A stretch of 64,000 bases of DNA, from the NCBI RefSeq assembly GCF_019443985.1, contig NZ_CP049303.1, positions 558,001 to 622,000 of the forward strand, written 5' to 3'. The first letter of the stretch is position 1. Each line of letters begins with the position of its first letter. This document shows positions 1-64,000 of the stretch, one piece after another. The stretch comes from Liquorilactobacillus hordei DSM 19519 (GTDB lineage: Bacteria; Bacillota; Bacilli; Lactobacillales; Lactobacillaceae). The notes under the pieces are model-generated. The model made no database searches and had not been told where the DNA came from. It saw only the letters and a program-made list of their open reading frames with translations. Made by a program: the position numbers and the translations under genes.

Positions 1-1
1 T

Positions 2-1048
2 CAAGAAGAAGAACATCTTAATTTAAATCCACTTAGCAGTTTGTTCATGTTCATGATGGCGATGTTTATTACTGTACCACAGTTAGTATGGAAAAACGGT
101 TCTGTTGAATTTGTGCAATCGCTCAGTAAAACCAATATTATTGGTGGTGGATATGCAGTTTCAACTTCTGGAGTTACCAGAATAGCCGCTGTCGGAATTT
201 TTACAGGTTTAGTTGTTGGTTGGCTTACAGTACAGATTTATCGTTTTACTATAAAGCATAATTGGGCAATCAAGATGCCTGCCGCGGTCCCAGCTGGAGT
301 GGCTAATTCTTTCAGTTCCTTGATTCCAGGATTCTGTGTTGCAATTGTTGTTTCCCTACTCAATATGTTGCTTATCTTTGTAGGAACAGACATTTTCAAA
401 GTTCTCTACATTCCATTCTCATTTATTAGTAATATTGCAGATACATGGTGGGGATTCTTGGTAATCATTTTCTTGATTCATTTTCTGTGGTGGTTTGGAA
501 TCCATGGTGCTACAATTATCAGTTCGTTTTATACTCCGATTGTTCTAGCTAATATGGCATCTAATAAATTAGGAGCAGATCATTTCTTTGCCGGTGATCC
601 AATGAATGCTTTTGTTATTATCGGTGGTTCTGGTGCAACTTTAGGAATGACAATCTGGTTAGTTTCTAGAGCAAAGTCAATTCAATTACGAGAAATTGGA
701 AAGGCGGAAATTGTACCTGCGTTCTTTAATATTAATGAGCCAATACTTTTTGGATTACCAATCGTCTACAACGTCCAATTATTTATTCCGTTCGTCCTAG
801 CACCAATAGCTTCTGGAATAGTTGGATACTTTGCAGTTACCACACATCTGGTAGACAAGATTATTGCACAACAGCCTTGGCCAACTCCAATTGGATTGGG
901 AGGGTTTATGGCAACAGCAAGCTGGAAAGGCGGGATATTAGCAATTATTTGTGCAACTGTCGCATTTGTTGTATGGTATCCATTCATTAGACATTATGAT
1001 CGTGTCTTATTAAAACAAGAACAAGAGCAAGAACAGAAAAAATATTAG
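2..1048 (+). CDS. PTS lactose/cellobiose-type EIIC (partial, 5' end outside the window)
   Basis: Membrane component of a phosphotransferase system of the lactose/cellobiose family, which imports a beta-glucoside or similar disaccharide with phosphorylation. The reading frame is open to the left edge, and the first TTG (41) and ATGs lie inside a typical EIIC stretch (PLSSLFMF), so the true start is upstream. About 348 residues are visible of a family length near 430-450. The visible part is strongly hydrophobic, with about seven or eight membrane spans, the HGA triplet of the EIIC core (WFGIHGA) and the NINEPILFGLPIV motif typical of the family. Followed at 1257 by a GH1 6-phospho-glycosidase and at 2721 by EIIA, so substrate and pathway agree. 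EIIB is not in the window and presumably lies upstream. The exact sugar is inferred, not shown. Confidence 0.93.
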   Translation, partial: QEEEHLNLNPLSSLFMFMMAMFITVPQLVWKNGSVEFVQSLSKTNIIGGGYAVSTSGVTRIAAVGIFTGLVVGWLTVQIYRFTIKHNWAIKMPAAVPAGVANSFSSLIPGFCVAIVVSLLNMLLIFVGTDIFKVLYIPFSFISNIADTWWGFLVIIFLIHFLWWFGIHGATIISSFYTPIVLANMASNKLGADHFFAGDPMNAFVIIGGSGATLGMTIWLVSRAKSIQLREIGKAEIVPAFFNINEPILFGLPIVYNVQLFIPFVLAPIASGIVGYFAVTTHLVDKIIAQQPWPTPIGLGGFMATASWKGGILAIICATVAFVVWYPFIRHYDRVLLKQEQEQEQKKY

Positions 1049-1081
1049 TATTTAATATTCATTTAAATAAAAGATGTTAAT

Positions 1082-1142
1082 GAGCCACAAAAATAAATTA
1101 TGGTTCTTCAAGGTTAATGGGAAGTATATTGGTGAACCATAA
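1082..1142 (+). promoter_or_regulatory. Possible RNA leader: inverted repeat between EIIC and GH1 genes
   Basis: A perfect 9-bp inverted repeat (TTATGGTTC at 1098-1106, GAACCATAA at 1134-1142) encloses a 27-nt loop and ends exactly where a terminator-like hairpin begins. A short GAGCC (1082-1086) is complementary to GGCTC (1145-1149) inside that terminator, so alternative pairing is possible. No match to the LicT/BglG antiterminator target could be recognised. The role is inferred. Confidence 0.35.
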
Positions 1143-1172
1143 AAGGCTCTCTTCAAGAGGGCCTTTTATTTT
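1141..1172 (+). terminator. Intrinsic terminator (or attenuator) before the GH1 gene
   Basis: An 11-bp stem (1141-1151 with 1157-1167, one G-T pair) with loop TTCAA is followed by ATTTT. It separates EIIC from the GH1 gene. It may end the EIIC transcript partly or attenuate the downstream genes. Confidence 0.7.
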
Positions 1173-1190
1173 GAAGATAAATGAGATTAA

Positions 1191-2705
<1,515 letters not shown>

Positions 2706-2720
2706 TTGGAGATGATTTAA

Positions 2721-3041
2721 ATGGATGAAAAACAACAAGAGATAATTATGGGATTAATTATAAATGGAGGGAATGCTAAAGGTGAGGCCTTTGAAGCTAT
2801 TAAAGCAGCAAAAGAAGGTGATTTTGAGACAGCAGATGAAAAGTTAAAGAGTGCAGATGAATTCATGGCTCAAGCACACAATGCGCAAACTGGAATGTTA
2901 ACTGCTGAGGCCAATGGTGATCATGCAGAAGTTAATTTGTTAATGGTTCATGCACAAGATCATATTATGAATGCAATTACCTTTAGGGATTTGGCCGGAG
3001 AGCTGGTTGATTTGTATCGAAAGCTTGCTACAAAACAATAG
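2721..3041 (+). CDS. PTS lactose/cellobiose-type EIIA
   Basis: Small cytoplasmic phosphocarrier of 106 residues, the normal family length. It takes phosphate from HPr on a conserved histidine and passes it to EIIB. The motif LMVHAQDH contains the phosphorylated His (H77, equivalent to His78 of staphylococcal/lactococcal IIA-Lac) and the Asp (D80) that holds the trimer's metal ion. The rest is helical and Ala/Glu-rich, as in the three-helix trimeric IIA-Lac fold. GGAG lies about 9 nt before the ATG. It follows the GH1 gene by 15 nt and is the last gene of the PTS operon here. Confidence 0.94.
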   Translation: MDEKQQEIIMGLIINGGNAKGEAFEAIKAAKEGDFETADEKLKSADEFMAQAHNAQTGMLTAEANGDHAEVNLLMVHAQDHIMNAITFRDLAGELVDLYRKLATKQ

Positions 3042-3096
3042 ATAAGTTTCTTGTTGATTTTTGAAGTGAAGTTTATAATCACTTTTGAGGTGAGTA

Positions 3097-3273
3097 ATGG
3101 TGAACTATGTGTTGCGTGTAAAAAATCCCCAAAAGATTTTATTTGATGTTGCAAAATTCAATGTACGTGCGCAAAAGTTGTATCAAAAGATTGGTTTCGA
3201 AGTTGTGAATTATCATGAACAAGAAACAAATGGAGGAAGTTATCCGTTTGTTTTGATGGTTAAATCAGTCTGA
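3097..3273 (+). pseudogene. GNAT acetyltransferase C-terminal remnant (58 codons)
   Basis: A short frame encodes 58 residues that match only the end of a GNAT N-acetyltransferase: DVAKFNVRAQKLYQKIGFE is the classic 'N..A..LYek.GF' acetyl-CoA motif, followed by the final strands (PFVLMVK). The N-terminal two thirds, including the main acetyl-CoA loop, are absent and upstream frames are closed (stop at 3091). A GAGG (3087-3090) and an ATG happen to precede it, so a small product could still be made, but it cannot be a full enzyme. Most likely a decayed gene. Confidence 0.7.
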
Positions 3274-3307
3274 TAATTATCTGTTAGAAAAAGTTATGAC
3301 AATTGTC

Positions 3308-3345
3308 ATCCCCAGTCAATTACAATCCTGACTGGGGATTTTTAT
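3308..3345 (+). terminator. Intrinsic terminator
   Basis: A perfect 11-bp stem (ATCCCCAGTCA, 3308-3318, with TGACTGGGGAT, 3329-3339) is followed by a T run. It insulates the ABC/two-component operon from the PTS operon. Confidence 0.9.
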
Positions 3346-3378
3346 TGCCCTGACTTAAGATAAGTTACATGGGGGTGC

Positions 3379-4278
3379 ATGATGGAGCAGATAATAAGTA
3401 TAGAAAACTTGAGTTTTAGTTATGGTAAAAATGAAATTATAAAAGGTTTGAATTTGAGTGTTAATAAGGGTGAAATTATTGGCTTAATTGGTGAAAATGG
3501 AGCGGGAAAAACAACTTTATTGAATATCTTACTAGGATTGTTACCAAGTAAGAAGAACGTTCAGGTGTTTGGTGGTCATCCAGGCTCATTGCTTGCAAAA
3601 CAAAAGATTGGGTCAATGCTACAAGGAGATTTAAGATTATCTAATGTCAGAGTTGAAGAATTTTTGGAAGAAGTTGCGATGCAATATAACAATGCTAATC
3701 CACTGGAATCAATACTAATAAAGCTGAATTTAGTACCACATCGGCGCAAGTTCTTGAAGGAATTATCAGGTGGACTGATGCGTAGAGTTACATTTGCACA
3801 GGCGCTGTTGAGCAATCCTGATTTACTTTTTTTGGATGAACCGACTGTTGGAATGGATGCACAAGCAAGGCACATTTTCTGGGAGTCGATTGAAGAACTT
3901 CGTGAACAAGGTAAGACAATGATTATTACAAGCCATTATCTGGAAGAGATTCAACAGGTTGCTAGTCGGCTAATTGTTTTACAAGCAGGAAAGTTCACAT
4001 TCGAAGGAACTTTAAAAGAACTGCAAGCACTGCATAAACAAACCACAATTAGTATTACTAGTGAATCTGAACAACATAATTTTGCAGAGTTAGTTGGAGT
4101 AGTTAACGTTGAAGAAAGTGGCAGTCAAGTTGTAATCAAATCAGTTGATGGAGACAGAACACTTAAAGAATTATTATTGAAATATCCGAGAGTTTCAAAT
4201 ATTACGGTTGAACATGAGACATTAGAAAAAATATTTTTACAGATGACAACAGATAGGGGGAACAGTAAAAATGACTAA
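3379..4278 (+). CDS. ABC-2 exporter ATP-binding protein (YvfR-like)
   Basis: Cytoplasmic ATPase subunit of an ABC-2 type exporter, 299 residues. Walker A GENGAGKTT (about 38-46), signature LSGGL (C-loop), Walker B LLFLDEPTVGMD and the switch His in TSHYLEE are all intact. The C-terminal 80 residues form the usual extra domain of this subfamily. First gene of a four-gene operon; its end overlaps the permease start by 8 nt. The order ATPase, permease, NarL-type kinase, response regulator matches Bacillus subtilis yvfRSTU. The substrate is unknown; such modules often answer cell-envelope stress or antimicrobial peptides (inference). Confidence 0.9.
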   Translation: MMEQIISIENLSFSYGKNEIIKGLNLSVNKGEIIGLIGENGAGKTTLLNILLGLLPSKKNVQVFGGHPGSLLAKQKIGSMLQGDLRLSNVRVEEFLEEVAMQYNNANPLESILIKLNLVPHRRKFLKELSGGLMRRVTFAQALLSNPDLLFLDEPTVGMDAQARHIFWESIEELREQGKTMIITSHYLEEIQQVASRLIVLQAGKFTFEGTLKELQALHKQTTISITSESEQHNFAELVGVVNVEESGSQVVIKSVDGDRTLKELLLKYPRVSNITVEHETLEKIFLQMTTDRGNSKND

Positions 4279-5035
4279 AATTATAAGACAGCTAAAGTTT
4301 GATGCACTAAGAATAATGATTCGTAATAAATCGTTTTTATTTTTCACGTTATTAATGCCTGCGGGATTTTATTTATTATTTACAAAGATAATGATTGTGG
4401 GGAGCGGCCCAGAGATGCATCAATTTTATATGACCTATATGGGCAGTATGATAATCTATAGTGGAGTAATCGGTGCCGTTTTTGGGGTGGCAACAATTTT
4501 AAAAAGTGATCGTGATAAGGGGTTGGTTTTATTTCTGCAAATGACACCGACTGGCAGTAAAAATTATTATATTTCCGTATATACAATTACTGTATTGCTA
4601 AATCTTTGTGCTGTGATTGTTTTGGGAATACTTGCTCGTTTCGTTAATAATGTTAATTTTAGTTTAGAACAATTTGCTGTGATTTTACTGATTGTATTAA
4701 TTGGGCAGATTCCAATGATCTTGTTAGGAACACTGATGTCTTATTTTAAAACGCAAGAAACTTTGAGTGTTGCCAGTAACTTGATTGCCTTTCCGTTAGC
4801 AATAGTCAGCGGGCTGTGGTGGCCAATCAATACCATGCCAGATTGGTTGCAAGGGATTGGCAAAGTAATGCCAACTTATTTTGCGAATAATTTGTTAGAA
4901 AAAACAATGCTTCATGGTGAACTAGATTTAGGAGACATTTATGGTATTATTACGTGGATAGCGATTATGTTTAGCATAACAATTTTAGTTGTAAAGATAC
5001 AGCAAAAGAAGGGACTAAGAATTAGTGAAGCTTAA
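4271..5035 (+). CDS. ABC-2 type permease (YvfS-like)
   Basis: Integral membrane subunit of 254 residues with six predicted spans, typical of ABC-2 permeases: a first span near residues 20-35, a cluster from 55 to 185 and a last span near 225-245. The segment SGLWWPINTMPDWLQGIGKVMPT (roughly 175-200) is the conserved region before the last spans in daunorubicin/YvfS-like exporters. Starts 8 nt inside the ATPase gene with AGGGGG upstream and ends inside the kinase gene, showing tight translational coupling. It forms the exporter with the preceding ATPase. Confidence 0.88.
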   Translation: MTKIIRQLKFDALRIMIRNKSFLFFTLLMPAGFYLLFTKIMIVGSGPEMHQFYMTYMGSMIIYSGVIGAVFGVATILKSDRDKGLVLFLQMTPTGSKNYYISVYTITVLLNLCAVIVLGILARFVNNVNFSLEQFAVILLIVLIGQIPMILLGTLMSYFKTQETLSVASNLIAFPLAIVSGLWWPINTMPDWLQGIGKVMPTYFANNLLEKTMLHGELDLGDIYGIITWIAIMFSITILVVKIQQKKGLRISEA

Positions 5036-6137
5036 AGGCTTTAGTAAACTCAAAAAAATAGATTGGGTATCATATGTCTGGCTGATATATTTACCTTACA
5101 CGTTGATACAGTTTATCCCGATTAAAAGTAATGAAGATGTCTATTGGTTTTTATTAGCGGGATTATTTCTGATTCTCTATATTATTGTTAATGAGATTAG
5201 AGAATACCGTTATCTCACAATTCCACTGGAATTATTAGTAACAGGGATATTTGCAATTTTTGATTTTAATCTGTATCTGATTATTTTCCCTGCTTGGCAA
5301 GTACCTTGGATATTAGTGCATTATCCAAGAAAGTATCAAAAATATTTTCTTATGGCTTATTACCTAATAATCGGAATTACTTTGGTAAGAATTCAATTGA
5401 GGTATCCTGAATTTTGGAGAGATAGTTCCTCAATGGGAATTATTTTCCCATTAGTTTCACCAATCTGTTCTAGTATATTGTCAATTTCGTCATTTAGACA
5501 GCATCAGTTAAATCAGACTAATCGTAGACTTGAAACGATTATCCAGCGTGGTGAACGGGAACGCATTGCACGTGATCTACATGATACACTGGGGCAAAGC
5601 TTTTCGATGATTACGATAAAAACAGAACTAGCAAAGAAGCTCTTAATTAAGAATCCAGATAAAGTAGCTGCAGAATTAAATGATATTGAACAGACTAGTC
5701 GACAGAATCTACAATTAGTACGTTCAATTGTTAATAATCTACATCAAAAGTCTCTCAATGAAATTCTCTTGGAACAGGGCAAGAATCTTGCAACGGCAAA
5801 TATTTTATTACTTACTAAAGGTGAGGAGCAGGCAGTCAAATGGCCAACACAAACGCAAGCAGTTTTTGGGAAGTCTTTGACTGAGGCAATTAGCAACATC
5901 TTGCATCACGCAAATGCACATCAAGTTCAGTTGCTTTTTTATTCAGATGAGGATATTTATAGAGTTGAAGTAATTGATGATGGAGTTGGCAAAAGATTTG
6001 TAAGAGCAGGTGGCAATGGAATCAGAGGAATGCGTGAACGAATGACTCAAGCAAATGGAAAATTTGAAATCTATCATGATTATCGTGGAACACATGTGGT
6101 ATTGACTCAAATGAAAGTGACTGAGGATAATGATTAA
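5025..6137 (+). CDS. Sensor histidine kinase, HisKA_3/NarL family (YvfT-like)
   Basis: Membrane sensor kinase of 370 residues. Several hydrophobic spans fill residues 15-155 with almost no extracellular loop, which suggests sensing in the membrane or through the transporter. The dimerisation/phosphoacceptor box RERIARDLHDTLGQ holds the phosphorylated H186. The HATPase domain shows the N box (EAISNILHHANA) and G boxes (DDGVGK, GGNGIRGMRER). Starts with GTG, overlapping the permease by 11 nt, and overlaps the regulator by 8 nt. Expected to phosphorylate the next gene's product and control the exporter genes. Confidence 0.92.
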   Translation: MKLKGFSKLKKIDWVSYVWLIYLPYTLIQFIPIKSNEDVYWFLLAGLFLILYIIVNEIREYRYLTIPLELLVTGIFAIFDFNLYLIIFPAWQVPWILVHYPRKYQKYFLMAYYLIIGITLVRIQLRYPEFWRDSSSMGIIFPLVSPICSSILSISSFRQHQLNQTNRRLETIIQRGERERIARDLHDTLGQSFSMITIKTELAKKLLIKNPDKVAAELNDIEQTSRQNLQLVRSIVNNLHQKSLNEILLEQGKNLATANILLLTKGEEQAVKWPTQTQAVFGKSLTEAISNILHHANAHQVQLLFYSDEDIYRVEVIDDGVGKRFVRAGGNGIRGMRERMTQANGKFEIYHDYRGTHVVLTQMKVTEDND

Positions 6138-6735
6138 AATATATATAGCAGAAGATCAGAGTTTATTAAATAGTGCGTTGACACAGTTATTAAATCTGGA
6201 AGATGATTTTCAGGTTGTAGGTAATGCTGTTGATGGAGCAAAAGCTTGGCAAGACTTGCAAGTCTTGAAACCAGATGTTGTGATTTTAGATATTGAAATG
6301 CCTAAGATGACAGGCTTAGAGGTTGCGTTGCAGGTAAATAAAAAGAACTTGCAGGAGAAAGTTATTATTCTGACGACATTTGCGCAAAAAGCTTATTTTG
6401 AACAAGCCGTGCTAGCGAATGTTTCGGGTTATTTGTTAAAAGATAGTCCTAGTGAAGAGCTTATAGCTGCAATTAGAGATGTATCTGCCGGTAAAACGAT
6501 TTTTGCGCCAGAATTGGTAGTTGACATGATTTCCGCAGAGAACAATCCACTTAGTACAAGAGAGTTGGAAATTCTGAAGGTAGCTGAGAGTGGTATTACA
6601 ACAAAGCAGATAGCACAGCAACTTTTCTTATCAGAGGGAACGGTGCGTAATTATCTGTCTGCAGTCTTCAGTAAGTTAGGGGTACATAATAGAATTGAAG
6701 CGATTAAGGTAGTTAAGAAGAATAAATGGCTCTGA
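6130..6735 (+). CDS. Response regulator, NarL/LuxR family (YvfU-like)
   Basis: Two-domain regulator of 201 residues. The receiver domain carries the acidic pair E8/D9, the phosphoacceptor D54 (VILDIEMPKMTG) and the conserved Lys in LLKDSPSEE. The C-terminal LuxR-type helix-turn-helix (about 138-195) shows LSTRELEILKVAESG and IAQQLFLSEGTVRNYLS. Cognate partner of the overlapping kinase. No terminator is obvious directly behind it; the next gene (gpx) has its own ribosome site 60 nt on. Confidence 0.94.
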   Translation: MIKIYIAEDQSLLNSALTQLLNLEDDFQVVGNAVDGAKAWQDLQVLKPDVVILDIEMPKMTGLEVALQVNKKNLQEKVIILTTFAQKAYFEQAVLANVSGYLLKDSPSEELIAAIRDVSAGKTIFAPELVVDMISAENNPLSTRELEILKVAESGITTKQIAQQLFLSEGTVRNYLSAVFSKLGVHNRIEAIKVVKKNKWL

Positions 6736-6815
6736 AATTTAAATGAACCAGCTAATATCTTATCAAATTAAAACTTTGGGATTATACTTGTACTTAAAAG
6801 GAGATGACACAAGAA

Positions 6816-7301
6816 ATGACTACAATATACGATTTTGAGGTATCACGTGAAGATGGAGAGAAGTACCAACTCTCAAAGTACGAAGGTAAGACAATGCTGA
6901 TTGTCAATACAGCTACAAAATGCGGTTTGGCGCCACAGTTTGCAGAATTAGAAGAACTTTACGAGAAGTATAAAGATGAGGGGCTAGTTATTTTAGGATT
7001 TCCATCTAATCAGTTTAAGCAAGAGCTTGCTAATGGCCAAGATGCTGCGCAAGCATGTCGGACGACATATGGAGTGTCATTTCCAATGCATGAGTTAACC
7101 GTTGTGAACGGAAAAGAAACTGCACCATTATTTAAATATCTAAAAAAAGAGGCACCAGGTGAACTGGGCAATTCAATTAAGTGGAATTTTACTAAGTTCT
7201 TGATAGATCCAACGGGCAAAGTTCTACAGCGTTTTGCACCAAAAACAAAACCCAAGGCATTTGAGAACGATATCCAGAAAGTCTTGCCACAAATAAAATA
7301 A
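6816..7301 (+). CDS. Glutathione peroxidase family thiol peroxidase
   Basis: Cytosolic peroxidase of 161 residues that reduces H2O2 and organic hydroperoxides. The catalytic tetrad is present: Cys36 in NTATKCGLAPQF (Cys, not selenocysteine), Gln66 in PSNQF, and Trp/Asn in KWNFTKF. A second Cys (C81, QACRTTYG) is placed where thioredoxin-dependent members have their resolving Cys, so thioredoxin is a likelier reductant than glutathione (inference). Start: ATG at 6816 gives the usual MTTIYDFEV N-terminus; an ATG at 6804 abuts the AAAGGAG ribosome site and is too close. Single gene, followed by a bidirectional terminator. Confidence 0.93.
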   Translation: MTTIYDFEVSREDGEKYQLSKYEGKTMLIVNTATKCGLAPQFAELEELYEKYKDEGLVILGFPSNQFKQELANGQDAAQACRTTYGVSFPMHELTVVNGKETAPLFKYLKKEAPGELGNSIKWNFTKFLIDPTGKVLQRFAPKTKPKAFENDIQKVLPQIK

Positions 7302-7312
7302 TATGTGGAATT

Positions 7313-7432
7313 AAAAAAAGAGATTAGGCCAAAAGTTAACTTTTGAACCTATCTCTTTTTTATTGTGAGTAAATATGTTCCATGAGTCAAAATTATCCGT
7401 CTAACTCTAAATTCTCTCGACTTATGCCACAC
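7313..7432 (-). repeat. 3'-end repeat element, copy 1 (includes terminator 7313-7362)
   Basis: Read on the minus strand, the element starts with GTGGCATAAGTCG (7430-7418), has a middle CATGGAACAT segment (about 7384-7375) and ends in a hairpin with TTCAAAAGTTAACTTTTG flanked by AGATAGG/CCTAATCT arms and T runs on both sides. It lies behind the NRAMP-like gene in that gene's orientation; the hairpin can also end the gpx transcript. Related copies: 14098-14269, 35316-35429, 61104-61205. Confidence 0.7.
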
Positions 7433-7461
7433 TTTTTGTGTTAAAAGTACCATTAAGTTAT

Positions 7462-8691
7462 TTAAAACAATCCAATCACTGTTTTGATGCTTGCAAAGGC
7501 CATGAAGGCAACAACGAACCAACCAGAAAAAATTAACCATTTTGGATGGTGATAATCACCAACAATTTTTTTAGAAACACTAGCAATTAAAAGAATTGCC
7601 AGTGCAATAGGGAGGACAAATCCATTAGCTGCTCCCACAAAAACTAGGACCTTTGCGGGACTCCCGACAATATAGAAGATGACAGTTGAAATTACAATAA
7701 AACTAATGATTAATACTTTACGTGATTTTTGCAGGTCATTTTTTGATTTAACTGCAAAATCTAAGAAAGAAGTTGAGGTAAATGTTGAACCGAGAATGGA
7801 GGTCATCCCAGCTGCAAAGAGTAACAATCCAAAGAATTTGTAACCAAAGTTGCCTGCAGCATACTTAAAAATTGAAGCTGCGGGGTTCGTAGGATCAAGC
7901 TTGTATCCCGTTACGACAACAGAAAGCCCTGCTAGGAAAAGTAATACACGGATAAAAGAGGCAATTCCAATCCCTGTCAAGGCACCTTCGTTAACATACT
8001 TAATGTTTTGTTTACCCTTCATTCCACCTTCAATGAGTCGATGACCACCGGAAAATGAAATATAACCACCAACAGTTCCGCCAACAATTGTAACAATTGA
8101 ATAGAAATCAATTTTTGTAGGTAAAAATGTATGATGAACGGCCGCCTGATAAGGCACTGCCATGATAAAGATAATGTAAAGTAAGATAGCAACCTTAACA
8201 ACAGCCAGAATTTGAACAGTGCGATCCATAACAGTTAATGCATTTTTAACAACAAAGATGATAATTGCAAGCGCACCTGCAATTACGGCACCATTTTCGG
8301 GTGAGATGCCGAAAAGTACATTAAGCCCAAGGCCTGCACCACCAACATTTCCAATATTGAAGAAAAGGCCACCAACTGCAACAAGAAATGAAAGTAAATA
8401 TCCAAGGCCAGGGAAAATATCATTTGCAATTACTTGTGCTTTTTTACCGCTGACAACAATAATTCGCCAAACATTCATTTGGACAATAATATCAAAAACA
8501 ATACAAATTAGAATGGCAAAACCAAAATCAGCTCCCATTTGTCCGGTAAATGTAGCAGTTTGGGTTAGAAATCCTGGACCTACGGCAGCCATAGCCATTA
8601 AAAATGCAGCACCCATTGCAATACTGCGTGGAGAAGCTTTAGGGCCATTTAAATCAGGGATGTTATTAGAATCTTTTGATTTGTTCATCAT
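7462..8691 (-). CDS. NRAMP-related transporter of the 5-oxoprolinase cluster (YcsG-like)
   Basis: Integral membrane protein of 409 residues with about eleven spans, related to NRAMP (LeuT fold). It corresponds to B. subtilis YcsG, which sits beside ycsF-ycsI-kipI-kipA in the same way. The NRAMP metal-site motifs are missing: the first-span motif DPGN is replaced by GPGFLTQTATFTG (38-50), and the sixth-span MPH motif by GGTVGGYISFSGGHR (204-218). It is therefore unlikely to carry Mn2+ or Fe2+. Last gene of the pxp operon, 30 nt behind pxpA. Import of 5-oxoproline or another small organic acid is a plausible inference, not shown. Confidence 0.8.
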   Translation of the reverse strand: MMNKSKDSNNIPDLNGPKASPRSIAMGAAFLMAMAAVGPGFLTQTATFTGQMGADFGFAILICIVFDIIVQMNVWRIIVVSGKKAQVIANDIFPGLGYLLSFLVAVGGLFFNIGNVGGAGLGLNVLFGISPENGAVIAGALAIIIFVVKNALTVMDRTVQILAVVKVAILLYIIFIMAVPYQAAVHHTFLPTKIDFYSIVTIVGGTVGGYISFSGGHRLIEGGMKGKQNIKYVNEGALTGIGIASFIRVLLFLAGLSVVVTGYKLDPTNPAASIFKYAAGNFGYKFFGLLLFAAGMTSILGSTFTSTSFLDFAVKSKNDLQKSRKVLIISFIVISTVIFYIVGSPAKVLVFVGAANGFVLPIALAILLIASVSKKIVGDYHHPKWLIFSGWFVVAFMAFASIKTVIGLF

Positions 8692-8721
8692 AGTGAAATT
8701 CCTTCTCTCTTTATGGTTTCT

Positions 8722-9471
8722 TTAAAAAGCCTGAAGCTTAATTTTATTTTGCTGAAGTGTTTCACGGAGATTAGCGACAATCGCCAATGCTGCTGCATTA
8801 TCACCATGGACACAGATAGAATCAGCTTGTAGTGGTACGGTTGAGCCGTCAATCGCAGTTACTGCTTGATTCTTTACCATTTCAAGTACATGTGCAGCAA
8901 CTTCTGCGGGGTCAGTAATAACAGCATTTGCTTCACTTCTGGGTACTAGATTACCATCAGGCAAATAATTTCGATCACCGAACACTTCTTGTACGCAACG
9001 TATGCCAACAGTTTCTGCTGCTTGGACTGTTTTGCTACCTGCAAGAGCATAGATTGGAAGGTCTGGATCGATAGACTTAATTGCATGACAGATTGCTAAT
9101 GAGAGTTCATAGTCCTTAGCTGCCATATTATAAAGTGCCCCATGAGGCTTGACATGATGGAGTTTCTTTGAAGATGTAAAAGCCTGAAGTGCTCCAACTT
9201 GATAAGTTATTAGATGTTCAACTTCTGCAGGTTGCAATAGCATATTTCGTCTACCAAACCCTTGCAAGTCAGGATAACCGGGATGTGCCCCAATCCCGAC
9301 ACCCGCTTCTTCAGCTAAGGCGACAGTTTTAGCCATCACGTCAGGATCACTGGCGTGGAAACCACATGCAATATTAACGGAAGTTACTAGTTGAATAATT
9401 TCCTTGTCTTTTCCTAGATTATAGCGACCAAAGCTCTCACCTAAATCACTGTTTAAATCAATTTTTGTCAC
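8722..9471 (-). CDS. pxpA: 5-oxoprolinase subunit A (LamB/YcsF family)
   Basis: Cytoplasmic protein of 249 residues. With PxpB and PxpC it forms the prokaryotic ATP-dependent 5-oxoprolinase that opens 5-oxoproline to glutamate. The family signature DLNSDLGESFGRY at the N-terminus, VNIACGFHASDP, GAHPGYPDLQGFGRR, VKPHGALYN and the C-terminal CVHGDN motif are all present and intact. Start: GTG at 9471, 9 nt behind AGGAG; an upstream TTG (9480) touches the ribosome site. Sixth gene of the operon, 12 nt behind the UPF0317 gene. Confidence 0.93.
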   Translation of the reverse strand: MTKIDLNSDLGESFGRYNLGKDKEIIQLVTSVNIACGFHASDPDVMAKTVALAEEAGVGIGAHPGYPDLQGFGRRNMLLQPAEVEHLITYQVGALQAFTSSKKLHHVKPHGALYNMAAKDYELSLAICHAIKSIDPDLPIYALAGSKTVQAAETVGIRCVQEVFGDRNYLPDGNLVPRSEANAVITDPAEVAAHVLEMVKNQAVTAIDGSTVPLQADSICVHGDNAAALAIVANLRETLQQNKIKLQAF

Positions 9472-9483
9472 TGAAATCAACTC

Positions 9484-10284
9484 CTATTCATATTTTAATA
9501 TGGTATTTTTAACATCTGTCACCAGCATATGACCGGGAGCATGTGTAATTACGAATTCTGGTTTAACCTGCATAATTGCATTTTGTGGAGTTACACCGCA
9601 TGGCCAAAATACTGGAACTTCACCGTGCTTGATTGTAACAGGATCACCATAATCAGGTTTTGAAATGTCAGTGATCCCGATTGATTCAGGACTTCCAATA
9701 TGAATAGGTGCTCCATGAACCTTTGGCATCGCAGCAGTTACATTAACAGCAGTTACTACTTGGCTTTCAGGAATGGGGCGCATACTAACAACCATATTTC
9801 CATGGAATTTACCTGCAGATTCAAGAGGAATGGAGGTGTTATACATTGGGACATTAACTCCTTCTGTTATGTGGCGAATTTCAATTCCGGCTGCAATTAA
9901 CTCTGCTTCAAAAGAAAAACTACATCCAATTAGGAAACTTACTAAATCATCTTGCCAGTAATCTGTGACACTAGTGACCTCATCAGTGAAGATACCGTTA
10001 CGATAAATACGGTAACGCGGAAAGTCATTCGCTAAGTCAATATCTTGGGCAAATTTATGCAAACCGCGACTTCCAGCATCACTAACTTCCAAGATTGGAC
10101 AGGGACGAGGATTTCTTTGAGCAAATAATAAAAAATCATATGCTAAATTCTTTGGTAAAATTACTAAATTGGCTTGAGTATATCCTGAAGCCAATCCACT
10201 CGTAGGTTTAGTGAATTTTCCTTCACGAATCAGGTGACGAACTTCGACTGGTGACAATGACGTTATATCCTTCAATAAGTCCAT
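9484..10284 (-). CDS. UPF0317/DUF1445 putative hydro-lyase (YcsI-like)
   Basis: Cytoplasmic protein of 266 residues of the YcsI/UPF0317 family. Conserved segments are present: HLIREGKFTKPTSGLASGY, PCPILEVSD, FLIGCSFSFEAEL, GVNVPMY, PVFWPCGVTPQ and the C-terminal HAPGHMLVTD. The family is annotated as putative hydro-lyase. Its mammalian relative DGLUCY (C14orf159, which contains this domain) makes 5-oxo-D-proline from D-glutamate, which fits the neighbouring 5-oxoprolinase genes. The activity here is inferred. Good TAGGAGGTG site 5 nt before the ATG. Confidence 0.87.
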   Translation of the reverse strand: MDLLKDITSLSPVEVRHLIREGKFTKPTSGLASGYTQANLVILPKNLAYDFLLFAQRNPRPCPILEVSDAGSRGLHKFAQDIDLANDFPRYRIYRNGIFTDEVTSVTDYWQDDLVSFLIGCSFSFEAELIAAGIEIRHITEGVNVPMYNTSIPLESAGKFHGNMVVSMRPIPESQVVTAVNVTAAMPKVHGAPIHIGSPESIGITDISKPDYGDPVTIKHGEVPVFWPCGVTPQNAIMQVKPEFVITHAPGHMLVTDVKNTILKYE

Positions 10285-10295
10285 GAGGACACCTC

Positions 10296-11615
10296 CTAAA
10301 TTGTGGCTGTTAACTTATCCAACCAATTAATATCAGTTTTATTTTCAATATAATCAGGTTCATTTAATAACTGAACTAGAAAATCTAGATTTGTATTTAC
10401 CCCAGAGATAACTGCCTCATCAAGTGCTGTTTTCATTAGAGTAATTGCTTTTTTTCTTGAGGGGCCAAAAGTAATTATCTTGGCAACCATTGAATCATAG
10501 TTAGGAGGGATGATATATCCTTGATAGAGTCCGGTATCAACTCGAATACCATATCCACTTGGTAGGTGTAAAGCAGATATTTTACCGGCAGTTAATGCAT
10601 TTATTCGACATTCAAGTGCAAAATTATTTGTTGTAATGTACTCCTGATTAAAAGGCAAGGGTTCACCTCGAGCAATTAAAAGTTGCAATTCAACAAGATC
10701 AAGTCCACTTGTCAGTTCACTAACGGGATGTTCGACTTGTATGCGAGTGTTCATCTCCATAAAGTAAAAATGTTCAGGATCGTCTAATAAGAATTCCATT
10801 GTTCCTGCACCAACATAACCGATTTCTTTTGCGGCTTTCACAGAAACAGCGAACATTCTTTGCCGAGTTTTTTCTGGTAATGCAATTGCGGGTGCTTCCT
10901 CAATTACTTTTTGGTGATGTTGTTGGATAGTACAATCCCGTTCACCAACCGCAGTTACATTGCCTTGATGATCGGCAATGATTTGAACTTCGATATGGCG
11001 CGGATGTGGTAGGTATTTTTCAAGATACATATGATTATCATTGAAAGCGTGTTGAGCCTCGCTTTGAGCTAAGCCAAATTCTTTGCTGAAGTTTTCGGCA
11101 CTTTGAATGACCCGCATTCCTTTGCCACCACCACCTGCACTTGCTTTTAGCATAACTGGAAAACCAATTTTTTTAGCGAATGCTGAACCGCTAATTAAGT
11201 CGGTAAATTCAGTGTCTCCTCCTGGAACGACAGGGACTCCAGCCTTTAACATTGTCTCTCTGGCACGGGCTTTTTCACCCATTAATGCAATTACACGAGA
11301 TTGTGGACCAATAAAGGTGATTTTTTCATCTTCACATTTTTTAGCAAATTCCTCATTTTCAGATAAGAATCCATATCCAGGATGAATAGCATCAGATTGA
11401 GTGATTTCTGCCGCTGCAATTATTTCACGAATATTCAAGTAACTTTTATTTGGTTCAGCTGGGCCAATGCAGATGGCCTCATCTGCAAGTTGGACGTGTA
11501 GGCTATTTTTATCAGCTACGGAGTAAACCGCTACAGCCTTCAATCCTAGGTTGTGGCAAGCACGAATAATACGAACAGCAATTTCGCCGCGATTTGCAAC
11601 CAAAACTTTTTTCAA
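10296..11615 (-). CDS. accC: Biotin carboxylase (AccC-type) of the pxp cluster
   Basis: ATP-grasp enzyme of 439 residues that carboxylates the biotin on a carrier protein using bicarbonate and ATP. Motifs: N-terminal KKVLVANRGEIAVRI, the ATP loop GGGGKGM (161-167), the active Lys in HQKVIEEAP (about 234-242), and MEMNTRIQVEHPVSE (286-300). Start: TTG at 11615, 8 nt behind GAGG, giving MKKVLVANRG as in the family; a longer frame to 11675 overlaps accB and is rejected. It lies 10 nt behind accB. No fatty-acid genes and no acetyl-CoA carboxyltransferase genes are near, so it probably serves PxpB/PxpC rather than fatty acid synthesis (inference). The family name accC does not imply acetyl-CoA carboxylase. 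Confidence 0.93.
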   Translation of the reverse strand: MKKVLVANRGEIAVRIIRACHNLGLKAVAVYSVADKNSLHVQLADEAICIGPAEPNKSYLNIREIIAAAEITQSDAIHPGYGFLSENEEFAKKCEDEKITFIGPQSRVIALMGEKARARETMLKAGVPVVPGGDTEFTDLISGSAFAKKIGFPVMLKASAGGGGKGMRVIQSAENFSKEFGLAQSEAQHAFNDNHMYLEKYLPHPRHIEVQIIADHQGNVTAVGERDCTIQQHHQKVIEEAPAIALPEKTRQRMFAVSVKAAKEIGYVGAGTMEFLLDDPEHFYFMEMNTRIQVEHPVSELTSGLDLVELQLLIARGEPLPFNQEYITTNNFALECRINALTAGKISALHLPSGYGIRVDTGLYQGYIIPPNYDSMVAKIITFGPSRKKAITLMKTALDEAVISGVNTNLDFLVQLLNEPDYIENKTDINWLDKLTATI

Positions 11616-11625
11616 AATCAACACC

Positions 11626-12042
11626 TCAATTCTTGAGGACAATGAGTGGCGTATTGTACTCAACCGTACTCTCATTAGTGACCAAAATTTCGGTAATAGT
11701 ACCAGTAACCTCAGATTTAACCTCAGTCATCATTTTCATTGCCTCTATGATACCGATGACCTGACCTTTTTGAATCTTGTCACCAATTTTGACGAAAGTA
11801 TCTTCTTGTGGACTTGGTGAGGTATAAAAGGTTCCAACGAAAGGTGCATTTATTGTAATTTTTTTACTTTTTTCAGGTATTGTTTTTTTATCAGTCACGG
11901 ATTCTTGTTCATTTGTAATTGGAGCAGCAATTTTTATTTCTTTTTTTAAAGTAATCTGATTTTCACCATTCTTAATTTCGAGGTAGGTAAGACCAGCCTC
12001 TTGAAATTTACTAATTAATTCATCTAAACTTGGTATTTCCAT
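11626..12042 (-). CDS. accB: Biotin carboxyl carrier protein of the pxp cluster
   Basis: Carrier protein of 138 residues with an N-terminal helical segment (1-35), a charged linker (36-62) and a C-terminal biotinyl domain (63-138). The biotinylation motif IEAMKMM is intact, with the acceptor Lys at 103, and the thumb-like segment TFYTSPSPQEDTFV is AccB-like. AAAGGAG precedes the ATG. It lies between pxpC and the biotin carboxylase, and needs a biotin ligase encoded elsewhere. Confidence 0.93.
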   Translation of the reverse strand: MEIPSLDELISKFQEAGLTYLEIKNGENQITLKKEIKIAAPITNEQESVTDKKTIPEKSKKITINAPFVGTFYTSPSPQEDTFVKIGDKIQKGQVIGIIEAMKMMTEVKSEVTGTITEILVTNESTVEYNTPLIVLKN

Positions 12043-12056
12043 AACAGAAGTCTCCT

Positions 12057-13067
12057 TTAACTATTAGAAATTATTTCTTCGATTTTTTTACTTGTCCTTC
12101 TGATAGGACCAATTGGATATTGATACCGTTTTTGATAAATAGAAGTCGTTAAATCTTCTAAAAATTTGTATTGATTTCGTAGAGCATCGATCGCTTCCTT
12201 GAGTGAAACTTCTTCAAAGGTAAGTGGTTGACCTGCACCAAATTGAACAAATTTGCCAAGGTCTGCTCCAATTATTGTCGCAATCACTGGATAACCACCA
12301 GCGGTTTGACGGTCTGCCAATAAAACAATTGGCTGACCCGCTCTAGTTATTTGAATATTACCCAGTACGGTTCCTTCAGATAACATACTCTTTTGTGGTA
12401 TTTCAAGATTTGGACCATCTAGTCTGAAACCCATTCGATCGGTTTGTGATGAAATAGTGAAAGGCTCAGCAATAAATGTTTGCTTTGCATTTTCAGAAAA
12501 CAGGTTCCACTGAGGACCCTTGATAAAACGAATTGAACTGCCAGATGGTTCATGCCAAGGTAAGCTGCGGTTGGTTAGACTTGTGATTTGGTAGCAATTA
12601 TTGACCGGTAAACGATCTCCGCTGGCAAGTGCTCGCCCATAATATCCTCCAAGTGTAAGACGAGTATTAGTGGATTGACTATCCAGGATAGGTGCAACTT
12701 GAAGTCCGTTGTTAGCAAAAGCGATATAACCAAAGCGCCCACTTTTCATAGGATGAAATGCTAAGACATCGCCTCTTTTTACAGCATAAGTGGTATTCAA
12801 GTTGATAGCTGAATTATTCAGCGTAGGTGCAGAAGCACCTCCAGTAATTGCAATGAAGGTTTCAACATTAAATTGGATAGTTGGTCCCAGAATACTAAAC
12901 TCTAAGATTGCAGATTCTTCAGAATTATTTACTAGAACATTAGCTAGTCGGTATGAGTATTGATCAACGGCTCCCGAGACAGGGATACCTTTTGCTTGAT
13001 GGCCTATTCGTCCCAGGTCCTGGACGGTTGTGGCTAAACCTGAGTTAATAATCTCAATATTTGGCAT
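12057..13067 (-). CDS. pxpC: 5-oxoprolinase subunit C (KipA / AHS2 family)
   Basis: Protein of 336 residues with the AHS2 domain over nearly its full length: TTVQDLGRIGHQAKGIPVSG at the start, then LEFSILGPTIQF, RPLPV-like turn (RLPVNN), and LLADRQTAGGYPVIATI near the C-terminus. PxpC pairs with PxpB. The same two modules, fused, make the carboxyltransferase domain of urea carboxylase. AAAGGAGA lies 5 nt before the ATG; the gap to pxpB is 11 nt and to accB 14 nt. Confidence 0.93.
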   Translation of the reverse strand: MPNIEIINSGLATTVQDLGRIGHQAKGIPVSGAVDQYSYRLANVLVNNSEESAILEFSILGPTIQFNVETFIAITGGASAPTLNNSAINLNTTYAVKRGDVLAFHPMKSGRFGYIAFANNGLQVAPILDSQSTNTRLTLGGYYGRALASGDRLPVNNCYQITSLTNRSLPWHEPSGSSIRFIKGPQWNLFSENAKQTFIAEPFTISSQTDRMGFRLDGPNLEIPQKSMLSEGTVLGNIQITRAGQPIVLLADRQTAGGYPVIATIIGADLGKFVQFGAGQPLTFEEVSLKEAIDALRNQYKFLEDLTTSIYQKRYQYPIGPIRRTSKKIEEIISNS

Positions 13068-13078
13068 AGTCTTCTCCT

Positions 13079-13807
13079 TTATCCTGAAATTATTTTAAGC
13101 TGATATTCACCGTGAGCATCCAGTTCTTTTATCGCTGAGTATTCAGCACGATCGATTTGATAGAACTTAACCCAATCACCTGCTTGAAATGGTGGTAGAG
13201 GTCTGCTGGGAGTATAAAGTGTAATTGGAGTTCTACCAAGAATACGCCATCCTCCAGGTGAATCAACGGGATACATTCCAGCTTGTTTACCTGCAATTGC
13301 GACACTTCCTGGTGCAATTGAAGACCGTGGAACAGAGAGCCTAGGCATTGCAATTTGATCAGGGACATTTCCCATAAAAGTAAATCCAGGAAGAAAACCC
13401 ATCATATAAATAAAATAATTGTTTTTTGAATGAAGTTTGATTAATTCTTTAACGCTTAGATTACCAAAAGCGGCAACATCTTCGAGGTCTATTCCAAATT
13501 CAGAATCATAGCAGACAGGAATTTCGAAAGTCCGTCCCTGATTATGCTTTTTATCTGAAACATAATGTGAAAGAAAATTTTTTAATTTAAGGCAGAATTC
13601 GTAATAAGTTGTTTTTCTAATATCAAAGTTGATAGTTAAGGTTCTGTATGCAGGAACAACATCTGTGATTTCGTAGTTAAATTCAGATTGTATTTGGTGT
13701 GCTAACTCTTGAATTATTTGGTTTTCTGAAATATCTATTTGTTCAGGGAAAACAATATGGATACCTTGGTCACCTGCAGGTATAAAATCGTATTTGTAAT
13801 TTATCAC
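13079..13807 (-). CDS. pxpB: 5-oxoprolinase subunit B (KipI / AHS1 family)
   Basis: Protein of 242 residues, first gene of the operon. AHS1 hallmarks: GFLPGFTFMG, PRLSVPRSSIAPGSVAIAG, MYPVDSPGGWRILGRTP. In B. subtilis the homologue KipI was first described as a kinase inhibitor; the metabolic role as 5-oxoprolinase subunit is now the better supported one. Start: GTG at 13807, 8 nt behind AGGGG; an upstream GTG at 13816 overlaps the ribosome site. The region upstream holds a lone TATAAT on the minus strand (13928-13923) without a clear -35. Confidence 0.92.
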   Translation of the reverse strand: MINYKYDFIPAGDQGIHIVFPEQIDISENQIIQELAHQIQSEFNYEITDVVPAYRTLTINFDIRKTTYYEFCLKLKNFLSHYVSDKKHNQGRTFEIPVCYDSEFGIDLEDVAAFGNLSVKELIKLHSKNNYFIYMMGFLPGFTFMGNVPDQIAMPRLSVPRSSIAPGSVAIAGKQAGMYPVDSPGGWRILGRTPITLYTPSRPLPPFQAGDWVKFYQIDRAEYSAIKELDAHGEYQLKIISG

Positions 13808-14097
13808 GTATAACACCCCTAAATGAGTTGAAAATAATTTTTGGATTTTTATAATTGCATAGTTAACAAAATAACGTTTATTGAGAGATTTTTAAAGAGA
13901 ATCTAACTAAAACCTAATTTAAATTATAGAAACTCGTTTTTTAATTATTTAATTAATTGGACACGATATATTTCTTTGAATAATAAAGTGTATATTTATC
14001 TATTAAATATTATTTATAACGAATTCAAAAAAAGGAAAAGATTAAAATATTTTAAACAACAAAAGAAAGTTAATCTCTGAAACATATTTAATAAGAC
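13808..14097. other. AT-rich intergenic region upstream of the pxp operon
   Basis: About 290 bases with no coding frame and no RNA gene that I recognise. It must hold the promoter of the pxp operon. The only candidate is TATAAT on the minus strand at 13928-13923, with a poor -35. No operator could be identified. Confidence 0.5.
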
Positions 14098-14269
14098 AAA
14101 AAAGACTGGGGCAAAAGTTAATTTTTTGTCTCAGTCTCCTCAACTCATTTTGTATAAACGTGTTCTATAAGTTAAAATTCTCCGGCTAACTTTGAATTAC
14201 TTGTAGCAAAGCACTTGCTATGTTCATAATTTCGAGTTGGTATTCAAATTTTCGCGACTTATGTTCCAC
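14098..14269 (-). repeat. 3'-end repeat element, copy 2 (includes terminator 14098-14138)
   Basis: On the minus strand, behind the DASS gene: head GTGGAACATAAGTCG (14269-14255), a variable part containing a small GCAAGTGCTTTGC hairpin, segment AGTTAGCCGGAGAATTTT, then TATAGAACACGTTTATAC, and finally a hairpin with GACTGAGAC/CCCCAGTC arms, core CAAAA..TTTTG and T run. The longest copy in the window. Confidence 0.7.
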
Positions 14270-14302
14270 TATTGTAGAGTACACTTTAAAGGTATTATTT
14301 AA

Positions 14303-15718
14303 TTAATAAACACCACAAATCTTCATCCACAAACTACCGAGCCCAAGCCAGACAATAAGATAGAAAATACCTAAGATGGCATTAAGACGCCACCAGTCTT
14401 TTTGGGAGACATAGCCTGCTGAAAATAAAATAGGCGCTGGCCCGTTACTATAATGAGTAGTTGATGCAAATAAATTACCAAAGAATCCAAGTGACAATGC
14501 AGCCAACATTGGAGGAACACCAGAGGCAACCGCTACTCCTAGTAAAGCAGAGTACATTGCACTGACATGTGCTGTCGCACTCGCAAAGAGGTAATGTGAG
14601 TAGAAGTAAAATAAAATTAAAACAATCAAGACAAGAGGCCATGATAAGCCATGCACACTTGTAGAGATAGTCTTGCTTAGCCAAGGAATGAAACCAAGAA
14701 CGTTCAATTCGTTAGCCATCATTACCAAGATGGAGAACCATGTTAGTGTATTCCAGGCACCTTTTTCCTGTAAAATATCACTCCAGCTAAGCACACCGGT
14801 TATCAGTAAAAGAGAAAGCGCAATGAATGCAGTCAAAGTTGCATCGACCTTCAACGTATCACCTAAAACCCAAAGAAGTAAAGCAACAATGAATATTCCT
14901 GCCATAAATTTTTCAGGTAGAGACATCTTACCCATCTCTGAAAGTTGTTCATCAGCCCAAGCCTTAGCATTAGGAGTTTCTTTGATTTCAGGTGGGTAAA
15001 GTTTATATATGATGTATGGAACAAGTACTAAACTTATAATCCCAGGTACAAGCGCAGCAATAAACCAACCCATCCAAGAAACATTAATATGTGCACTTTT
15101 GGCTAGAGATTGCGCTAATGGATTACCGGCCATTGCAGTTAAAAACATTGCAGCAGTAATCATATTTCCATGAAATTCAGCAAAAGTCAAAAATGATCCG
15201 ACCTTGCGCTGAGTATTATCCTCGGGCGAAGAACCAAAGGAATGGGATAAGGAATTAATAATTGGAAACATAATCCCACCTGCACGAGCTGTATTGCTTG
15301 GTGTTGCAGGAGCAAGGATTAAGTCAACGCCAATTAATGAATATGCCAAACCTAGTGTTTTTTTACCAAAAATTCTAACAAATCCAAGAGCAATTCTACG
15401 ACCTAGTCCAGTCTTAATAAATCCTCTGGAAATGAAAAATGCCATAGCAATTAACCAAATACTATTATTACCAAAACCGGCAACAGCAGTATCAATAGGA
15501 ACTTCATGCGTAATAACTGTTGTAGTGAATCCTAAAATTGCAACTGCCCCAATTGGTAACGGTTGAGTGATACAGCCAATAATTGTAGCAACAAAGATTG
15601 CAAGCATATGCCACGCAACAACTGAAACACCAGCCGGGCGAAGCGGAGTCGTTAGCCATATGATTAGTGCTACAGCAATTGGAATAATAAACTTTTTATA
15701 ATTTATTTTGGTAGCCAA
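14303..15718 (-). CDS. DASS-family (SLC13-type) dicarboxylate transporter, probably for malate
   Basis: Integral membrane protein of 471 residues with about twelve spans, of the divalent anion:Na+ symporter family (CitT/SodiT1-like plant-plastid type). Family motifs are visible: AFFISRGFIKTGLGRRIA, the substrate-site region APATPSNTARAGGIMFPI and the second-half STTHYSNGPAPILFSAGY. Start: TTG at 15718 behind TAAGGAGGA (9 nt), giving MATKINYKK. It follows the malolactic enzyme gene by 15 nt, so malate uptake (and possibly lactate exchange) is the likely job. Most lactobacilli described use an AEC-family permease (MleP) here. Confidence 0.88.
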   Translation of the reverse strand: MATKINYKKFIIPIAVALIIWLTTPLRPAGVSVVAWHMLAIFVATIIGCITQPLPIGAVAILGFTTTVITHEVPIDTAVAGFGNNSIWLIAMAFFISRGFIKTGLGRRIALGFVRIFGKKTLGLAYSLIGVDLILAPATPSNTARAGGIMFPIINSLSHSFGSSPEDNTQRKVGSFLTFAEFHGNMITAAMFLTAMAGNPLAQSLAKSAHINVSWMGWFIAALVPGIISLVLVPYIIYKLYPPEIKETPNAKAWADEQLSEMGKMSLPEKFMAGIFIVALLLWVLGDTLKVDATLTAFIALSLLLITGVLSWSDILQEKGAWNTLTWFSILVMMANELNVLGFIPWLSKTISTSVHGLSWPLVLIVLILFYFYSHYLFASATAHVSAMYSALLGVAVASGVPPMLAALSLGFFGNLFASTTHYSNGPAPILFSAGYVSQKDWWRLNAILGIFYLIVWLGLGSLWMKICGVY

Positions 15719-15733
15719 GATACCAGATCCTCC

Positions 15734-17353
15734 TTAGTATTTGGGTGCCCATTTGGCATCATCTATTGCTGAAGCAACATCTGTTATTTTTTCTCTGGTT
15801 AGTCCTTGAACTTTAGCACTTTCAGCGACGGCTAAAGCAACTGTTGTTGAGAAATGATCTAATTTTGAAACAGGAGGTAAGACAGCTGCTCCAGCTTCTT
15901 TAGGGTCAACAATTCCACCTAATGAATGAGCGGCTGCTGAAATCATCTCATCATTTAAGATTGTTGCAGTTGAAGCAATCACGCCAAGTCCAAGGCCAGG
16001 ATATACAAGCGCATTATTTGCTTGTCCAATATGATAAGAAACACCATTGAATTCAACATCAGGTGCAGGAATACCAGTGGCAACGAGTGCACGACCTTCA
16101 GTCCATTCAATTAAATCATGAGCTTTAGCCTCTGCTAATTTTGTTGGATTAGAGAGAGGGAAGATAACAGGTCTTTCAGTATGGGCAGCCATTTCACGAA
16201 TTACTTCTTCTGTGAATGCGCCAGGTTGTGTAGATGTACCAACAAGAATTGTTGGGTGCACAGCTTTTACAACTGCCAATAGGTTAGTTAATTCAGCGGC
16301 ATTAGCAAATTCACTTCTTGAACGAGCAAATGGCTTTTGTTCAGGAGTTAAAGTTGAATCATCATCAAATAACAATCCTTGTTTGTCAACCATGTAAAAA
16401 TGCTTACGTGCTTCTTCTTCGCTCAAACCTTCTTGAACAAATTCATCGCAAATTCGTTTTGTAATCCCAGCACCTGCAGTACCAGCTCCAAAGCAAAGAT
16501 ATATCTGATCAGTCATTTTCTGTTTGGAGATATTTAATGCGCCAAGAATACCAGCAAGAGTGATAATTCCTGTACCCTGGATATCATCATTAAATGTTGT
16601 AATTTTATCTTTGTATTTGTTAAGCAAATTAGCAGCATTGTCGCGACCAAAATCTTCAAAGTGCAGATAAAGATTTGGGAATAAGCGTTCAGCAGCAGAT
16701 ACAAACTTATCTACAAATTCGTAATACTTGTCGCCGGTGATTCGACTATGGTGATTACCAAGATAAAGCGAATCCTGTAAGAGTTTGTCGTTATTTGTAC
16801 CAGCATCTAGAACAACTGGTAATACTTGACTAGGATCAATTCCAGCTGCTGCAGTATAAACCATCAACTTACCAACAGCAATATCAACACCGTTTGTTCC
16901 CCAATCGCCAATTCCTAAGATTCCTTCAGCATCGGTAACAACAATTAACCGAATGTTACGACCGTTAGCAGCATTTTTAAGTGAGTTTTCAATTGCATCT
17001 TGATTATCGATGGATAAGAATGTCGCATTCTGTGATTGTACAAATAATTCGCTGTAATTTTCAATAGTATCTGCAATTGTTGGATCATAGACAATTGGCA
17101 TAAATTCAACTACATGTTCACTAAAGAGCTTGTAGAAAAGTACATGATTTTCATTGAAGATTTGCATCAAGAATAATCGCTTTTCAAGGTCTGTTGGTTT
17201 TGTCTGGTATTGTGCATATGTTTGTGCAACCTGTTGGTCAAGTGTTTGAACATAGGGAGGCAAGAGACCTTCCAAACCAAGTTCTTTACGTTCTTCTAAT
17301 GTAAAAGCAGTACCTTTATTCTTGAATGGATCATTTAAAATATTCATTCCCAT
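15734..17353 (-). CDS. mleA: Malolactic enzyme
   Basis: NAD+- and Mn2+-dependent enzyme of 539 residues that decarboxylates L-malate directly to L-lactate, raising pH and generating proton motive force. Homologous to malic enzymes, but the sequence follows the lactic-acid-bacterial malolactic type: N-terminus [57 protein letters not shown] loop [11 protein letters not shown], and FPLSNPT. Length equals the family (about 540). AAGGAAGG lies 10 nt before the ATG. Operon with the DASS transporter; divergent from mleR. An NAD-malic enzyme is the alternative, judged less likely. Confidence 0.87.
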
Positions 17354-17431
17354 GTTATTTAAACCTTCCTTTTGTTAAGATATACATAGAATAGACCCTT
17401 TGTTTTTTTATAGTCAAAAAATATTTTTTTA

Positions 17432-17446
17432 ATAAGATATTCTTAT
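17432..17446. promoter_or_regulatory. LysR-type operator (T-N11-A) in the mleA/mleR intergenic region
   Basis: ATAAGATATTCTTAT has symmetric arms ATAAG and CTTAT around five bases and fits the LysR box T-N11-A exactly. It lies between the divergent mleA and mleR genes, 47 nt before the mleR start, where MleR would bind. Confidence 0.6.
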
Positions 17447-17492
17447 AATGAGATTTTAAATGCCGCTATATGTGGGGAAGGATGGACTTTTT

Positions 17493-18383
17493 ATGAATAC
17501 AAGAGATCTCGAATATTTTATAAGGCTTACAGAAATAAAAAATTTCTCGAAAGTTGCACAAGAATTTGGTGTCAGTCAGCCTACAATTACTTTTGCATTA
17601 AAGAGATTGGAAGAAGAAGTGAATTCACGGTTAATTATCAGGCATCGTGCACAGGGAGGTTTGTTAATAACTGATAGTGGTGCACAGCTATTGAATCATG
17701 CTAAACGAATGTTATTACATTATAATTTGGTCCAAAAAGAAATTACAAATAGTCGTCTAAAGATGCTATCGATGGGTTTGCCTCCAATTATTGAGAATAA
17801 TTATTTCCCAGAAGTTGCTAAAAACTTAAAAAAGGCAAGTTTGTTGGATAAAATTCAGACAATGGAGTACGGTTCAAGGACAACTTTGCGAGCATTACAA
17901 AATGGAGAAATCGACATGGCACTATTAGGGTCAATTGATCCTTTGAGTGATGAGTTAATCATAACTGAGGAATTCGATCGTCAACCCTTTGAGATATTTG
18001 TAGCTAAAAATCATCCACTAGCACAGAAAAAAGAAGTTTGGTTTAAGGATCTAAGAAGAGAAGATTTTGTATTGTTTAAAAATGGTTTTGTGCATAATCA
18101 TGCGTTTGATTTGCTTGCTGCACGCAATCATTTTCGACCACATGTTGTCTTTAGATCAAATGGAACACATAGTTTAATGAATTTGATTGCTGATGGTGTT
18201 GGAATTGGACTTTTGACTGCGGTAGTTAACCCTATTCGTAAAGACATCGTTAAGATAAAATTATTAGATACAGATGTTCCAATGTTTGTAACGAGTATTG
18301 CATATCGAAGATCCCACGTTTTTAATAATTTGCAGCAATCAATTTTAGATAATATTAGGGGAACACTTATTAAAAATGAGTGA
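17493..18383 (+). CDS. mleR: LysR-family regulator of malolactic fermentation (MleR-like)
   Basis: LysR-type transcription factor of 296 residues. N-terminal winged HTH: MNTRDLEYFIRLTEIKNFSK, then VSQPTITFALKRLEEEV; the C-terminal part is the periplasmic-binding-like effector domain, expected to sense malate. The opening residues resemble lactococcal MleR. Start: ATG at 17493 behind GGAAGGA; an earlier ATG at 17460 would add eleven residues not seen in the family. Divergent from mleA with an operator between them, the classical arrangement for an activator of mle genes that also controls itself. Confidence 0.85.
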   Translation: MNTRDLEYFIRLTEIKNFSKVAQEFGVSQPTITFALKRLEEEVNSRLIIRHRAQGGLLITDSGAQLLNHAKRMLLHYNLVQKEITNSRLKMLSMGLPPIIENNYFPEVAKNLKKASLLDKIQTMEYGSRTTLRALQNGEIDMALLGSIDPLSDELIITEEFDRQPFEIFVAKNHPLAQKKEVWFKDLRREDFVLFKNGFVHNHAFDLLAARNHFRPHVVFRSNGTHSLMNLIADGVGIGLLTAVVNPIRKDIVKIKLLDTDVPMFVTSIAYRRSHVFNNLQQSILDNIRGTLIKNE

Positions 18384-18447
18384 AGATAGGCTTAAGTTCA
18401 GGTATAGTGTGAAGGAGACATAATATTAAGGGGTAAGGGGAGATCGA

Positions 18448-19335
18448 ATGTTAAAAATAGCTCAATTAAAGAAGAGCTTTGGTAATAAGCTTGTTCTAGA
18501 AGATATTAGTTTTTCTGCTGACTCAGGTGAGATTACTGGACTGATTGGTAAAAATGGTGCAGGAAAGACAACGATTTTTCATAGTATTTTGAATTTTGTT
18601 AAGTCGGATGGCTCAATCTTGTTTGGGGATAAACGAATCTCGGAACAGACGTATAAAAGTATTGGTTATTTGCCAGAAGAGAGAAGCTTGATGCCTAAGT
18701 TAACAGTCTTTCAACAAGTTAGATTTCTTGCAAGTTTGAAGGGAATGTCTGCAAAGACAACAAGAATTGAACTACTCAAGTGGATGGAGAAGCTTGAGGT
18801 CAAGGGCAAAATTGATGATAAAATAAAAAGTTTATCTAAAGGGAATCAACAGAAAATACAATTAATATGTACTTTAATTCATCAGCCAATGTTAATTATC
18901 CTAGATGAACCCTTTAGTGGGTTGGATCCTGTTAATACGGATTTGTTAAAAGAAGTTATTTTGGCTGAAAAAAAACGAGGAGCAACAATTATCTTTTCTG
19001 ACCATGATATGACAAATGTAGAGGAACTTTGTGACAAATTGGTAATGATTAGTGATGGTCAAGTTGTTTTGAACGGTGAAATTCAGGCATTACGCCTTAG
19101 TTTTGGAAGTACTAGGATTTTTGTGCAAACTGAGATGACACAAGAAGAGCTGCAAAGCTTGGCCCATGTGACTGCAGTTGAAAAGACCAAATATGGAACA
19201 TACCGGCTAGACATAGAAGAAGAAAAATATGGTAAAGAGATCTTTGATGAGGTTACAGGGGGACATTACGTGAAAACTTTTGACCAACAACCACCAACAT
19301 TAAATGAAATCTTTAAGATGAAGGCAGGTAAATAA
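18448..19335 (+). CDS. ABC exporter ATP-binding protein (YhaQ/NatA-like)
   Basis: ATPase subunit of 295 residues. Walker A GKNGAGKTT (about 33-41), signature LSKGNQQK, Walker B LIILDEPFSGLDP, switch His in FSDHDM. The SKGN form of the signature and the C-terminal extension are typical for YhaQ/NatA-like exporters. AAGGGGAGA precedes the ATG. Two-gene operon with the permease (1-nt gap). Confidence 0.9.
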   Translation: MLKIAQLKKSFGNKLVLEDISFSADSGEITGLIGKNGAGKTTIFHSILNFVKSDGSILFGDKRISEQTYKSIGYLPEERSLMPKLTVFQQVRFLASLKGMSAKTTRIELLKWMEKLEVKGKIDDKIKSLSKGNQQKIQLICTLIHQPMLIILDEPFSGLDPVNTDLLKEVILAEKKRGATIIFSDHDMTNVEELCDKLVMISDGQVVLNGEIQALRLSFGSTRIFVQTEMTQEELQSLAHVTAVEKTKYGTYRLDIEEEKYGKEIFDEVTGGHYVKTFDQQPPTLNEIFKMKAGK

Positions 19336-19336
19336 G

Positions 19337-20557
19337 ATGAAACAAATTTTATTAGTTCTTATGGAAACATATAGAAGACAAGTTAAGAGCTGGAGTTTCA
19401 TTTTACTTGTTATCTCCCCTTTTATCTTTATTTTCATTTCGTTTGGTTTTGGATATTTGAGTAGTACACTTGGCGGAGATAGCAGTGATCAGATTGCAAT
19501 TGTTTCAACCAATAAGGGATTAGCTAAACAATTAAGATATGACAAGGATGAAATGACGCTCAAATATCACTCGCAAAAGAGTGCACAGCAAGCCTTGAAG
19601 AAAGAAAAGATAAAGGGATATCTAGTGGCTGAGCAAAAAAACAGTCAATTAGTTGCCAAATATGTTGGAAAAACAAGACTTAGTACCACACAAAAAACAC
19701 AGTTCCAGCAAGTATTGCAAGCAAATCAACAGAGTTTAAATGTACAAAAAGCACAGTTAACACAAGCACAGCTAAAGGCACTTGCAGTGCAACCAGTTTT
19801 GGAACAGCAAGTGTCGAAAAAAGGGGCATCTGATGAAACAATAAAGACAATTTCTTTCATGATTACTATTTTCCTGATGTATTTTATTTTGATCACTTAT
19901 ACAACTACAGTCGCACAAGATATTGCATCAGAAAAAGGTACGAAGATTATGGAAATGATATTTTCCAGCATGCCGGCTAAGAAGTACTTTTATGGAAAAA
20001 TTCTTGGGACTTTTGGAGTAATTGCAACGCATCTTTTAATTTATTTGATTGGAGGCGGTGCAGTATACTTAATTTTACCAAAGTTAGAATTGTCAAAAGA
20101 AATATTTGCAGAATATAATACGACGATTGGAAAAGTTGCGGGTAATCTGTTATCAATTAATCTAATCTATATTTTGTTAGGAGTTGTCATTTTTACAATT
20201 CTTGCAGCTTTATGTGGGGCACTTGTTGTTCGCCCAGAAGATACGTCAAAGGCAGTTCAACCTGTAATTTATATTGTTTTAGTAGGCTTTATTGGTTCGC
20301 TGGTATTTGGTGAGAATGCAAACAATCTTATTGTAAAGATAGCGTCTTACGTTCCGTTTATTTCTTCGTTCTTTATGCCAATGCGCTTGATATATAGTGA
20401 GGTTAGTCCTGTCCAAGTTGGACTATCATTGCTGTTATTGATTGGAGCGACATTTGGTTTGGCAATGTATGTCGGTAGAATGTATGCAGGATTAATTTTA
20501 CAGACTGATGATTTGGGAATCATAAATAGTTTCAAAAGAGCAAGTAAAATTAGATAA
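19337..20557 (+). CDS. ABC exporter permease (YhaP/NatB-like)
   Basis: Membrane protein of 406 residues. One span near residues 18-42, then a large extracytoplasmic domain (about 45-175, Gln/Lys-rich), then five or six spans from 175 to 385. TAQDIASEKGTKIMEMIFSS is the conserved 'EKGTKIMEMI' loop of NatB/YhaP permeases. Pairs with the preceding ATPase. B. subtilis relatives export Na+ (NatAB) or are uncharacterised (YhaQP); the substrate here is unknown. Confidence 0.9.
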   Translation: MKQILLVLMETYRRQVKSWSFILLVISPFIFIFISFGFGYLSSTLGGDSSDQIAIVSTNKGLAKQLRYDKDEMTLKYHSQKSAQQALKKEKIKGYLVAEQKNSQLVAKYVGKTRLSTTQKTQFQQVLQANQQSLNVQKAQLTQAQLKALAVQPVLEQQVSKKGASDETIKTISFMITIFLMYFILITYTTTVAQDIASEKGTKIMEMIFSSMPAKKYFYGKILGTFGVIATHLLIYLIGGGAVYLILPKLELSKEIFAEYNTTIGKVAGNLLSINLIYILLGVVIFTILAALCGALVVRPEDTSKAVQPVIYIVLVGFIGSLVFGENANNLIVKIASYVPFISSFFMPMRLIYSEVSPVQVGLSLLLLIGATFGLAMYVGRMYAGLILQTDDLGIINSFKRASKIR

Positions 20558-20581
20558 TTATTAGGCTTATTGCCATAAAAA

Positions 20582-20612
20582 GCAGGACATACTTAAATGT
20601 CCTGTTTTTTTT
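20582..20612 (+). terminator. Intrinsic terminator
   Basis: CAGGACAT (20583-20590) pairs with ATGTCCTG (20597-20604), followed by eight T. Ends the YhaQP-like operon. Confidence 0.9.
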
Positions 20613-20654
20613 CCGATTTAACAGTGTAACTAAAATCTTGGAGGATAGTACAAA

Positions 20655-22700
20655 ATGACGAAGAAGAGAACAAAGAGTATTGGGCGCGTGTACGCCACTG
20701 TTTTAATTTTTGCTGCGATTACCCCTATCGTAATTATGTTGGTGAGTTCATATATTAATACATATGATTTGTTAATTGATAGGAATAATTCTAGTAAGAT
20801 TGGTGCGGTTAGTACCGCTGTCAGTAATCGAAAGGAATTAAGGGAACAGGCTAGTGAGGCACTAGATGGAATTGCAAAGCAAGATGTTTTTAAAGAAAAG
20901 TTCAATTTGAAAGCTATTAAAAAAAGTATTAGAAATGCAGAAAATGGTAATAAGATAGTTGAAGATGCTATCTTCTCAAAGAAGAATGGTGATTTTGTAG
21001 CTAATAGCAATAAGTTAGTTAGTAATTTTGATCCGACAGTTCGTCCTTGGTTTAAGGGAGCTGTCTCAAAAGACGGGTCGACTTTTTTTTCCAAGCCTTT
21101 TTTAAGTGTTACTACAAACCAATATACAATAAGTGTATCCAAAGTCATAAAAAATAAATATGGACAAGCTGGAGTACTGTCCTTTAATGTTTCCTACAGT
21201 ATTGTCCAGAGTGGCATAGAAAACCTGAAGATTGGGCGCACTGGAAATGTCATGTTAGTTTCAGATGATGGAATTGTAATTGCTTCAAAAAATAAAAAAT
21301 TGATTGGTAAAAGTATTAAAAAGACTTCGCTATATAAAGCGGTTGTTGGCTCTTCCAAAACAAAGGGAAGTGTGATTCCTAAGGGATCATCTAAGGTACA
21401 AGCTGCTTATTTTGATAAGGGGGGGAGTAACCAAACTTTTGCTGTTGCACAGACAAAAGCAAACGAACTGAATTTAGAATTAGGATCTCTTGTAAGAAAT
21501 TCAATCGTAATCTCACTGATTATGATTATTATAGTTATCGCTATATCAATCTTGACTACAAAGATACTTAAGCAGATTTTCGGGGTGTTAAAGGCTTACT
21601 TTGAAAAGGCTGGAAATGGAGAACTTGAATTAATAGAAGATAAGAAGTTAGATAATGCTAATTTATTTAGAACTACTAAAACTATGGTAAAAGCAGATGA
21701 TTCTGGAAACGAGATTCAAGTATTGAGTGCGAGCTTTAATAAGATGGCTAAATCAATCTCTGAATTAGTTACAAAAATACAACATGAAGGAGATAATGTT
21801 GCTAAAAAATCAGATACATTGTTTACACTTGCTCAGCAAACGGATACGGCAACTGAAGAAGTAGCAAAAACAATTACAGGAATTGCAGAAGTAACAAGTG
21901 TTCAGGCACAGGAAACTGAAAAGAGTGTGGAACAAGTAAAAGACTTGTCTAAGGTTGTGCAAGAATTACGAGAGAATATAACCGAAATGACTAAAAAGTC
22001 AACGGAAGCATCTAACTTGAATGGCGAAAATATTCAAATTGCTGGTAATGTTGATAGCAATTGGAACCAAGAATTAGTAAGAATGGAAAAACTAAATAAT
22101 TCAATGAATGAATTAAACAATAATGTTAAGAATATTAACAAAATAGTAAATGTAATTAATGGAATTTCGCAACAAACTAATTTATTGGCGCTAAATGCGT
22201 CCATTGAAGCTGCGAGTGCTGGTGAAGCTGGTAAAGGATTCTCTGTTGTTGCTAGTGAAATTAGGAAACTTTCAGAACAAACCAAAGAATCGACAAATGA
22301 AATTGAAAAGATAATCGAAATAATTACTGAGCAGTCTGCAGAAATGGCACAACAAACTAATGAATCATTATTGGGCGGAGAAAAACAATCTGCATTAATA
22401 AAAGAAGCAATTGATTCATCAACCGAAATCTTTAACAAAAATAAGGATGTTGCTAAAAAGATTAGTGATGTTGAAAATGCAAGTAAGAGTATCGAAAAGA
22501 TTCAAACTCGTGTTTTATCTAATTTAGAAAGTGTGTCTGCTTCAACTGAAGAAAACGCTGCGGGAACTGAAGAAGTCTCAGCCAATTCAGAGGAAGTCCT
22601 GGCAACAATGGAAGAGTTTACAGGAAATGTTGCAGAGCTACGTAATATTTCAAAGAAGCTAAAAAAGGATTTGGCTGAGAAGTTTAAAGTAATCGAATAG
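20655..22700 (+). CDS. Methyl-accepting chemotaxis protein
   Basis: Chemoreceptor of 681 residues: first span near 14-36, an extracytoplasmic sensor (about 37-280) resembling a dCache domain ([38 protein letters not shown]), second span near 282-303, a HAMP-like linker and a long coiled-coil signalling domain. The kinase-contacting tip [19 protein letters not shown] (about 515-533) followed by [18 protein letters not shown] is highly conserved. No che or flagellar gene is near. A chemoreceptor implies motility or a chemotaxis system elsewhere in the genome, which is uncommon in lactobacilli. Single gene with its own terminator. Confidence 0.94.
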
Positions 22701-22712
22701 AGTTTAATGAAG

Positions 22713-22755
22713 AAGGTTTGTCACAAAGTAATTATTTTGTGGCAAGCTTTTTTTA
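22713..22755 (+). terminator. Intrinsic terminator
   Basis: GTTTGTCACAAA (22716-22727) pairs with TTTGTGGCAAGC (22736-22747), followed by seven T. Ends the chemoreceptor transcript. Confidence 0.88.
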
Positions 22756-22831
22756 TTTGACTAATAGGCTAGCCGGTGATATGGTTAGTTACATAAGTGA
22801 TTAACCAATTAACAAGATGGGGGATATAAAA

Positions 22832-23590
22832 ATGCAAGATACAATTATCGAGGTCAATAATCTGAGAAAAATATATGGAAAGAGAAATGAAAAACAATAT
22901 GAAGCACTAAAATCAATTAATTTTAATGTGGAGAATGGTGAATTCGTTGGAATTATGGGGGCATCTGGTTCGGGAAAAACAACATTGTTAAATATGCTTG
23001 CCACTTTTGATAAACCAACTAGTGGCTCTGTCAGGATTAAGGGTGAGGAAGTAGCAAAATTAAAGGGGAATGCACTCGCTGATTTTCGTGCTAGTAAAAT
23101 TGGCTTTATCTTCCAGGACTTTAATCTACTGGAAAATTTGACTGCTGCAGAGAACATTGGCTTACCACTGTCTTTGCAGGGAGTTTCGGCAAAAAAAATT
23201 GATTCTATTATAGTAAAAGTTGCTAGTGAACTTGGTATTTTTGAACTATTGAAAAAATATCCAAGTGAACTTTCTGGTGGGCAAAAGCAAAGAGTTGCTT
23301 GTGCACGTGCATTAGTTCATAATCCAGCAATTTTATTTGGTGATGAACCGACAGGGGCACTTGATTCGAAGTCTGCACGTGAATTATTAGAACTAATGTC
23401 AGAAGTTAATGAAAATATGGGAACTTCAATTTTAATGGTTACACATGATGCTTTTTCAGCAAGTTTTTGTAAGAAAATTATTTTTATCAAAGATGGCAGA
23501 ATTGAACGCGAATTAGTTAGGACAGAAAATCAGAATCGAAGCAATTTTTATCAAGAAATTTTAGATCTTTTAGGAACATTTGAACAATAG
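22832..23590 (+). CDS. BceA-like ABC transporter ATP-binding protein
   Basis: ATPase of the MacB/BceA class, 252 residues. Walker A GASGSGKTT, Q-loop IFQDFNLL, signature LSGGQKQR, Walker B ILFGDEPTGALDS, switch His VTHDAF. Start: ATG at 22832, 7 nt behind GGGGG; an ATG at 22817 overlaps the ribosome site. Forms a peptide-antibiotic resistance/sensing type transporter with the next gene (12-nt gap). No BceRS-type two-component system is adjacent. Confidence 0.92.
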   Translation: MQDTIIEVNNLRKIYGKRNEKQYEALKSINFNVENGEFVGIMGASGSGKTTLLNMLATFDKPTSGSVRIKGEEVAKLKGNALADFRASKIGFIFQDFNLLENLTAAENIGLPLSLQGVSAKKIDSIIVKVASELGIFELLKKYPSELSGGQKQRVACARALVHNPAILFGDEPTGALDSKSARELLELMSEVNENMGTSILMVTHDAFSASFCKKIIFIKDGRIERELVRTENQNRSNFYQEILDLLGTFEQ

Positions 23591-23605
23591 AAAGGAGGGA
23601 AATTG

Positions 23606-25402
23606 ATGTTACGGAAGTTAGCAATAAACGGCATTAAAAATCGCTGGAAGGATTATTTAGTGCTTTTTTCAGGATTAGTAATTTCAAGTTCTATTTTCTA
23701 TTTGTTTGAGACGCTCTCGACAAATGAAAAATATCTGAAAGAAAATGGCGCATTAGTCAGTATGATAGGATATATTTTTACCTTTGGTTCGATTTTATTA
23801 ATGTTAATTACGCTGGTATATATTAATTATGCAAATAATTTCTTGTTAAGTATGCGTCAAAGAGATTATGGCTTGTTCATGATGCTGGGGGCACGCAAAA
23901 GAAAAATCGGGCAACTGATTTGGATAGAAACAATGCTGGTCGGATTTTTATCAACTTTTGTTGGAGTTATTGTAGGAATTATATTGAGTACAGGCATGCA
24001 AAACATTGTTATTAAGTCTTTAGGATTGACTGCAAAGTACTATACGCCAATTTGGTGGAAGGCAATTGTTTGGACATTTATCCTTTATCTAGGTCTTTTC
24101 TTTTTGGCAGCAATTTACAATGCTTTCTTGATGACTAAAAAACCCGCACTCAAATTATTAAAGAGTCAACAAAAAGCCGCAAAGAAACAACTTTCTATCT
24201 GGATTCAGATTGTTCAAGCAATAATTGGAGTTACTTTGCTTGTGATTGGATATGGGGTAATTTTGAATGCTGTTAAGTATGGTAACAAAACGATTCCCAT
24301 TAGTTTGTTTACAATTACTTTTGGAACATTTTTTGTCTTCAACTCAGTTGTGACAGTTGGAATTAACCTCTTACGTAAAACAACACTGGCAAAGAAAAAA
24401 CTAAATGGTTTTACTTTAGGGCAACTTGAGTTTCGAGTACATGATTACACTAAAATTTTAACGTTGGTTACAATGCTTTTGGCACTGGCACTTGGTGCAA
24501 TAACAACGGGGATTGGTTTTAACAATATTACGGATAAGACTTCACAGGCACAATCTGCTTATACATTAAGTTTATTTCAACCAACTTCAAAGCAGAAGAA
24601 CTTAATCAAAAAATTAGATATTGAGCACCAATCGAATTATTCATATAAGGTTGCTGGAGATGCTGTTTATTTTGAAGAGGCAAAGTTTAAAAGTCAGCCT
24701 TTTCAAACTGTAAAGTTCAATAAGAAGAACTTTACGACAAGCTATACTAAGATAAATGTGAATGCACTCAAGAAAGACAGTTATCCTATTCAACACTTTA
24801 CAGCAAGTATTCAACCTAACAAAAAGATTTTGTTTGTAGATGAGCAAAAATTTGCCGCACTTCAAGGTCAGACACAGACTGCATTATTTTTCAGAGCGAA
24901 AGATACGTATAGTGCGCAGAGCGTTCTGGCACAAATCTCAAATCTTGAATATGCAAAGAGTAAACAAAAGGATAGAACAAATGCAATTCAGGGAAATTAT
25001 GATGCAAAAATTTATATCATAAAACCGCTGTATTCAGGATTGGAATTTATGGGGATTTTCCTTGGAATTGCTTTTCTTGCAATGCTTGCGAGTTGCTTAA
25101 TGTTCAAGATCCTCTCGGGTGCGTTTACCGATGTTACGAGATATTCGATGCTAGCAAAATTAGGTGTACGTAAGTCTTTATTGCGCGGAGCAATTGCTAA
25201 AGAAATTGGAATATTGTTTGTTTTGCCCGCGATTGTGGGTGTTGTTCATGTTTTAATTGGCTTAAATCTATTTAAAGGAATATTAATTAATCCATATTAT
25301 GGGATTTGGCTTCCATTTACGATATTTGCAGTGCTGTATCTGTTATACTACTTAATAGTATTCTTTATGTACCAGAAGATTGTACTAAAAAATAAAATTT
25401 GA
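23606..25402 (+). CDS. BceB-like FtsX-family permease
   Basis: Membrane protein of 598 residues with about ten spans and a large extracytoplasmic domain (about 310-470) between spans seven and eight, the BceB architecture. N-terminal segment LRKLAINGIKNRWKDYLVLFSG and the FtsX-type loop MRQRDYGLFMMLGARKRKIG are typical. BceAB systems remove antimicrobial peptides such as bacitracin or lantibiotics from lipid II-cycle targets; the actual ligand here is unknown. Start: ATG at 23606 behind AAAGGAGGG, preferred over the in-frame TTG at 23603. Confidence 0.9.
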   Translation: MLRKLAINGIKNRWKDYLVLFSGLVISSSIFYLFETLSTNEKYLKENGALVSMIGYIFTFGSILLMLITLVYINYANNFLLSMRQRDYGLFMMLGARKRKIGQLIWIETMLVGFLSTFVGVIVGIILSTGMQNIVIKSLGLTAKYYTPIWWKAIVWTFILYLGLFFLAAIYNAFLMTKKPALKLLKSQQKAAKKQLSIWIQIVQAIIGVTLLVIGYGVILNAVKYGNKTIPISLFTITFGTFFVFNSVVTVGINLLRKTTLAKKKLNGFTLGQLEFRVHDYTKILTLVTMLLALALGAITTGIGFNNITDKTSQAQSAYTLSLFQPTSKQKNLIKKLDIEHQSNYSYKVAGDAVYFEEAKFKSQPFQTVKFNKKNFTTSYTKINVNALKKDSYPIQHFTASIQPNKKILFVDEQKFAALQGQTQTALFFRAKDTYSAQSVLAQISNLEYAKSKQKDRTNAIQGNYDAKIYIIKPLYSGLEFMGIFLGIAFLAMLASCLMFKILSGAFTDVTRYSMLAKLGVRKSLLRGAIAKEIGILFVLPAIVGVVHVLIGLNLFKGILINPYYGIWLPFTIFAVLYLLYYLIVFFMYQKIVLKNKI

Positions 25403-25464
25403 CAACTAACAAATAAAGTTAGAATCCTTGATTTTGTGTTTTATGGATGATGAGGTGAAAAAAG

Positions 25465-25827
25465 ATGCATTTTAATTTTAACAGCACAGAACCAATCTAT
25501 TTGCAGGTTGCAAGCCAAATTGAGGAAGCAATTTTTACTAGAAACTATGCTGAAGAAGAACAGATCCCATCAACTACGGAGATTTCGCGTGATTTTCATA
25601 TTAATCCTGCAACAGTCTTGAAGGGGATTAACTTACTGGTAAGTGATGGCTTAGTTGAAAAAAAACGTGGAATTGGAATGTTTGTTGCTCAAGGTGCATA
25701 TGAAAAACTCGTGAAAAAACGGCGAGAATTATTTTATCAAGATAAGGTTGTTCAAGTTGTCGCCGAGGCAAAAAGGTTACAGATATCAGAAGAAGAATTA
25801 TTAGACTTAATCAAACGGGGGTTTTGA
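25465..25827 (+). CDS. GntR-family regulator (YtrA subfamily)
   Basis: Small repressor of 120 residues: GntR winged helix (about 8-75; IYLQVASQIEEAI, IPSTTEISRDFHINPATVLKGI) and a short C-terminal helical tail instead of an effector domain, as in YtrA. GAGGTG precedes the ATG. It overlaps or touches the ABC ATPase gene and probably represses this operon until envelope stress (inference from YtrA). Confidence 0.92.
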   Translation: MHFNFNSTEPIYLQVASQIEEAIFTRNYAEEEQIPSTTEISRDFHINPATVLKGINLLVSDGLVEKKRGIGMFVAQGAYEKLVKKRRELFYQDKVVQVVAEAKRLQISEEELLDLIKRGF

Positions 25828-25832
25828 TTGAT

Positions 25833-26702
25833 ATGGGAATTGAAGTTAAGAATATCCAAAAAAGTTTTAGTAAAAAGAAAATCTTATCCGATATTAGTTT
25901 TGAATTGGAACCTGGAAAGATATATGGTCTTCTAGGGCGAAATGGTGCCGGAAAAAGTACTTTGCTGAGCATTATGGCCAATCGAATATTCTCGGATTCT
26001 GGTGAAGTATTGTTGGATGGAAAAAGTGTCTTTGATTTTGATGAAGCATTAGGACAAATTTACTTGATGAGTGAACGTAATCTGTATCCTGAAGGAATAA
26101 AGATTGAGAAAATCTTTAAGTTGACTGAGCTTTTTTATGGTTCATTTGATTATGATTATGCTAATGAATTAGCTGATAAATTCGGGCTAGATTTAAAGCA
26201 AAAGTTTGGTAAATTATCAACTGGTTTTCGAAGTATCTTTAAGCTGATTATTGCGTTGTCAGTTCCAGCAAAATATGTTTTCTTAGATGAACCAATTTTA
26301 GGGTTGGATGCCAACCATCGTGAATTATTTTATCGTGAGTTACTTGATAATTATGTTAAAACGCAAAAAACCTTTGTGATTTCAACACACCTTATTGAAG
26401 AAATCGCAAATATGCTTGAACACGTCTTTATTATTTGTCATGGTGAGATTGTAATTGATGGTGATGTTGAAGATGTTTTAAAGAAAGCATATCTGATAGC
26501 TGGGCCCCAAAATGATGTTGATAAATATTGTCGCGGACTTAACATCATAGGTAAAGAAACTTTGGGAAGTATCCATGGAAACTACATCTATGGCAAGTTA
26601 GACGATGAACGGATTTTGCCAGATACAGTCTCTGTTGAACGGATGGATTTGCAGAAACTCTTTGTTAATCTTACAAATTTGGAGGAGGGGACTAAAAAAT
26701 GA
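25833..26702 (+). CDS. ABC transporter ATP-binding protein (YtrB-like)
   Basis: ATPase of 289 residues. Walker A GRNGAGKST, Walker B YVFLDEPILGLD, switch His STHLIEE. The signature is degenerate (LSTGFRS instead of LSGGQ), as in several YtrB-type proteins. Start: ATG at 25833 behind GGGGG (11 nt); the TTG at 25824 overlapping the GntR stop is only 2 nt from it. Its stop overlaps the permease start (ATGA). Confidence 0.88.
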   Translation: MGIEVKNIQKSFSKKKILSDISFELEPGKIYGLLGRNGAGKSTLLSIMANRIFSDSGEVLLDGKSVFDFDEALGQIYLMSERNLYPEGIKIEKIFKLTELFYGSFDYDYANELADKFGLDLKQKFGKLSTGFRSIFKLIIALSVPAKYVFLDEPILGLDANHRELFYRELLDNYVKTQKTFVISTHLIEEIANMLEHVFIICHGEIVIDGDVEDVLKKAYLIAGPQNDVDKYCRGLNIIGKETLGSIHGNYIYGKLDDERILPDTVSVERMDLQKLFVNLTNLEEGTKK

Positions 26703-27490
26703 TGACTAAAAAAGAAATTAGTGTTACCAATTACTTTTTTAAAAATACAGTTAAACAACTCGGCTATATATTGATTTGGATAGTCTTCGCATCTTTATTT
26801 TTTCCTTGGCTATTTAGTGGCTTTAATTTTAGCAGCTTGTCTGTAAAGAATGTTTTAACGGATACAAATTTGGGACCGACTCTCTCCATTTTAATTTCAG
26901 GAATTGCACTTTTTCCATATAACGATTTTAAATTATTAATTCAAAATGGAATATCACGTAAGACATTCTGGAAAGCAAGAGTTTTGTCTTTTTTGGCTGT
27001 TAGTATCCTAGGCCAACTCATTGGAATCATTTTCGCTCTTTTAAATCCGTATACGCAACATTCATGGCAGGAAAGTTCAATGTACATGCAAGTTTATGGC
27101 AAGTATTTTGGTAGCACTGCAATGAACTCTTTTATGGGATTATGTTTTATTCTACTTTCAACTTCAGTTGTTACGATTGGGGCAATCATGGTGGGCAGTA
27201 TTTTTAGTTTATTTACTAAAAAAGCTAAAGTATATATTTTCATAGGACTTTTTGCGATGATCGTTGTCCTTATCAATTGGATTTCTGCGGCTGTACAAAA
27301 TGATTACATGTTGCATGTTATTCAAGGGACTAATTCTTTTATTCATTTTATTATCGGGTACAGTGGAGCTAGTTCTCATGCAGGCGCATGGAATCCAACA
27401 ATGCCATTTATTGTATCTATACTTACTGGTGTAATTTGTTTAATTGGAAGTTATGCTACCATGAAACTTTTTAAAATCAAGAATGAGTAG
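26699..27490 (+). CDS. Membrane protein, probable ABC permease of the YtrAB-like operon
   Basis: Hydrophobic protein of 263 residues with about six spans: near 18-40, 58-75, 95-115, 140-165, 178-198 and 235-255. No motif beyond its membrane pattern and position was recognised. It overlaps the YtrB-like gene by 4 nt (ATGA) and so is its likely membrane partner. The PYNDFKLLIQNGISRKTFWKA loop resembles the cytoplasmic loop of small ABC-2 permeases. Confidence 0.75.
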   Translation: MMTKKEISVTNYFFKNTVKQLGYILIWIVFASLFFPWLFSGFNFSSLSVKNVLTDTNLGPTLSILISGIALFPYNDFKLLIQNGISRKTFWKARVLSFLAVSILGQLIGIIFALLNPYTQHSWQESSMYMQVYGKYFGSTAMNSFMGLCFILLSTSVVTIGAIMVGSIFSLFTKKAKVYIFIGLFAMIVVLINWISAAVQNDYMLHVIQGTNSFIHFIIGYSGASSHAGAWNPTMPFIVSILTGVICLIGSYATMKLFKIKNE

Positions 27491-27567
27491 ATATTGTTTT
27501 TAATCTGATCTTTTGAGTTATACTAAGAGTTAGATTTTAGATAACTTTAAAAGGTTGGTGTTTTACG

Positions 27568-28443
27568 GTGATTGAATCAGGGCAGACATATAGAAGAAGT
27601 GAAAAGAAAAGATATTCCAACGAACCGGGGCGAAGTGTGAGCAGATACTTAGCATTTTTCATCGCGATAGCATTAATGATGGTTGCTGGAACATATGCAT
27701 TAAAAAATACAATATTGAATGTCAAAGTGGCCGTTGCTGAAGTTACTAAAACGGTTTATGTCAAACAAGCTACAAGCACTTTAAATAGTGTTGTGGCTGC
27801 TTTGGCGTCTCAAAATAATATTCCTACCTCATTAACGGCCAATCTAGTCACTAAGGAACAGGTGAAAACAGACTTAGCAACAGTTACACGTAATATTTAC
27901 GCCGGAAAAAGTGAAATTATTGATAGTTCATTAATTAAGAAACAAATAGAGAAAAACTTGACTAAAAAAGCTACAAATGTGGGGATCGCTACTGATAATG
28001 TGGTGTATCAATCTGCACAAAATACATTTTTAAGTGGAATGAGTACCTATATTACTACCAAGATAAACGCAACGCCGGCAGCAAAATTGCCTAAAGTGAT
28101 TGTTAATGTCAAGAAGACGACTAATTTAATCTTTATCATTGGAATTATTGCATTTGTTGTTTTGTCGCTGTTATTAATAATCCATGACCGAAGTATTTTT
28201 AGATTATCATACTACTGGGGAATTTCAGCTATCTGGGGCGGAATTGTATTGGCAGCAAGTGCTTTTTTGATTGGAAATTCAGAGATTCCAAATAAGGTTG
28301 CAAGTGCAGCAGATCAAGCCAGTGGGTTAATTGGTACACTACTACAAACCACATTTGAACAAATCCAAAGCTATGGATTAATATTGTTGGGAGTAGGTGT
28401 AGTACTCTTTGTTTTAGGTTTGCTAAGAAGGATAATGAGATAG
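27568..28443 (+). CDS. Membrane protein of unknown function
   Basis: I do not recognise this protein of 291 residues. A basic N-terminus (1-25) is followed by a span (about 28-46), a Thr/Val/Lys-rich extracytoplasmic domain without Cys (about 47-188), two spans (about 190-210 and 220-235), a short Ser/Ala-rich loop, and a last span near 268-287 ending in a basic tail. Starts with GTG behind AAAGG. It sits alone between the YtrAB-like operon and the RluA gene (11-nt gap to rluA, so possibly cotranscribed). Confidence 0.7.
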   Translation: MIESGQTYRRSEKKRYSNEPGRSVSRYLAFFIAIALMMVAGTYALKNTILNVKVAVAEVTKTVYVKQATSTLNSVVAALASQNNIPTSLTANLVTKEQVKTDLATVTRNIYAGKSEIIDSSLIKKQIEKNLTKKATNVGIATDNVVYQSAQNTFLSGMSTYITTKINATPAAKLPKVIVNVKKTTNLIFIIGIIAFVVLSLLLIIHDRSIFRLSYYWGISAIWGGIVLAASAFLIGNSEIPNKVASAADQASGLIGTLLQTTFEQIQSYGLILLGVGVVLFVLGLLRRIMR

Positions 28444-28454
28444 GAATTTGAATT

Positions 28455-29324
28455 ATGGAATATACATGGATAAATAGTGAAAGTGATCAAACCATCAAAA
28501 AGATTTTATTAGCTAATGGCATAAGCCAGCGCCTTTTGAGCCAAATTCGACGTGGCGAAGGTGATCTATTAGTTGGAGAGAAATATCGCAAATTGACAAC
28601 GATGGTAGCTCATGGTCAGGCAGTAACACTAAGGCTACCAGATGAAAACAATGAAGAAATTGCAATCGCTCATGGAACTCTTACGATATTATACGAAGAT
28701 TCGAATTGGTTAATTGTTGATAAAAAAGCGGGTATGACGACAGTCCCTGGACCGAGTAATCGAGAGACAACACTTGTTAATTATGTAAAAGGATACCTTT
28801 TTGATTCTGGTGCAACTGACTTAGTACCACATATTATTACTAGACTTGATCGTTTTACGAGTGGAATTGTTTTAATTGCTAAGAATAGGATTGCTCAAGG
28901 GATGATTGAAAAGGTTGAATATAAGAATTTCGAAAAATATTATTTAGCAGTCGTTGAGGGTGATCTGCCATCAGAGCATGCGCTTATTAATAAACCGATT
29001 GGGAAAAGAGACGCAAATATCCGTAGAGAAGTTATGGCCACAGGGCAATCAGCAGTTACGGAATATTGGGTAAAGAAACGATTAGGCAATAATTCATTAG
29101 TACTGGTTAAACTTCATACTGGAAGAACTCACCAGATTAGGGTGCATTTTAGTGAAATCGGATTTCCTTTGCTTGGGGATAAGTTGTATGACGGTAATAT
29201 AGAAAAAATAGCAAGACAGGCGTTGCATGCATTTAAATTAAAATTTTTAGATCCTTTCACAAAAAAATATATTGAAGTTGAATGTGGTTTACCTGAAGAT
29301 ATGCAGTGTCTTTTAGAAAAATAG
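28455..29324 (+). CDS. RluA-family pseudouridine synthase
   Basis: RNA-modifying enzyme of 289 residues that isomerises uridine in rRNA or tRNA. An S4-like N-terminal region (about 14-60, LLANGISQRLLSQIRRGEGDLL) precedes the catalytic domain. The catalytic Asp is D132 in HIITRLDRFTSG, and the C-terminal motif LHTGRTHQIRVH is intact. The target site cannot be read from the sequence (RluD/YlyB/YjbO-like). Confidence 0.93.
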   Translation: MEYTWINSESDQTIKKILLANGISQRLLSQIRRGEGDLLVGEKYRKLTTMVAHGQAVTLRLPDENNEEIAIAHGTLTILYEDSNWLIVDKKAGMTTVPGPSNRETTLVNYVKGYLFDSGATDLVPHIITRLDRFTSGIVLIAKNRIAQGMIEKVEYKNFEKYYLAVVEGDLPSEHALINKPIGKRDANIRREVMATGQSAVTEYWVKKRLGNNSLVLVKLHTGRTHQIRVHFSEIGFPLLGDKLYDGNIEKIARQALHAFKLKFLDPFTKKYIEVECGLPEDMQCLLEK

Positions 29325-29355
29325 TTGAATCAAGCAAAAGGATAGTTATATTATT

Positions 29356-29384
29356 TTGGCAGAGCAATTTTTTTTTGCTATAAT
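29356..29384 (+). promoter_or_regulatory. Promoter of the DtxR/MntR-like gene
   Basis: TTGGCA (29356-29361), 17-nt spacer, TATAAT (29379-29384). Near-consensus vegetative promoter, 49 nt before the gene start. Confidence 0.8.
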
Positions 29385-29432
29385 ATAATGCGAGTGTACT
29401 AAATATTGAAGGTGCTAAAGGAGTGGAACTGT

Positions 29433-30080
29433 TTGACACCAAAAAAAGAAGACTATTTGAAAATCATTTTTGAATTGGGTGGAACACAAAAGAAAGTCTC
29501 AAACAAGCAGATTTCATTAAGCCTGAATGTTGCGGCTGGATCTGTCACCGAAATGGTGGCAAAGTTAGTTAAAGACGGCCTAGCTGTGCATACGCCTTAT
29601 GCAGGAATTTCTTTAACCAAAGAAGGAATTAAAGTTGCAGAGGAACTAGTCAGAAGACATCGACTATGGGAGACTTTTCTTGTCTCTGCGTTAGGTTACA
29701 AATTGCAAGATGTTCATAGTGATGCCGAGGTTCTCGAACATATTGCAAGTGAAAACTTGATGGAACATTTGGATGAATTTCTAAATCATCCTACACACTG
29801 CCCACATGGTGGGGTAATTCCAAATAAAAATGGCGATTATCAAGAAGATGGTCATAATGTTTTAGCTGATGCAAAAGATGGCGAAGTGGTAAAAGTTGAC
29901 CGTTTCATTGATAATCACGATTTATTAACTTACTTAGATGATATCGAATTGCAAATTGGCGATGAACTTAAAATAATAGGTCATTCTCCTTTTGAAGGGC
30001 CTATTAAAATTATGATTAAAGAAACAGGCCAAGAGATGAGTGTGAGTTTTAAAGCAGCACACTACATTTTTGTAAAATAG
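29433..30080 (+). CDS. Metal-dependent DtxR/MntR-family repressor (SloR/ScaR-like)
   Basis: Regulator of 215 residues with three parts: winged HTH (1-62; KKEDYLKIIFEL, VAAGSVTEMVAKLVKDG), metal-binding dimerisation domain (63-140; RRHRLWETFLV, HSDAEVLEHIASENLMEHLDEFLNHPTHCPHG) and a C-terminal FeoA/SH3-like domain. The length and the third domain fit streptococcal SloR/ScaR-type Mn2+ regulators rather than short MntR. Start: TTG at 29433, 9 nt behind AAAGGAG, giving MTPKKEDYL; the upstream frame does not belong. No metal transporter gene is adjacent. Confidence 0.9.
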   Translation: MTPKKEDYLKIIFELGGTQKKVSNKQISLSLNVAAGSVTEMVAKLVKDGLAVHTPYAGISLTKEGIKVAEELVRRHRLWETFLVSALGYKLQDVHSDAEVLEHIASENLMEHLDEFLNHPTHCPHGGVIPNKNGDYQEDGHNVLADAKDGEVVKVDRFIDNHDLLTYLDDIELQIGDELKIIGHSPFEGPIKIMIKETGQEMSVSFKAAHYIFVK

Positions 30081-30117
30081 TAGGTGAAGAACACTATCTT
30101 TTTTTAGGATGCCATGG

Positions 30118-30247
30118 TATACTAAGGGTGTATTTTTGTATGGGTTACCGTGGTTAGAATGTTTCAAATAACTTTCCCCATTTGTGCCGATCAAGAATTA
30201 CAACTATTATTAGATAGTGCCAGATAGGCACAAGGAGGAGTTTATTC
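30118..30247 (+). promoter_or_regulatory. Promoter and long 5' leader of the cold shock gene
   Basis: An extended -10 (TGGTATACT; TATACT at 30118-30123) with a weak -35 starts a leader of about 115 nt. TTGTGCC (30182-30188) is perfectly complementary to GGCACAA (30227-30233), whose end overlaps the AAGGAGGAG ribosome site (30232-30240). Such a stem could modulate translation with temperature (inference). Confidence 0.55.
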
Positions 30248-30448
30248 ATGGAACAAGGTACAGTAAAGTGGTTTAATGCAGACAAAGGTTTTGGTTTTAT
30301 TACTCGCGAAGATGGTAGCGATGTATTCGTTCATTTTTCAGCTATCCAAGGCGACGGTTTCAAAACTTTAGATGAAGGCCAACATGTAACTTTCGACGTT
30401 GAAGAAAGCGACCGTGGACCACAAGCAGTTAACGTTACAAAAGACTAA
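30248..30448 (+). CDS. csp: Cold shock protein, CspA family
   Basis: Single-stranded nucleic acid-binding protein of 66 residues, the standard length. RNP1 (KGFGFI) and RNP2 (VFVHFS) are intact, and the sequence begins [17 protein letters not shown]. It acts as RNA chaperone. Very strong ribosome site AAGGAGGAG 7 nt before the ATG, long structured leader, and a strong terminator. Codon use is of a highly expressed gene. Confidence 0.96.
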
Positions 30449-30464
30449 TTTAAAGTCAAAAAAC

Positions 30465-30503
30465 GACCGAAGTGAGACAGCTGTCTCGCTTCGGCTTTTT
30501 TTA
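30465..30503 (+). terminator. Intrinsic terminator of the csp gene
   Basis: CCGAAGTGAGACAG (30467-30480) and CTGTCTCGCTTCGG (30481-30494) form a perfect inverted repeat followed by TTTTTTT. Confidence 0.92.
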
Positions 30504-30514
30504 TTAGGAGAGAG

Positions 30515-31684
30515 ATGAAAAAATTAAAATTAAGATGGCTACTAGTAGGAAACTTGATTTCAAGTACTGGAACGAGTTTTATTTGGCCACTCACAACCGT
30601 ATATATGCATGACTATTTAGGGAAATCATTAGCACTTGCAGGAACTGTCTTATTTATAGAGTCATTAATTATGATTGGCGGAAGTTATATTGGTGGTTAT
30701 CTCTACGACCAAGGCAGTGGGCGAAAATGGATGTTACTCGCAATCGCAATTTCAATTACTGCACTGTTGTTATTGGTCTTTTTTAATAAATGGCCAGCAT
30801 ATCCAATATTATTAATCATTAACGGATTTGCCGGAGCAATTGCCAATACAATTATTAATGCTTTGGCAGCATCTATTAAGAACCACGAAGCGAGTTATGT
30901 ATTTAACATGATGTATTTTATGGCGAACATAGGGGTTGTGTTAGGAACATTAATTGTAGGACTTGTTGTCAAATTAGATATTAGGTATATATTTGTGGTT
31001 ACTTTTTTGTTATACGTAATCTTTTTTATAATTGCTTTGACAAAATATGTATTTGAAAATGTGCAGACAAAAAAGAATGAAACACATATAAAAAAAGAAA
31101 TACTTCAAAAGACGACAAAAAGTAGTATTTTCATAATTAGTGGAATTTTACTAACATATTTAATGATTCAGATGGGTTATGCGCAGTGGCAGTCGAATCT
31201 TTCTGTTTATATGCAGTCGCTAGGAATAGGATTAAACAAATATAGCTATTTATGGACGATTAATGGAATTATCGTGGTAGTTGGTCAGCCAATTATTAGT
31301 TTTCTTGACAGGCGATATGGGATAAACAATGTTAAAAAAGTGTATGTAGGCTATGCACTGTTCGTAGTTGCTTTTGCATCTCTGATTTTTGCCAAAGACT
31401 ACGAACATTTTATGATTTCAATGATAATAGTAACATTTGGTGAAGTAATTGCATTTCCAGTTATCCCAGCAATTGTAGCCAACTTGAGTAGTGATTCTGA
31501 AAGAGGTAAATACCAAGGCTTTGTCAGTATAGCGGCTTCTATGGGGCATGCGGTTGGACCTTTACTAGGAGGAGTGGTAGTTGAGCTTTTTTCATATGAA
31601 CTATTATTTGAGATGATAGTTTTATTGGTATTAACTACTACAATTATTAGTTTAATAATTACGCGGTTTAATTTAAAAAAATAA
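30515..31684 (+). CDS. Major facilitator superfamily transporter
   Basis: Membrane protein of 389 residues with twelve spans. The loop between spans 2 and 3 (GGYLYDQGSGRKWM) is MFS motif A, and a similar loop RRYGINNVKK follows span 8. Resembles DHA1-type multidrug/YttB-like transporters of Lactobacillaceae; the substrate is unknown. TAGGAGAG before the ATG; the promoter is probably upstream of or within the csp terminator region. Confidence 0.88.
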   Translation: MKKLKLRWLLVGNLISSTGTSFIWPLTTVYMHDYLGKSLALAGTVLFIESLIMIGGSYIGGYLYDQGSGRKWMLLAIAISITALLLLVFFNKWPAYPILLIINGFAGAIANTIINALAASIKNHEASYVFNMMYFMANIGVVLGTLIVGLVVKLDIRYIFVVTFLLYVIFFIIALTKYVFENVQTKKNETHIKKEILQKTTKSSIFIISGILLTYLMIQMGYAQWQSNLSVYMQSLGIGLNKYSYLWTINGIIVVVGQPIISFLDRRYGINNVKKVYVGYALFVVAFASLIFAKDYEHFMISMIIVTFGEVIAFPVIPAIVANLSSDSERGKYQGFVSIAASMGHAVGPLLGGVVVELFSYELLFEMIVLLVLTTTIISLIITRFNLKK

Positions 31685-31737
31685 TTGCAATTATCAAAAT
31701 ACTGATGGATAATTTTTCAAAAAAGGTTGTGAGATTT

Positions 31738-32481
31738 ATGACTAAAAACGATCTTATTATTGAAACGATTTTAATGGCAGGGAAGATTATGATTGAAAAT
31801 GGAGCGGATATGGCTCGGGTGGATGACACGCTAACACGGATAGCGCGCAACGCTGGCATTAATAATCCTAAAATATTCGAAACGACAACTGGGATTTTAA
31901 TGTCAATTCCAGAACAATCTTCTGCACAAGTTGAGCCTATTCAAAAAAGAACCATTGATTTGGAAAAAGTTTCCTTGGTCAATGAGAACTCGAGGGCTTT
32001 TCAAGATGGACAAATTTCATTGGAAGAATTTCGAAATAATTTGGTGAAGTTAAATATATCAACACCTTTTTTTTCTTTTTGGTTACAACTAATAGCTGCG
32101 GTGGTTGTAAGTGTGACTTTGATGATTATGTATGGGGGAGTCTGGCAGGATATAATTGCGACCGCTTTTGCAGGCGGATTGGGATATAGTTGTTATTATT
32201 TAATTAATAATCGACTTAAAATTAGATTTGTTAGTGAATTTTTAGCATCGTTTCTGATAGGTGTAATAGCAGTTTTCTTTGTACGGTTACAATGGGGGAC
32301 GCAGATTGGAATGATTACAATTGGTGGTGTAATGCCATTAGTTCCAGGAGTACCAATTACTAACGCTGTCCGTGATGTTTTTGCGGGCCATTTTCTTAGC
32401 GGAATGGCACGTGCGATGGAAGCTCTTTTGAGTGCTTGTGCGATTGGTATGGGAATTGCATTTGTTTTTCGTTTTTTGTGA
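31738..32481 (+). CDS. Threonine/serine exporter, ThrE N-terminal domain protein
   Basis: Membrane protein of 247 residues. A cytosolic N-terminal domain (1-105) with GADMARVDDTLTRIA and the five-span ThrE domain (PF06738-type) follow. Half of the ThrE transporter, which exports threonine and serine in Corynebacterium as a single fused chain; many Firmicutes encode it as two genes. Start at ATG 31738 (behind AAAGG, 11 nt) is preferred to 31705, which lacks a ribosome site. Partner: next gene, 14 nt on. Confidence 0.88.
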   Translation: MTKNDLIIETILMAGKIMIENGADMARVDDTLTRIARNAGINNPKIFETTTGILMSIPEQSSAQVEPIQKRTIDLEKVSLVNENSRAFQDGQISLEEFRNNLVKLNISTPFFSFWLQLIAAVVVSVTLMIMYGGVWQDIIATAFAGGLGYSCYYLINNRLKIRFVSEFLASFLIGVIAVFFVRLQWGTQIGMITIGGVMPLVPGVPITNAVRDVFAGHFLSGMARAMEALLSACAIGMGIAFVFRFL

Positions 32482-32495
32482 GAAGGTGCAAAATA

Positions 32496-32930
32496 ATGAT
32501 GATAGTACAGATAATTTGTAGTTATTTAGCAACAATTGGTTTTGGCATTATTGTTAATATTCCACATAGGGCACTTAATGCATGTGGTTGGGTAGGTGTC
32601 TTGGGGTGGATGACTTACTTGGTGGTTAAAACGGCTGATGGTGGGACGATGCTAGCAAATGCTTTAGCTGCTTTGGCAATTGGGCTTAGTTCGATCTTCA
32701 TGGCTCGGAGGTTGAAAATGCCAATGATTTTGTTTAATATTCCAAGTCTTGTTCCCCTCGTTCCAGGAGGACAGGCGTACAAAGCGGTTCGTAGCTTTGC
32801 TGTTGGCAATGATTTGGCGGCAATTGGGAATCTGGTACAAGTTGCAATGATTGCAGGCGCAATTGCGATGGGTTTTTTCATTTCAGAGTTGGTAGCTAGA
32901 ACATATTTTAGAATTACGATGAAACACTAA
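32496..32930 (+). CDS. Threonine/serine exporter, ThrE C-terminal domain protein (DUF3815)
   Basis: Membrane protein of 144 residues with four or five spans, matching the second ThrE half: NIPHRALNACGWVGVLGW, ARRLKMPMILFNIPSLVPLVPGG. Start at ATG 32496, 9 nt behind AAGG; a longer frame overlaps the previous gene and lacks a site. Together with the previous gene it makes the ten-span exporter. Confidence 0.88.
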   Translation: MMIVQIICSYLATIGFGIIVNIPHRALNACGWVGVLGWMTYLVVKTADGGTMLANALAALAIGLSSIFMARRLKMPMILFNIPSLVPLVPGGQAYKAVRSFAVGNDLAAIGNLVQVAMIAGAIAMGFFISELVARTYFRITMKH

Positions 32931-32945
32931 ATAATAATCTACAGA

Positions 32946-32986
32946 TGGCTGATTCAAAAGTTAAATTTTGATTTGGTCTTTTTTAT
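32946..32986 (+). terminator. Intrinsic terminator
   Basis: Arms GGCTGATTCAAAA and TTTTGATTTGGTC pair with several G-T pairs and one mismatch, followed by TTTTTTATTTT. The hairpin core (TTCAAAAGTTAAATTTTGA) resembles the terminators of the 3'-end repeat family, but the repeat's other parts are absent. Confidence 0.75.
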
Positions 32987-33189
32987 TTTGTAAAGGAAGT
33001 TCATGATATTAACAAATTTAATAGAAGCTTTTATCGGAAAATATTCTAAAATTATTCATAACTTCCAACTAATATTAATGAGGTACAGAAGAATGACTTC
33101 TGAGGCAACCTATGAATAATAGATAAAAAATGGAGGAAGTTACAGGAATACTAATTATTTAATGGAACTTTAAACATGGAGGCGAAAGA

Positions 33190-34614
33190 ATGAATTTTAT
33201 CAAACGAGCTTTTCTCAACATTAAGGAGAAAAAAGGCAGATCAATATTACTTCTGTTAGTAATGTCAGCAATATTATTATTTGTGCTATCTGGAATCATT
33301 ATTCAAAATGCCGCAAAGAGTGCAATCGCAACGGCAAAGGAAAGTTCAAATGCTACAGTTACCTTGACTGCTAATAGAGAGCAAGCGTTTAAGAATATTA
33401 GAAAGAGCAAGTCTAAGTCGACGACGTTGAGCTTGCCAAGCGTCAGCATTGCTACGGCTAAAAAAATAGCCAAATCTAGCTATGTTAAGAGTTACAATGT
33501 CACAAACAGTACGACTGTGAATGCCAAATCATTTACAGCGATAAAAACATCCTCAAGTAGTCAATCAGGACCATCAATGGGTGGAAATAATAAATCACAG
33601 AGTTCCAGCGGGGATATTACCCTTTCTGGTGTTTCAAGTACTTCAACAGTTTTATCAAGCAGCAGTGCTAAGTTAGTTTCTGGACGAGGATTAACAGTTA
33701 GTGATGCGAACACTAACAACGTCGTTATCGAAAAAGAGTTAGCTAAGGATAATAGTTTAAAGGTTGGTTCAACAATTAAGGTTAAAGATACAGATGACAA
33801 AGTTCGTACTTTGAAAGTTGTCGGAATATATAAGGCATCTAGTACTGCAAGTTCTGGTGGAATGGGACAATCTGATCCAGGGAACACAATTTATACATCT
33901 GCACAATATGTTAACAAAGTTAAGGGAACAACTGGAAAAGCTGAATCAGTAACATTTATCATGAATAATCCTGCAAAGGCAAGTGCATTCATCAAGCAAG
34001 CTAAAAAATTGATCAGTACAAGTAAGTTTTCTTTGACAACTGATGACAGCACATATCAGTCATTATTGACACCTTTGAACAATGTTAAATCATTTGCTAA
34101 CAAGATTGTTTGGTTAGTAACCATTGCAGGTACAATTATTCTTGCATTGATTGTTATTTTGATGATTCGTGAGCGAAGATATGAAATCGGCGTTTTGCTT
34201 TCAATGGGTGAAAAAAGATGGAAGGTTATTTCTCAATTCTTTACTGAAATGTTTGTTGTATTAATTTTCTCAACAATTATTGCAGTAATTGGTGGCGGTT
34301 TTGTTGGGAATTACATGTCCAAGGAACTTGTTTCACAATCATCATCTACTACTACAAGCACGATGACTGTTAGCAGCGGTCAAAGCCAAGGTGGAGCACC
34401 AACTCAAGGTGGAATGCCAAATGGTGGTGGAGCTACACAACAAGGACAAAATACTGGAAGTCAGCAAAGTAGTTTGTCTAACTTAGAAGTATCAGTTGAC
34501 CTAATGTCAATACTTGAATTATTCGGCTTTGGATTAGTGATTATCCTGATTGCTATTTTAGCTGGAACAGTTAATGTCTTGCGATTAGAGCCAAAGAAAA
34601 TTTTGATATTATAA
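33190..34614 (+). CDS. MacB/FtsX-type ABC permease with low-complexity extracytoplasmic loops
   Basis: Membrane protein of 474 residues: first span about 17-40, a large extracytoplasmic domain (40-305) and three C-terminal spans (about 308-328, 350-375, 445-468), the MacB layout. LMIRERRYEIGVLLSMGEKRWKV is the FtsX loop. Two low-complexity stretches stand out: Ser/Gly/Gln (about 117-140) and Gly/Gln/Ser (about 395-430, directly in the short loop between the last two spans, which is usually brief). Exports an unknown substrate with the next gene's ATPase. Confidence 0.88.
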   Translation: MNFIKRAFLNIKEKKGRSILLLLVMSAILLFVLSGIIIQNAAKSAIATAKESSNATVTLTANREQAFKNIRKSKSKSTTLSLPSVSIATAKKIAKSSYVKSYNVTNSTTVNAKSFTAIKTSSSSQSGPSMGGNNKSQSSSGDITLSGVSSTSTVLSSSSAKLVSGRGLTVSDANTNNVVIEKELAKDNSLKVGSTIKVKDTDDKVRTLKVVGIYKASSTASSGGMGQSDPGNTIYTSAQYVNKVKGTTGKAESVTFIMNNPAKASAFIKQAKKLISTSKFSLTTDDSTYQSLLTPLNNVKSFANKIVWLVTIAGTIILALIVILMIRERRYEIGVLLSMGEKRWKVISQFFTEMFVVLIFSTIIAVIGGGFVGNYMSKELVSQSSSTTTSTMTVSSGQSQGGAPTQGGMPNGGGATQQGQNTGSQQSSLSNLEVSVDLMSILELFGFGLVIILIAILAGTVNVLRLEPKKILIL

Positions 34615-34625
34615 GGAGGCAGAAT

Positions 34626-35282
34626 ATGATTACAACTAAAAACCTAACATATTGGTATGACGATGTTAATGAAAAACTTTTTGAAGATATTAATTTACAA
34701 TTTGATGCAGGTAACTTATATGCGATAATCGGAAAGAGTGGTTCCGGTAAAACGACCTTCTTGTCATTGATAGCAGGATTAGACACGCCAAAAAGCGGAA
34801 CAATTGAATTTGAAGGCGAAACACTTAAGAAGATTGGGTTGATGAATTATCGGAAGAAATGTGTGTCAATGGTGTTTCAATCGTATAATTTGTTAACGTA
34901 TATGTCGGCATTAGACAATCTACTGTGTGCAATGGCGATTACCGAGGCAAAACATGCTGGTGACAAGAAGTATGCTTTGGACTTGTTGGATAAGATTGGC
35001 ATTGATGAGGATAATGCGAAACGAAAAGTGACAAAGTTATCAGGTGGTCAGCAACAAAGAGTCGCGATTGCTCGTACAATGTGTTGTGATTCGAAGTTCG
35101 TAGTAGCAGATGAACCAACAGGAAACCTCGATGAGAATAGTACAAATGATGTGTTGGACTTGTTCAAACAAATTGCGCATGAACAAAACAAATGTGTAGT
35201 TATAGTAACTCATGAATTTGATGTTGCCCAAAAATGTGACTCAATTATCGAGCTTCGTCAAAAGAAGTTTGAACAAGTTTAG
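34626..35282 (+). CDS. MacB-type ABC transporter ATP-binding protein
   Basis: ATPase of 218 residues of the LolD/MacB/BceA class: Walker A GKSGSGKTT, Q-loop VFQSYNLL, signature LSGGQQQR, Walker B FVVADEPTGNLD, switch His VTHEFD. AAGGAGG is 7 nt before the ATG. Partner of the preceding permease (11-nt gap). No regulator lies in the pair. Confidence 0.93.
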   Translation: MITTKNLTYWYDDVNEKLFEDINLQFDAGNLYAIIGKSGSGKTTFLSLIAGLDTPKSGTIEFEGETLKKIGLMNYRKKCVSMVFQSYNLLTYMSALDNLLCAMAITEAKHAGDKKYALDLLDKIGIDEDNAKRKVTKLSGGQQQRVAIARTMCCDSKFVVADEPTGNLDENSTNDVLDLFKQIAHEQNKCVVIVTHEFDVAQKCDSIIELRQKKFEQV

Positions 35283-35315
35283 AGTTTTCTTTATGAAACA
35301 CGCTTATTTACAATA

Positions 35316-35429
35316 ACAAAAGGACTGAATCAAAATTTATTTTGACTCGGTCCTTTTGTTTTGAGCTAAACATATGTTACAAGCAAGAATTTTGGTATCT
35401 GATTTCAAATTTTAGCGACTTGTGACACA
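35316..35429 (-). repeat. 3'-end repeat element, copy 3 (includes bidirectional terminator 35316-35359)
   Basis: On the minus strand, behind the LCP gene: GTGTCACAAGTCGC (head, about 35428-35415), AAATTTGAAATC, TTGTAACATATG, and a hairpin with perfect ACAAAAGGAC/GTCCTTTTGT arms and core TCAAAATAAATTTTGA. T-rich on both sides, so it also ends the MacB-type operon from the other strand. Confidence 0.65.
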
Positions 35430-35449
35430 TTTTCTTTGGTAATGGTTTC

Positions 35450-36490
35450 TTATTTTTCAGTTGTATTTATACTACTTGAATTTAACAAAGTATTGCCGGT
35501 AGTTGCAGATTCAAGATTCAATGAAGAACGAATTAAATTTGTAATTCGCTGTTTTTCAGTTGCTGGAACTGACTCAAAGGAGATACCGGATATTAAGTCG
35601 GCTTCGCCTTGTAAGTGATCTGAGGTCATATTGCGTGTTGTCCCACGATACTTGAGGGCTAGTAGCAGCATATCGTTGAATGTAATATCTGTTTTTAGTT
35701 GTTTTTTAATTTCCTTGAAGAAACGTTCTGTCATAAGAGATTTTAATTTTGTTCCATTCTGGGCAACTTTTGTTAAGACTTGACGCTGCCTTTGTTGTCG
35801 GCCGTAATCTCCTAATGGGTCGGAGTGACGCATTCTGACATATGCAAGGGCAGTACTTCCATTCATCTTGGTTGTTTTGTTTTTAACGAATGAATGCCCA
35901 CCATATGAAAATGTTAAAAGAGGTTTGACTGTGATACCGCCAACGGCATTAACCATGTTTTCAAGGCCACCCATGTTAATGGTTGCATAAAAATCAATTG
36001 GAATATTTAAGTAATTTTGTACAGTCTTAATGGTTGTGCCGGAACCACCATAATCGTATGCCGAATTTAATTTACTAGGATAGTACTTTTTATAACCAGT
36101 TACCGCAACAAGTGCATCTCTGGGAAGACTTACAATTGTCATTTTATTTTTTTGGGGATTCAATGTTAGCACAATCATCGTATCGGTTCGCCCCTTGAAG
36201 TTTCGTCCGACCGCTCCAGTATCTGTACCCATTAACAGAATAGAGATTGGTTTACCTGCTTTGAGTAAGCTTTGCGTATCACGAGCTTTTGTGATATTGC
36301 TGGAACTGTATATCTTGGTTGTCATTTTCTGTGCATCTCTATAAATATGTCCTAAATATAAAAAGAAGGTTCCGAGCAACACGACAATTACGAATATAAG
36401 TGCTGTGAAATATTTATGCTTTCGTGGCTTAGCAACCTGATTTTTTCTGTTTTTTATTTCTGAGCGCTTAAATTCTGGCTCTTTTACCAC
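35450..36490 (-). CDS. LytR-CpsA-Psr (LCP) family protein
   Basis: Membrane-anchored enzyme of 346 residues that transfers teichoic acids or other glycopolymers from lipid carrier to peptidoglycan. Basic N-terminus, one span (about 27-48), then the LCP domain: LLMGTDTG, FKGRTDTMIVLTLNP, VSLPRDALV, NSAYDYGG, VRMRHSDPLGDYGRQQRQ with the conserved pyrophosphate-binding Arg residues. Starts with GTG behind GAGGAG (10 nt). Monocistronic. Confidence 0.92.
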   Translation of the reverse strand: MVKEPEFKRSEIKNRKNQVAKPRKHKYFTALIFVIVVLLGTFFLYLGHIYRDAQKMTTKIYSSSNITKARDTQSLLKAGKPISILLMGTDTGAVGRNFKGRTDTMIVLTLNPQKNKMTIVSLPRDALVAVTGYKKYYPSKLNSAYDYGGSGTTIKTVQNYLNIPIDFYATINMGGLENMVNAVGGITVKPLLTFSYGGHSFVKNKTTKMNGSTALAYVRMRHSDPLGDYGRQQRQRQVLTKVAQNGTKLKSLMTERFFKEIKKQLKTDITFNDMLLLALKYRGTTRNMTSDHLQGEADLISGISFESVPATEKQRITNLIRSSLNLESATTGNTLLNSSSINTTEK

Positions 36491-36782
36491 AATATTTCAT
36501 CTCCTCTGATGAATTAACAGTTATAATTTTAACAGAAAATAGTAATTATGACTAATTAAGAAAACTATAAATAAGATATGTTAATGTTATAGAAATCTAG
36601 ACAGATGTTAGAAGTAATTAATTGTTGATAAAATAAAGTGTAGTTTGTCGAATGTCCCTAGCTATTATGATGTATCTTTAATAAAATTAAAAAAATAAAT
36701 ACTGTATAATAATATTAGATGAAAAAATACGAAATAACTGAAATAGTTATCGTGTGCGTAAAAAAGGTAAGGTGACCAATTA

Positions 36783-37460
36783 ATGAATTGTCAACGTTGT
36801 GGATTTAGTATTAAGGAAAGTGAGCAATATTGTGACCATTGTGGAATGAAACAGGAAATTTTTACAGAAGGATTTGAAGCTAAAAAATGTAAATTTTGTC
36901 AAAAGAATATCCCAGTCAATGCAAACTATTGTCAATACTGTGGAAAAGATCAAGCTTTTATTGATGTTGAAAGCTTTTCAGAAAAAGTAACAGTGGCTGA
37001 AAAAACCGATATGGATAACTTGGATGAAAGTAAGAAAAAGGAACTGTTACTGAATGAAAGTGCAAAGCCCGGAATTTTTACTTCTACAAAATTAATGCTT
37101 AAAGATATGTTTGTGCTGCAAAAAAGAATGGGACGAGCTGATTTTTGGTGGTCGATTGCAGGAATCTTTTTACTATCGCTGATCTTTGGTATGGTAATGG
37201 GGGAGACATTAGTGGTAGTAAATGGATTTAGTCCGTCATCTGTAGAGATAGTTGAGAGAATTGCGATAAGCATGTGGATGACTTTGGTTTATATTTCAAT
37301 TACAACTGCTCAGATAAGGAGACTTCATGACTGTAGCTTACCGGGAATTTTGATACTTATAAAGTTCTTATTTGGATTTGGAGACTTTTTGTTATTTTTA
37401 CTGCTCATTTTACCCCAATCAAAGCGTGATATGAGTTATACTTTTAACAAGAAGCAATAG
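36783..37460 (+). CDS. Double zinc-ribbon protein with DUF805 membrane domain
   Basis: Protein of 225 residues with two N-terminal zinc ribbons (C3-C6-C17-C20 pattern in CQRCGFSI..YCDHCG, and CKFCQKN..YCQYCG), a charged linker (60-105) and a C-terminal DUF805 domain with about three spans: MGRADFWWSIAG at its start and RRLHDCSLPG before the last span, both family marks. The function of DUF805 proteins is unknown; zinc ribbon fusions occur in lactobacilli. A TATAAT at 36705-36710 may belong to its promoter. Confidence 0.85.
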   Translation: MNCQRCGFSIKESEQYCDHCGMKQEIFTEGFEAKKCKFCQKNIPVNANYCQYCGKDQAFIDVESFSEKVTVAEKTDMDNLDESKKKELLLNESAKPGIFTSTKLMLKDMFVLQKRMGRADFWWSIAGIFLLSLIFGMVMGETLVVVNGFSPSSVEIVERIAISMWMTLVYISITTAQIRRLHDCSLPGILILIKFLFGFGDFLLFLLLILPQSKRDMSYTFNKKQ

Positions 37461-37491
37461 ATAAACTATATCCAGTATTGGGGAATTAGGG

Positions 37492-38037
37492 ATGATTAAG
37501 GGAAAGCAAATATTATTGCGTCATGTTCAATTTAGTGATATCAATGATCTATATGAGTATAGTTCTCAAAAAGACGTTGCACGGTCCGCGGGATTTATTC
37601 AGAGTGGTAATTATCTGTCAGCTAAGGATTTCTATGCTGAATTAGATAATGAGTTGGCATGGGTAATAGCTCTTGAAAATGGTAAGGTTATCGGAAATGT
37701 TTGTTTATATGAACAAGAATTTGATGATGCAGAGCAAATTGAAAAACGGGTTGCTGTAGGCTATGCGCTCAATAATAAATATTGGAATAAGGGTTATATG
37801 TCTGAGGCGTTAAGAAGATTGATAGAATGGATCAAAAAAAATCATAAATCAATAGAGGTCATTGAAGGATATGTTTCCGTTCAAAATATTGCATCACAAC
37901 GCGTATTGGAAAAAGCAGGATTTGTAGTTTCAGCAATTATGGAAATTCCTTACTTTGACGAACAACTTATGAAGAAAAAAGTAATAGCTTATGAAAAAAA
38001 ATTAAGAGAGGAAGAAATTGAAGATGCAACTAACTAA
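37492..38037 (+). CDS. GNAT N-acetyltransferase (RimJ/RimL-like)
   Basis: Acetyl-CoA-dependent acetyltransferase of 181 residues. The GNAT fold is visible from IKGKQILLRHVQFSD to VAVGYALNNKYWNKGYMSEALRRL (acetyl-CoA loop) and VSVQNIASQRVLEKAGF (motif B). Closest in layout to RimJ/RimL/YdaF-type enzymes that act on protein N-termini or small amines; the substrate is unknown. Its end overlaps the Rrf2 gene by 14 nt. Confidence 0.9.
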   Translation: MIKGKQILLRHVQFSDINDLYEYSSQKDVARSAGFIQSGNYLSAKDFYAELDNELAWVIALENGKVIGNVCLYEQEFDDAEQIEKRVAVGYALNNKYWNKGYMSEALRRLIEWIKKNHKSIEVIEGYVSVQNIASQRVLEKAGFVVSAIMEIPYFDEQLMKKKVIAYEKKLREEEIEDATN

Positions 38038-38542
38038 AGGATTTGAGCAGGCAGCATGTATTATTGCGCTTTTAGCGACTCAAAAAAGAGATGTGCCATT
38101 ATCGTCACAGATGATTCATGAGAGGATTAAAGGTTCCCAGACTTATTTGCAAAAGATAATGCGTAAGTTAGTAGTTGCTGGATTAATAACGTCTGTTTCA
38201 GGCAATAGCGGTGGCTTTTCTCTGGCAAAGGATCCAAAGGAAATAACTTTTCTTCAAATTATAAATGCAACAGAAGGAGACATAAAAACTTACCCCGATT
38301 TAGGTTTTCTTGACTTGGTGTTTAAAGATTTTTTACCAATCTCACATGAAGCAACACATGTAATTGGTGAACTTTTTCAAGAAGCTGATAAACGTTGGTG
38401 TGAGTATTTAAGTAAGAAGACTGTTCATGACATAATTCGTGAGACTTTTGGAAATCGTCAAGTTAAGTTAGTAGACTGGAATAATCCAGATGTTACAAAA
38501 AATCAAGAAATGACCGACTTGTTAAAGGATATTAAGTATTGA
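38024..38542 (+). CDS. Rrf2-family transcriptional regulator
   Basis: Winged-helix regulator of 172 residues: FEQAACIIALLATQ, LSSQMIHERIKGSQTYLQKIMRKLVVAGLI and SGGFSLAKDP are family marks. Only scattered Cys are present and the three-Cys Fe-S motif of IscR/NsrR is missing, so it probably does not bind a cluster there (YwnA/CymR-like). Start: ATG at 38024, 9 nt behind GAGGAAG; the TTG at 38018 is too close. It lies just upstream of alsS and may regulate it (inference). Confidence 0.88.
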   Translation: MQLTKGFEQAACIIALLATQKRDVPLSSQMIHERIKGSQTYLQKIMRKLVVAGLITSVSGNSGGFSLAKDPKEITFLQIINATEGDIKTYPDLGFLDLVFKDFLPISHEATHVIGELFQEADKRWCEYLSKKTVHDIIRETFGNRQVKLVDWNNPDVTKNQEMTDLLKDIKY

Positions 38543-38725
38543 GAAAAAAACTATTGAGTGGCTTTTTTGCAAAGTTACCCCTTTAACAAAGCAAACTTTT
38601 TTTAATCTATTCAATTCTCTAATTACAAGTAATTGCTTACATAGATGATAATTATTTTGTTCACAAGAAAAAAACAAGCTAGTATTTAATAGTTCTCAAT
38701 GCTATCATAATCCTTGAATTTACAA

Positions 38726-38746
38726 GCATCATTTATTGAATGATGC
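38726..38746. promoter_or_regulatory. Inverted repeat upstream of alsS
   Basis: GCATCATT and AATGATGC, a perfect 8-bp repeat around TATTG, lies about 43 nt before the alsS start and has no T run, so it is not a terminator. Candidate operator or leader hairpin. Confidence 0.4.
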
Positions 38747-38788
38747 AGATGAGCTAGTCTGATTTGATTAAAAAGGAGTTTTGCTACA

Positions 38789-40471
38789 ATGGAAGACAAG
38801 GAAAAATATTATGGAGCTGACGCATTGATCGATAGTCTTGCAAACCACGATGTTGAATATGTATTCGGTATCCCTGGTGCAAAAATTGATCGTGTATTTG
38901 AAAAATTGGAACATCCGACTAATCCCAAAGCACCTAAATTGATTTTGACACGTCATGAACAAAACGCTGCATTTATGGCCGCAGGTATTGGACGAATTAC
39001 AGGTAAACCGGGTGTTGTTTTGACAACTTCGGGACCTGGTGCAAGTAATCTTGCAACTGGGCTTGTTACAGCGACCGCTGAAGGAGATCCAGTGTTGGCT
39101 ATTTCTGGGCAGGTTCAAAGAACTGACTTGCTTCGTTTAACACATCAAAGTATGGATAATGCTGCTTTATTTGCACCAATCACAAAATATAGTGCTGAAG
39201 TACAAGATCCCGATAATATTTCAGAAGTTGTCGCCAATGCTTATCGTGAAGCAGAAGCTGGTAAGCAAGGAGCAGGTTTTGTTTCTGTACCGCAAGATGT
39301 TGTTGATGCTAAGGTAAATACAAAGGTAATCAAACCATTAATTGCACCAAAATTAGGGCCAGCAAGTCCGGTTGAATCGACATTATTGGCACAAAGAATT
39401 AAAGCTGCTCAAATGCCAGTATTACTTGTTGGGATGCGTGCATCTTCCCCTGAAGCAACAAAAGCTATTCGTGCATTAATTTCAGAGACTCATTTGCCAG
39501 TTGTTGAAACATTCCAAGGAGCCGGAATTATTCCGCGCGATATGGAGGACGACTTTTTTGGACGTGTTGGATTATTCCGTAATCAACCAGGAGATCAATT
39601 GCTTAAAAAGAGTGACTTAGTTATTGCAATTGGCTATGATCCTATTGAGTATGAACCAAGAAACTGGAATGCCACGGGAGATGCAAATATTGTTGTTATT
39701 GATACAATTGAATCTCAAATAGATAAGAACTTTCAGCCTGAGCGTGAATTAATTGGTAATATTGAGCAGACATTAGATTTCTTATTGCCATATATGAAGG
39801 GATATAAGGTTCCTGAGACGTCCCATGAATATCTCTCAGATTTACATGTCAAATTGGAGGAACGTGACGAAGCTCCTGCAGTTAAAGAAGATCAAATCTT
39901 AAATCACCCGTTGAGTGTTATTCGTGAAATGCAAAGTCACATAACTGATGATATGACGGTTACTGTTGATGTTGGAAGCTTCTATATCTGGATGGCTCGT
40001 CATTTTAGAAGTTATGCACCGCGTCATCTATTGTTCAGTAATGGGATGCAGACATTGGGTGTTGCTTTGCCATGGGCAATCGCAGCAGCGTTGGTTCGAC
40101 CAAATGCACAAATTGTTTCCGTTTCTGGTGACGGTGGTTTTCTATTTTCTAGTCAGGACTTGGAAACAGCGGTTCGCCTTAATTTGAATATCGTACACAT
40201 CATTTGGAATGATGGTAATTTCGACATGGTTAAATTCCAAGAGGAACTTAAGTATGGACAAGATGCCGGTGTTAAATTTGGTCCAGTTGATTTTGCTAAG
40301 TATGCTGAAAGTTTTGGTGCTACGGGAATGAAAGTTACCAAGGCAAGTGAACTTAAAGCGGTACTTGACAAGGCTTTTGCAACTAAAGGGCCTGTTGTTG
40401 TTGATATTCCAGTCGATTATAGTTTTAATCATGAACTGGGGACACAGATTTTGGAAGATCAGATTCATTAA
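38789..40471 (+). CDS. alsS: Acetolactate synthase, catabolic
   Basis: Thiamine-diphosphate enzyme of 560 residues that condenses two pyruvate to alpha-acetolactate, the first step to acetoin/diacetyl, used to dispose of pyruvate and acid. Key parts: catalytic Glu in [54 protein letters not shown], and the ThDP motif [17 protein letters not shown] to WNDGNFDMV. Close in pattern to B. subtilis AlsS; not the anabolic FAD-containing IlvB with a small subunit. AAAAGGAG precedes the ATG by about 10 nt. No alsD (acetolactate decarboxylase) is adjacent. Confidence 0.92.
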
Positions 40472-40506
40472 TTATAAGTTGGAAAGACAGGACTTATTTA
40501 TAGGTG

Positions 40507-40534
40507 TTGTCTTTTACTTTAGACAGCGTATAAT
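40507..40534 (+). promoter_or_regulatory. Promoter of the lysine riboswitch-lysP transcript
   Basis: TTGTCT (40507-40512), 16-nt spacer, TATAAT (40529-40534). The -35 is part of an AAAGACA/TGTCTTT repeat (40483-40515) that may end the alsS transcript. Confidence 0.7.
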
Positions 40535-40539
40535 TGAGA

Positions 40540-40780
40540 CATATCGAAAAGAGGTTGCAAATGATATTAGTAGCTGCTATGAAATGTTAAGGCATTGGTG
40601 ACTTGCAGTGAAAGGAGATTTTGCCGAAATGACTAGTTGCTTTAACAACTAGTTGTTGGGATTCAGCTTAAGAGGCTGGGGACTGTCGTACAGATTTGTA
40701 CGGAGAGCTATCGAGTATGACTTTTTATTAAATTATGGATTATAAAAGTCTTACTGCTGCTAGCGGTATGACTTTTTTAT
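40540..40780 (+). ncRNA. Lysine riboswitch (L box) with terminator
   Basis: The aptamer core matches the L box: AGAGGTTGC (about 40550-40558), GTGAAAGGAGA..TTGCCGAA (about 40608-40630), CTGGGGACTGTC (about 40676-40687) and GGAGAGCTATC (40702-40712), with P1 formed by CATATCGA and TCGAGTATG. The expression platform has three matching segments: GACTTTT (40719-40725), AAAAGTC (40744-40750) and GACTTTT (40770-40776) plus T run. The first two form an antiterminator, the last two the terminator (40744-40780). With lysine bound the terminator should win and shut off the transporter gene. Confidence 0.93.
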
Positions 40781-40859
40781 TTTATATTATTATCCACGTG
40801 TAAAAGGTTCGTTAACTGAAACACATGCTTGGTTGCCTCTTGAGAACTTAGGAGGAAGA

Positions 40860-42323
40860 ATGGAAGCAAAAAGAGTTACAAGAAAAGTTAGTAGAACGCT
40901 AAAGACAAGGCATTTGTCAATGATTGCTCTTGGTGGAAGTATTGGAACAGGGTTATTTGTTGCAAGTGGTTCCGCAATTAGTACTGCAGGGCCTGGTGGT
41001 GCATTGGCAGCTTATATAGGAATAGGAATCATGGTCTATTTTTTGATGACTAGTCTAGGCGAGATGGCGACATATCTGCCGGTTACCGGATCTTTTGCGA
41101 CTTATTCCAGTCGATTTGTCGATCCTGCTTTTGGGTTTGCAATGGGGTGGAATTATTGGTTCAACTGGGCAATCACTCTGGCGGTTGATGTTAGTACCGT
41201 TGCACTGGTAATGAAGTTTTGGTTTCCTCATGTACCAACATGGATATTTAGTATGGTAGCACTGATAATTATTTTTGCCATCAATGCCTTTTCGGTTTTG
41301 TCATTTGGTGAAGCTGAATACTGGATGTCACTAATTAAGGTAGTTACAGTCATTATTTTCTTAATAGTTGGTTTCCTGACAATCATTGGTATTATGGGAG
41401 GACATGCAGTAGGACTTGAGAATTTTGTTTATCACAAGGCACCATTTGTTGGTGGAGTTCCAACTTTACTGAGTGTTTTTGTAGTAGCAGGTTTTTCATT
41501 CCAAGGAACAGAGTTGATTGGAATTACAGCTGGTGAGTCTGCTACACCGGAAAAAAGTATTCCTAGAGCAATTAAACAAGTATTTTGGAGAATTTTGTTA
41601 TTTTATATTCTGTCTATCTTTGTAATTGCTTGTTTAATTCCATATACAAGCTCTAACTTGTTAGGTTCAAGTGCAAGTGATATTGCAATTAGTCCGTTCA
41701 CACTTGTTTTTAAAAGGGCAGGGTTAGCATCTGCTGCCAGTGTGATGAATGCAGTGATTTTAACTTCAGTAATTTCTGCCGCAAACTCAGGGATGTACGC
41801 TTCCACAAGAATGCTTTTTTCATTAGCACATCATGGAAATGCACCACGGATATTTAGCAGATTGAATACGAGAGGTGTTCCTTTTTATGCATTGTTAGGA
41901 ACGACTGCGGTTGGATTATTGACCTTCTTTGCCAGTATATATGGTACTAGAATATACTCATTTTTATTAAGTGCCAGTGGACTGACTGGATTTATTGCTT
42001 GGCTTGGAATTGCAGTCTCACATTATCGTTTTAGAAAAGCATTTAAGGTACAGGGAAAATCATTGGATGATCTGAGATATCATGCAAAATGGTTCCCATT
42101 TGGTCCAATTCTCTCTTTCGTTTTGTGTGTATTGGTAATTATAGGGCAGGACTTGAAGTCGTTTGCTAACTGGGATTGGCAGGCGATAGGTGTTAGTTAC
42201 ATGAGTATTCCACTATTTTTAATTTTATTTTTCTACTATAAGTTCAAGTATCATACAAAAATGATCCCGTTGGAAAAAGTCGATTTGACACCCCATGATA
42301 TTGCTAGTAAAAAAATAGATTAA
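40860..42323 (+). CDS. lysP: Lysine permease (APC family)
   Basis: Membrane transporter of 487 residues with twelve spans of the amino acid-polyamine-organocation family. SMIALGGSIGTGLFVASGSAI (span 1), SLGEMATYLPVTGSFATYS and GMYASTRMLFSLAHHGNAP are LysP-type marks. The lysine riboswitch directly upstream fixes the substrate as lysine with good certainty. Start: ATG at 40860 behind AGGAGG; the frame is open to 40833, but that stretch lacks homology. Confidence 0.93.
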   Translation: MEAKRVTRKVSRTLKTRHLSMIALGGSIGTGLFVASGSAISTAGPGGALAAYIGIGIMVYFLMTSLGEMATYLPVTGSFATYSSRFVDPAFGFAMGWNYWFNWAITLAVDVSTVALVMKFWFPHVPTWIFSMVALIIIFAINAFSVLSFGEAEYWMSLIKVVTVIIFLIVGFLTIIGIMGGHAVGLENFVYHKAPFVGGVPTLLSVFVVAGFSFQGTELIGITAGESATPEKSIPRAIKQVFWRILLFYILSIFVIACLIPYTSSNLLGSSASDIAISPFTLVFKRAGLASAASVMNAVILTSVISAANSGMYASTRMLFSLAHHGNAPRIFSRLNTRGVPFYALLGTTAVGLLTFFASIYGTRIYSFLLSASGLTGFIAWLGIAVSHYRFRKAFKVQGKSLDDLRYHAKWFPFGPILSFVLCVLVIIGQDLKSFANWDWQAIGVSYMSIPLFLILFFYYKFKYHTKMIPLEKVDLTPHDIASKKID

Positions 42324-42369
42324 GAGTTGCAATTTTATTGAAAAAATATTACTATTAATCATAGATGAT

Positions 42370-42590
42370 ATATCAGAAAACACTAGAGTACGCCTTAAGT
42401 AGACTTTCAGAGACATGATGGTTGGTGCGAATCATGAAGTCGAAATTCCAGCGTTCGTTATGTGGGCAGGTAATGCTGCACGGGAGACCGTTATTTTAGT
42501 TGAGTGCGATTTTATTAAAATCGAACTTGGGTGGTACCGCGAATGAAGTCTTTTCGTCCCAATTGAGGGATGAGAAGGCTTTTTTAATTT
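42370..42590 (+). ncRNA. T-box leader of serS (tRNA-Ser sensing) with terminator
   Basis: The T-box sequence TGGGTGGTACCGCG (42528-42541) binds the uncharged tRNA 3' end. Stem I spans about 42396-42470 with AGACTTTCAGAGAC at its start. The likely specifier is TCC at 42447-42449 (Ser), followed directly by AGC, also Ser. Terminator: AGTCTTTTCGTCCC (42547-42560) pairs with GGGATGAGAAGGCT (42567-42580), then T run. Uncharged tRNA-Ser stabilises the antiterminator and lets serS be transcribed. The exact 5' end is not determined. Confidence 0.93.
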
Positions 42591-42614
42591 AGAAAAATTA
42601 GGAGGAATGTGGAG

Positions 42615-43883
42615 ATGTTAGATATTAAGATGATCCGTCTTAATGAGGATGAAGTTAAGACAAGGTTGGCAACGCGTAATGTTAAACCTGAAACAATTGA
42701 TGAGTTGCTTGAACAAGATAAAATTCGGCGTGAATTGGTTGTTAAAACAGAAACTCTGAAACAAAAAAGAAATGAAGCATCTCAAGCAATTGCACAAGCA
42801 AAGAGAAATAAGGAAGATGCAGCAAAAGCGATTGCTGAGATGAAAGAAGTCGGCAATGAGATTAAAAAACTTGATGAACAACTTAATGTTGTGAATGACA
42901 AGGTTCTTGATAAGGCAGCAAGATTGCCTAATTTACCTAATCCAACTATCCCCGTTGGTCCGGATGAGGAATCGAATGTAGAGATCAAAGTTGTTGGAAC
43001 TCCTCGCAAATTCGCTTTCGAACCTAAGGCACATTGGGAGATAGGTGAGAAACTTGGAATTTTAGATTTCGAACGTGGTGCGAAGGTTTCAGGCAGTCGT
43101 TTTCTATATTACAAAGGCTGGGGTGCGCGCTTAGAGCGTGCTATCTATAACTTTATGTTAGATGAGCATTCTAAAGAAGGTTATACAGAAGTTTTACCAC
43201 CCTATATGGTAAATGGTGCTTCAATGTTTGGCACAGGTCAATTTCCTAAGTTTAAAGAAGATGTTTTTCAAATTGAAGGGCAGGATTTAACTTTAATTCC
43301 TACGGCAGAGGTACCTTTAACAAATTATTATCGGGATGAAGTTATTCCAGATGAAGATTTACCAGTATATTTTACAGCTTTATCACCGTCTTTTAGATCG
43401 GAAGCTGGCAGTGCAGGTAGAGATACAAGAGGACTAATAAGATTACATCAATTTAACAAGGTAGAGATGGTTAAGTATTGTAAACAAGAGACATCTTATG
43501 ACGAATTAGAGAAAATGACGCTAAATGCTGGCAATATCCTTGATAAGTTAGGACTTCCTTACCATGTTATTACGCTTTCAACCGGTGATATGGGCTTTTC
43601 TGCAGCTATGACTCACGATGTTGAAGTTTGGATGCCATCACAACATGTCTATCGTGAAATTTCAAGTTGTTCTAATTGCGAAGATTTTCAAGCACGAAGA
43701 GCACACATTCAGTATCGTGATCAAGATGGCAAATTGAAGTTTGTGCATACATTGAATGGTTCTGGTCTTGCTGTTGGAAGAACTGTAGCGGCAATTATTG
43801 AGAATTACCAAAACGAGGATGGAACGATTGCTGTTCCAGAAGTGCTTCAACCATATTTAAATGGATTAGAGATCATTGAATAA
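42615..43883 (+). CDS. serS: Seryl-tRNA synthetase
   Basis: Class II aminoacyl-tRNA synthetase of 422 residues that charges tRNA-Ser. N-terminal tRNA-binding coiled coil (about 30-100, rich in Glu/Lys/Gln), then the catalytic core with motif 2 ([25 protein letters not shown]) and motif 3 ([19 protein letters not shown]); [10 protein letters not shown] and [15 protein letters not shown] are SerRS marks. Start: ATG at 42615, 9 nt behind AGGAGG; an in-frame GTG at 42609 is too near. Controlled by the T-box upstream. Confidence 0.96.
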
Positions 43884-43918
43884 ACAAACATTTAATCACA
43901 ATAGTAATTAAATGAGAG

Positions 43919-43951
43919 GGTAACGCTTATCAACTAGGCGTTACTTTTTTT
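43919..43951 (+). terminator. Intrinsic terminator of serS
   Basis: GTAACGC (43920-43926) pairs with GCGTTAC (43938-43944), followed by TTTTTTT. Confidence 0.88.
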
Positions 43952-44013
43952 GTACAAATAAGGTGTATTATTTGACAATATAAATTATTAAGAACAAAAA
44001 ATAAAAAAAGTTG

Positions 44014-44042
44014 TTGACGCAATAAAAAATAGTTGGTATGAT
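44014..44042 (+). promoter_or_regulatory. rrn promoter P1
   Basis: TTGACG (44014-44019), 17-nt spacer, TATGAT (44037-44042), upstream of the second rrn promoter. The AT-rich stretch before it could act as an UP element. Confidence 0.8.
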
Positions 44043-44157
44043 ATTCATTGTTGTCAAGGAGATTGATTGCTTTTTTCTTCTTGGAAGGACATACATAATG
44101 AGGTTGTTTTAATGAATTGTTGGTTTTGAAAATCCATGATAAAGTAAAAAAAATGTG

Positions 44158-44186
44158 TTGACAATTCAGCAGCTGATGTGTATAAT
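44158..44186 (+). promoter_or_regulatory. rrn promoter P2
   Basis: TTGACA (44158-44163), 17-nt spacer, TATAAT (44181-44186), a full consensus promoter about 150 nt before mature 16S. Confidence 0.93.
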
Positions 44187-44227
44187 AATTTCTTGTGTCA
44201 TGTCTAAAAGTAGACCTTTGAAAACTG

Positions 44228-44257
44228 AACAAAGTTTCGACAAATCAAATGTGTAGG
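44228..44257 (+). other. 16S pre-rRNA processing stem, 5' arm
   Basis: AACAAAGTTTC (44228-44238) and GTGTAGG (44251-44257) are complementary to GAAACTTTGTT (45930-45940) and CCTACAC (45914-45920) behind 16S. The long helix enclosing 16S is the usual RNase III substrate. It follows the CTTTGAAAACTGAACAAA box. Confidence 0.8.
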
Positions 44258-44335
44258 GTCTCTTGTTTAGTACAAGAGCAAACATTTGCGAAGTCAATTC
44301 GCTAGTAAATAAGTAATTAAAGAGTCACAAACTTT

Positions 44336-45905
<1,570 letters not shown>

Positions 45906-45913
45906 AACGGAAA

Positions 45914-45940
45914 CCTACACACGATTGTTGAAACTTTGTT
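45914..45940 (+). other. 16S pre-rRNA processing stem, 3' arm
   Basis: CCTACAC and GAAACTTTGTT, the partner arms of the segment at 44228-44257. Confidence 0.8.
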
Positions 45941-45979
45941 TAGTTTTGAGAGGCCTACTTCTCTATTTGAGGATGTTAT

Positions 45980-46054
<75 letters not shown>

Positions 46055-46073
46055 TCCTTTTTATATTTTTTAT

Positions 46074-46146
46074 GGGGCCTTAGCTCAGCTGGGAGAGCGC
46101 CTGCTTTGCACGCAGGAGGTCATCGGTTCGATCCCGTTAGGCTCCA
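46074..46146 (+). tRNA. tRNA-Ala (TGC)
   Basis: Acceptor GGGGCCT/AGGCTCC, anticodon TGC in CTTTGCACG, T arm GGTTCGATCCC. Second spacer tRNA of the rrn operon. CCA is not encoded. Confidence 0.97.
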
Positions 46147-46177
46147 TTGACAAGATAATTGTCAAATTTGTTCTTTG

Positions 46178-46198
46178 AAAACTAGATAATATTTTTCT
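46178..46198 (+). other. 23S pre-rRNA processing stem, 5' arm
   Basis: AAAACTAG followed by TAATATTT is nearly perfectly complementary to 49251-49269 behind 23S. The helix encloses 23S and is the expected RNase III site. Confidence 0.75.
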
Positions 46199-46297
46199 AA
46201 AATAATTAACAAACCGAGAACACCGCGTTTTAAAGAGTTTAAAACAAGAAAAATCTTGAACGCTAAACTCATAACCGCTTTACCGTAGGTAAAGATA

Positions 46298-49216
<2,919 letters not shown>

Positions 49217-49250
49217 AGAAAGAAATGCGGACGGTAGTTGATTAAGGAAG

Positions 49251-49269
49251 AGAAATATTAGCTAGTTTT
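49251..49269 (+). other. 23S pre-rRNA processing stem, 3' arm
   Basis: AGAAATATTAGCTAGTTTT, partner of 46178-46198 with one mismatch and a one-base bulge. Confidence 0.75.
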
Positions 49270-49298
49270 GAGAGAACAAAGTTTTCTCAAGTAAAAGA

Positions 49299-49416
49299 GT
49301 GCGGTGATGATGGCAAGAAGGATACACCTGTTCCCATGTCGAACACAGAAGTTAAGCTTCTTAGCGCCGATAGTAGTTGGGGGATCGCCCCCTGCGAGGA
49401 TAGGTCGTTGCCGTGC
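49299..49416 (+). rRNA. 5S ribosomal RNA
   Basis: 118 nt with the closing stem GTGCGGTGATG/CGTTGCCGTGC and the conserved core CACCTGTTCCCATGTCGAAC and AGAAGTTAAGCTTCTTAGCG. Confidence 0.96.
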
Positions 49417-49422
49417 AAATAT

Positions 49423-49495
49423 GGAGGATTAGCTCAGTTGGGAGAGCGTCTGCCTTACAAGCAGAGGGTCACAGGTTCGAGCCCTGTATCCTCCA
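49423..49495 (+). tRNA. tRNA-Val (TAC)
   Basis: Acceptor GGAGGAT/ATCCTCC, anticodon TAC in CCTTACAAG. First of nine tRNAs behind 5S. Confidence 0.97.
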
Positions 49496-49499
49496 TCTT

Positions 49500-49572
49500 G
49501 AGTCGTTAGCTCAGTCGGTAGAGCATCTGACTTTTAATCAGAGGGTCGACAGTTCGAGCCTGTCACGACTCA
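49500..49572 (+). tRNA. tRNA-Lys (TTT)
   Basis: Acceptor GAGTCGT/ACGACTC, anticodon TTT in ACTTTTAAT. Confidence 0.97.
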
Positions 49573-49594
49573 TTTCTTTTTTATTTTTATATTT

Positions 49595-49679
49595 GCGGGT
49601 GTGGCGGAATTGGCAGACGCACTAGATTTAGGTTCTAGCGTCGAAAGACGTGGGGGTTCAAATCCCTTCACCCGCACCA
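49595..49679 (+). tRNA. tRNA-Leu (TAG)
   Basis: Acceptor GCGGGTG/CACCCGC, anticodon TAG in a TTTAGGT loop, long variable arm (GTCGAAAGAC). The 3' CCA is encoded here, unlike the neighbours. Confidence 0.96.
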
Positions 49680-49684
49680 TTTTT

Positions 49685-49757
49685 GCCGACTTAGCTCAGT
49701 TGGTAGAGCATCTGATTTGTAATCAGAGGGTCGGGCGTTCGAATCGTCTAGTCGGCA
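49685..49757 (+). tRNA. tRNA-Thr (TGT)
   Basis: Acceptor GCCGACT/AGTCGGC, anticodon TGT in a TTTGTAA loop. Confidence 0.96.
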
Positions 49758-49770
49758 TTTATATTTTTTT

Positions 49771-49842
49771 GCGGAAGTAGTTCAGTGGTAGAACATCACC
49801 TTGCCAAGGTGGGGGTCGCGGGTTCGAATCCCGTCTTCCGCT
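49771..49842 (+). tRNA. tRNA-Gly (GCC)
   Basis: Acceptor GCGGAAG/CTTCCGC, anticodon GCC in CTTGCCAAG, discriminator T. Confidence 0.96.
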
Positions 49843-49854
49843 TGTTTGTTTTTT

Positions 49855-49940
49855 GCCGGGGTGGCGGAACTGGCAGACGCACAGGACTTAAAATCCTGCG
49901 GTAAGTGATTACCGTACCGGTTCGATTCCGGTCCTCGGCA
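49855..49940 (+). tRNA. tRNA-Leu (TAA)
   Basis: Acceptor GCCGGGG/CCTCGGC, anticodon TAA in a CTTAAAA loop, long variable arm (GGTAAGTGATTACC). Confidence 0.96.
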
Positions 49941-49957
49941 TTAAGTTTTATTATTAT

Positions 49958-50031
49958 GCACCCATAGCGCAATTGGATAGAGTGTCTGACTACGAATCAG
50001 AAGGTTGTAGGTTCGACTCCTACTGGGTGCA
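49958..50031 (+). tRNA. tRNA-Arg (ACG)
   Basis: Acceptor GCACCCA/TGGGTGC, anticodon ACG in a CTACGAA loop; the first base is expected to be edited to inosine. Confidence 0.96.
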
Positions 50032-50036
50032 TTAAT

Positions 50037-50110
50037 CGGGAAGTAGCTCAGCTTGGTAGAGCACCTGGTTTGGGACCAGGGGGTCGCAGGTTCGAATCCT
50101 GTCTTCCCGA
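50037..50110 (+). tRNA. tRNA-Pro (TGG)
   Basis: Acceptor CGGGAAG/CTTCCCG, anticodon TGG in a TTTGGGA loop. Confidence 0.97.
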
Positions 50111-50149
50111 TTTGAGAGTTGATTGACTTATTTCTTTGGATTTATTAAT

Positions 50150-50223
50150 CGGGAAGTAGCTCAGTTTGGTAGAGCACTACGTTCGGGACGTAGGGGTCGC
50201 AAGTTCAAATCTTGTTTTCCCGA
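50150..50223 (+). tRNA. tRNA-Pro (CGG)
   Basis: Acceptor CGGGAAG pairs with TTTCCCG (one G-T pair), anticodon CGG in a TTCGGGA loop. Very similar to the preceding tRNA-Pro in the acceptor, D arm and 5' flank (TTAATCGGGAAGTAGCTCAG), but with different anticodon stem and T arm (GCAAGTTCAAATCTTGT). Confidence 0.93.
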
Positions 50224-50244
50224 TTTGAGAGCATGTATATGATG

Positions 50245-50274
50245 AAGTTATGGGATATTACCATAACTTTTTTT
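50245..50274 (+). terminator. Intrinsic terminator of the rrn-tRNA operon
   Basis: AAGTTATGG (50245-50253) pairs with CCATAACTT (50261-50269), followed by a T run. Confidence 0.92.
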
Positions 50275-50371
50275 GTGTCTGCAATCTTTTTTAATATTTA
50301 GGTTGATAAAAAAGATTTTTGTGGTTTAATCTTTAACAAAGAATATAATATTTTGCCAGTATGTCATTAAC

Positions 50372-50420
50372 TTTGCAATTGCAATTTTTTTCCGTATAAT
50401 AAAAGTCAATATTAGTCAAA
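50372..50420 (+). promoter_or_regulatory. ctsR-clpC promoter with CtsR operator
   Basis: TTTGCA (50372-50377), 17-nt spacer, TATAAT (50395-50400). Immediately downstream AGTCAAT-ATT-AGTCAAA (50404-50420) matches the CtsR direct heptad repeat (consensus RGTCAAA-NAN-RGTCAAA) with one deviation. Bound CtsR would cover the transcription start, giving heat-shock control and autoregulation. Confidence 0.9.
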
Positions 50421-50437
50421 TTAAAAAGGATGATTGC

Positions 50438-50905
50438 ATGCAAAGCCAAAATATTTCAGATATTATTGAGAAATACTTAAAGAGTATTTTAGCTGATTCA
50501 CAACAAGTTGAAATCAAGCGCTCCGAAATAGCTGATCTTTTCAACTGTGTACCATCACAGATTAATTATGTCATTAATACTAGATTCACCATTCAAAACG
50601 GATATGTTGTAAAAAGCAAACGTGGTGGAGGAGGCTACATCAGAATTGTCAAAGTCAATTTATTAGATGATTCAGACGTTATAGATGATTTGATTAGTAT
50701 AGTAGGAGATGAAATTGATTTTAATAAGGCATTTCAGATCATTCAAAGTTTGTATCAGGAAGGAATGCTGACAAGAAGAGAATCTAACTTGATTATTTCT
50801 AGTATTGATAAGCGAACTCTTGCTTTTCAAAATAACCAAATCGAAAAGATAGTTAGGGCAAGAATCTTGATTAATATATTGAATCGTTTAAGATACGACG
50901 ACTAG
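50438..50905 (+). CDS. ctsR: Class III stress repressor CtsR
   Basis: DNA-binding repressor of clp genes, 155 residues, the usual length. N-terminal winged HTH (ISDIIEKYLKSIL, VEIKRSEIADLFNCVPSQINYVINTRF) with the heat-sensing glycine-rich wing KRGGGGYIRI; the C-terminal part (80-150) holds the arginine-phosphorylation/ClpC-linked dimer region. First gene of ctsR-clpC; mcsA and mcsB are missing in between, as is usual in lactobacilli. Confidence 0.96.
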   Translation: MQSQNISDIIEKYLKSILADSQQVEIKRSEIADLFNCVPSQINYVINTRFTIQNGYVVKSKRGGGGYIRIVKVNLLDDSDVIDDLISIVGDEIDFNKAFQIIQSLYQEGMLTRRESNLIISSIDKRTLAFQNNQIEKIVRARILINILNRLRYDD

Positions 50906-50921
50906 AAAGTGAGGGGTTACA

Positions 50922-53387
50922 ATGGATAATTTATTTACACCAAGCGCGAAAAAGGTTTTAGTTTTGGCACAGGAACAGGCTAAATATTTTCGCCATCAAG
51001 CAATTGGAACTGAACATTTATTACTTGCTTTAACCCTCGAAGAACAAGGTATAGCAGCTAAAGTTTTAAAACAATTTATAATTACAGAAACAGATGTTAG
51101 AGAAGAAATCGAAAGAATTGCTGGATATGGCACACTGAAAAAAACTGACAGTGTTGGATATCTTCCATATTCACCCCGTGCAAAAGAAATATTGGCGTTA
51201 GCTGGAGATGAAGCTAAACGAACAAATGCACAAAAAATTGGGACTGAACATCTTTTACTTGCTTTGTTAAGAAATAATGATATTCTTTCTTCACGTATTT
51301 TACAGGCACTTAATGTTGACACTAGGAGAATGTACCAATCAATAGTGCATAAATTGGGCTTGAGTGAAGCTCAAATGAAAAAGTATGATAAAAAAACAAC
51401 TAAGACAAATGGGACACCAACACTTAACTCATTAGCTAGGGATCTTACTGATTTAGCTCAAAATAAAAAAATAGATCCTGTAATTGGACGGGAAAAAGAA
51501 GTTAAACGTCTTATTCAGGTTTTGAGTAGAAGAACAAAGAATAATCCTGTTTTGCTAGGTGAACCAGGTGTTGGTAAGACAGCCGTAGCAGAAGGCCTTG
51601 CAGAAGCTATTATTGCGGGAAGTGTTCCTGATTCTTTGCAGAATAAGCGTGTAATGATGCTTGATATGGGTTCATTAGTAGCTGGAACCAAGTATCGTGG
51701 AGAATTTGAAGACCGTGTTAAGAAAATAATTGATGAGATATATGCTGATGGAAATGTCATTTTATTTATTGATGAGTTGCATACGTTAATTGGAGCTGGT
51801 GGTGCAGAAGGAGCAATTGATGCTTCAAATATTTTAAAACCAGCTTTGGCTAGAGGAGAAGTTCAAGTTGTTGGAGCAACTACGCTTGATGAATTCCAAA
51901 AATATATCGAATCTGATTCTGCGCTAGAACGACGGTTTGCTAAGGTATTAGTTGAAGAACCTTCGAGCGAGGATACAATTGCTATTCTTAAGGGCTTACG
52001 CTCTCGCTATGAGGATCATCATCAAGTCGAAATAACGGATGATGCAATTGAAAGTGCTGTACAATTAAGTGTTCGTTACATTGCAGACCGTTTCTTACCA
52101 GACAAGGCAATTGATTTAATGGACGAAGCAGCGGCACGTGTACGTATTGAAAATAGCAACGGAGTTAATAAGATTGCCGAAAAGAAGAATCAATTAAAAA
52201 CATTGGCTGAGCAAAAAGTTGTAGCGTTAGGTTCAGGAGAATTTGAGGAAGTAGCTGAAATTCGAGTAAAAGAATTAAAAATTAAGAAACAAATTGATAG
52301 ATTGATAAAAGCAAGTACTGATCACGCAAAATATACTCTGAGTGTAGAATCGGAAGATATTGCAAAGATTGTTTCTGAATGGACAGGTGTACCAGTCACG
52401 CAGATGCAAAAGAAGGAAACAAATCGCTTGATTGATCTTGAAAAGGTTCTGCACAAACGTGTTATTGGACAAGATGAAGCAGTCTCGGCAGTTTCTCGTG
52501 CTATTAGGCGTGCACGCAGTGGATTGAAAGATCCTAACCGTCCAATTGGTTCATTTATGTTTCTTGGCCCTACAGGTGTTGGGAAAACAGAACTTGCCAA
52601 GAGTCTTGCAGAAGTAATCTTTGGTTCAGAAGATTCAATGATTCGGATAGATATGAGTGAATATATGGAAAAATATGCAACTAGTCGGCTCATTGGGTCA
52701 CCCCCAGGATATGTTGGTTATGAAGAGGGTGGACAGTTAACAGAAAAAGTGAGACAACATCCGTATTCAGTTATTCTTTTTGATGAAGTGGAAAAGGCCC
52801 ACCCAGATGTCTTTAATATTTTGTTACAAGTTTTAGATGATGGATATTTGTCAGATTCAAAGGGAAGAAAAGTTGACTTCAAAAATACAATCATTATAAT
52901 GACCTCTAATCTTGGAGCAACAGCACTCAGAGATGAAAAAGAAGTTGGATTTGGTAGTACTGATTCAGCTAGTGATTTTACTAAAATGTCAGCTAAAATT
53001 CATGAAGTCTTGAAAAAATCATTTAGACCAGAATTTCTTAATAGAGTTGATGAAACGATTGTTTTCCACTCACTTCAAAAAGAGGAATTGCACAAGATTG
53101 TTAAACTTATGGCGAATGAATTACTAAATCGTGTAAGGAAACAAAATGTTTCAATTAAAATTACACCTGCAGCTATTGATGTAATCACAAAGAATGGTTT
53201 TGATCCTGAGTATGGTGCAAGACCAATTAGAAGGGCTTTGCAAACCGAAGTTGAAGATAGATTGAGTGAACTATTGATTACTGGTCAAGTTAAAATCGGA
53301 AGCAAAGTAACAATTGGAGCAACTAAGGGTAAGATTAATATCGTTGTTACTGAAGATGAAAATAAAAAAGAACTGACAAAGCAGTAA
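50922..53387 (+). CDS. clpC: ATP-dependent Clp protease ATP-binding subunit ClpC
   Basis: AAA+ unfoldase of 821 residues that feeds substrates to ClpP. Two N-domain repeats (about 1-70 and 78-142), first AAA module with Walker A GEPGVGKT (about 213) and Walker [10 protein letters not shown], a middle coiled-coil domain (about 410-465), second AAA module with GPTGVGKTE (about 549) and [12 protein letters not shown], and the C-terminal domain with [10 protein letters not shown]. The ClpP-docking region is typical (EVGFGST). 16 nt behind ctsR; GAGGGG before the ATG. Confidence 0.96.
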
Positions 53388-53410
53388 TACTGTATTTCAA
53401 AGAAAAAATT

Positions 53411-53456
53411 TTAGAAGTGACTGAGTCAAAGGTCAAATTTTCTCGACTGATGGCAC
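53411..53456 (-). repeat. Possible degenerate copy of the 3'-end repeat head
   Basis: On the minus strand GTGCCATCAGTCGAGAAAATTTGA (first bases at 53456, shown here in part: GTGCCATCAGTCGAG) resembles the repeat heads at 7430 and 14269, followed by GACTCAGTCACTTC. It is opposite to clpC and has no proper hairpin. Confidence 0.4.
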
Positions 53457-53468
53457 ATTCACATATGG

Positions 53469-53512
53469 AAGGGTCATAACAAATAGTTATTTTGTTGTGG
53501 CCCCTTTATTTT
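53469..53512 (+). terminator. Intrinsic terminator of clpC
   Basis: AAGGGTCATAACAAA (53469-53483) pairs with TTTGTTGTGGCCCCTT (53491-53506) with G-T pairs and one bulge, then TTATTTT. Confidence 0.8.
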
Positions 53513-53536
53513 GAATTAAGATTAAAAAATTAATTC

Positions 53537-53565
53537 TTGACATAATATAATTATATTGGTATCAT
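53537..53565 (+). promoter_or_regulatory. rpoB-rpoC promoter
   Basis: TTGACA (53537-53542), 17-nt spacer, TATCAT (53560-53565). The transcript would have a leader of about 200 nt before rpoB, containing a TTTTTGG/CCAAAAA hairpin (53668-53691) followed by T-rich sequence. Confidence 0.75.
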
Positions 53566-53768
53566 AAATAATTGCGAAACTGTGAAATGGGGAGACTGTG
53601 ATCTATTGTCCATAGAATCCCTTTATAGAAGCAAAAATGGTGTTAATTCGTTAGACGATGTGACCTGTTTTTGGTTTTTTTTTGCCAAAAAAATGTTTTT
53701 CTAGTAATTTGTAACACAAATGTAATATTTCGTTGGCTGTCACAGAAAAATTTTGAGAGGTGAACAAC

Positions 53769-56700
53769 TTGGCAGGACATATAGTAAAATACGGTAAACA
53801 CCGTACACGTAGAAGTTATGCTCGAATTAAAGAAGTGCTGGACTTGCCTAACTTGATTGAGATTCAAAGCGACTCCTACAATTGGTTTTTGGATGAAGGT
53901 CTTCGTGAAATGTTTGAAGATATTATGCCAATCGAGGACTTTGCAGGTAACCTATCACTTGAATTTGTCGACTATCAGTTGCTTGAACCTAAGTATACTG
54001 TGGAAGAAGCAAGACAACATGATGCAAACTATTCAGCTCCACTTCATGTAACGCTTAACTTGATTAACCATGAAACTGGTGAAATTAAGGCACAAGATGT
54101 CTTCTTTGGTGATTTTCCATTAATGACTGAACAGGGGACATTTATTATTAATGGTGCTGAACGTGTAATTGTTTCTCAATTAGTGCGTTCACCAGGAGTT
54201 TACTATAATTCAGAACTAGATAAAAATGGGCGTGAGAATTATGGAACAACTGTAATTCCTAACCGTGGTGCATGGTTAGAATACGAAACAGATGCAAAAA
54301 ATATTGCATATGTTCGAATTGATCGTACTCGTAAGATACCATTGACAGAATTGATTCGCGCTCTGGGCTACAGTTCAGATGACGAAATCATCCAAATTCT
54401 TGGTAACACAGATAGCTTGATGTTGACTCTTGAAAAGGATGTTCACAAAAATGCAGATGATTCACGTGTCGTTGAATCACTGAAAGACATTTATGAAAGA
54501 CTACGTCCAGGAGAACCTAAAACTGCAGATAGTTCACGAAGTTTACTGACTGCACGTTTCTTTGATCCAAAACGTTATGATTTAGCTCCTGTTGGTCGTT
54601 ATAAGATTAATAAAAAACTTGATTTGAAAACAAGATTACTTAATTTAACTCTTGCTGAAACTTTAGCAGATCCTGAAACTGGTGAAATTATTGTTAACAA
54701 GGATACGGTGTTAGACAAGCACGTTATGGAGAAGTTAACACCATATCTTGAAAAAAATGACTTTAAAACAGTTGTTTTCCATCCATCAGATGAAGGGGTT
54801 GTGACTGACCCTACGACACTTCAAATTATTAAAGTTTATTCTCCAAAGGATCCAGAAAAGATTGTCAATATGATTGGTAATGGCAACATTGATTTGAAGT
54901 ATAAACATATTTTACCCGCAGATATCATTGCTTCTATGAATTATTTCTTCAATTTGCAAGAAGGAATCGGTTTTGTTGATGATATTGATCATTTGGGTAA
55001 TCGTCGTATTCGTTCAGTTGGTGAGTTATTACAGAACCAATTTAGAATTGGACTTTCACGTATGGAACGTGTTGTTCGTGAAAGGATGTCAATTCAAGAT
55101 ATCTCAACTGTTACACCACAACAATTGATTAATATTCGCCCTGTAGTTGCTTCTATTAAAGAATTCTTTGGTAGTTCACAACTTTCACAATTTATGGACC
55201 AGACTAATCCGCTTGGTGAACTAACACATAAGCGTCGTCTATCAGCCTTAGGACCTGGTGGATTGACTCGTGATCGTGCAGGATATGAAGTTCGAGATGT
55301 TCATTATACTCATTATGGTCGGATGTGCCCGATTGAAACACCTGAAGGACCTAATATCGGTTTGATTAATAGTCTTTCTTCTTATGCACGAGTAAACCGT
55401 TATGGATTTATTGAAACACCGTATCGTCGCGTTTCATGGACCACACATATGGTTACAGATAAGATTGATTATTTAACTGCTGACGAAGAAGATAATTATG
55501 TTATTGCACAAGCAAACTCACCATTGAATGAAGATGGGTCATTTGTTGATAATGTCGTTATGGCTCGTAATAAGAGTGAGAACATCGAAATAACCGTTGA
55601 CAAAGTCGATTATATGGATGTTTCGCCTAAACAAGTTGTTGCGGTCGCAACTGCATGTATTCCTTTCTTGGAAAATGATGATTCTAACCGTGCGTTGATG
55701 GGTGCTAATATGCAGCGTCAGGCTGTGCCATTACTTGATCCACATGCACCACTTGTTGGAACAGGGATTGAATATAAGACTGCACATGATTCAGGGGTAG
55801 CTTTAATTAGTAAGAGTGAAGGAACTGTCGAATATGTAGATGCACGCGAAATTCGTGTTCGTCGTGCTGATGGTTCACTTGATAAATATAAATTAATGAA
55901 ATTCCGTCGTTCTAACGGTGGTAAGAACTATAATCAAAGACCGATTGTTCGTGTTGGAGACCATGTTGATTATGATGAAGTTCTAGCTGACGGTCCATCA
56001 ATGGAAAGCGGTGAATTGGCATTAGGACAAAACCCATTGATTGCCTTTATGACTTGGGATGGTTATAACTTTGAAGATGCCATTGCTATTAACGAACGTT
56101 TAGTCAAGGAAGATGTGTATACTTCTATTCATATTGAAGAACACGAATCAGAAGCACGTGATACCAAGTTAGGGCCTGAAGAAATGACGCGCGAAATCCC
56201 TAATGTTGGTGAAGATACATTACGTGATCTGGATGAATTTGGAATTGTCCGTATTGGTGCTGAAGTTCATGATGGTGATATTTTAGTTGGTAAGGTTACT
56301 CCTAAGGGTGTGACAGAATTATCTGCTGAGGAACGCTTATTGCACGCAATCTTTGGAGAAAAAGCACGCGAAGTTCGTGATACTTCATTGCGTGTACCTC
56401 ATGGTGGCGGCGGAATTGTACAAGATGTAAAAATCTTTACACGCGAAGCTGGGGATGAATTATCTCCAGGGGTCAACATGATGGTCCGTGTATATATTGC
56501 ACAAAAACGTAAGATCCAAGTTGGTGACAAGATGGCCGGACGTCATGGAAACAAAGGAACGGTTTCGATTGTTATTCCTGAAGAGGATATGCCATTTATG
56601 CCAGACGGTACTCCAATTGATATTATGCTTAGCCCAATGGGTGTGCCATCGCGTATGAACATCGGACAGGTTCTTGATCTTCATCTTGGAATGGCCGCAC

Positions 56701-57356
56701 GTAAACTTGGTATTCATGTTGCTTCACCTGTTTTTGATGGTGCTCGTGATAGTGATATCTGGGATGCATTAAAAGAAGCTGGCATGTCAACTGATGGTAA
56801 GACAGTTCTTTACGATGGCCGTACAGGTGATGCATTTGATAATCGTATTGCTGTAGGGGTTATGTATTATATGAAGCTTGCACATATGGTTGATGATAAG
56901 ATTCATGCTCGTTCAATCGGGCCATACTCACTTGTTACGCAACAGCCTTTGGGTGGTAAAGCACAATTTGGTGGACAGCGTTTTGGTGAAATGGAAGTTT
57001 GGGCACTTGAAGCTTATGGTGCTGCATATACTCTGCAAGAAATACTGACATACAAATCTGATGATGTTGTTGGACGTGTTAAGACCTATGAAGCAATTGT
57101 CAAAGGCGAACCAATTCCAAAACCAGGTGTTCCTGAATCATTCCGCGTTCTTGTAAAAGAATTGCAATCATTAGGACTTGATATGAAGGTCTTAGATACA
57201 GCTAAAAATGAGATTGAATTACGTGATATGGATGATGAAGATGATGAGGTCGTAAATGTTGATGCTTTAAGTAAGGTAGCAAAAGAACAGGCTGAAAAGA
57301 AAGAACAAGAAGAGGAAGTCAATGCTGAAAAGGCTGAATCTAAAACTGAGAACTAA
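53769..57356 (+). CDS. rpoB: DNA-directed RNA polymerase subunit beta
   Basis: Catalytic core subunit of 1195 residues. The rifampicin pocket ([19 protein letters not shown] then [11 protein letters not shown]) shows the sensitive-type residues. Other marks: [50 protein letters not shown], and the C-terminal [19 protein letters not shown]. An acidic, Lys/Glu-rich tail of about 50 residues follows ([10 protein letters not shown]). Start: TTG at 53769 behind GAGAGGTG, giving MAGHIVKYG as in relatives; a GTG at 53760 lies inside the ribosome site. Confidence 0.96.
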
Positions 57357-57413
57357 TGTAATTAATCAGTCAGTTACTCTAAATCATCCAAATAAGAAAA
57401 GGAGGTCGATCTC

Positions 57414-60400
57414 TTGATCGATGTCAATAAATTCGATAGCATGCAGATTGGTTTGGCTTCTTCAGATAAGATCCGTAGCTGGTCTTATGGTGAGGTAAAG
57501 AAACCAGAAACAATCAACTATCGTACCCTTAAACCAGAAAAAGACGGTTTGTTTGACGAAAGAATTTTCGGGCCAACAAAAGATTGGGAATGTGCATGTG
57601 GTAAGTACAAGCGTATCCGCTATAAAGGAATAGTTTGTGATCGCTGTGGCGTTGAAGTTACGCGTTCTAAAGTTCGTCGTGAGCGTATGGGACATATTGA
57701 ACTTGCCGCACCAGTCACACATATCTGGTATTTTAAAGGAATTCCTAGTCGTATGGGACTAGTTCTTGATATGAGTCCTCGTGCACTTGAAGAAGTCATT
57801 TATTTTGCTTCATATGTGGTTACAGAACCTGGAAATACACCACTTGAAAAGAAACAGCTTTTGACAGAACGTGAATTCCGTGAGAAACGTGAACAATATG
57901 GTCAAGAATTTAGAGCTGGAATGGGTGCAGAAGCAATTCGTACTTTGTTACAAGATGTTGAACTTGAAAAAGAATGTGCAGAATTAAAAGAAGAACTAAA
58001 GGAAGCAACTGGACAAAAGAGAACTCGTGCAGTTCGCCGTCTTGATATTCTTGAAGCGTTCTTACAATCAGGCAACGAACCTAGCTGGATGGTAATGGAT
58101 GCAATTCCTGTTATCCCACCAGACCTTCGACCAATGGTACAACTTGAAGGTGGACGATTTGCTACCTCAGACTTGAACGATTTGTATCGTCGTGTAATTA
58201 ATCGTAACAATCGTTTGAAGAGATTGCTTGATTTGAATGCACCAGGAATTATCGTTCAAAATGAAAAACGTATGTTACAAGAAGCAGTGGATGCTTTGAT
58301 TGATAATGGTCGTCGTGGTCGTCCTGTAACTGGACCTGGTAATCGTCCTTTGAAATCATTGTCACATATGCTTAAAGGTAAGCAGGGACGTTTCCGTCAA
58401 AACCTACTTGGGAAACGTGTTGATTATTCCGGTCGTTCTGTTATTGATGTTGGACCTAAGTTGAAGATGAACCAAATGGGAATTCCTCATGAAATGGCAC
58501 TTGAATTGTTTAAACCTTTCATGATGAAAGAACTTGTTCAACGTGAAATGGCTTCTAATATCAAGAATGCTAAGAGAAAGATTGATCGCCGAGATGAAGA
58601 TATCTGGGATGTATTGGAAGAAGTTATTAAAGAACATCCTGTTCTTCTTAACCGAGCACCTACACTTCACCGTTTGGGTATCCAAGCCTTTGAACCTACA
58701 TTAGTAAATGGTAAAGCTATGCGCTTGCATCCATTGGCTTGTGAAGCTTACAATGCTGATTTTGATGGAGATCAAATGGCTATTCATGTCCCATTATCTG
58801 CAGAAGCACAAGCAGAAGCACGTTTGCTGATGCTTGCTGCTCATCATATCTTGGCACCGAAAGATGGTAAACCAATTGTTACACCATCACAGGATATGGT
58901 TATCGGTAACTACTATATGACAGTTGAAGAAGCAGGCCGTGAAGGCGAAGGGATGATCTTCAAGGATGTCAATGAAGCACGTACTGCATATCTAAACAAC
59001 TATGTTCATTTGCACACACGAATTGGTTTGCAGACAACATCGCTTGCTAAAATTGGTAAGCCATTCAGTGATTGGCAAAAAGAACGGATTATGGTTACAA
59101 CTGTTGGTAAAGCAATCTTTAACGAGATTCTTCCACCAGAATTTCCATATCTAAATGAACCATCAGAAGAAAATCTTACAGGATTGACACCTGACAAATT
59201 CTTTATTGAACCAGGGGCAGATATTCATCAATATTTGGCTGATCATGAACTAGTGCTATCATTTAAGGCAGGGTTCTTAAGTGATATTGTTGCCGAAGTT
59301 TATAAGAAATTCAAGGTTACGGAGACATCTAAACTGCTTGATAGAATGAAGGATGTTGGGTATTATCAATCCACTAAATCTGGCTTGACAGTTGGGATCT
59401 CTGATGTTACTGATTTGAAGGAGAAACCAGCTATCATTGATGAAGCACATAAGGAAGTTGCAAATGTTGCAAAGCAATTCCGTCGAGGCTTGATTACTGA
59501 AGATGAACGTTATGAACGAGTTATTGCAATTTGGAATGATGCAAAAGATCAAATTCAAGAAAAACTTATTCAAAATATGAATCCTAAGAACCCAATTCAA
59601 ATGATGTCAGATTCTGGTGCACGTGGTAACATCTCTAACTTTACACAGTTAGCTGGAATGCGTGGTTTAATGGCTGCTCCTAATGGTAAGACAATGGAAT
59701 TGCCAATTATCGCGAACTTCCGTGAAGGCTTATCTGTTATGGAAATGTTTATTTCTACTCATGGGGCCCGTAAAGGTATGACTGATACGGCTCTTAAGAC
59801 TGCTGACTCAGGTTATCTTACACGTCGTTTAGTGGATGTTGCACAAGATGTAATTATTCGCGAGAAAGACTGTGGAACTGATCGTGGACTTGATGTGACA
59901 GCAATTCGCGAAGGAAATGAACTGATTGAACCGTTATATGATCGTATTTTAGGTCGTTATACGATGAAAGAAGTTAAGAATCCAAAAACTGGTAAAGTTA
60001 TTGTGCCAGCAAATGTAATGATGGTTGAAGACATTGCTGCTGAAATTATTAATGCTGGGGTTGAAAAGGTTACAATTCGCTCAGCATTTACATGTAATAC
60101 TCGTCATGGTGTATGTGAACATTGTTATGGTCGCAATATGGCTACAGGTGATGAGGTTGAAGTTGGTGAAGCTGTCGGAACTGTCGCTGCTCAATCAATT
60201 GGTGAACCAGGTACTCAGCTTACGATGCGTACTTTCCATACTGGTGGTGTTGCTGGGGATGATATTACTCAAGGACTTCCTCGTGTTCAAGAAATTTTTG
60301 AAGCACGTAATCCTAAAGGTCGTGCTGAGATTACTGAAGTTACAGGTGTTATTGAGGCAATTGAAGAAAATCCTGCTGAACGTACGAAGGAAGTTACAGT

Positions 60401-61082
60401 TAAAGGTGAAACTGATACAAGAACCTATAGTCTGCCATTTACTTCAGTACTAAAAGTTGCTGAAGGAGATCAGATTCATCGTGGAGATGCACTGACTGTT
60501 GGTTCAATTGATCCTAAACAACTTATTCAGGTACGTGATGTATTATCAACTGAAAACTATATTCTAAGAGAAGTCCAAAAAGTTTATCGTATGCAAGGTG
60601 TAGAAATCTCCGATAAGCATATTGAAGTTATGTCTCGTCAGATGTTACGTAAAATCAGAGTGATGGATCCAGGTGATACGGAGCTCTTACCAGGTACATT
60701 GATGGATATCTTCGACTTTAAGGATCAAAACTATAAGACCTTGATTAAAGGTGGAATTCCTGCAACTGCAAGACCGGTCTTACTTGGAATCACGAAAGCA
60801 TCACTTGAAACAAATAGTTTCTTGTCTGCTGCTTCATTCCAGGAAACAACACGTGTCTTAACAGATGCTGCAATTCGTGGTAAAAATGATCCACTTATTG
60901 GTTTGAAAGAAAATGTTATCATTGGTAAGATTATTCCTGCTGGTACAGGTATGCCTGATTATCGTGGAATCAAGCCTAAAGAAGTTGGAACTGTTTCTGA
61001 AAATGTCTATTCTATTTCTGATTTAGAGAAGAAAATGAAAGAAGAAGAGGCTGCTACACAAAGCACACCTTCTAATGACTAA
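57414..61082 (+). CDS. rpoC: DNA-directed RNA polymerase subunit beta'
   Basis: Catalytic core subunit of 1222 residues. N-terminal zinc site ([20 protein letters not shown]), catalytic [16 protein letters not shown], bridge helix/trigger loop region ([23 protein letters not shown]), second zinc site ([13 protein letters not shown]) and C-terminal [18 protein letters not shown] are intact. Start: TTG at 57414, 7 nt behind AAAGGAGGT. Follows rpoB by 57 nt. Confidence 0.97.
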
Positions 61083-61103
61083 ATAAATCTGAAACGATAA
61101 AAA

Positions 61104-61205
61104 GAGTGGGATATAAGTCGAATAATTTGGACTTTTGGAACACATTTATATGAAACAAATAGAGAAGTTGGATCAAAAGATATCTTTTGACCCAACTTCT
61201 TTTTT
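61104..61205 (+). repeat. 3'-end repeat element, copy 4 (includes rpoC terminator 61163-61205)
   Basis: Plus strand, behind rpoC: head GTGGGATATAAGTCG (61106-61120), AATAATTTGGACTTTTGGAA then CACATTTATATGAAAC, and a hairpin with AGAAGTTGG (61163-61171) and CCAACTTCT (61192-61200) arms around the palindrome TCAAAAGATATCTTTTGA, then seven T. Confidence 0.75.
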
Positions 61206-61330
61206 GTAGTGACTAAGGTTATATTATATTGTTGTTTTTTATTATTATGTGAAAATGGGATATAAATCTGAATTTGCTGACAAAATTAAAAAACAGTGAA
61301 ATTGTGTACTTACATTCAAAAATAAGAAGT

Positions 61331-62017
61331 TCAACATAGTGGATGAGCAACGGTGATAATAATTAGTCCGAGAGCTTGAAATGGTAAAAAGGGGATTTTT
61401 TTAAAATGTGTGACTAAGAAGAATAGCATACAAAAAATTGTTGCAATAAATAATAACCACAAGGTGTGTTGATAACCGATTACAAAATAAGAAGTAGTTG
61501 TGTAAATTACATCAGCCCAACCAAACATTTTCTTAATTGAAAAATAAATGAGGATAGCAAATAGTAAAGCAAATTGAAAAAAATAAGAGAATGAAAATTT
61601 TAAGATTATGATACTTACTATTAAGAATATGGAGAAACCAGAATATAAAAGTGTACTTGAGGCTGCATATAACTTATAATCTTGGAGCCCAAGACAAAGA
61701 CTCCATAGAATGAAAGAAAATAAAATAAAAAAATAGGAATGAGGGTAAGTATAATAACAAAATACGGCAAGACTTCCACCTAATAATTCAATGAAAGTGC
61801 TTAAAGGGGGAATTCTTGAAGCACAAAAGAAACAACGTCCGCGCTGCAAAAGAAAACCAAGAATTGGAATTAATTGCCAGGCCTTTAGGTTATGGTGGCA
61901 TTTTTCACAGAAAGAACGATGTTGTAATTGAGAGATGTTATTAACGTATCTCCAGCTGTAGCACACGATGAACGAACTTGAAGCTGAGCCAAATAAAAAA
62001 AGTAAAACATAATACAT
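61331..62017 (-). CDS. comC: Prepilin peptidase (A24 family, ComC/PilD-like)
   Basis: Membrane aspartic protease of 228 residues that cleaves and may N-methylate type IV pilin-like precursors, in lactobacilli the competence pseudopilins. The N-terminal zinc-binding pattern is intact (CEKCHHNL then CFFC), as are the two catalytic Asp: LGLQDYKLY (first) and MFGWADVIY (second, family GxGD changed to GWAD). About seven spans. AGGTGG precedes the ATG. No comG genes are adjacent. Confidence 0.9.
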   Translation of the reverse strand: MYYVLLFLFGSASSSFIVCYSWRYVNNISQLQHRSFCEKCHHNLKAWQLIPILGFLLQRGRCFFCASRIPPLSTFIELLGGSLAVFCYYTYPHSYFFILFSFILWSLCLGLQDYKLYAASSTLLYSGFSIFLIVSIIILKFSFSYFFQFALLFAILIYFSIKKMFGWADVIYTTTSYFVIGYQHTLWLLFIATIFCMLFFLVTHFKKIPFLPFQALGLIIITVAHPLC

Positions 62018-62090
62018 TCAAATTACCACCTTTTGTCCATTTCAAGATAATTACGCAATTAAAATAAAAATGGAAAATATTGAAAAAAGA

Positions 62091-62287
62091 TTGACAGATG
62101 TCTAAATGGGATGTTATTATACTCAAGGTGCTTTATGTGGACAGTTTCTCTCGTTGTCGGGACATGCTGACTGTGTTACGTTAGCATACATCGTTTCATC
62201 TAGGTCTTTTTTATTTTTTTGCAAAATAATGAACCACCTGGATGTGTGTACTTAAAAAATGTAAATTTAGGAAGGAGGAAGCTTTAG
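62091..62287 (+). promoter_or_regulatory. str operon promoter and leader
   Basis: TTGACA (62091-62096), 18-nt spacer, TATTAT (62115-62120), then a leader of about 160 nt. It contains a hairpin ATGCTGAC/GTTAGCAT (about 62165-62190) and a T-rich stretch (TCTTTTTTATTTTTTT, 62205-62220), which may act as attenuator. GGAAGGAGGAAG is the rpsL ribosome site. Confidence 0.65.
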
Positions 62288-62701
62288 ATGCCAACAATTA
62301 ATCAATTAATTCGTAAAGGTCGTAAATCTAAAGGTTCAAAATCTGATTCCCCAGCTTTAAACTTTGGGTATAACAGTTATAAGAAAGTTCAAACAAACAA
62401 TCCTGCTCCTCAAAAACGTGGGGTTGCAACTCGTGTTGGTACAATGACACCTAAGAAGCCTAACTCAGCTTTACGTAAGTATGCTCGTGTTCGTTTGTCC
62501 AACTTGATTGAAGTTACAGCGTACATTCCAGGTATCGGTCATAACTTACAAGAACATAGTGTTGTTTTGATTCGTGGAGGTCGTGTAAAGGATCTTCCTG
62601 GTGTTCGTTACCATATCGTTCGTGGTGCTTTGGATACAGCCGGTGTCACTGACCGTAAGCAGAGTCGCTCGAAGTATGGTACTAAGAGACCTAAGAAATA
62701 A
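62288..62701 (+). CDS. rpsL: 30S ribosomal protein S12
   Basis: Ribosomal decoding-centre protein of 137 residues. The streptomycin-sensitive type sequences [11 protein letters not shown] and [25 protein letters not shown] are present with the wild-type Lys residues. First gene of the str operon. Confidence 0.97.
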
Positions 62702-62730
62702 TAATAGATCGGTTTAAGGAGGTTATTTAG

Positions 62731-63201
62731 ATGCCAAGAAAAGGTGCTGTTACAAAACGCGAAGTGTTCCCAGATCCAATTTACAAATCTAAATTGGTTA
62801 CTCGTTTGATTAACCGTTTGATGGTTGATGGCAAGCGTGGAACTGCTTCAAGAATTTTATACGAAGCTTTTGATTCAATTAAAGAAGAAACAGGTAATGA
62901 ACCATTAGAAGTGTTTGAAGAAGCAATGAAGAACATCATGCCTGTACTTGAGGTTAAGGCTCGCCGTGTTGGTGGTTCTAACTATCAGGTTCCTATTGAA
63001 GTTCGTCCAGATCGTCGTACTACATTAGGTTTGAGATGGTTAGTTAACTATTCTCGCTTACGTGGTGAACATACAATGCCAGAACGTTTGGCAAAAGAAA
63101 TTATTGATGCTGCCAATAATACTGGTGCATCTGTTAAAAAACGTGAAGATACACATAAAATGGCAGATGCAAACCGTGCATTTGCACATTATCGCTGGTA
63201 A
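62731..63201 (+). CDS. rpsG: 30S ribosomal protein S7
   Basis: 16S-binding ribosomal protein of 156 residues, beginning [33 protein letters not shown] and [21 protein letters not shown] are family marks. 29 nt behind rpsL with AAGGAGG. Confidence 0.97.
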
Positions 63202-63207
63202 ATTTGG

Positions 63208-63256
63208 AAAATGGCTATTATATGATTTCCGTAATCCTATAGTAGTCATTTTTTTG
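63208..63256 (+). terminator. Terminator-like hairpin between rpsG and fusA
   Basis: A 14-bp stem (AAATGGCTATTATA, 63209-63222, with TATAGTAGTCATTT, 63238-63251, some G-T pairs) is followed directly by a T run. It may terminate part of the transcripts, lowering fusA relative to rpsL-rpsG, or protect the mRNA end. Confidence 0.7.
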
Positions 63257-63311
63257 AAATTGTTTAAAACGTTCATAATCTTAATTAGATTTGGAAGGAG
63301 AAATCTCTCAA

Positions 63312-64000
63312 ATGGCTAACAAACGTGAATTTCCGTTAGAAAAAACACGTAATATCGGAATCGTTGCTCATATTGATGCTGGTAAAACGACAACGACAGA
63401 ACGTATCTTGTATTACACTGGTAAAATCCATAAAATTGGTGAAACCCATGAAGGGGCATCACAAATGGATTGGATGGAACAAGAGCAAGAACGTGGGATT
63501 ACAATTACATCTGCTGCTACAACTGCTCAATGGAAAGATCATCGGATCAATATCATTGATACCCCAGGACACGTTGATTTCACAGTTGAAGTTGAACGAT
63601 CATTACGTGTTCTTGATGGTGCTGTAGTTGTTCTTGATGCACAATCAGGTGTTGAACCACAAACAGAAAATGTTTGGCGTCAAGCTACAACATATGCTGT
63701 TCCTAGAATTGTTTTTGCTAACAAAATGGATAAAATTGGCGCTAACTTTGACTACTCTGTAGGTACAATCAAAGATCGCCTTCAGGCAAATGCCGTAGCT
63801 ATTCAGATGCCTATTGGTGCTGAAGATGCATTCCAAGGTGTTATCGATTTAATTGAAATGAAGGCCGACATCTACGACGAAGATGAGCTTGGTTCAAAAT
63901 GGGATACAGTTGATATTCCTGATGATTACAAAGAAGAAGCACAGAATCGTAGAGATGCAATGATTGAAGCAATTGCTGATGTTGATGAAGGTGTTATGGA
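63312..64000 (+). CDS. fusA: Elongation factor G (partial, cut by the window end)
   Basis: GTPase that drives ribosome translocation. The first 229 residues are visible of about 695. G1 [12 protein letters not shown], the switch I segment [11 protein letters not shown]3 DTPGHVDF and G4 NKMDK are intact. GGAAGGAG lies before the ATG at 63312. Third gene of the str operon; tufA is not in the window. Confidence 0.96.

What the first reader, a model, noticed from the sequence alone, without database searches (positions are those of the whole stretch)
7462..13807. 5-oxoprolinase operon that contains every part of a split urea-carboxylase-like biotin enzyme
Seen: one minus-strand operon with gaps of 10-30 nt encodes PxpB (AHS1), PxpC (AHS2), a biotin carrier protein with intact IEAMKMM, a biotin carboxylase with intact ATP and catalytic motifs, a UPF0317 protein, PxpA and an NRAMP-like transporter. 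Known: PxpABC is an ATP-dependent 5-oxoprolinase without biotin; in urea carboxylase the carboxyltransferase domain is homologous to KipA plus KipI (PxpC plus PxpB) and is flanked by biotin carboxylase and carrier domains. Inference: the operon may encode a multi-subunit biotin-dependent carboxylase whose acceptor is 5-oxoproline or a related lactam/amide, either activating it by N-carboxylation before PxpA opens the ring, or making a different product. No acetyl-CoA carboxyltransferase subunit is near.
Basis: partly seen in the sequence, partly recalled or inferred. Interest (0 to 1): 0.78.

Follow-up and report, generated by a model that had tools for sequence, protein, structure and literature searches.

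The report
5-oxoprolinase operon with dedicated biotin module
A lactic acid bacterium carries its 5-oxoprolinase genes in one operon with a private copy of a biotin carboxylase and its carrier protein, and distant microbes show the same partnership, which suggests that some 5-oxoprolinases are driven by biotin-bound CO2.

Summary
One minus-strand operon (13807-7462), with a terminator-like hairpin on each side, encodes PxpB, PxpC, BCCP with intact EAMKM, BC with every catalytic residue checked, UPF0317/PF07286, PxpA and an NRAMP-type protein. The host is close to Liquorilactobacillus hordei.
The BC is not the cell's acetyl-CoA carboxylase BC, which sits elsewhere beside accD/accA. In 151 Lactobacillaceae genomes, PxpC and PxpA share the same 24. 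A distinct "pxp-type" BC is intact in 21 of these, decayed in 3, and was not detected in the other 127.
BC genes also sit with pxpABC in Staphylococcus-like genomes, another Bacillota genome, alphaproteobacteria, a Pseudomonas plasmid and haloarchaea, in different gene orders. One origin on the PxpBC tree is rejected (AU p=0.0002). PDB entry 9yx5 lists PxpB/PxpC homologues with the biotin carboxylase AccA3.
Against: the PxpBC core is the ordinary one (Arg where urea carboxylase has its general-base Lys); six of 24 loci lost BC or BCCP yet keep pxpABC; most Bacillota loci have no local BC.
Best reading: a biotin-coupled variant of PxpABC that probably carboxylates 5-oxoproline before PxpA opens it. 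Substrate and chemistry are inferred. The S. aureus operon is in print, with accBC read as fatty-acid genes.

The parts
13079..13807 (-). pxpB (KipI/CT_C_D); GTG start; Arg156 (codon 13342-13340) lies at the place of the urea carboxylase general-base Lys
   Evidence: PF02682 221 bits; TIGR00370 178.3 over cut-off 145.55; start; Arg
12057..13067 (-). pxpC (KipA/CT_A_B)
   Evidence: PF02626 274 bits; TIGR00724 276.1 over 230.2; NF045499 PxpC equivalog 246.1 under its cut-off 500
11626..12042 (-). biotin carboxyl carrier protein, biotinyl Lys103 (codon 11736-11734) in EAMKM
   Evidence: PF00364; TIGR00531 119.7 over 115.2
10296..11615 (-). biotin carboxylase, 439 aa, TTG start; all 11 checked catalytic residues present; lacks an 8-residue loop after CRINA that ACC-type BCs have
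   Evidence: PF00289, PF02786, PF02785; NF006367 638.7 over 597
9484..10284 (-). UPF0317 / DUF1445 protein, Pfam name D-glutamate cyclase
   Evidence: PF07286 236 bits; NF003969 424.3 over 324
8722..9480 (-). pxpA (LamB/YcsF)
   Evidence: PF03746 339 bits; NF003814 365.7 over 226
7462..8691 (-). NRAMP/APC-superfamily transporter; by its place beside pxp genes probably of the YcsG/PxpT kind (5-oxoproline or Mn2+ uptake)
   Evidence: PF01566 98 bits over 29.8, far below the MntH model's cut-off; YcsG and PxpT papers; not aligned to them here
14090..14140 (-). terminator-like hairpin between the upstream anion symporter and pxpB
   Evidence: fold -11.4 kcal/mol, z -2.2
7314..7366 (-). terminator-like hairpin after the transporter gene
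   Evidence: fold -19.8 kcal/mol, z -7.0

Best explanation
The operon encodes a biotin-coupled variant of the prokaryotic 5-oxoprolinase PxpABC. Shown: the BC and BCCP are catalytically intact in sequence, the BC belongs to a lineage apart from the cell's ACC BC, and it is inherited with PxpBC in the family. Inferred: BC uses ATP and bicarbonate to load CO2 on the BCCP biotin (Lys103). PxpBC, homologous to the carboxyltransferase part of urea carboxylase, passes the carboxyl group to the lactam of 5-oxoproline, most likely on N1. PxpA then hydrolyses the activated ring, and the N-carboxy-glutamate loses CO2 to give glutamate. UPF0317 may feed the ring substrate from D-glutamate, and the NRAMP-type protein may import it. 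In short, ATP would enter through carboxybiotin, not (or not only) through direct phosphorylation by PxpBC.
For: Distribution in Lactobacillaceae: PxpC and PxpA in the same 24 of 151 genomes; pxp-type BC (55-100% identity) intact in 21 of those 24 and decayed in 3. The best hit outside them is G005 at 53%, which is ACC-type with an AccD-motif neighbour. Separate clades: 23 pxp-type Lactobacillaceae BCs (100/99) against the 21 ACC BCs of the family that were fetched (100/99). All 29 operon genomes searched have an accA match (weak in G324) and at least one further BC. The same linkage in 4 Staphylococcus-like genomes, in L162 and in 13 of 21 plasmid regions read, in at least five gene orders. 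One clade for the biotin-linked PxpBC is rejected, p-AU 0.00018 (quick tree). PDB 9yx5 lists PxpB/PxpC homologues (chains W, V) and the AccA3 biotin carboxylase in one entry; its PxpB homologue is of the same Arg type. Four single-contig proteins join PxpC to a BCCP domain.
Against: The PxpB/PxpC core is the same in biotin-linked and unlinked operons, so nothing in the active site shows a change of chemistry. B. subtilis PxpABC is reported to work when the three proteins are mixed (recalled from Niehaus 2017, not held). The mechanism assumed in print is phosphorylation by PxpBC (PMC13274462, passages). Two genomes keep pxpABC with no operon BCCP and a BC that lost its ATP lid and catalytic residues; a third has a broken BC (its NRAMP gene is broken too); three more lack the operon BCCP. 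E. coli K-12, 65 of 66 Bacillota-sample regions and 8 of 21 plasmid regions show no local BC; L266 has BC but no BCCP in the stretch. 9yx5 was seen only as chain lists. The fusion proteins are single-contig records. The PxpBC tree is a quick one, and 23 of its 84 rows have odd letter make-up. For the BCs themselves one clade is not rejected (p 0.066), so linkage by repeated transfer of one BC stock remains possible.
Confidence: 0.5

Rival explanations
1. PxpABC works as an ordinary biotin-free, phosphorylating 5-oxoprolinase, and the BC/BCCP pair in the operon serves acetyl-CoA carboxylase (a second accBC) or couples nitrogen salvage to fatty acid supply.
For: PxpBC core residues are unchanged. 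BC or BCCP is lost or decayed in 6 of 24 Lactobacillaceae loci while pxpABC stays open. Published readings of the S. aureus operon (PMC11315280) and of the extra accBC in Lactiplantibacillus pentosus (PMC12427679) call these genes ACC.
Against: A complete separate ACC locus exists. The pxp-type BC is a distinct clade, seen only with pxp genes in the family sample. No accA/accD is near the window's operon. Linkage arose more than once on the PxpBC tree.
Confidence: 0.25
2. A biotin-dependent carboxylase built from BC, BCCP and PxpBC acts on another lactam, amide or cyclic imide (for example 5-oxo-D-proline made by the UPF0317 D-glutamate cyclase, or a hydantoin-like compound), and PxpA hydrolyses the carboxylated product.
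For: UPF0317/PF07286 lies in the window's operon and in many relatives. Two active-site classes of biotin-linked PxpB exist (Arg 35 of 42, Lys 7 of 42), so substrates may differ. The neighbourhoods of alphaproteobacterial and haloarchaeal loci differ.
Against: The window's PxpBC core is that of the known 5-oxoprolinase. UPF0317 is missing from otherwise alike operons (L099, L100, L101, L110, L250; also L107, which lacks BCCP too). The NRAMP gene is of the kind needed for 5-oxoproline use in C. glutamicum.
Confidence: 0.2
3. A split urea carboxylase making allophanate from urea.
For: All four urea carboxylase domains are present as separate subunits.
Against: General-base Lys is Arg in PxpB. 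No protein in the genome passes the allophanate hydrolase cut-off (best 209 of 511 bits). Operon scores are far below the urea carboxylase model's cut-off.
Confidence: 0.03

Closest known systems
PxpABC prokaryotic 5-oxoprolinase (B. subtilis, E. coli, C. glutamicum)
   Same: PxpA, PxpB, PxpC families; conserved PxpB/PxpC core shared with unlinked Bacillota loci and E. coli; NRAMP-type neighbour in B. subtilis and C. glutamicum
   Different: adds BCCP and BC in the same operon; E. coli K-12 has none there
S. aureus six-gene operon with pxpA, pxpB, pxpC, accB and accC (CcpE target, PMC11315280; passages seen)
   Same: 5-oxoprolinase and accBC genes in one operon
   Different: the paper counts accBC under fatty acid synthesis; in the passages seen no 5-oxoprolinase assay and no UPF0317 is named
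Urea carboxylase / urea amidolyase (K. lactis 3va7, 5i8i)
   Same: BC, CT (AB+CD) and BCCP domains, the CT part homologous to PxpC+PxpB
   Different: one chain; Lys general base versus Arg here; allophanate hydrolase partner not found here
PDB 9yx5: AccA3 with 'Allophanate hydrolase subunit 1/2'
   Same: PxpB/PxpC homologues in one solved entry with a biotin carboxylase subunit; Arg-type PxpB
   Different: AccA3 is a shared acyl-CoA carboxylase alpha subunit of mycobacteria, not a dedicated operon BC; the entry's title, organism and map were not seen
Heteromeric acetyl-CoA carboxylase AccBC
   Same: BCCP and BC families
   Different: no AccA/AccD here; separate clade; loop deletion

Membership tests
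PxpABC 5-oxoprolinase | PxpA, PxpB and PxpC family proteins encoded together | tested here: met
   PF03746, NF003814, TIGR00370, TIGR00724 over cut-offs
PxpABC 5-oxoprolinase | NCBI equivalog model for PxpC (NF045499) | tested here: not met
   246.1 bits, cut-off 500; so the PxpC name is used here at subfamily level only
PxpABC 5-oxoprolinase | conserved PxpB/PxpC core residues | tested here: met
   core motifs shared with unlinked loci; Arg at the UC-Lys place in 26 of 26 Lactobacillaceae PxpB, the window's included. Some positions outside the core are lost in Lactobacillaceae, e.g. PxpC R112 kept in 4 of 26, PxpB G104 in 4 of 26
PxpABC 5-oxoprolinase | ATP-dependent ring opening of 5-oxoproline | not testable with these tools
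   needs purified proteins
Urea carboxylase | BC, CT-AB, CT-CD and BCCP domains | tested here: met
   all four, on separate chains
Urea carboxylase | general-base Lys (K1605 of K. lactis urea amidolyase) | tested here: not met
   Arg156 in PxpB
Urea carboxylase | allophanate hydrolase in the genome | tested here: not met
   best 209 bits, cut-off 511
Acetyl-CoA carboxylase (AccBC) | AccA/AccD carboxyltransferase encoded with it | tested here: not met
   only matches at contig 1066860-1068249, beside another BC
Acetyl-CoA carboxylase (AccBC) | accC equivalog TIGR00514 | tested here: not met
   615.3 bits, cut-off 626.5; the broader NF006367 subfamily model is met, 638.7 over 597
Acetyl-CoA carboxylase (AccBC) | BCCP equivalog TIGR00531 | tested here: met
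   119.7 bits, cut-off 115.2
Biotin-dependent carboxylases (superfamily) | biotinyl Lys motif and BC catalytic residues | tested here: met
Biotin-dependent carboxylases (superfamily) | carboxyl transfer from biotin to an acceptor by PxpBC | not testable with these tools
   needs assay

The most novel reading that the evidence does not exclude
PxpBC is a general carboxybiotin-using lactam-activating carboxyltransferase. Some lineages carry a dedicated BC/BCCP, others borrow the housekeeping one (as AccA3 may in mycobacteria), and prokaryotic 5-oxoprolinase is at heart a biotin enzyme that works by N-carboxylation, not phosphorylation.
Probability: 0.2. Interest if true: 0.88.

Novelty: new variant of a known kind. 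Interest (0 to 1): 0.6.

Why it matters
PxpABC is widespread, its ATP-coupling step is called an assumption in print (PMC13274462, passages), and PxpB/PxpC are homologues of a biotin carboxyltransferase without a known use of biotin. A private BC/BCCP inherited with pxp genes in one family, and joined to pxpBC more than once elsewhere, makes biotin coupling directly testable. It would also change the reading of accB/accC genes in S. aureus and lactobacilli that are now counted as fatty acid genes (PMC11315280, PMC12427679; passages).

Tried and rejected
Structure prediction, and with it a look at PDB titles through fold search, was switched off. The single genome-contig scan gave only four loci, three of Liquorilactobacillus and one Lactobacillus sp..

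A search for residues conserved in unlinked PxpBC but lost in biotin-linked ones found no position lost in all five biotin-linked groups; the most was three (PxpB P207 and L209, PxpC T58). So no sequence signature of biotin use was found for the window's type. Among the biotin-linked groups the urea carboxylase Lys appears only in the alphaproteobacterial/haloarchaeal one (7 of 7); 2 of 95 unlinked loci have Lys too.

I checked whether fatty-acid auxotrophs keep the pxp BC: not usable, since all 29 operon genomes have an accA match (weak, 51 bits, in G324).

I considered the BCCP-PxpC fusions as strong evidence and demoted them, because each is a single-contig record and other odd fusions turned up in the same search.

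Ten literature searches: in the listings (titles, starts of abstracts) and in the passages that I read of eight papers I saw no proposal of a biotin-dependent PxpABC; most listed papers were not opened. Niehaus 2017 is not held, and subscription papers and preprints are not covered.
Full report
WHAT IS THERE. The window (64 kb; G000:C3:558001-622000) comes from a genome close to Liquorilactobacillus hordei: the PxpC is 99% identical to one named so. On the minus strand lie PxpB 13807-13079, PxpC 13067-12057, BCCP 12042-11626, BC 11615-10296, UPF0317 10284-9484, PxpA 9480-8722 and an NRAMP-type transporter 8691-7462. Gaps are 3-30 nt. Terminator-like hairpins stand before pxpB and after the transporter. 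Next to the operon lie an anion symporter, a malolactic enzyme and a LysR regulator.

THE BIOTIN MODULE IS INTACT AND NOT THE CELL'S ACC. BCCP has EAMKM (K103) and BC has all 11 catalytic residues checked (E. coli numbering recalled). The same genome has another BC at contig 1065243-1066577, followed by carboxyltransferase matches at 1066860-1067393 and 1067491-1068249, its only PF01039 and PF03255 matches, and a 1178-aa frame that is presumably pyruvate carboxylase. All 29 operon genomes searched (24 Lactobacillaceae, 4 Staphylococcus-like, G324) have an accA match (weak, 51 bits, in G324) and at least one further BC. On a 65-row tree 23 Lactobacillaceae pxp-linked BCs form one clade (100/99) and the 21 fetched ACC BCs of that family another (100/99); the three decayed BCs and some second ACC copies are not in it. 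The pxp-type BCs of Lactobacillaceae lack eight residues after the CRINA motif; the Staphylococcus-like BCs and L162 keep them.

DISTRIBUTION. In 151 Lactobacillaceae genomes PF02626 occurs in 24 and PF03746 in the same 24. The pxp-type BC (55-100% identity) is intact in 21 of these 24; in G073 it is broken and in G039 and G072 degenerate. The best hit outside the 24 is 53% and ACC-type; a decayed copy elsewhere could have escaped the E<=1e-100 limit. Fisher tests on 24/0/0/127 and 21/3/0/127 give p of 2e-28 and 8e-23; they ignore relatedness. BCCP is in the operon in 19 of the 24 loci (window plus L097-L119); L102, L103, L107, L113 and L117 lack it.

OUTSIDE THE FAMILY. The Bacillota sample had PF02626 in 66 of 199 genomes. 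I fetched 66 regions from 62 of them (not G205, G240, G316, and not G000 again); 16 of the 66 are under 12 kb. One (L162) has BC and BCCP beside pxpBC; matches in L124 and L125 are 1071-aa frames, probably CarB. The class sample had PF02626 in 114 of 151 genomes. I fetched 30 regions of my own choice. In the one family f109 (Staphylococcus-like is my guess; 11 genomes with a match, 4 fetched) the four first copies have BCCP and BC and the two second copies fetched have none; two other regions hold fused urea carboxylases, and L209 has only a weak BCCP-model match. The plasmid search matched 742 records, of which 60 were listed. I read 21 of my own choice: 13 have BC beside pxpBC (Limosilactobacillus, Lactiplantibacillus, Ensifer, Azospirillum, Thioclava, four Rhizobium, Pseudomonas aeruginosa, three haloarchaea; in one of these, L266, no BCCP was seen) and 8 do not. 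E. coli K-12 has none. Gene orders differ: B-C-BCCP-BC-(UPF0317)-A; A-BCCP-BC-B-C; BCCP-BC-x-B-C-A; B-C-A-BCCP-BC-x; and haloarchaeal orders with divergent genes.

TREES. On a PxpB+PxpC tree of 84 of 140 usable loci (37 biotin-linked, 44 not, 2 urea carboxylases, 1 odd; 36 unlinked Bacillota drawn at random, five near-duplicates dropped) the biotin-linked label needs 6 changes, at least 4 forced by starred branches. Holding the biotin-linked rows together is rejected (p-AU 0.00018). The alphaproteobacterial and haloarchaeal rows group with urea carboxylase (98*). This is a quick tree without bootstrap, with long rows and 23 rows of odd letter make-up. For the BC tree one clade of pxp-linked BCs is not rejected (p 0.066), so repeated transfer of one BC stock cannot be excluded.

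ACTIVE SITE. K1605 of K. lactis urea amidolyase, its likely general base (K1605A leaves 9.5% of kcat; PMC5770610, passages), aligns with Arg156 of the window's PxpB. Among 42 biotin-linked loci 35 have Arg and 7 (alphaproteobacteria and haloarchaea) have Lys. Among 95 unlinked loci 91 have Arg, 2 Lys and 2 His. Both fused urea carboxylases have Lys. Core positions of PxpB and PxpC are shared between biotin-linked and unlinked Bacillota loci. Some other conserved positions are lost in Lactobacillaceae (PxpB G104 kept in 4 of 26, P207 in 7, L209 in 4; PxpC R112 in 4), but no residue is lost in all five biotin-linked groups (there PxpB is numbered from an ORF start three codons upstream). So there are two kinds of biotin-linked split systems, and the window belongs to the Arg kind.

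PHYSICAL LINK. PDB entry 9yx5 is listed with 'Allophanate hydrolase subunit 2' (chain V) and 'subunit 1' (chain W), and is also among the entries of the AccA3 biotin carboxylase subunit. The chain W sequence is Arg-type. AccA3 is the name of a shared mycobacterial acyl-CoA carboxylase subunit (PMC11001197, passages). I saw only these listings, not the title, organism, map or paper of the entry; searches for a paper listed none that I recognised.

AGAINST. Published views: PxpBC is assumed to phosphorylate 5-oxoproline and PxpA to open it (PMC13274462, passages), and PxpB with PxpC shows ATP hydrolysis (PMC8453981, passages). Reconstitution of B. subtilis PxpABC from three proteins is recalled, not read. 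Loss of BC or BCCP in six Lactobacillaceae loci with pxpABC open suggests that the local module is dispensable there, or that these systems are decaying (G073 has a broken NRAMP gene too). The three genus-g13 genomes without operon BCCP have small biotinyl-type proteins (84-87 aa) elsewhere that could replace it, but a genome with operon BCCP (G146) has one as well; G039 and G072 have a single biotinyl-type match, beside the ACC BC.

TRANSPORTER. B. subtilis YcsG was concluded to import Mn2+ (PMC10448178, passages). C. glutamicum PxpT, 50% identical to YcsG, was needed for growth on 5-oxoproline (PMC13274462, passages). Either may hold here.

VERDICT. The biotin module belongs to the PxpBC system (my estimate about 0.75). 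That it carboxylates 5-oxoproline is likely but unproven (0.5 for the full statement). The S. aureus pxp-acc operon is in print as a CcpE target (PMC11315280, passages), split urea-carboxylase genes were noticed in 2011 (PMC3199775, section 8), and NCBI names PxpC relatives 'biotin-dependent carboxyltransferase family protein'. What I did not see in the ten searches is the proposal or test of a biotin-dependent PxpABC.

Noticed in passing
L113 (BC at 2316-3353) and L117 (11484-12521): Two 1.4-Mb Lactobacillaceae genomes keep a 346-aa BC remnant without ATP lid and catalytic residues as an open frame, with operon BCCP gone and pxpABC intact: a possible pseudo-enzyme.
   Followed up: partly
L118: BC and NRAMP genes are split while BCCP, PxpA, PxpB and PxpC stay open.
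   Followed up: partly
L251 (Lactiplantibacillus plantarum plasmid p6): The whole pxp-biotin operon sits on a plasmid typed as mobilizable between IS30-type transposase genes, so it may move.
   Followed up: no
L262:4743-5294, L270:4821-5294, L259:4821-5294, L263:9462-9953: Rhizobium and Pseudomonas plasmid operons carry a second BCCP-like protein without the biotinyl lysine.
   Followed up: partly
L253, L254, L256, L257, L265, L266, L269: Alphaproteobacterial and haloarchaeal clusters have the urea-carboxylase-type Lys in PxpB and group with urea carboxylase: possibly a different split carboxylase.
   Followed up: partly
L272:2248-12819: G054 has a second, divergent PxpB-PxpC-BC-BCCP cluster with a PxpA about 6.5 kb downstream, besides its normal operon.
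   Followed up: partly
window 14303-18383: The pxp operon lies next to an anion symporter, a malolactic enzyme and a LysR regulator gene.
   Followed up: no
window 44336-50224: rRNA operon (16S, 23S, 5S) with 11 tRNA genes; elsewhere a lysine riboswitch at 40541-40718 and a cspA-type element at 30119-30497.
   Followed up: no
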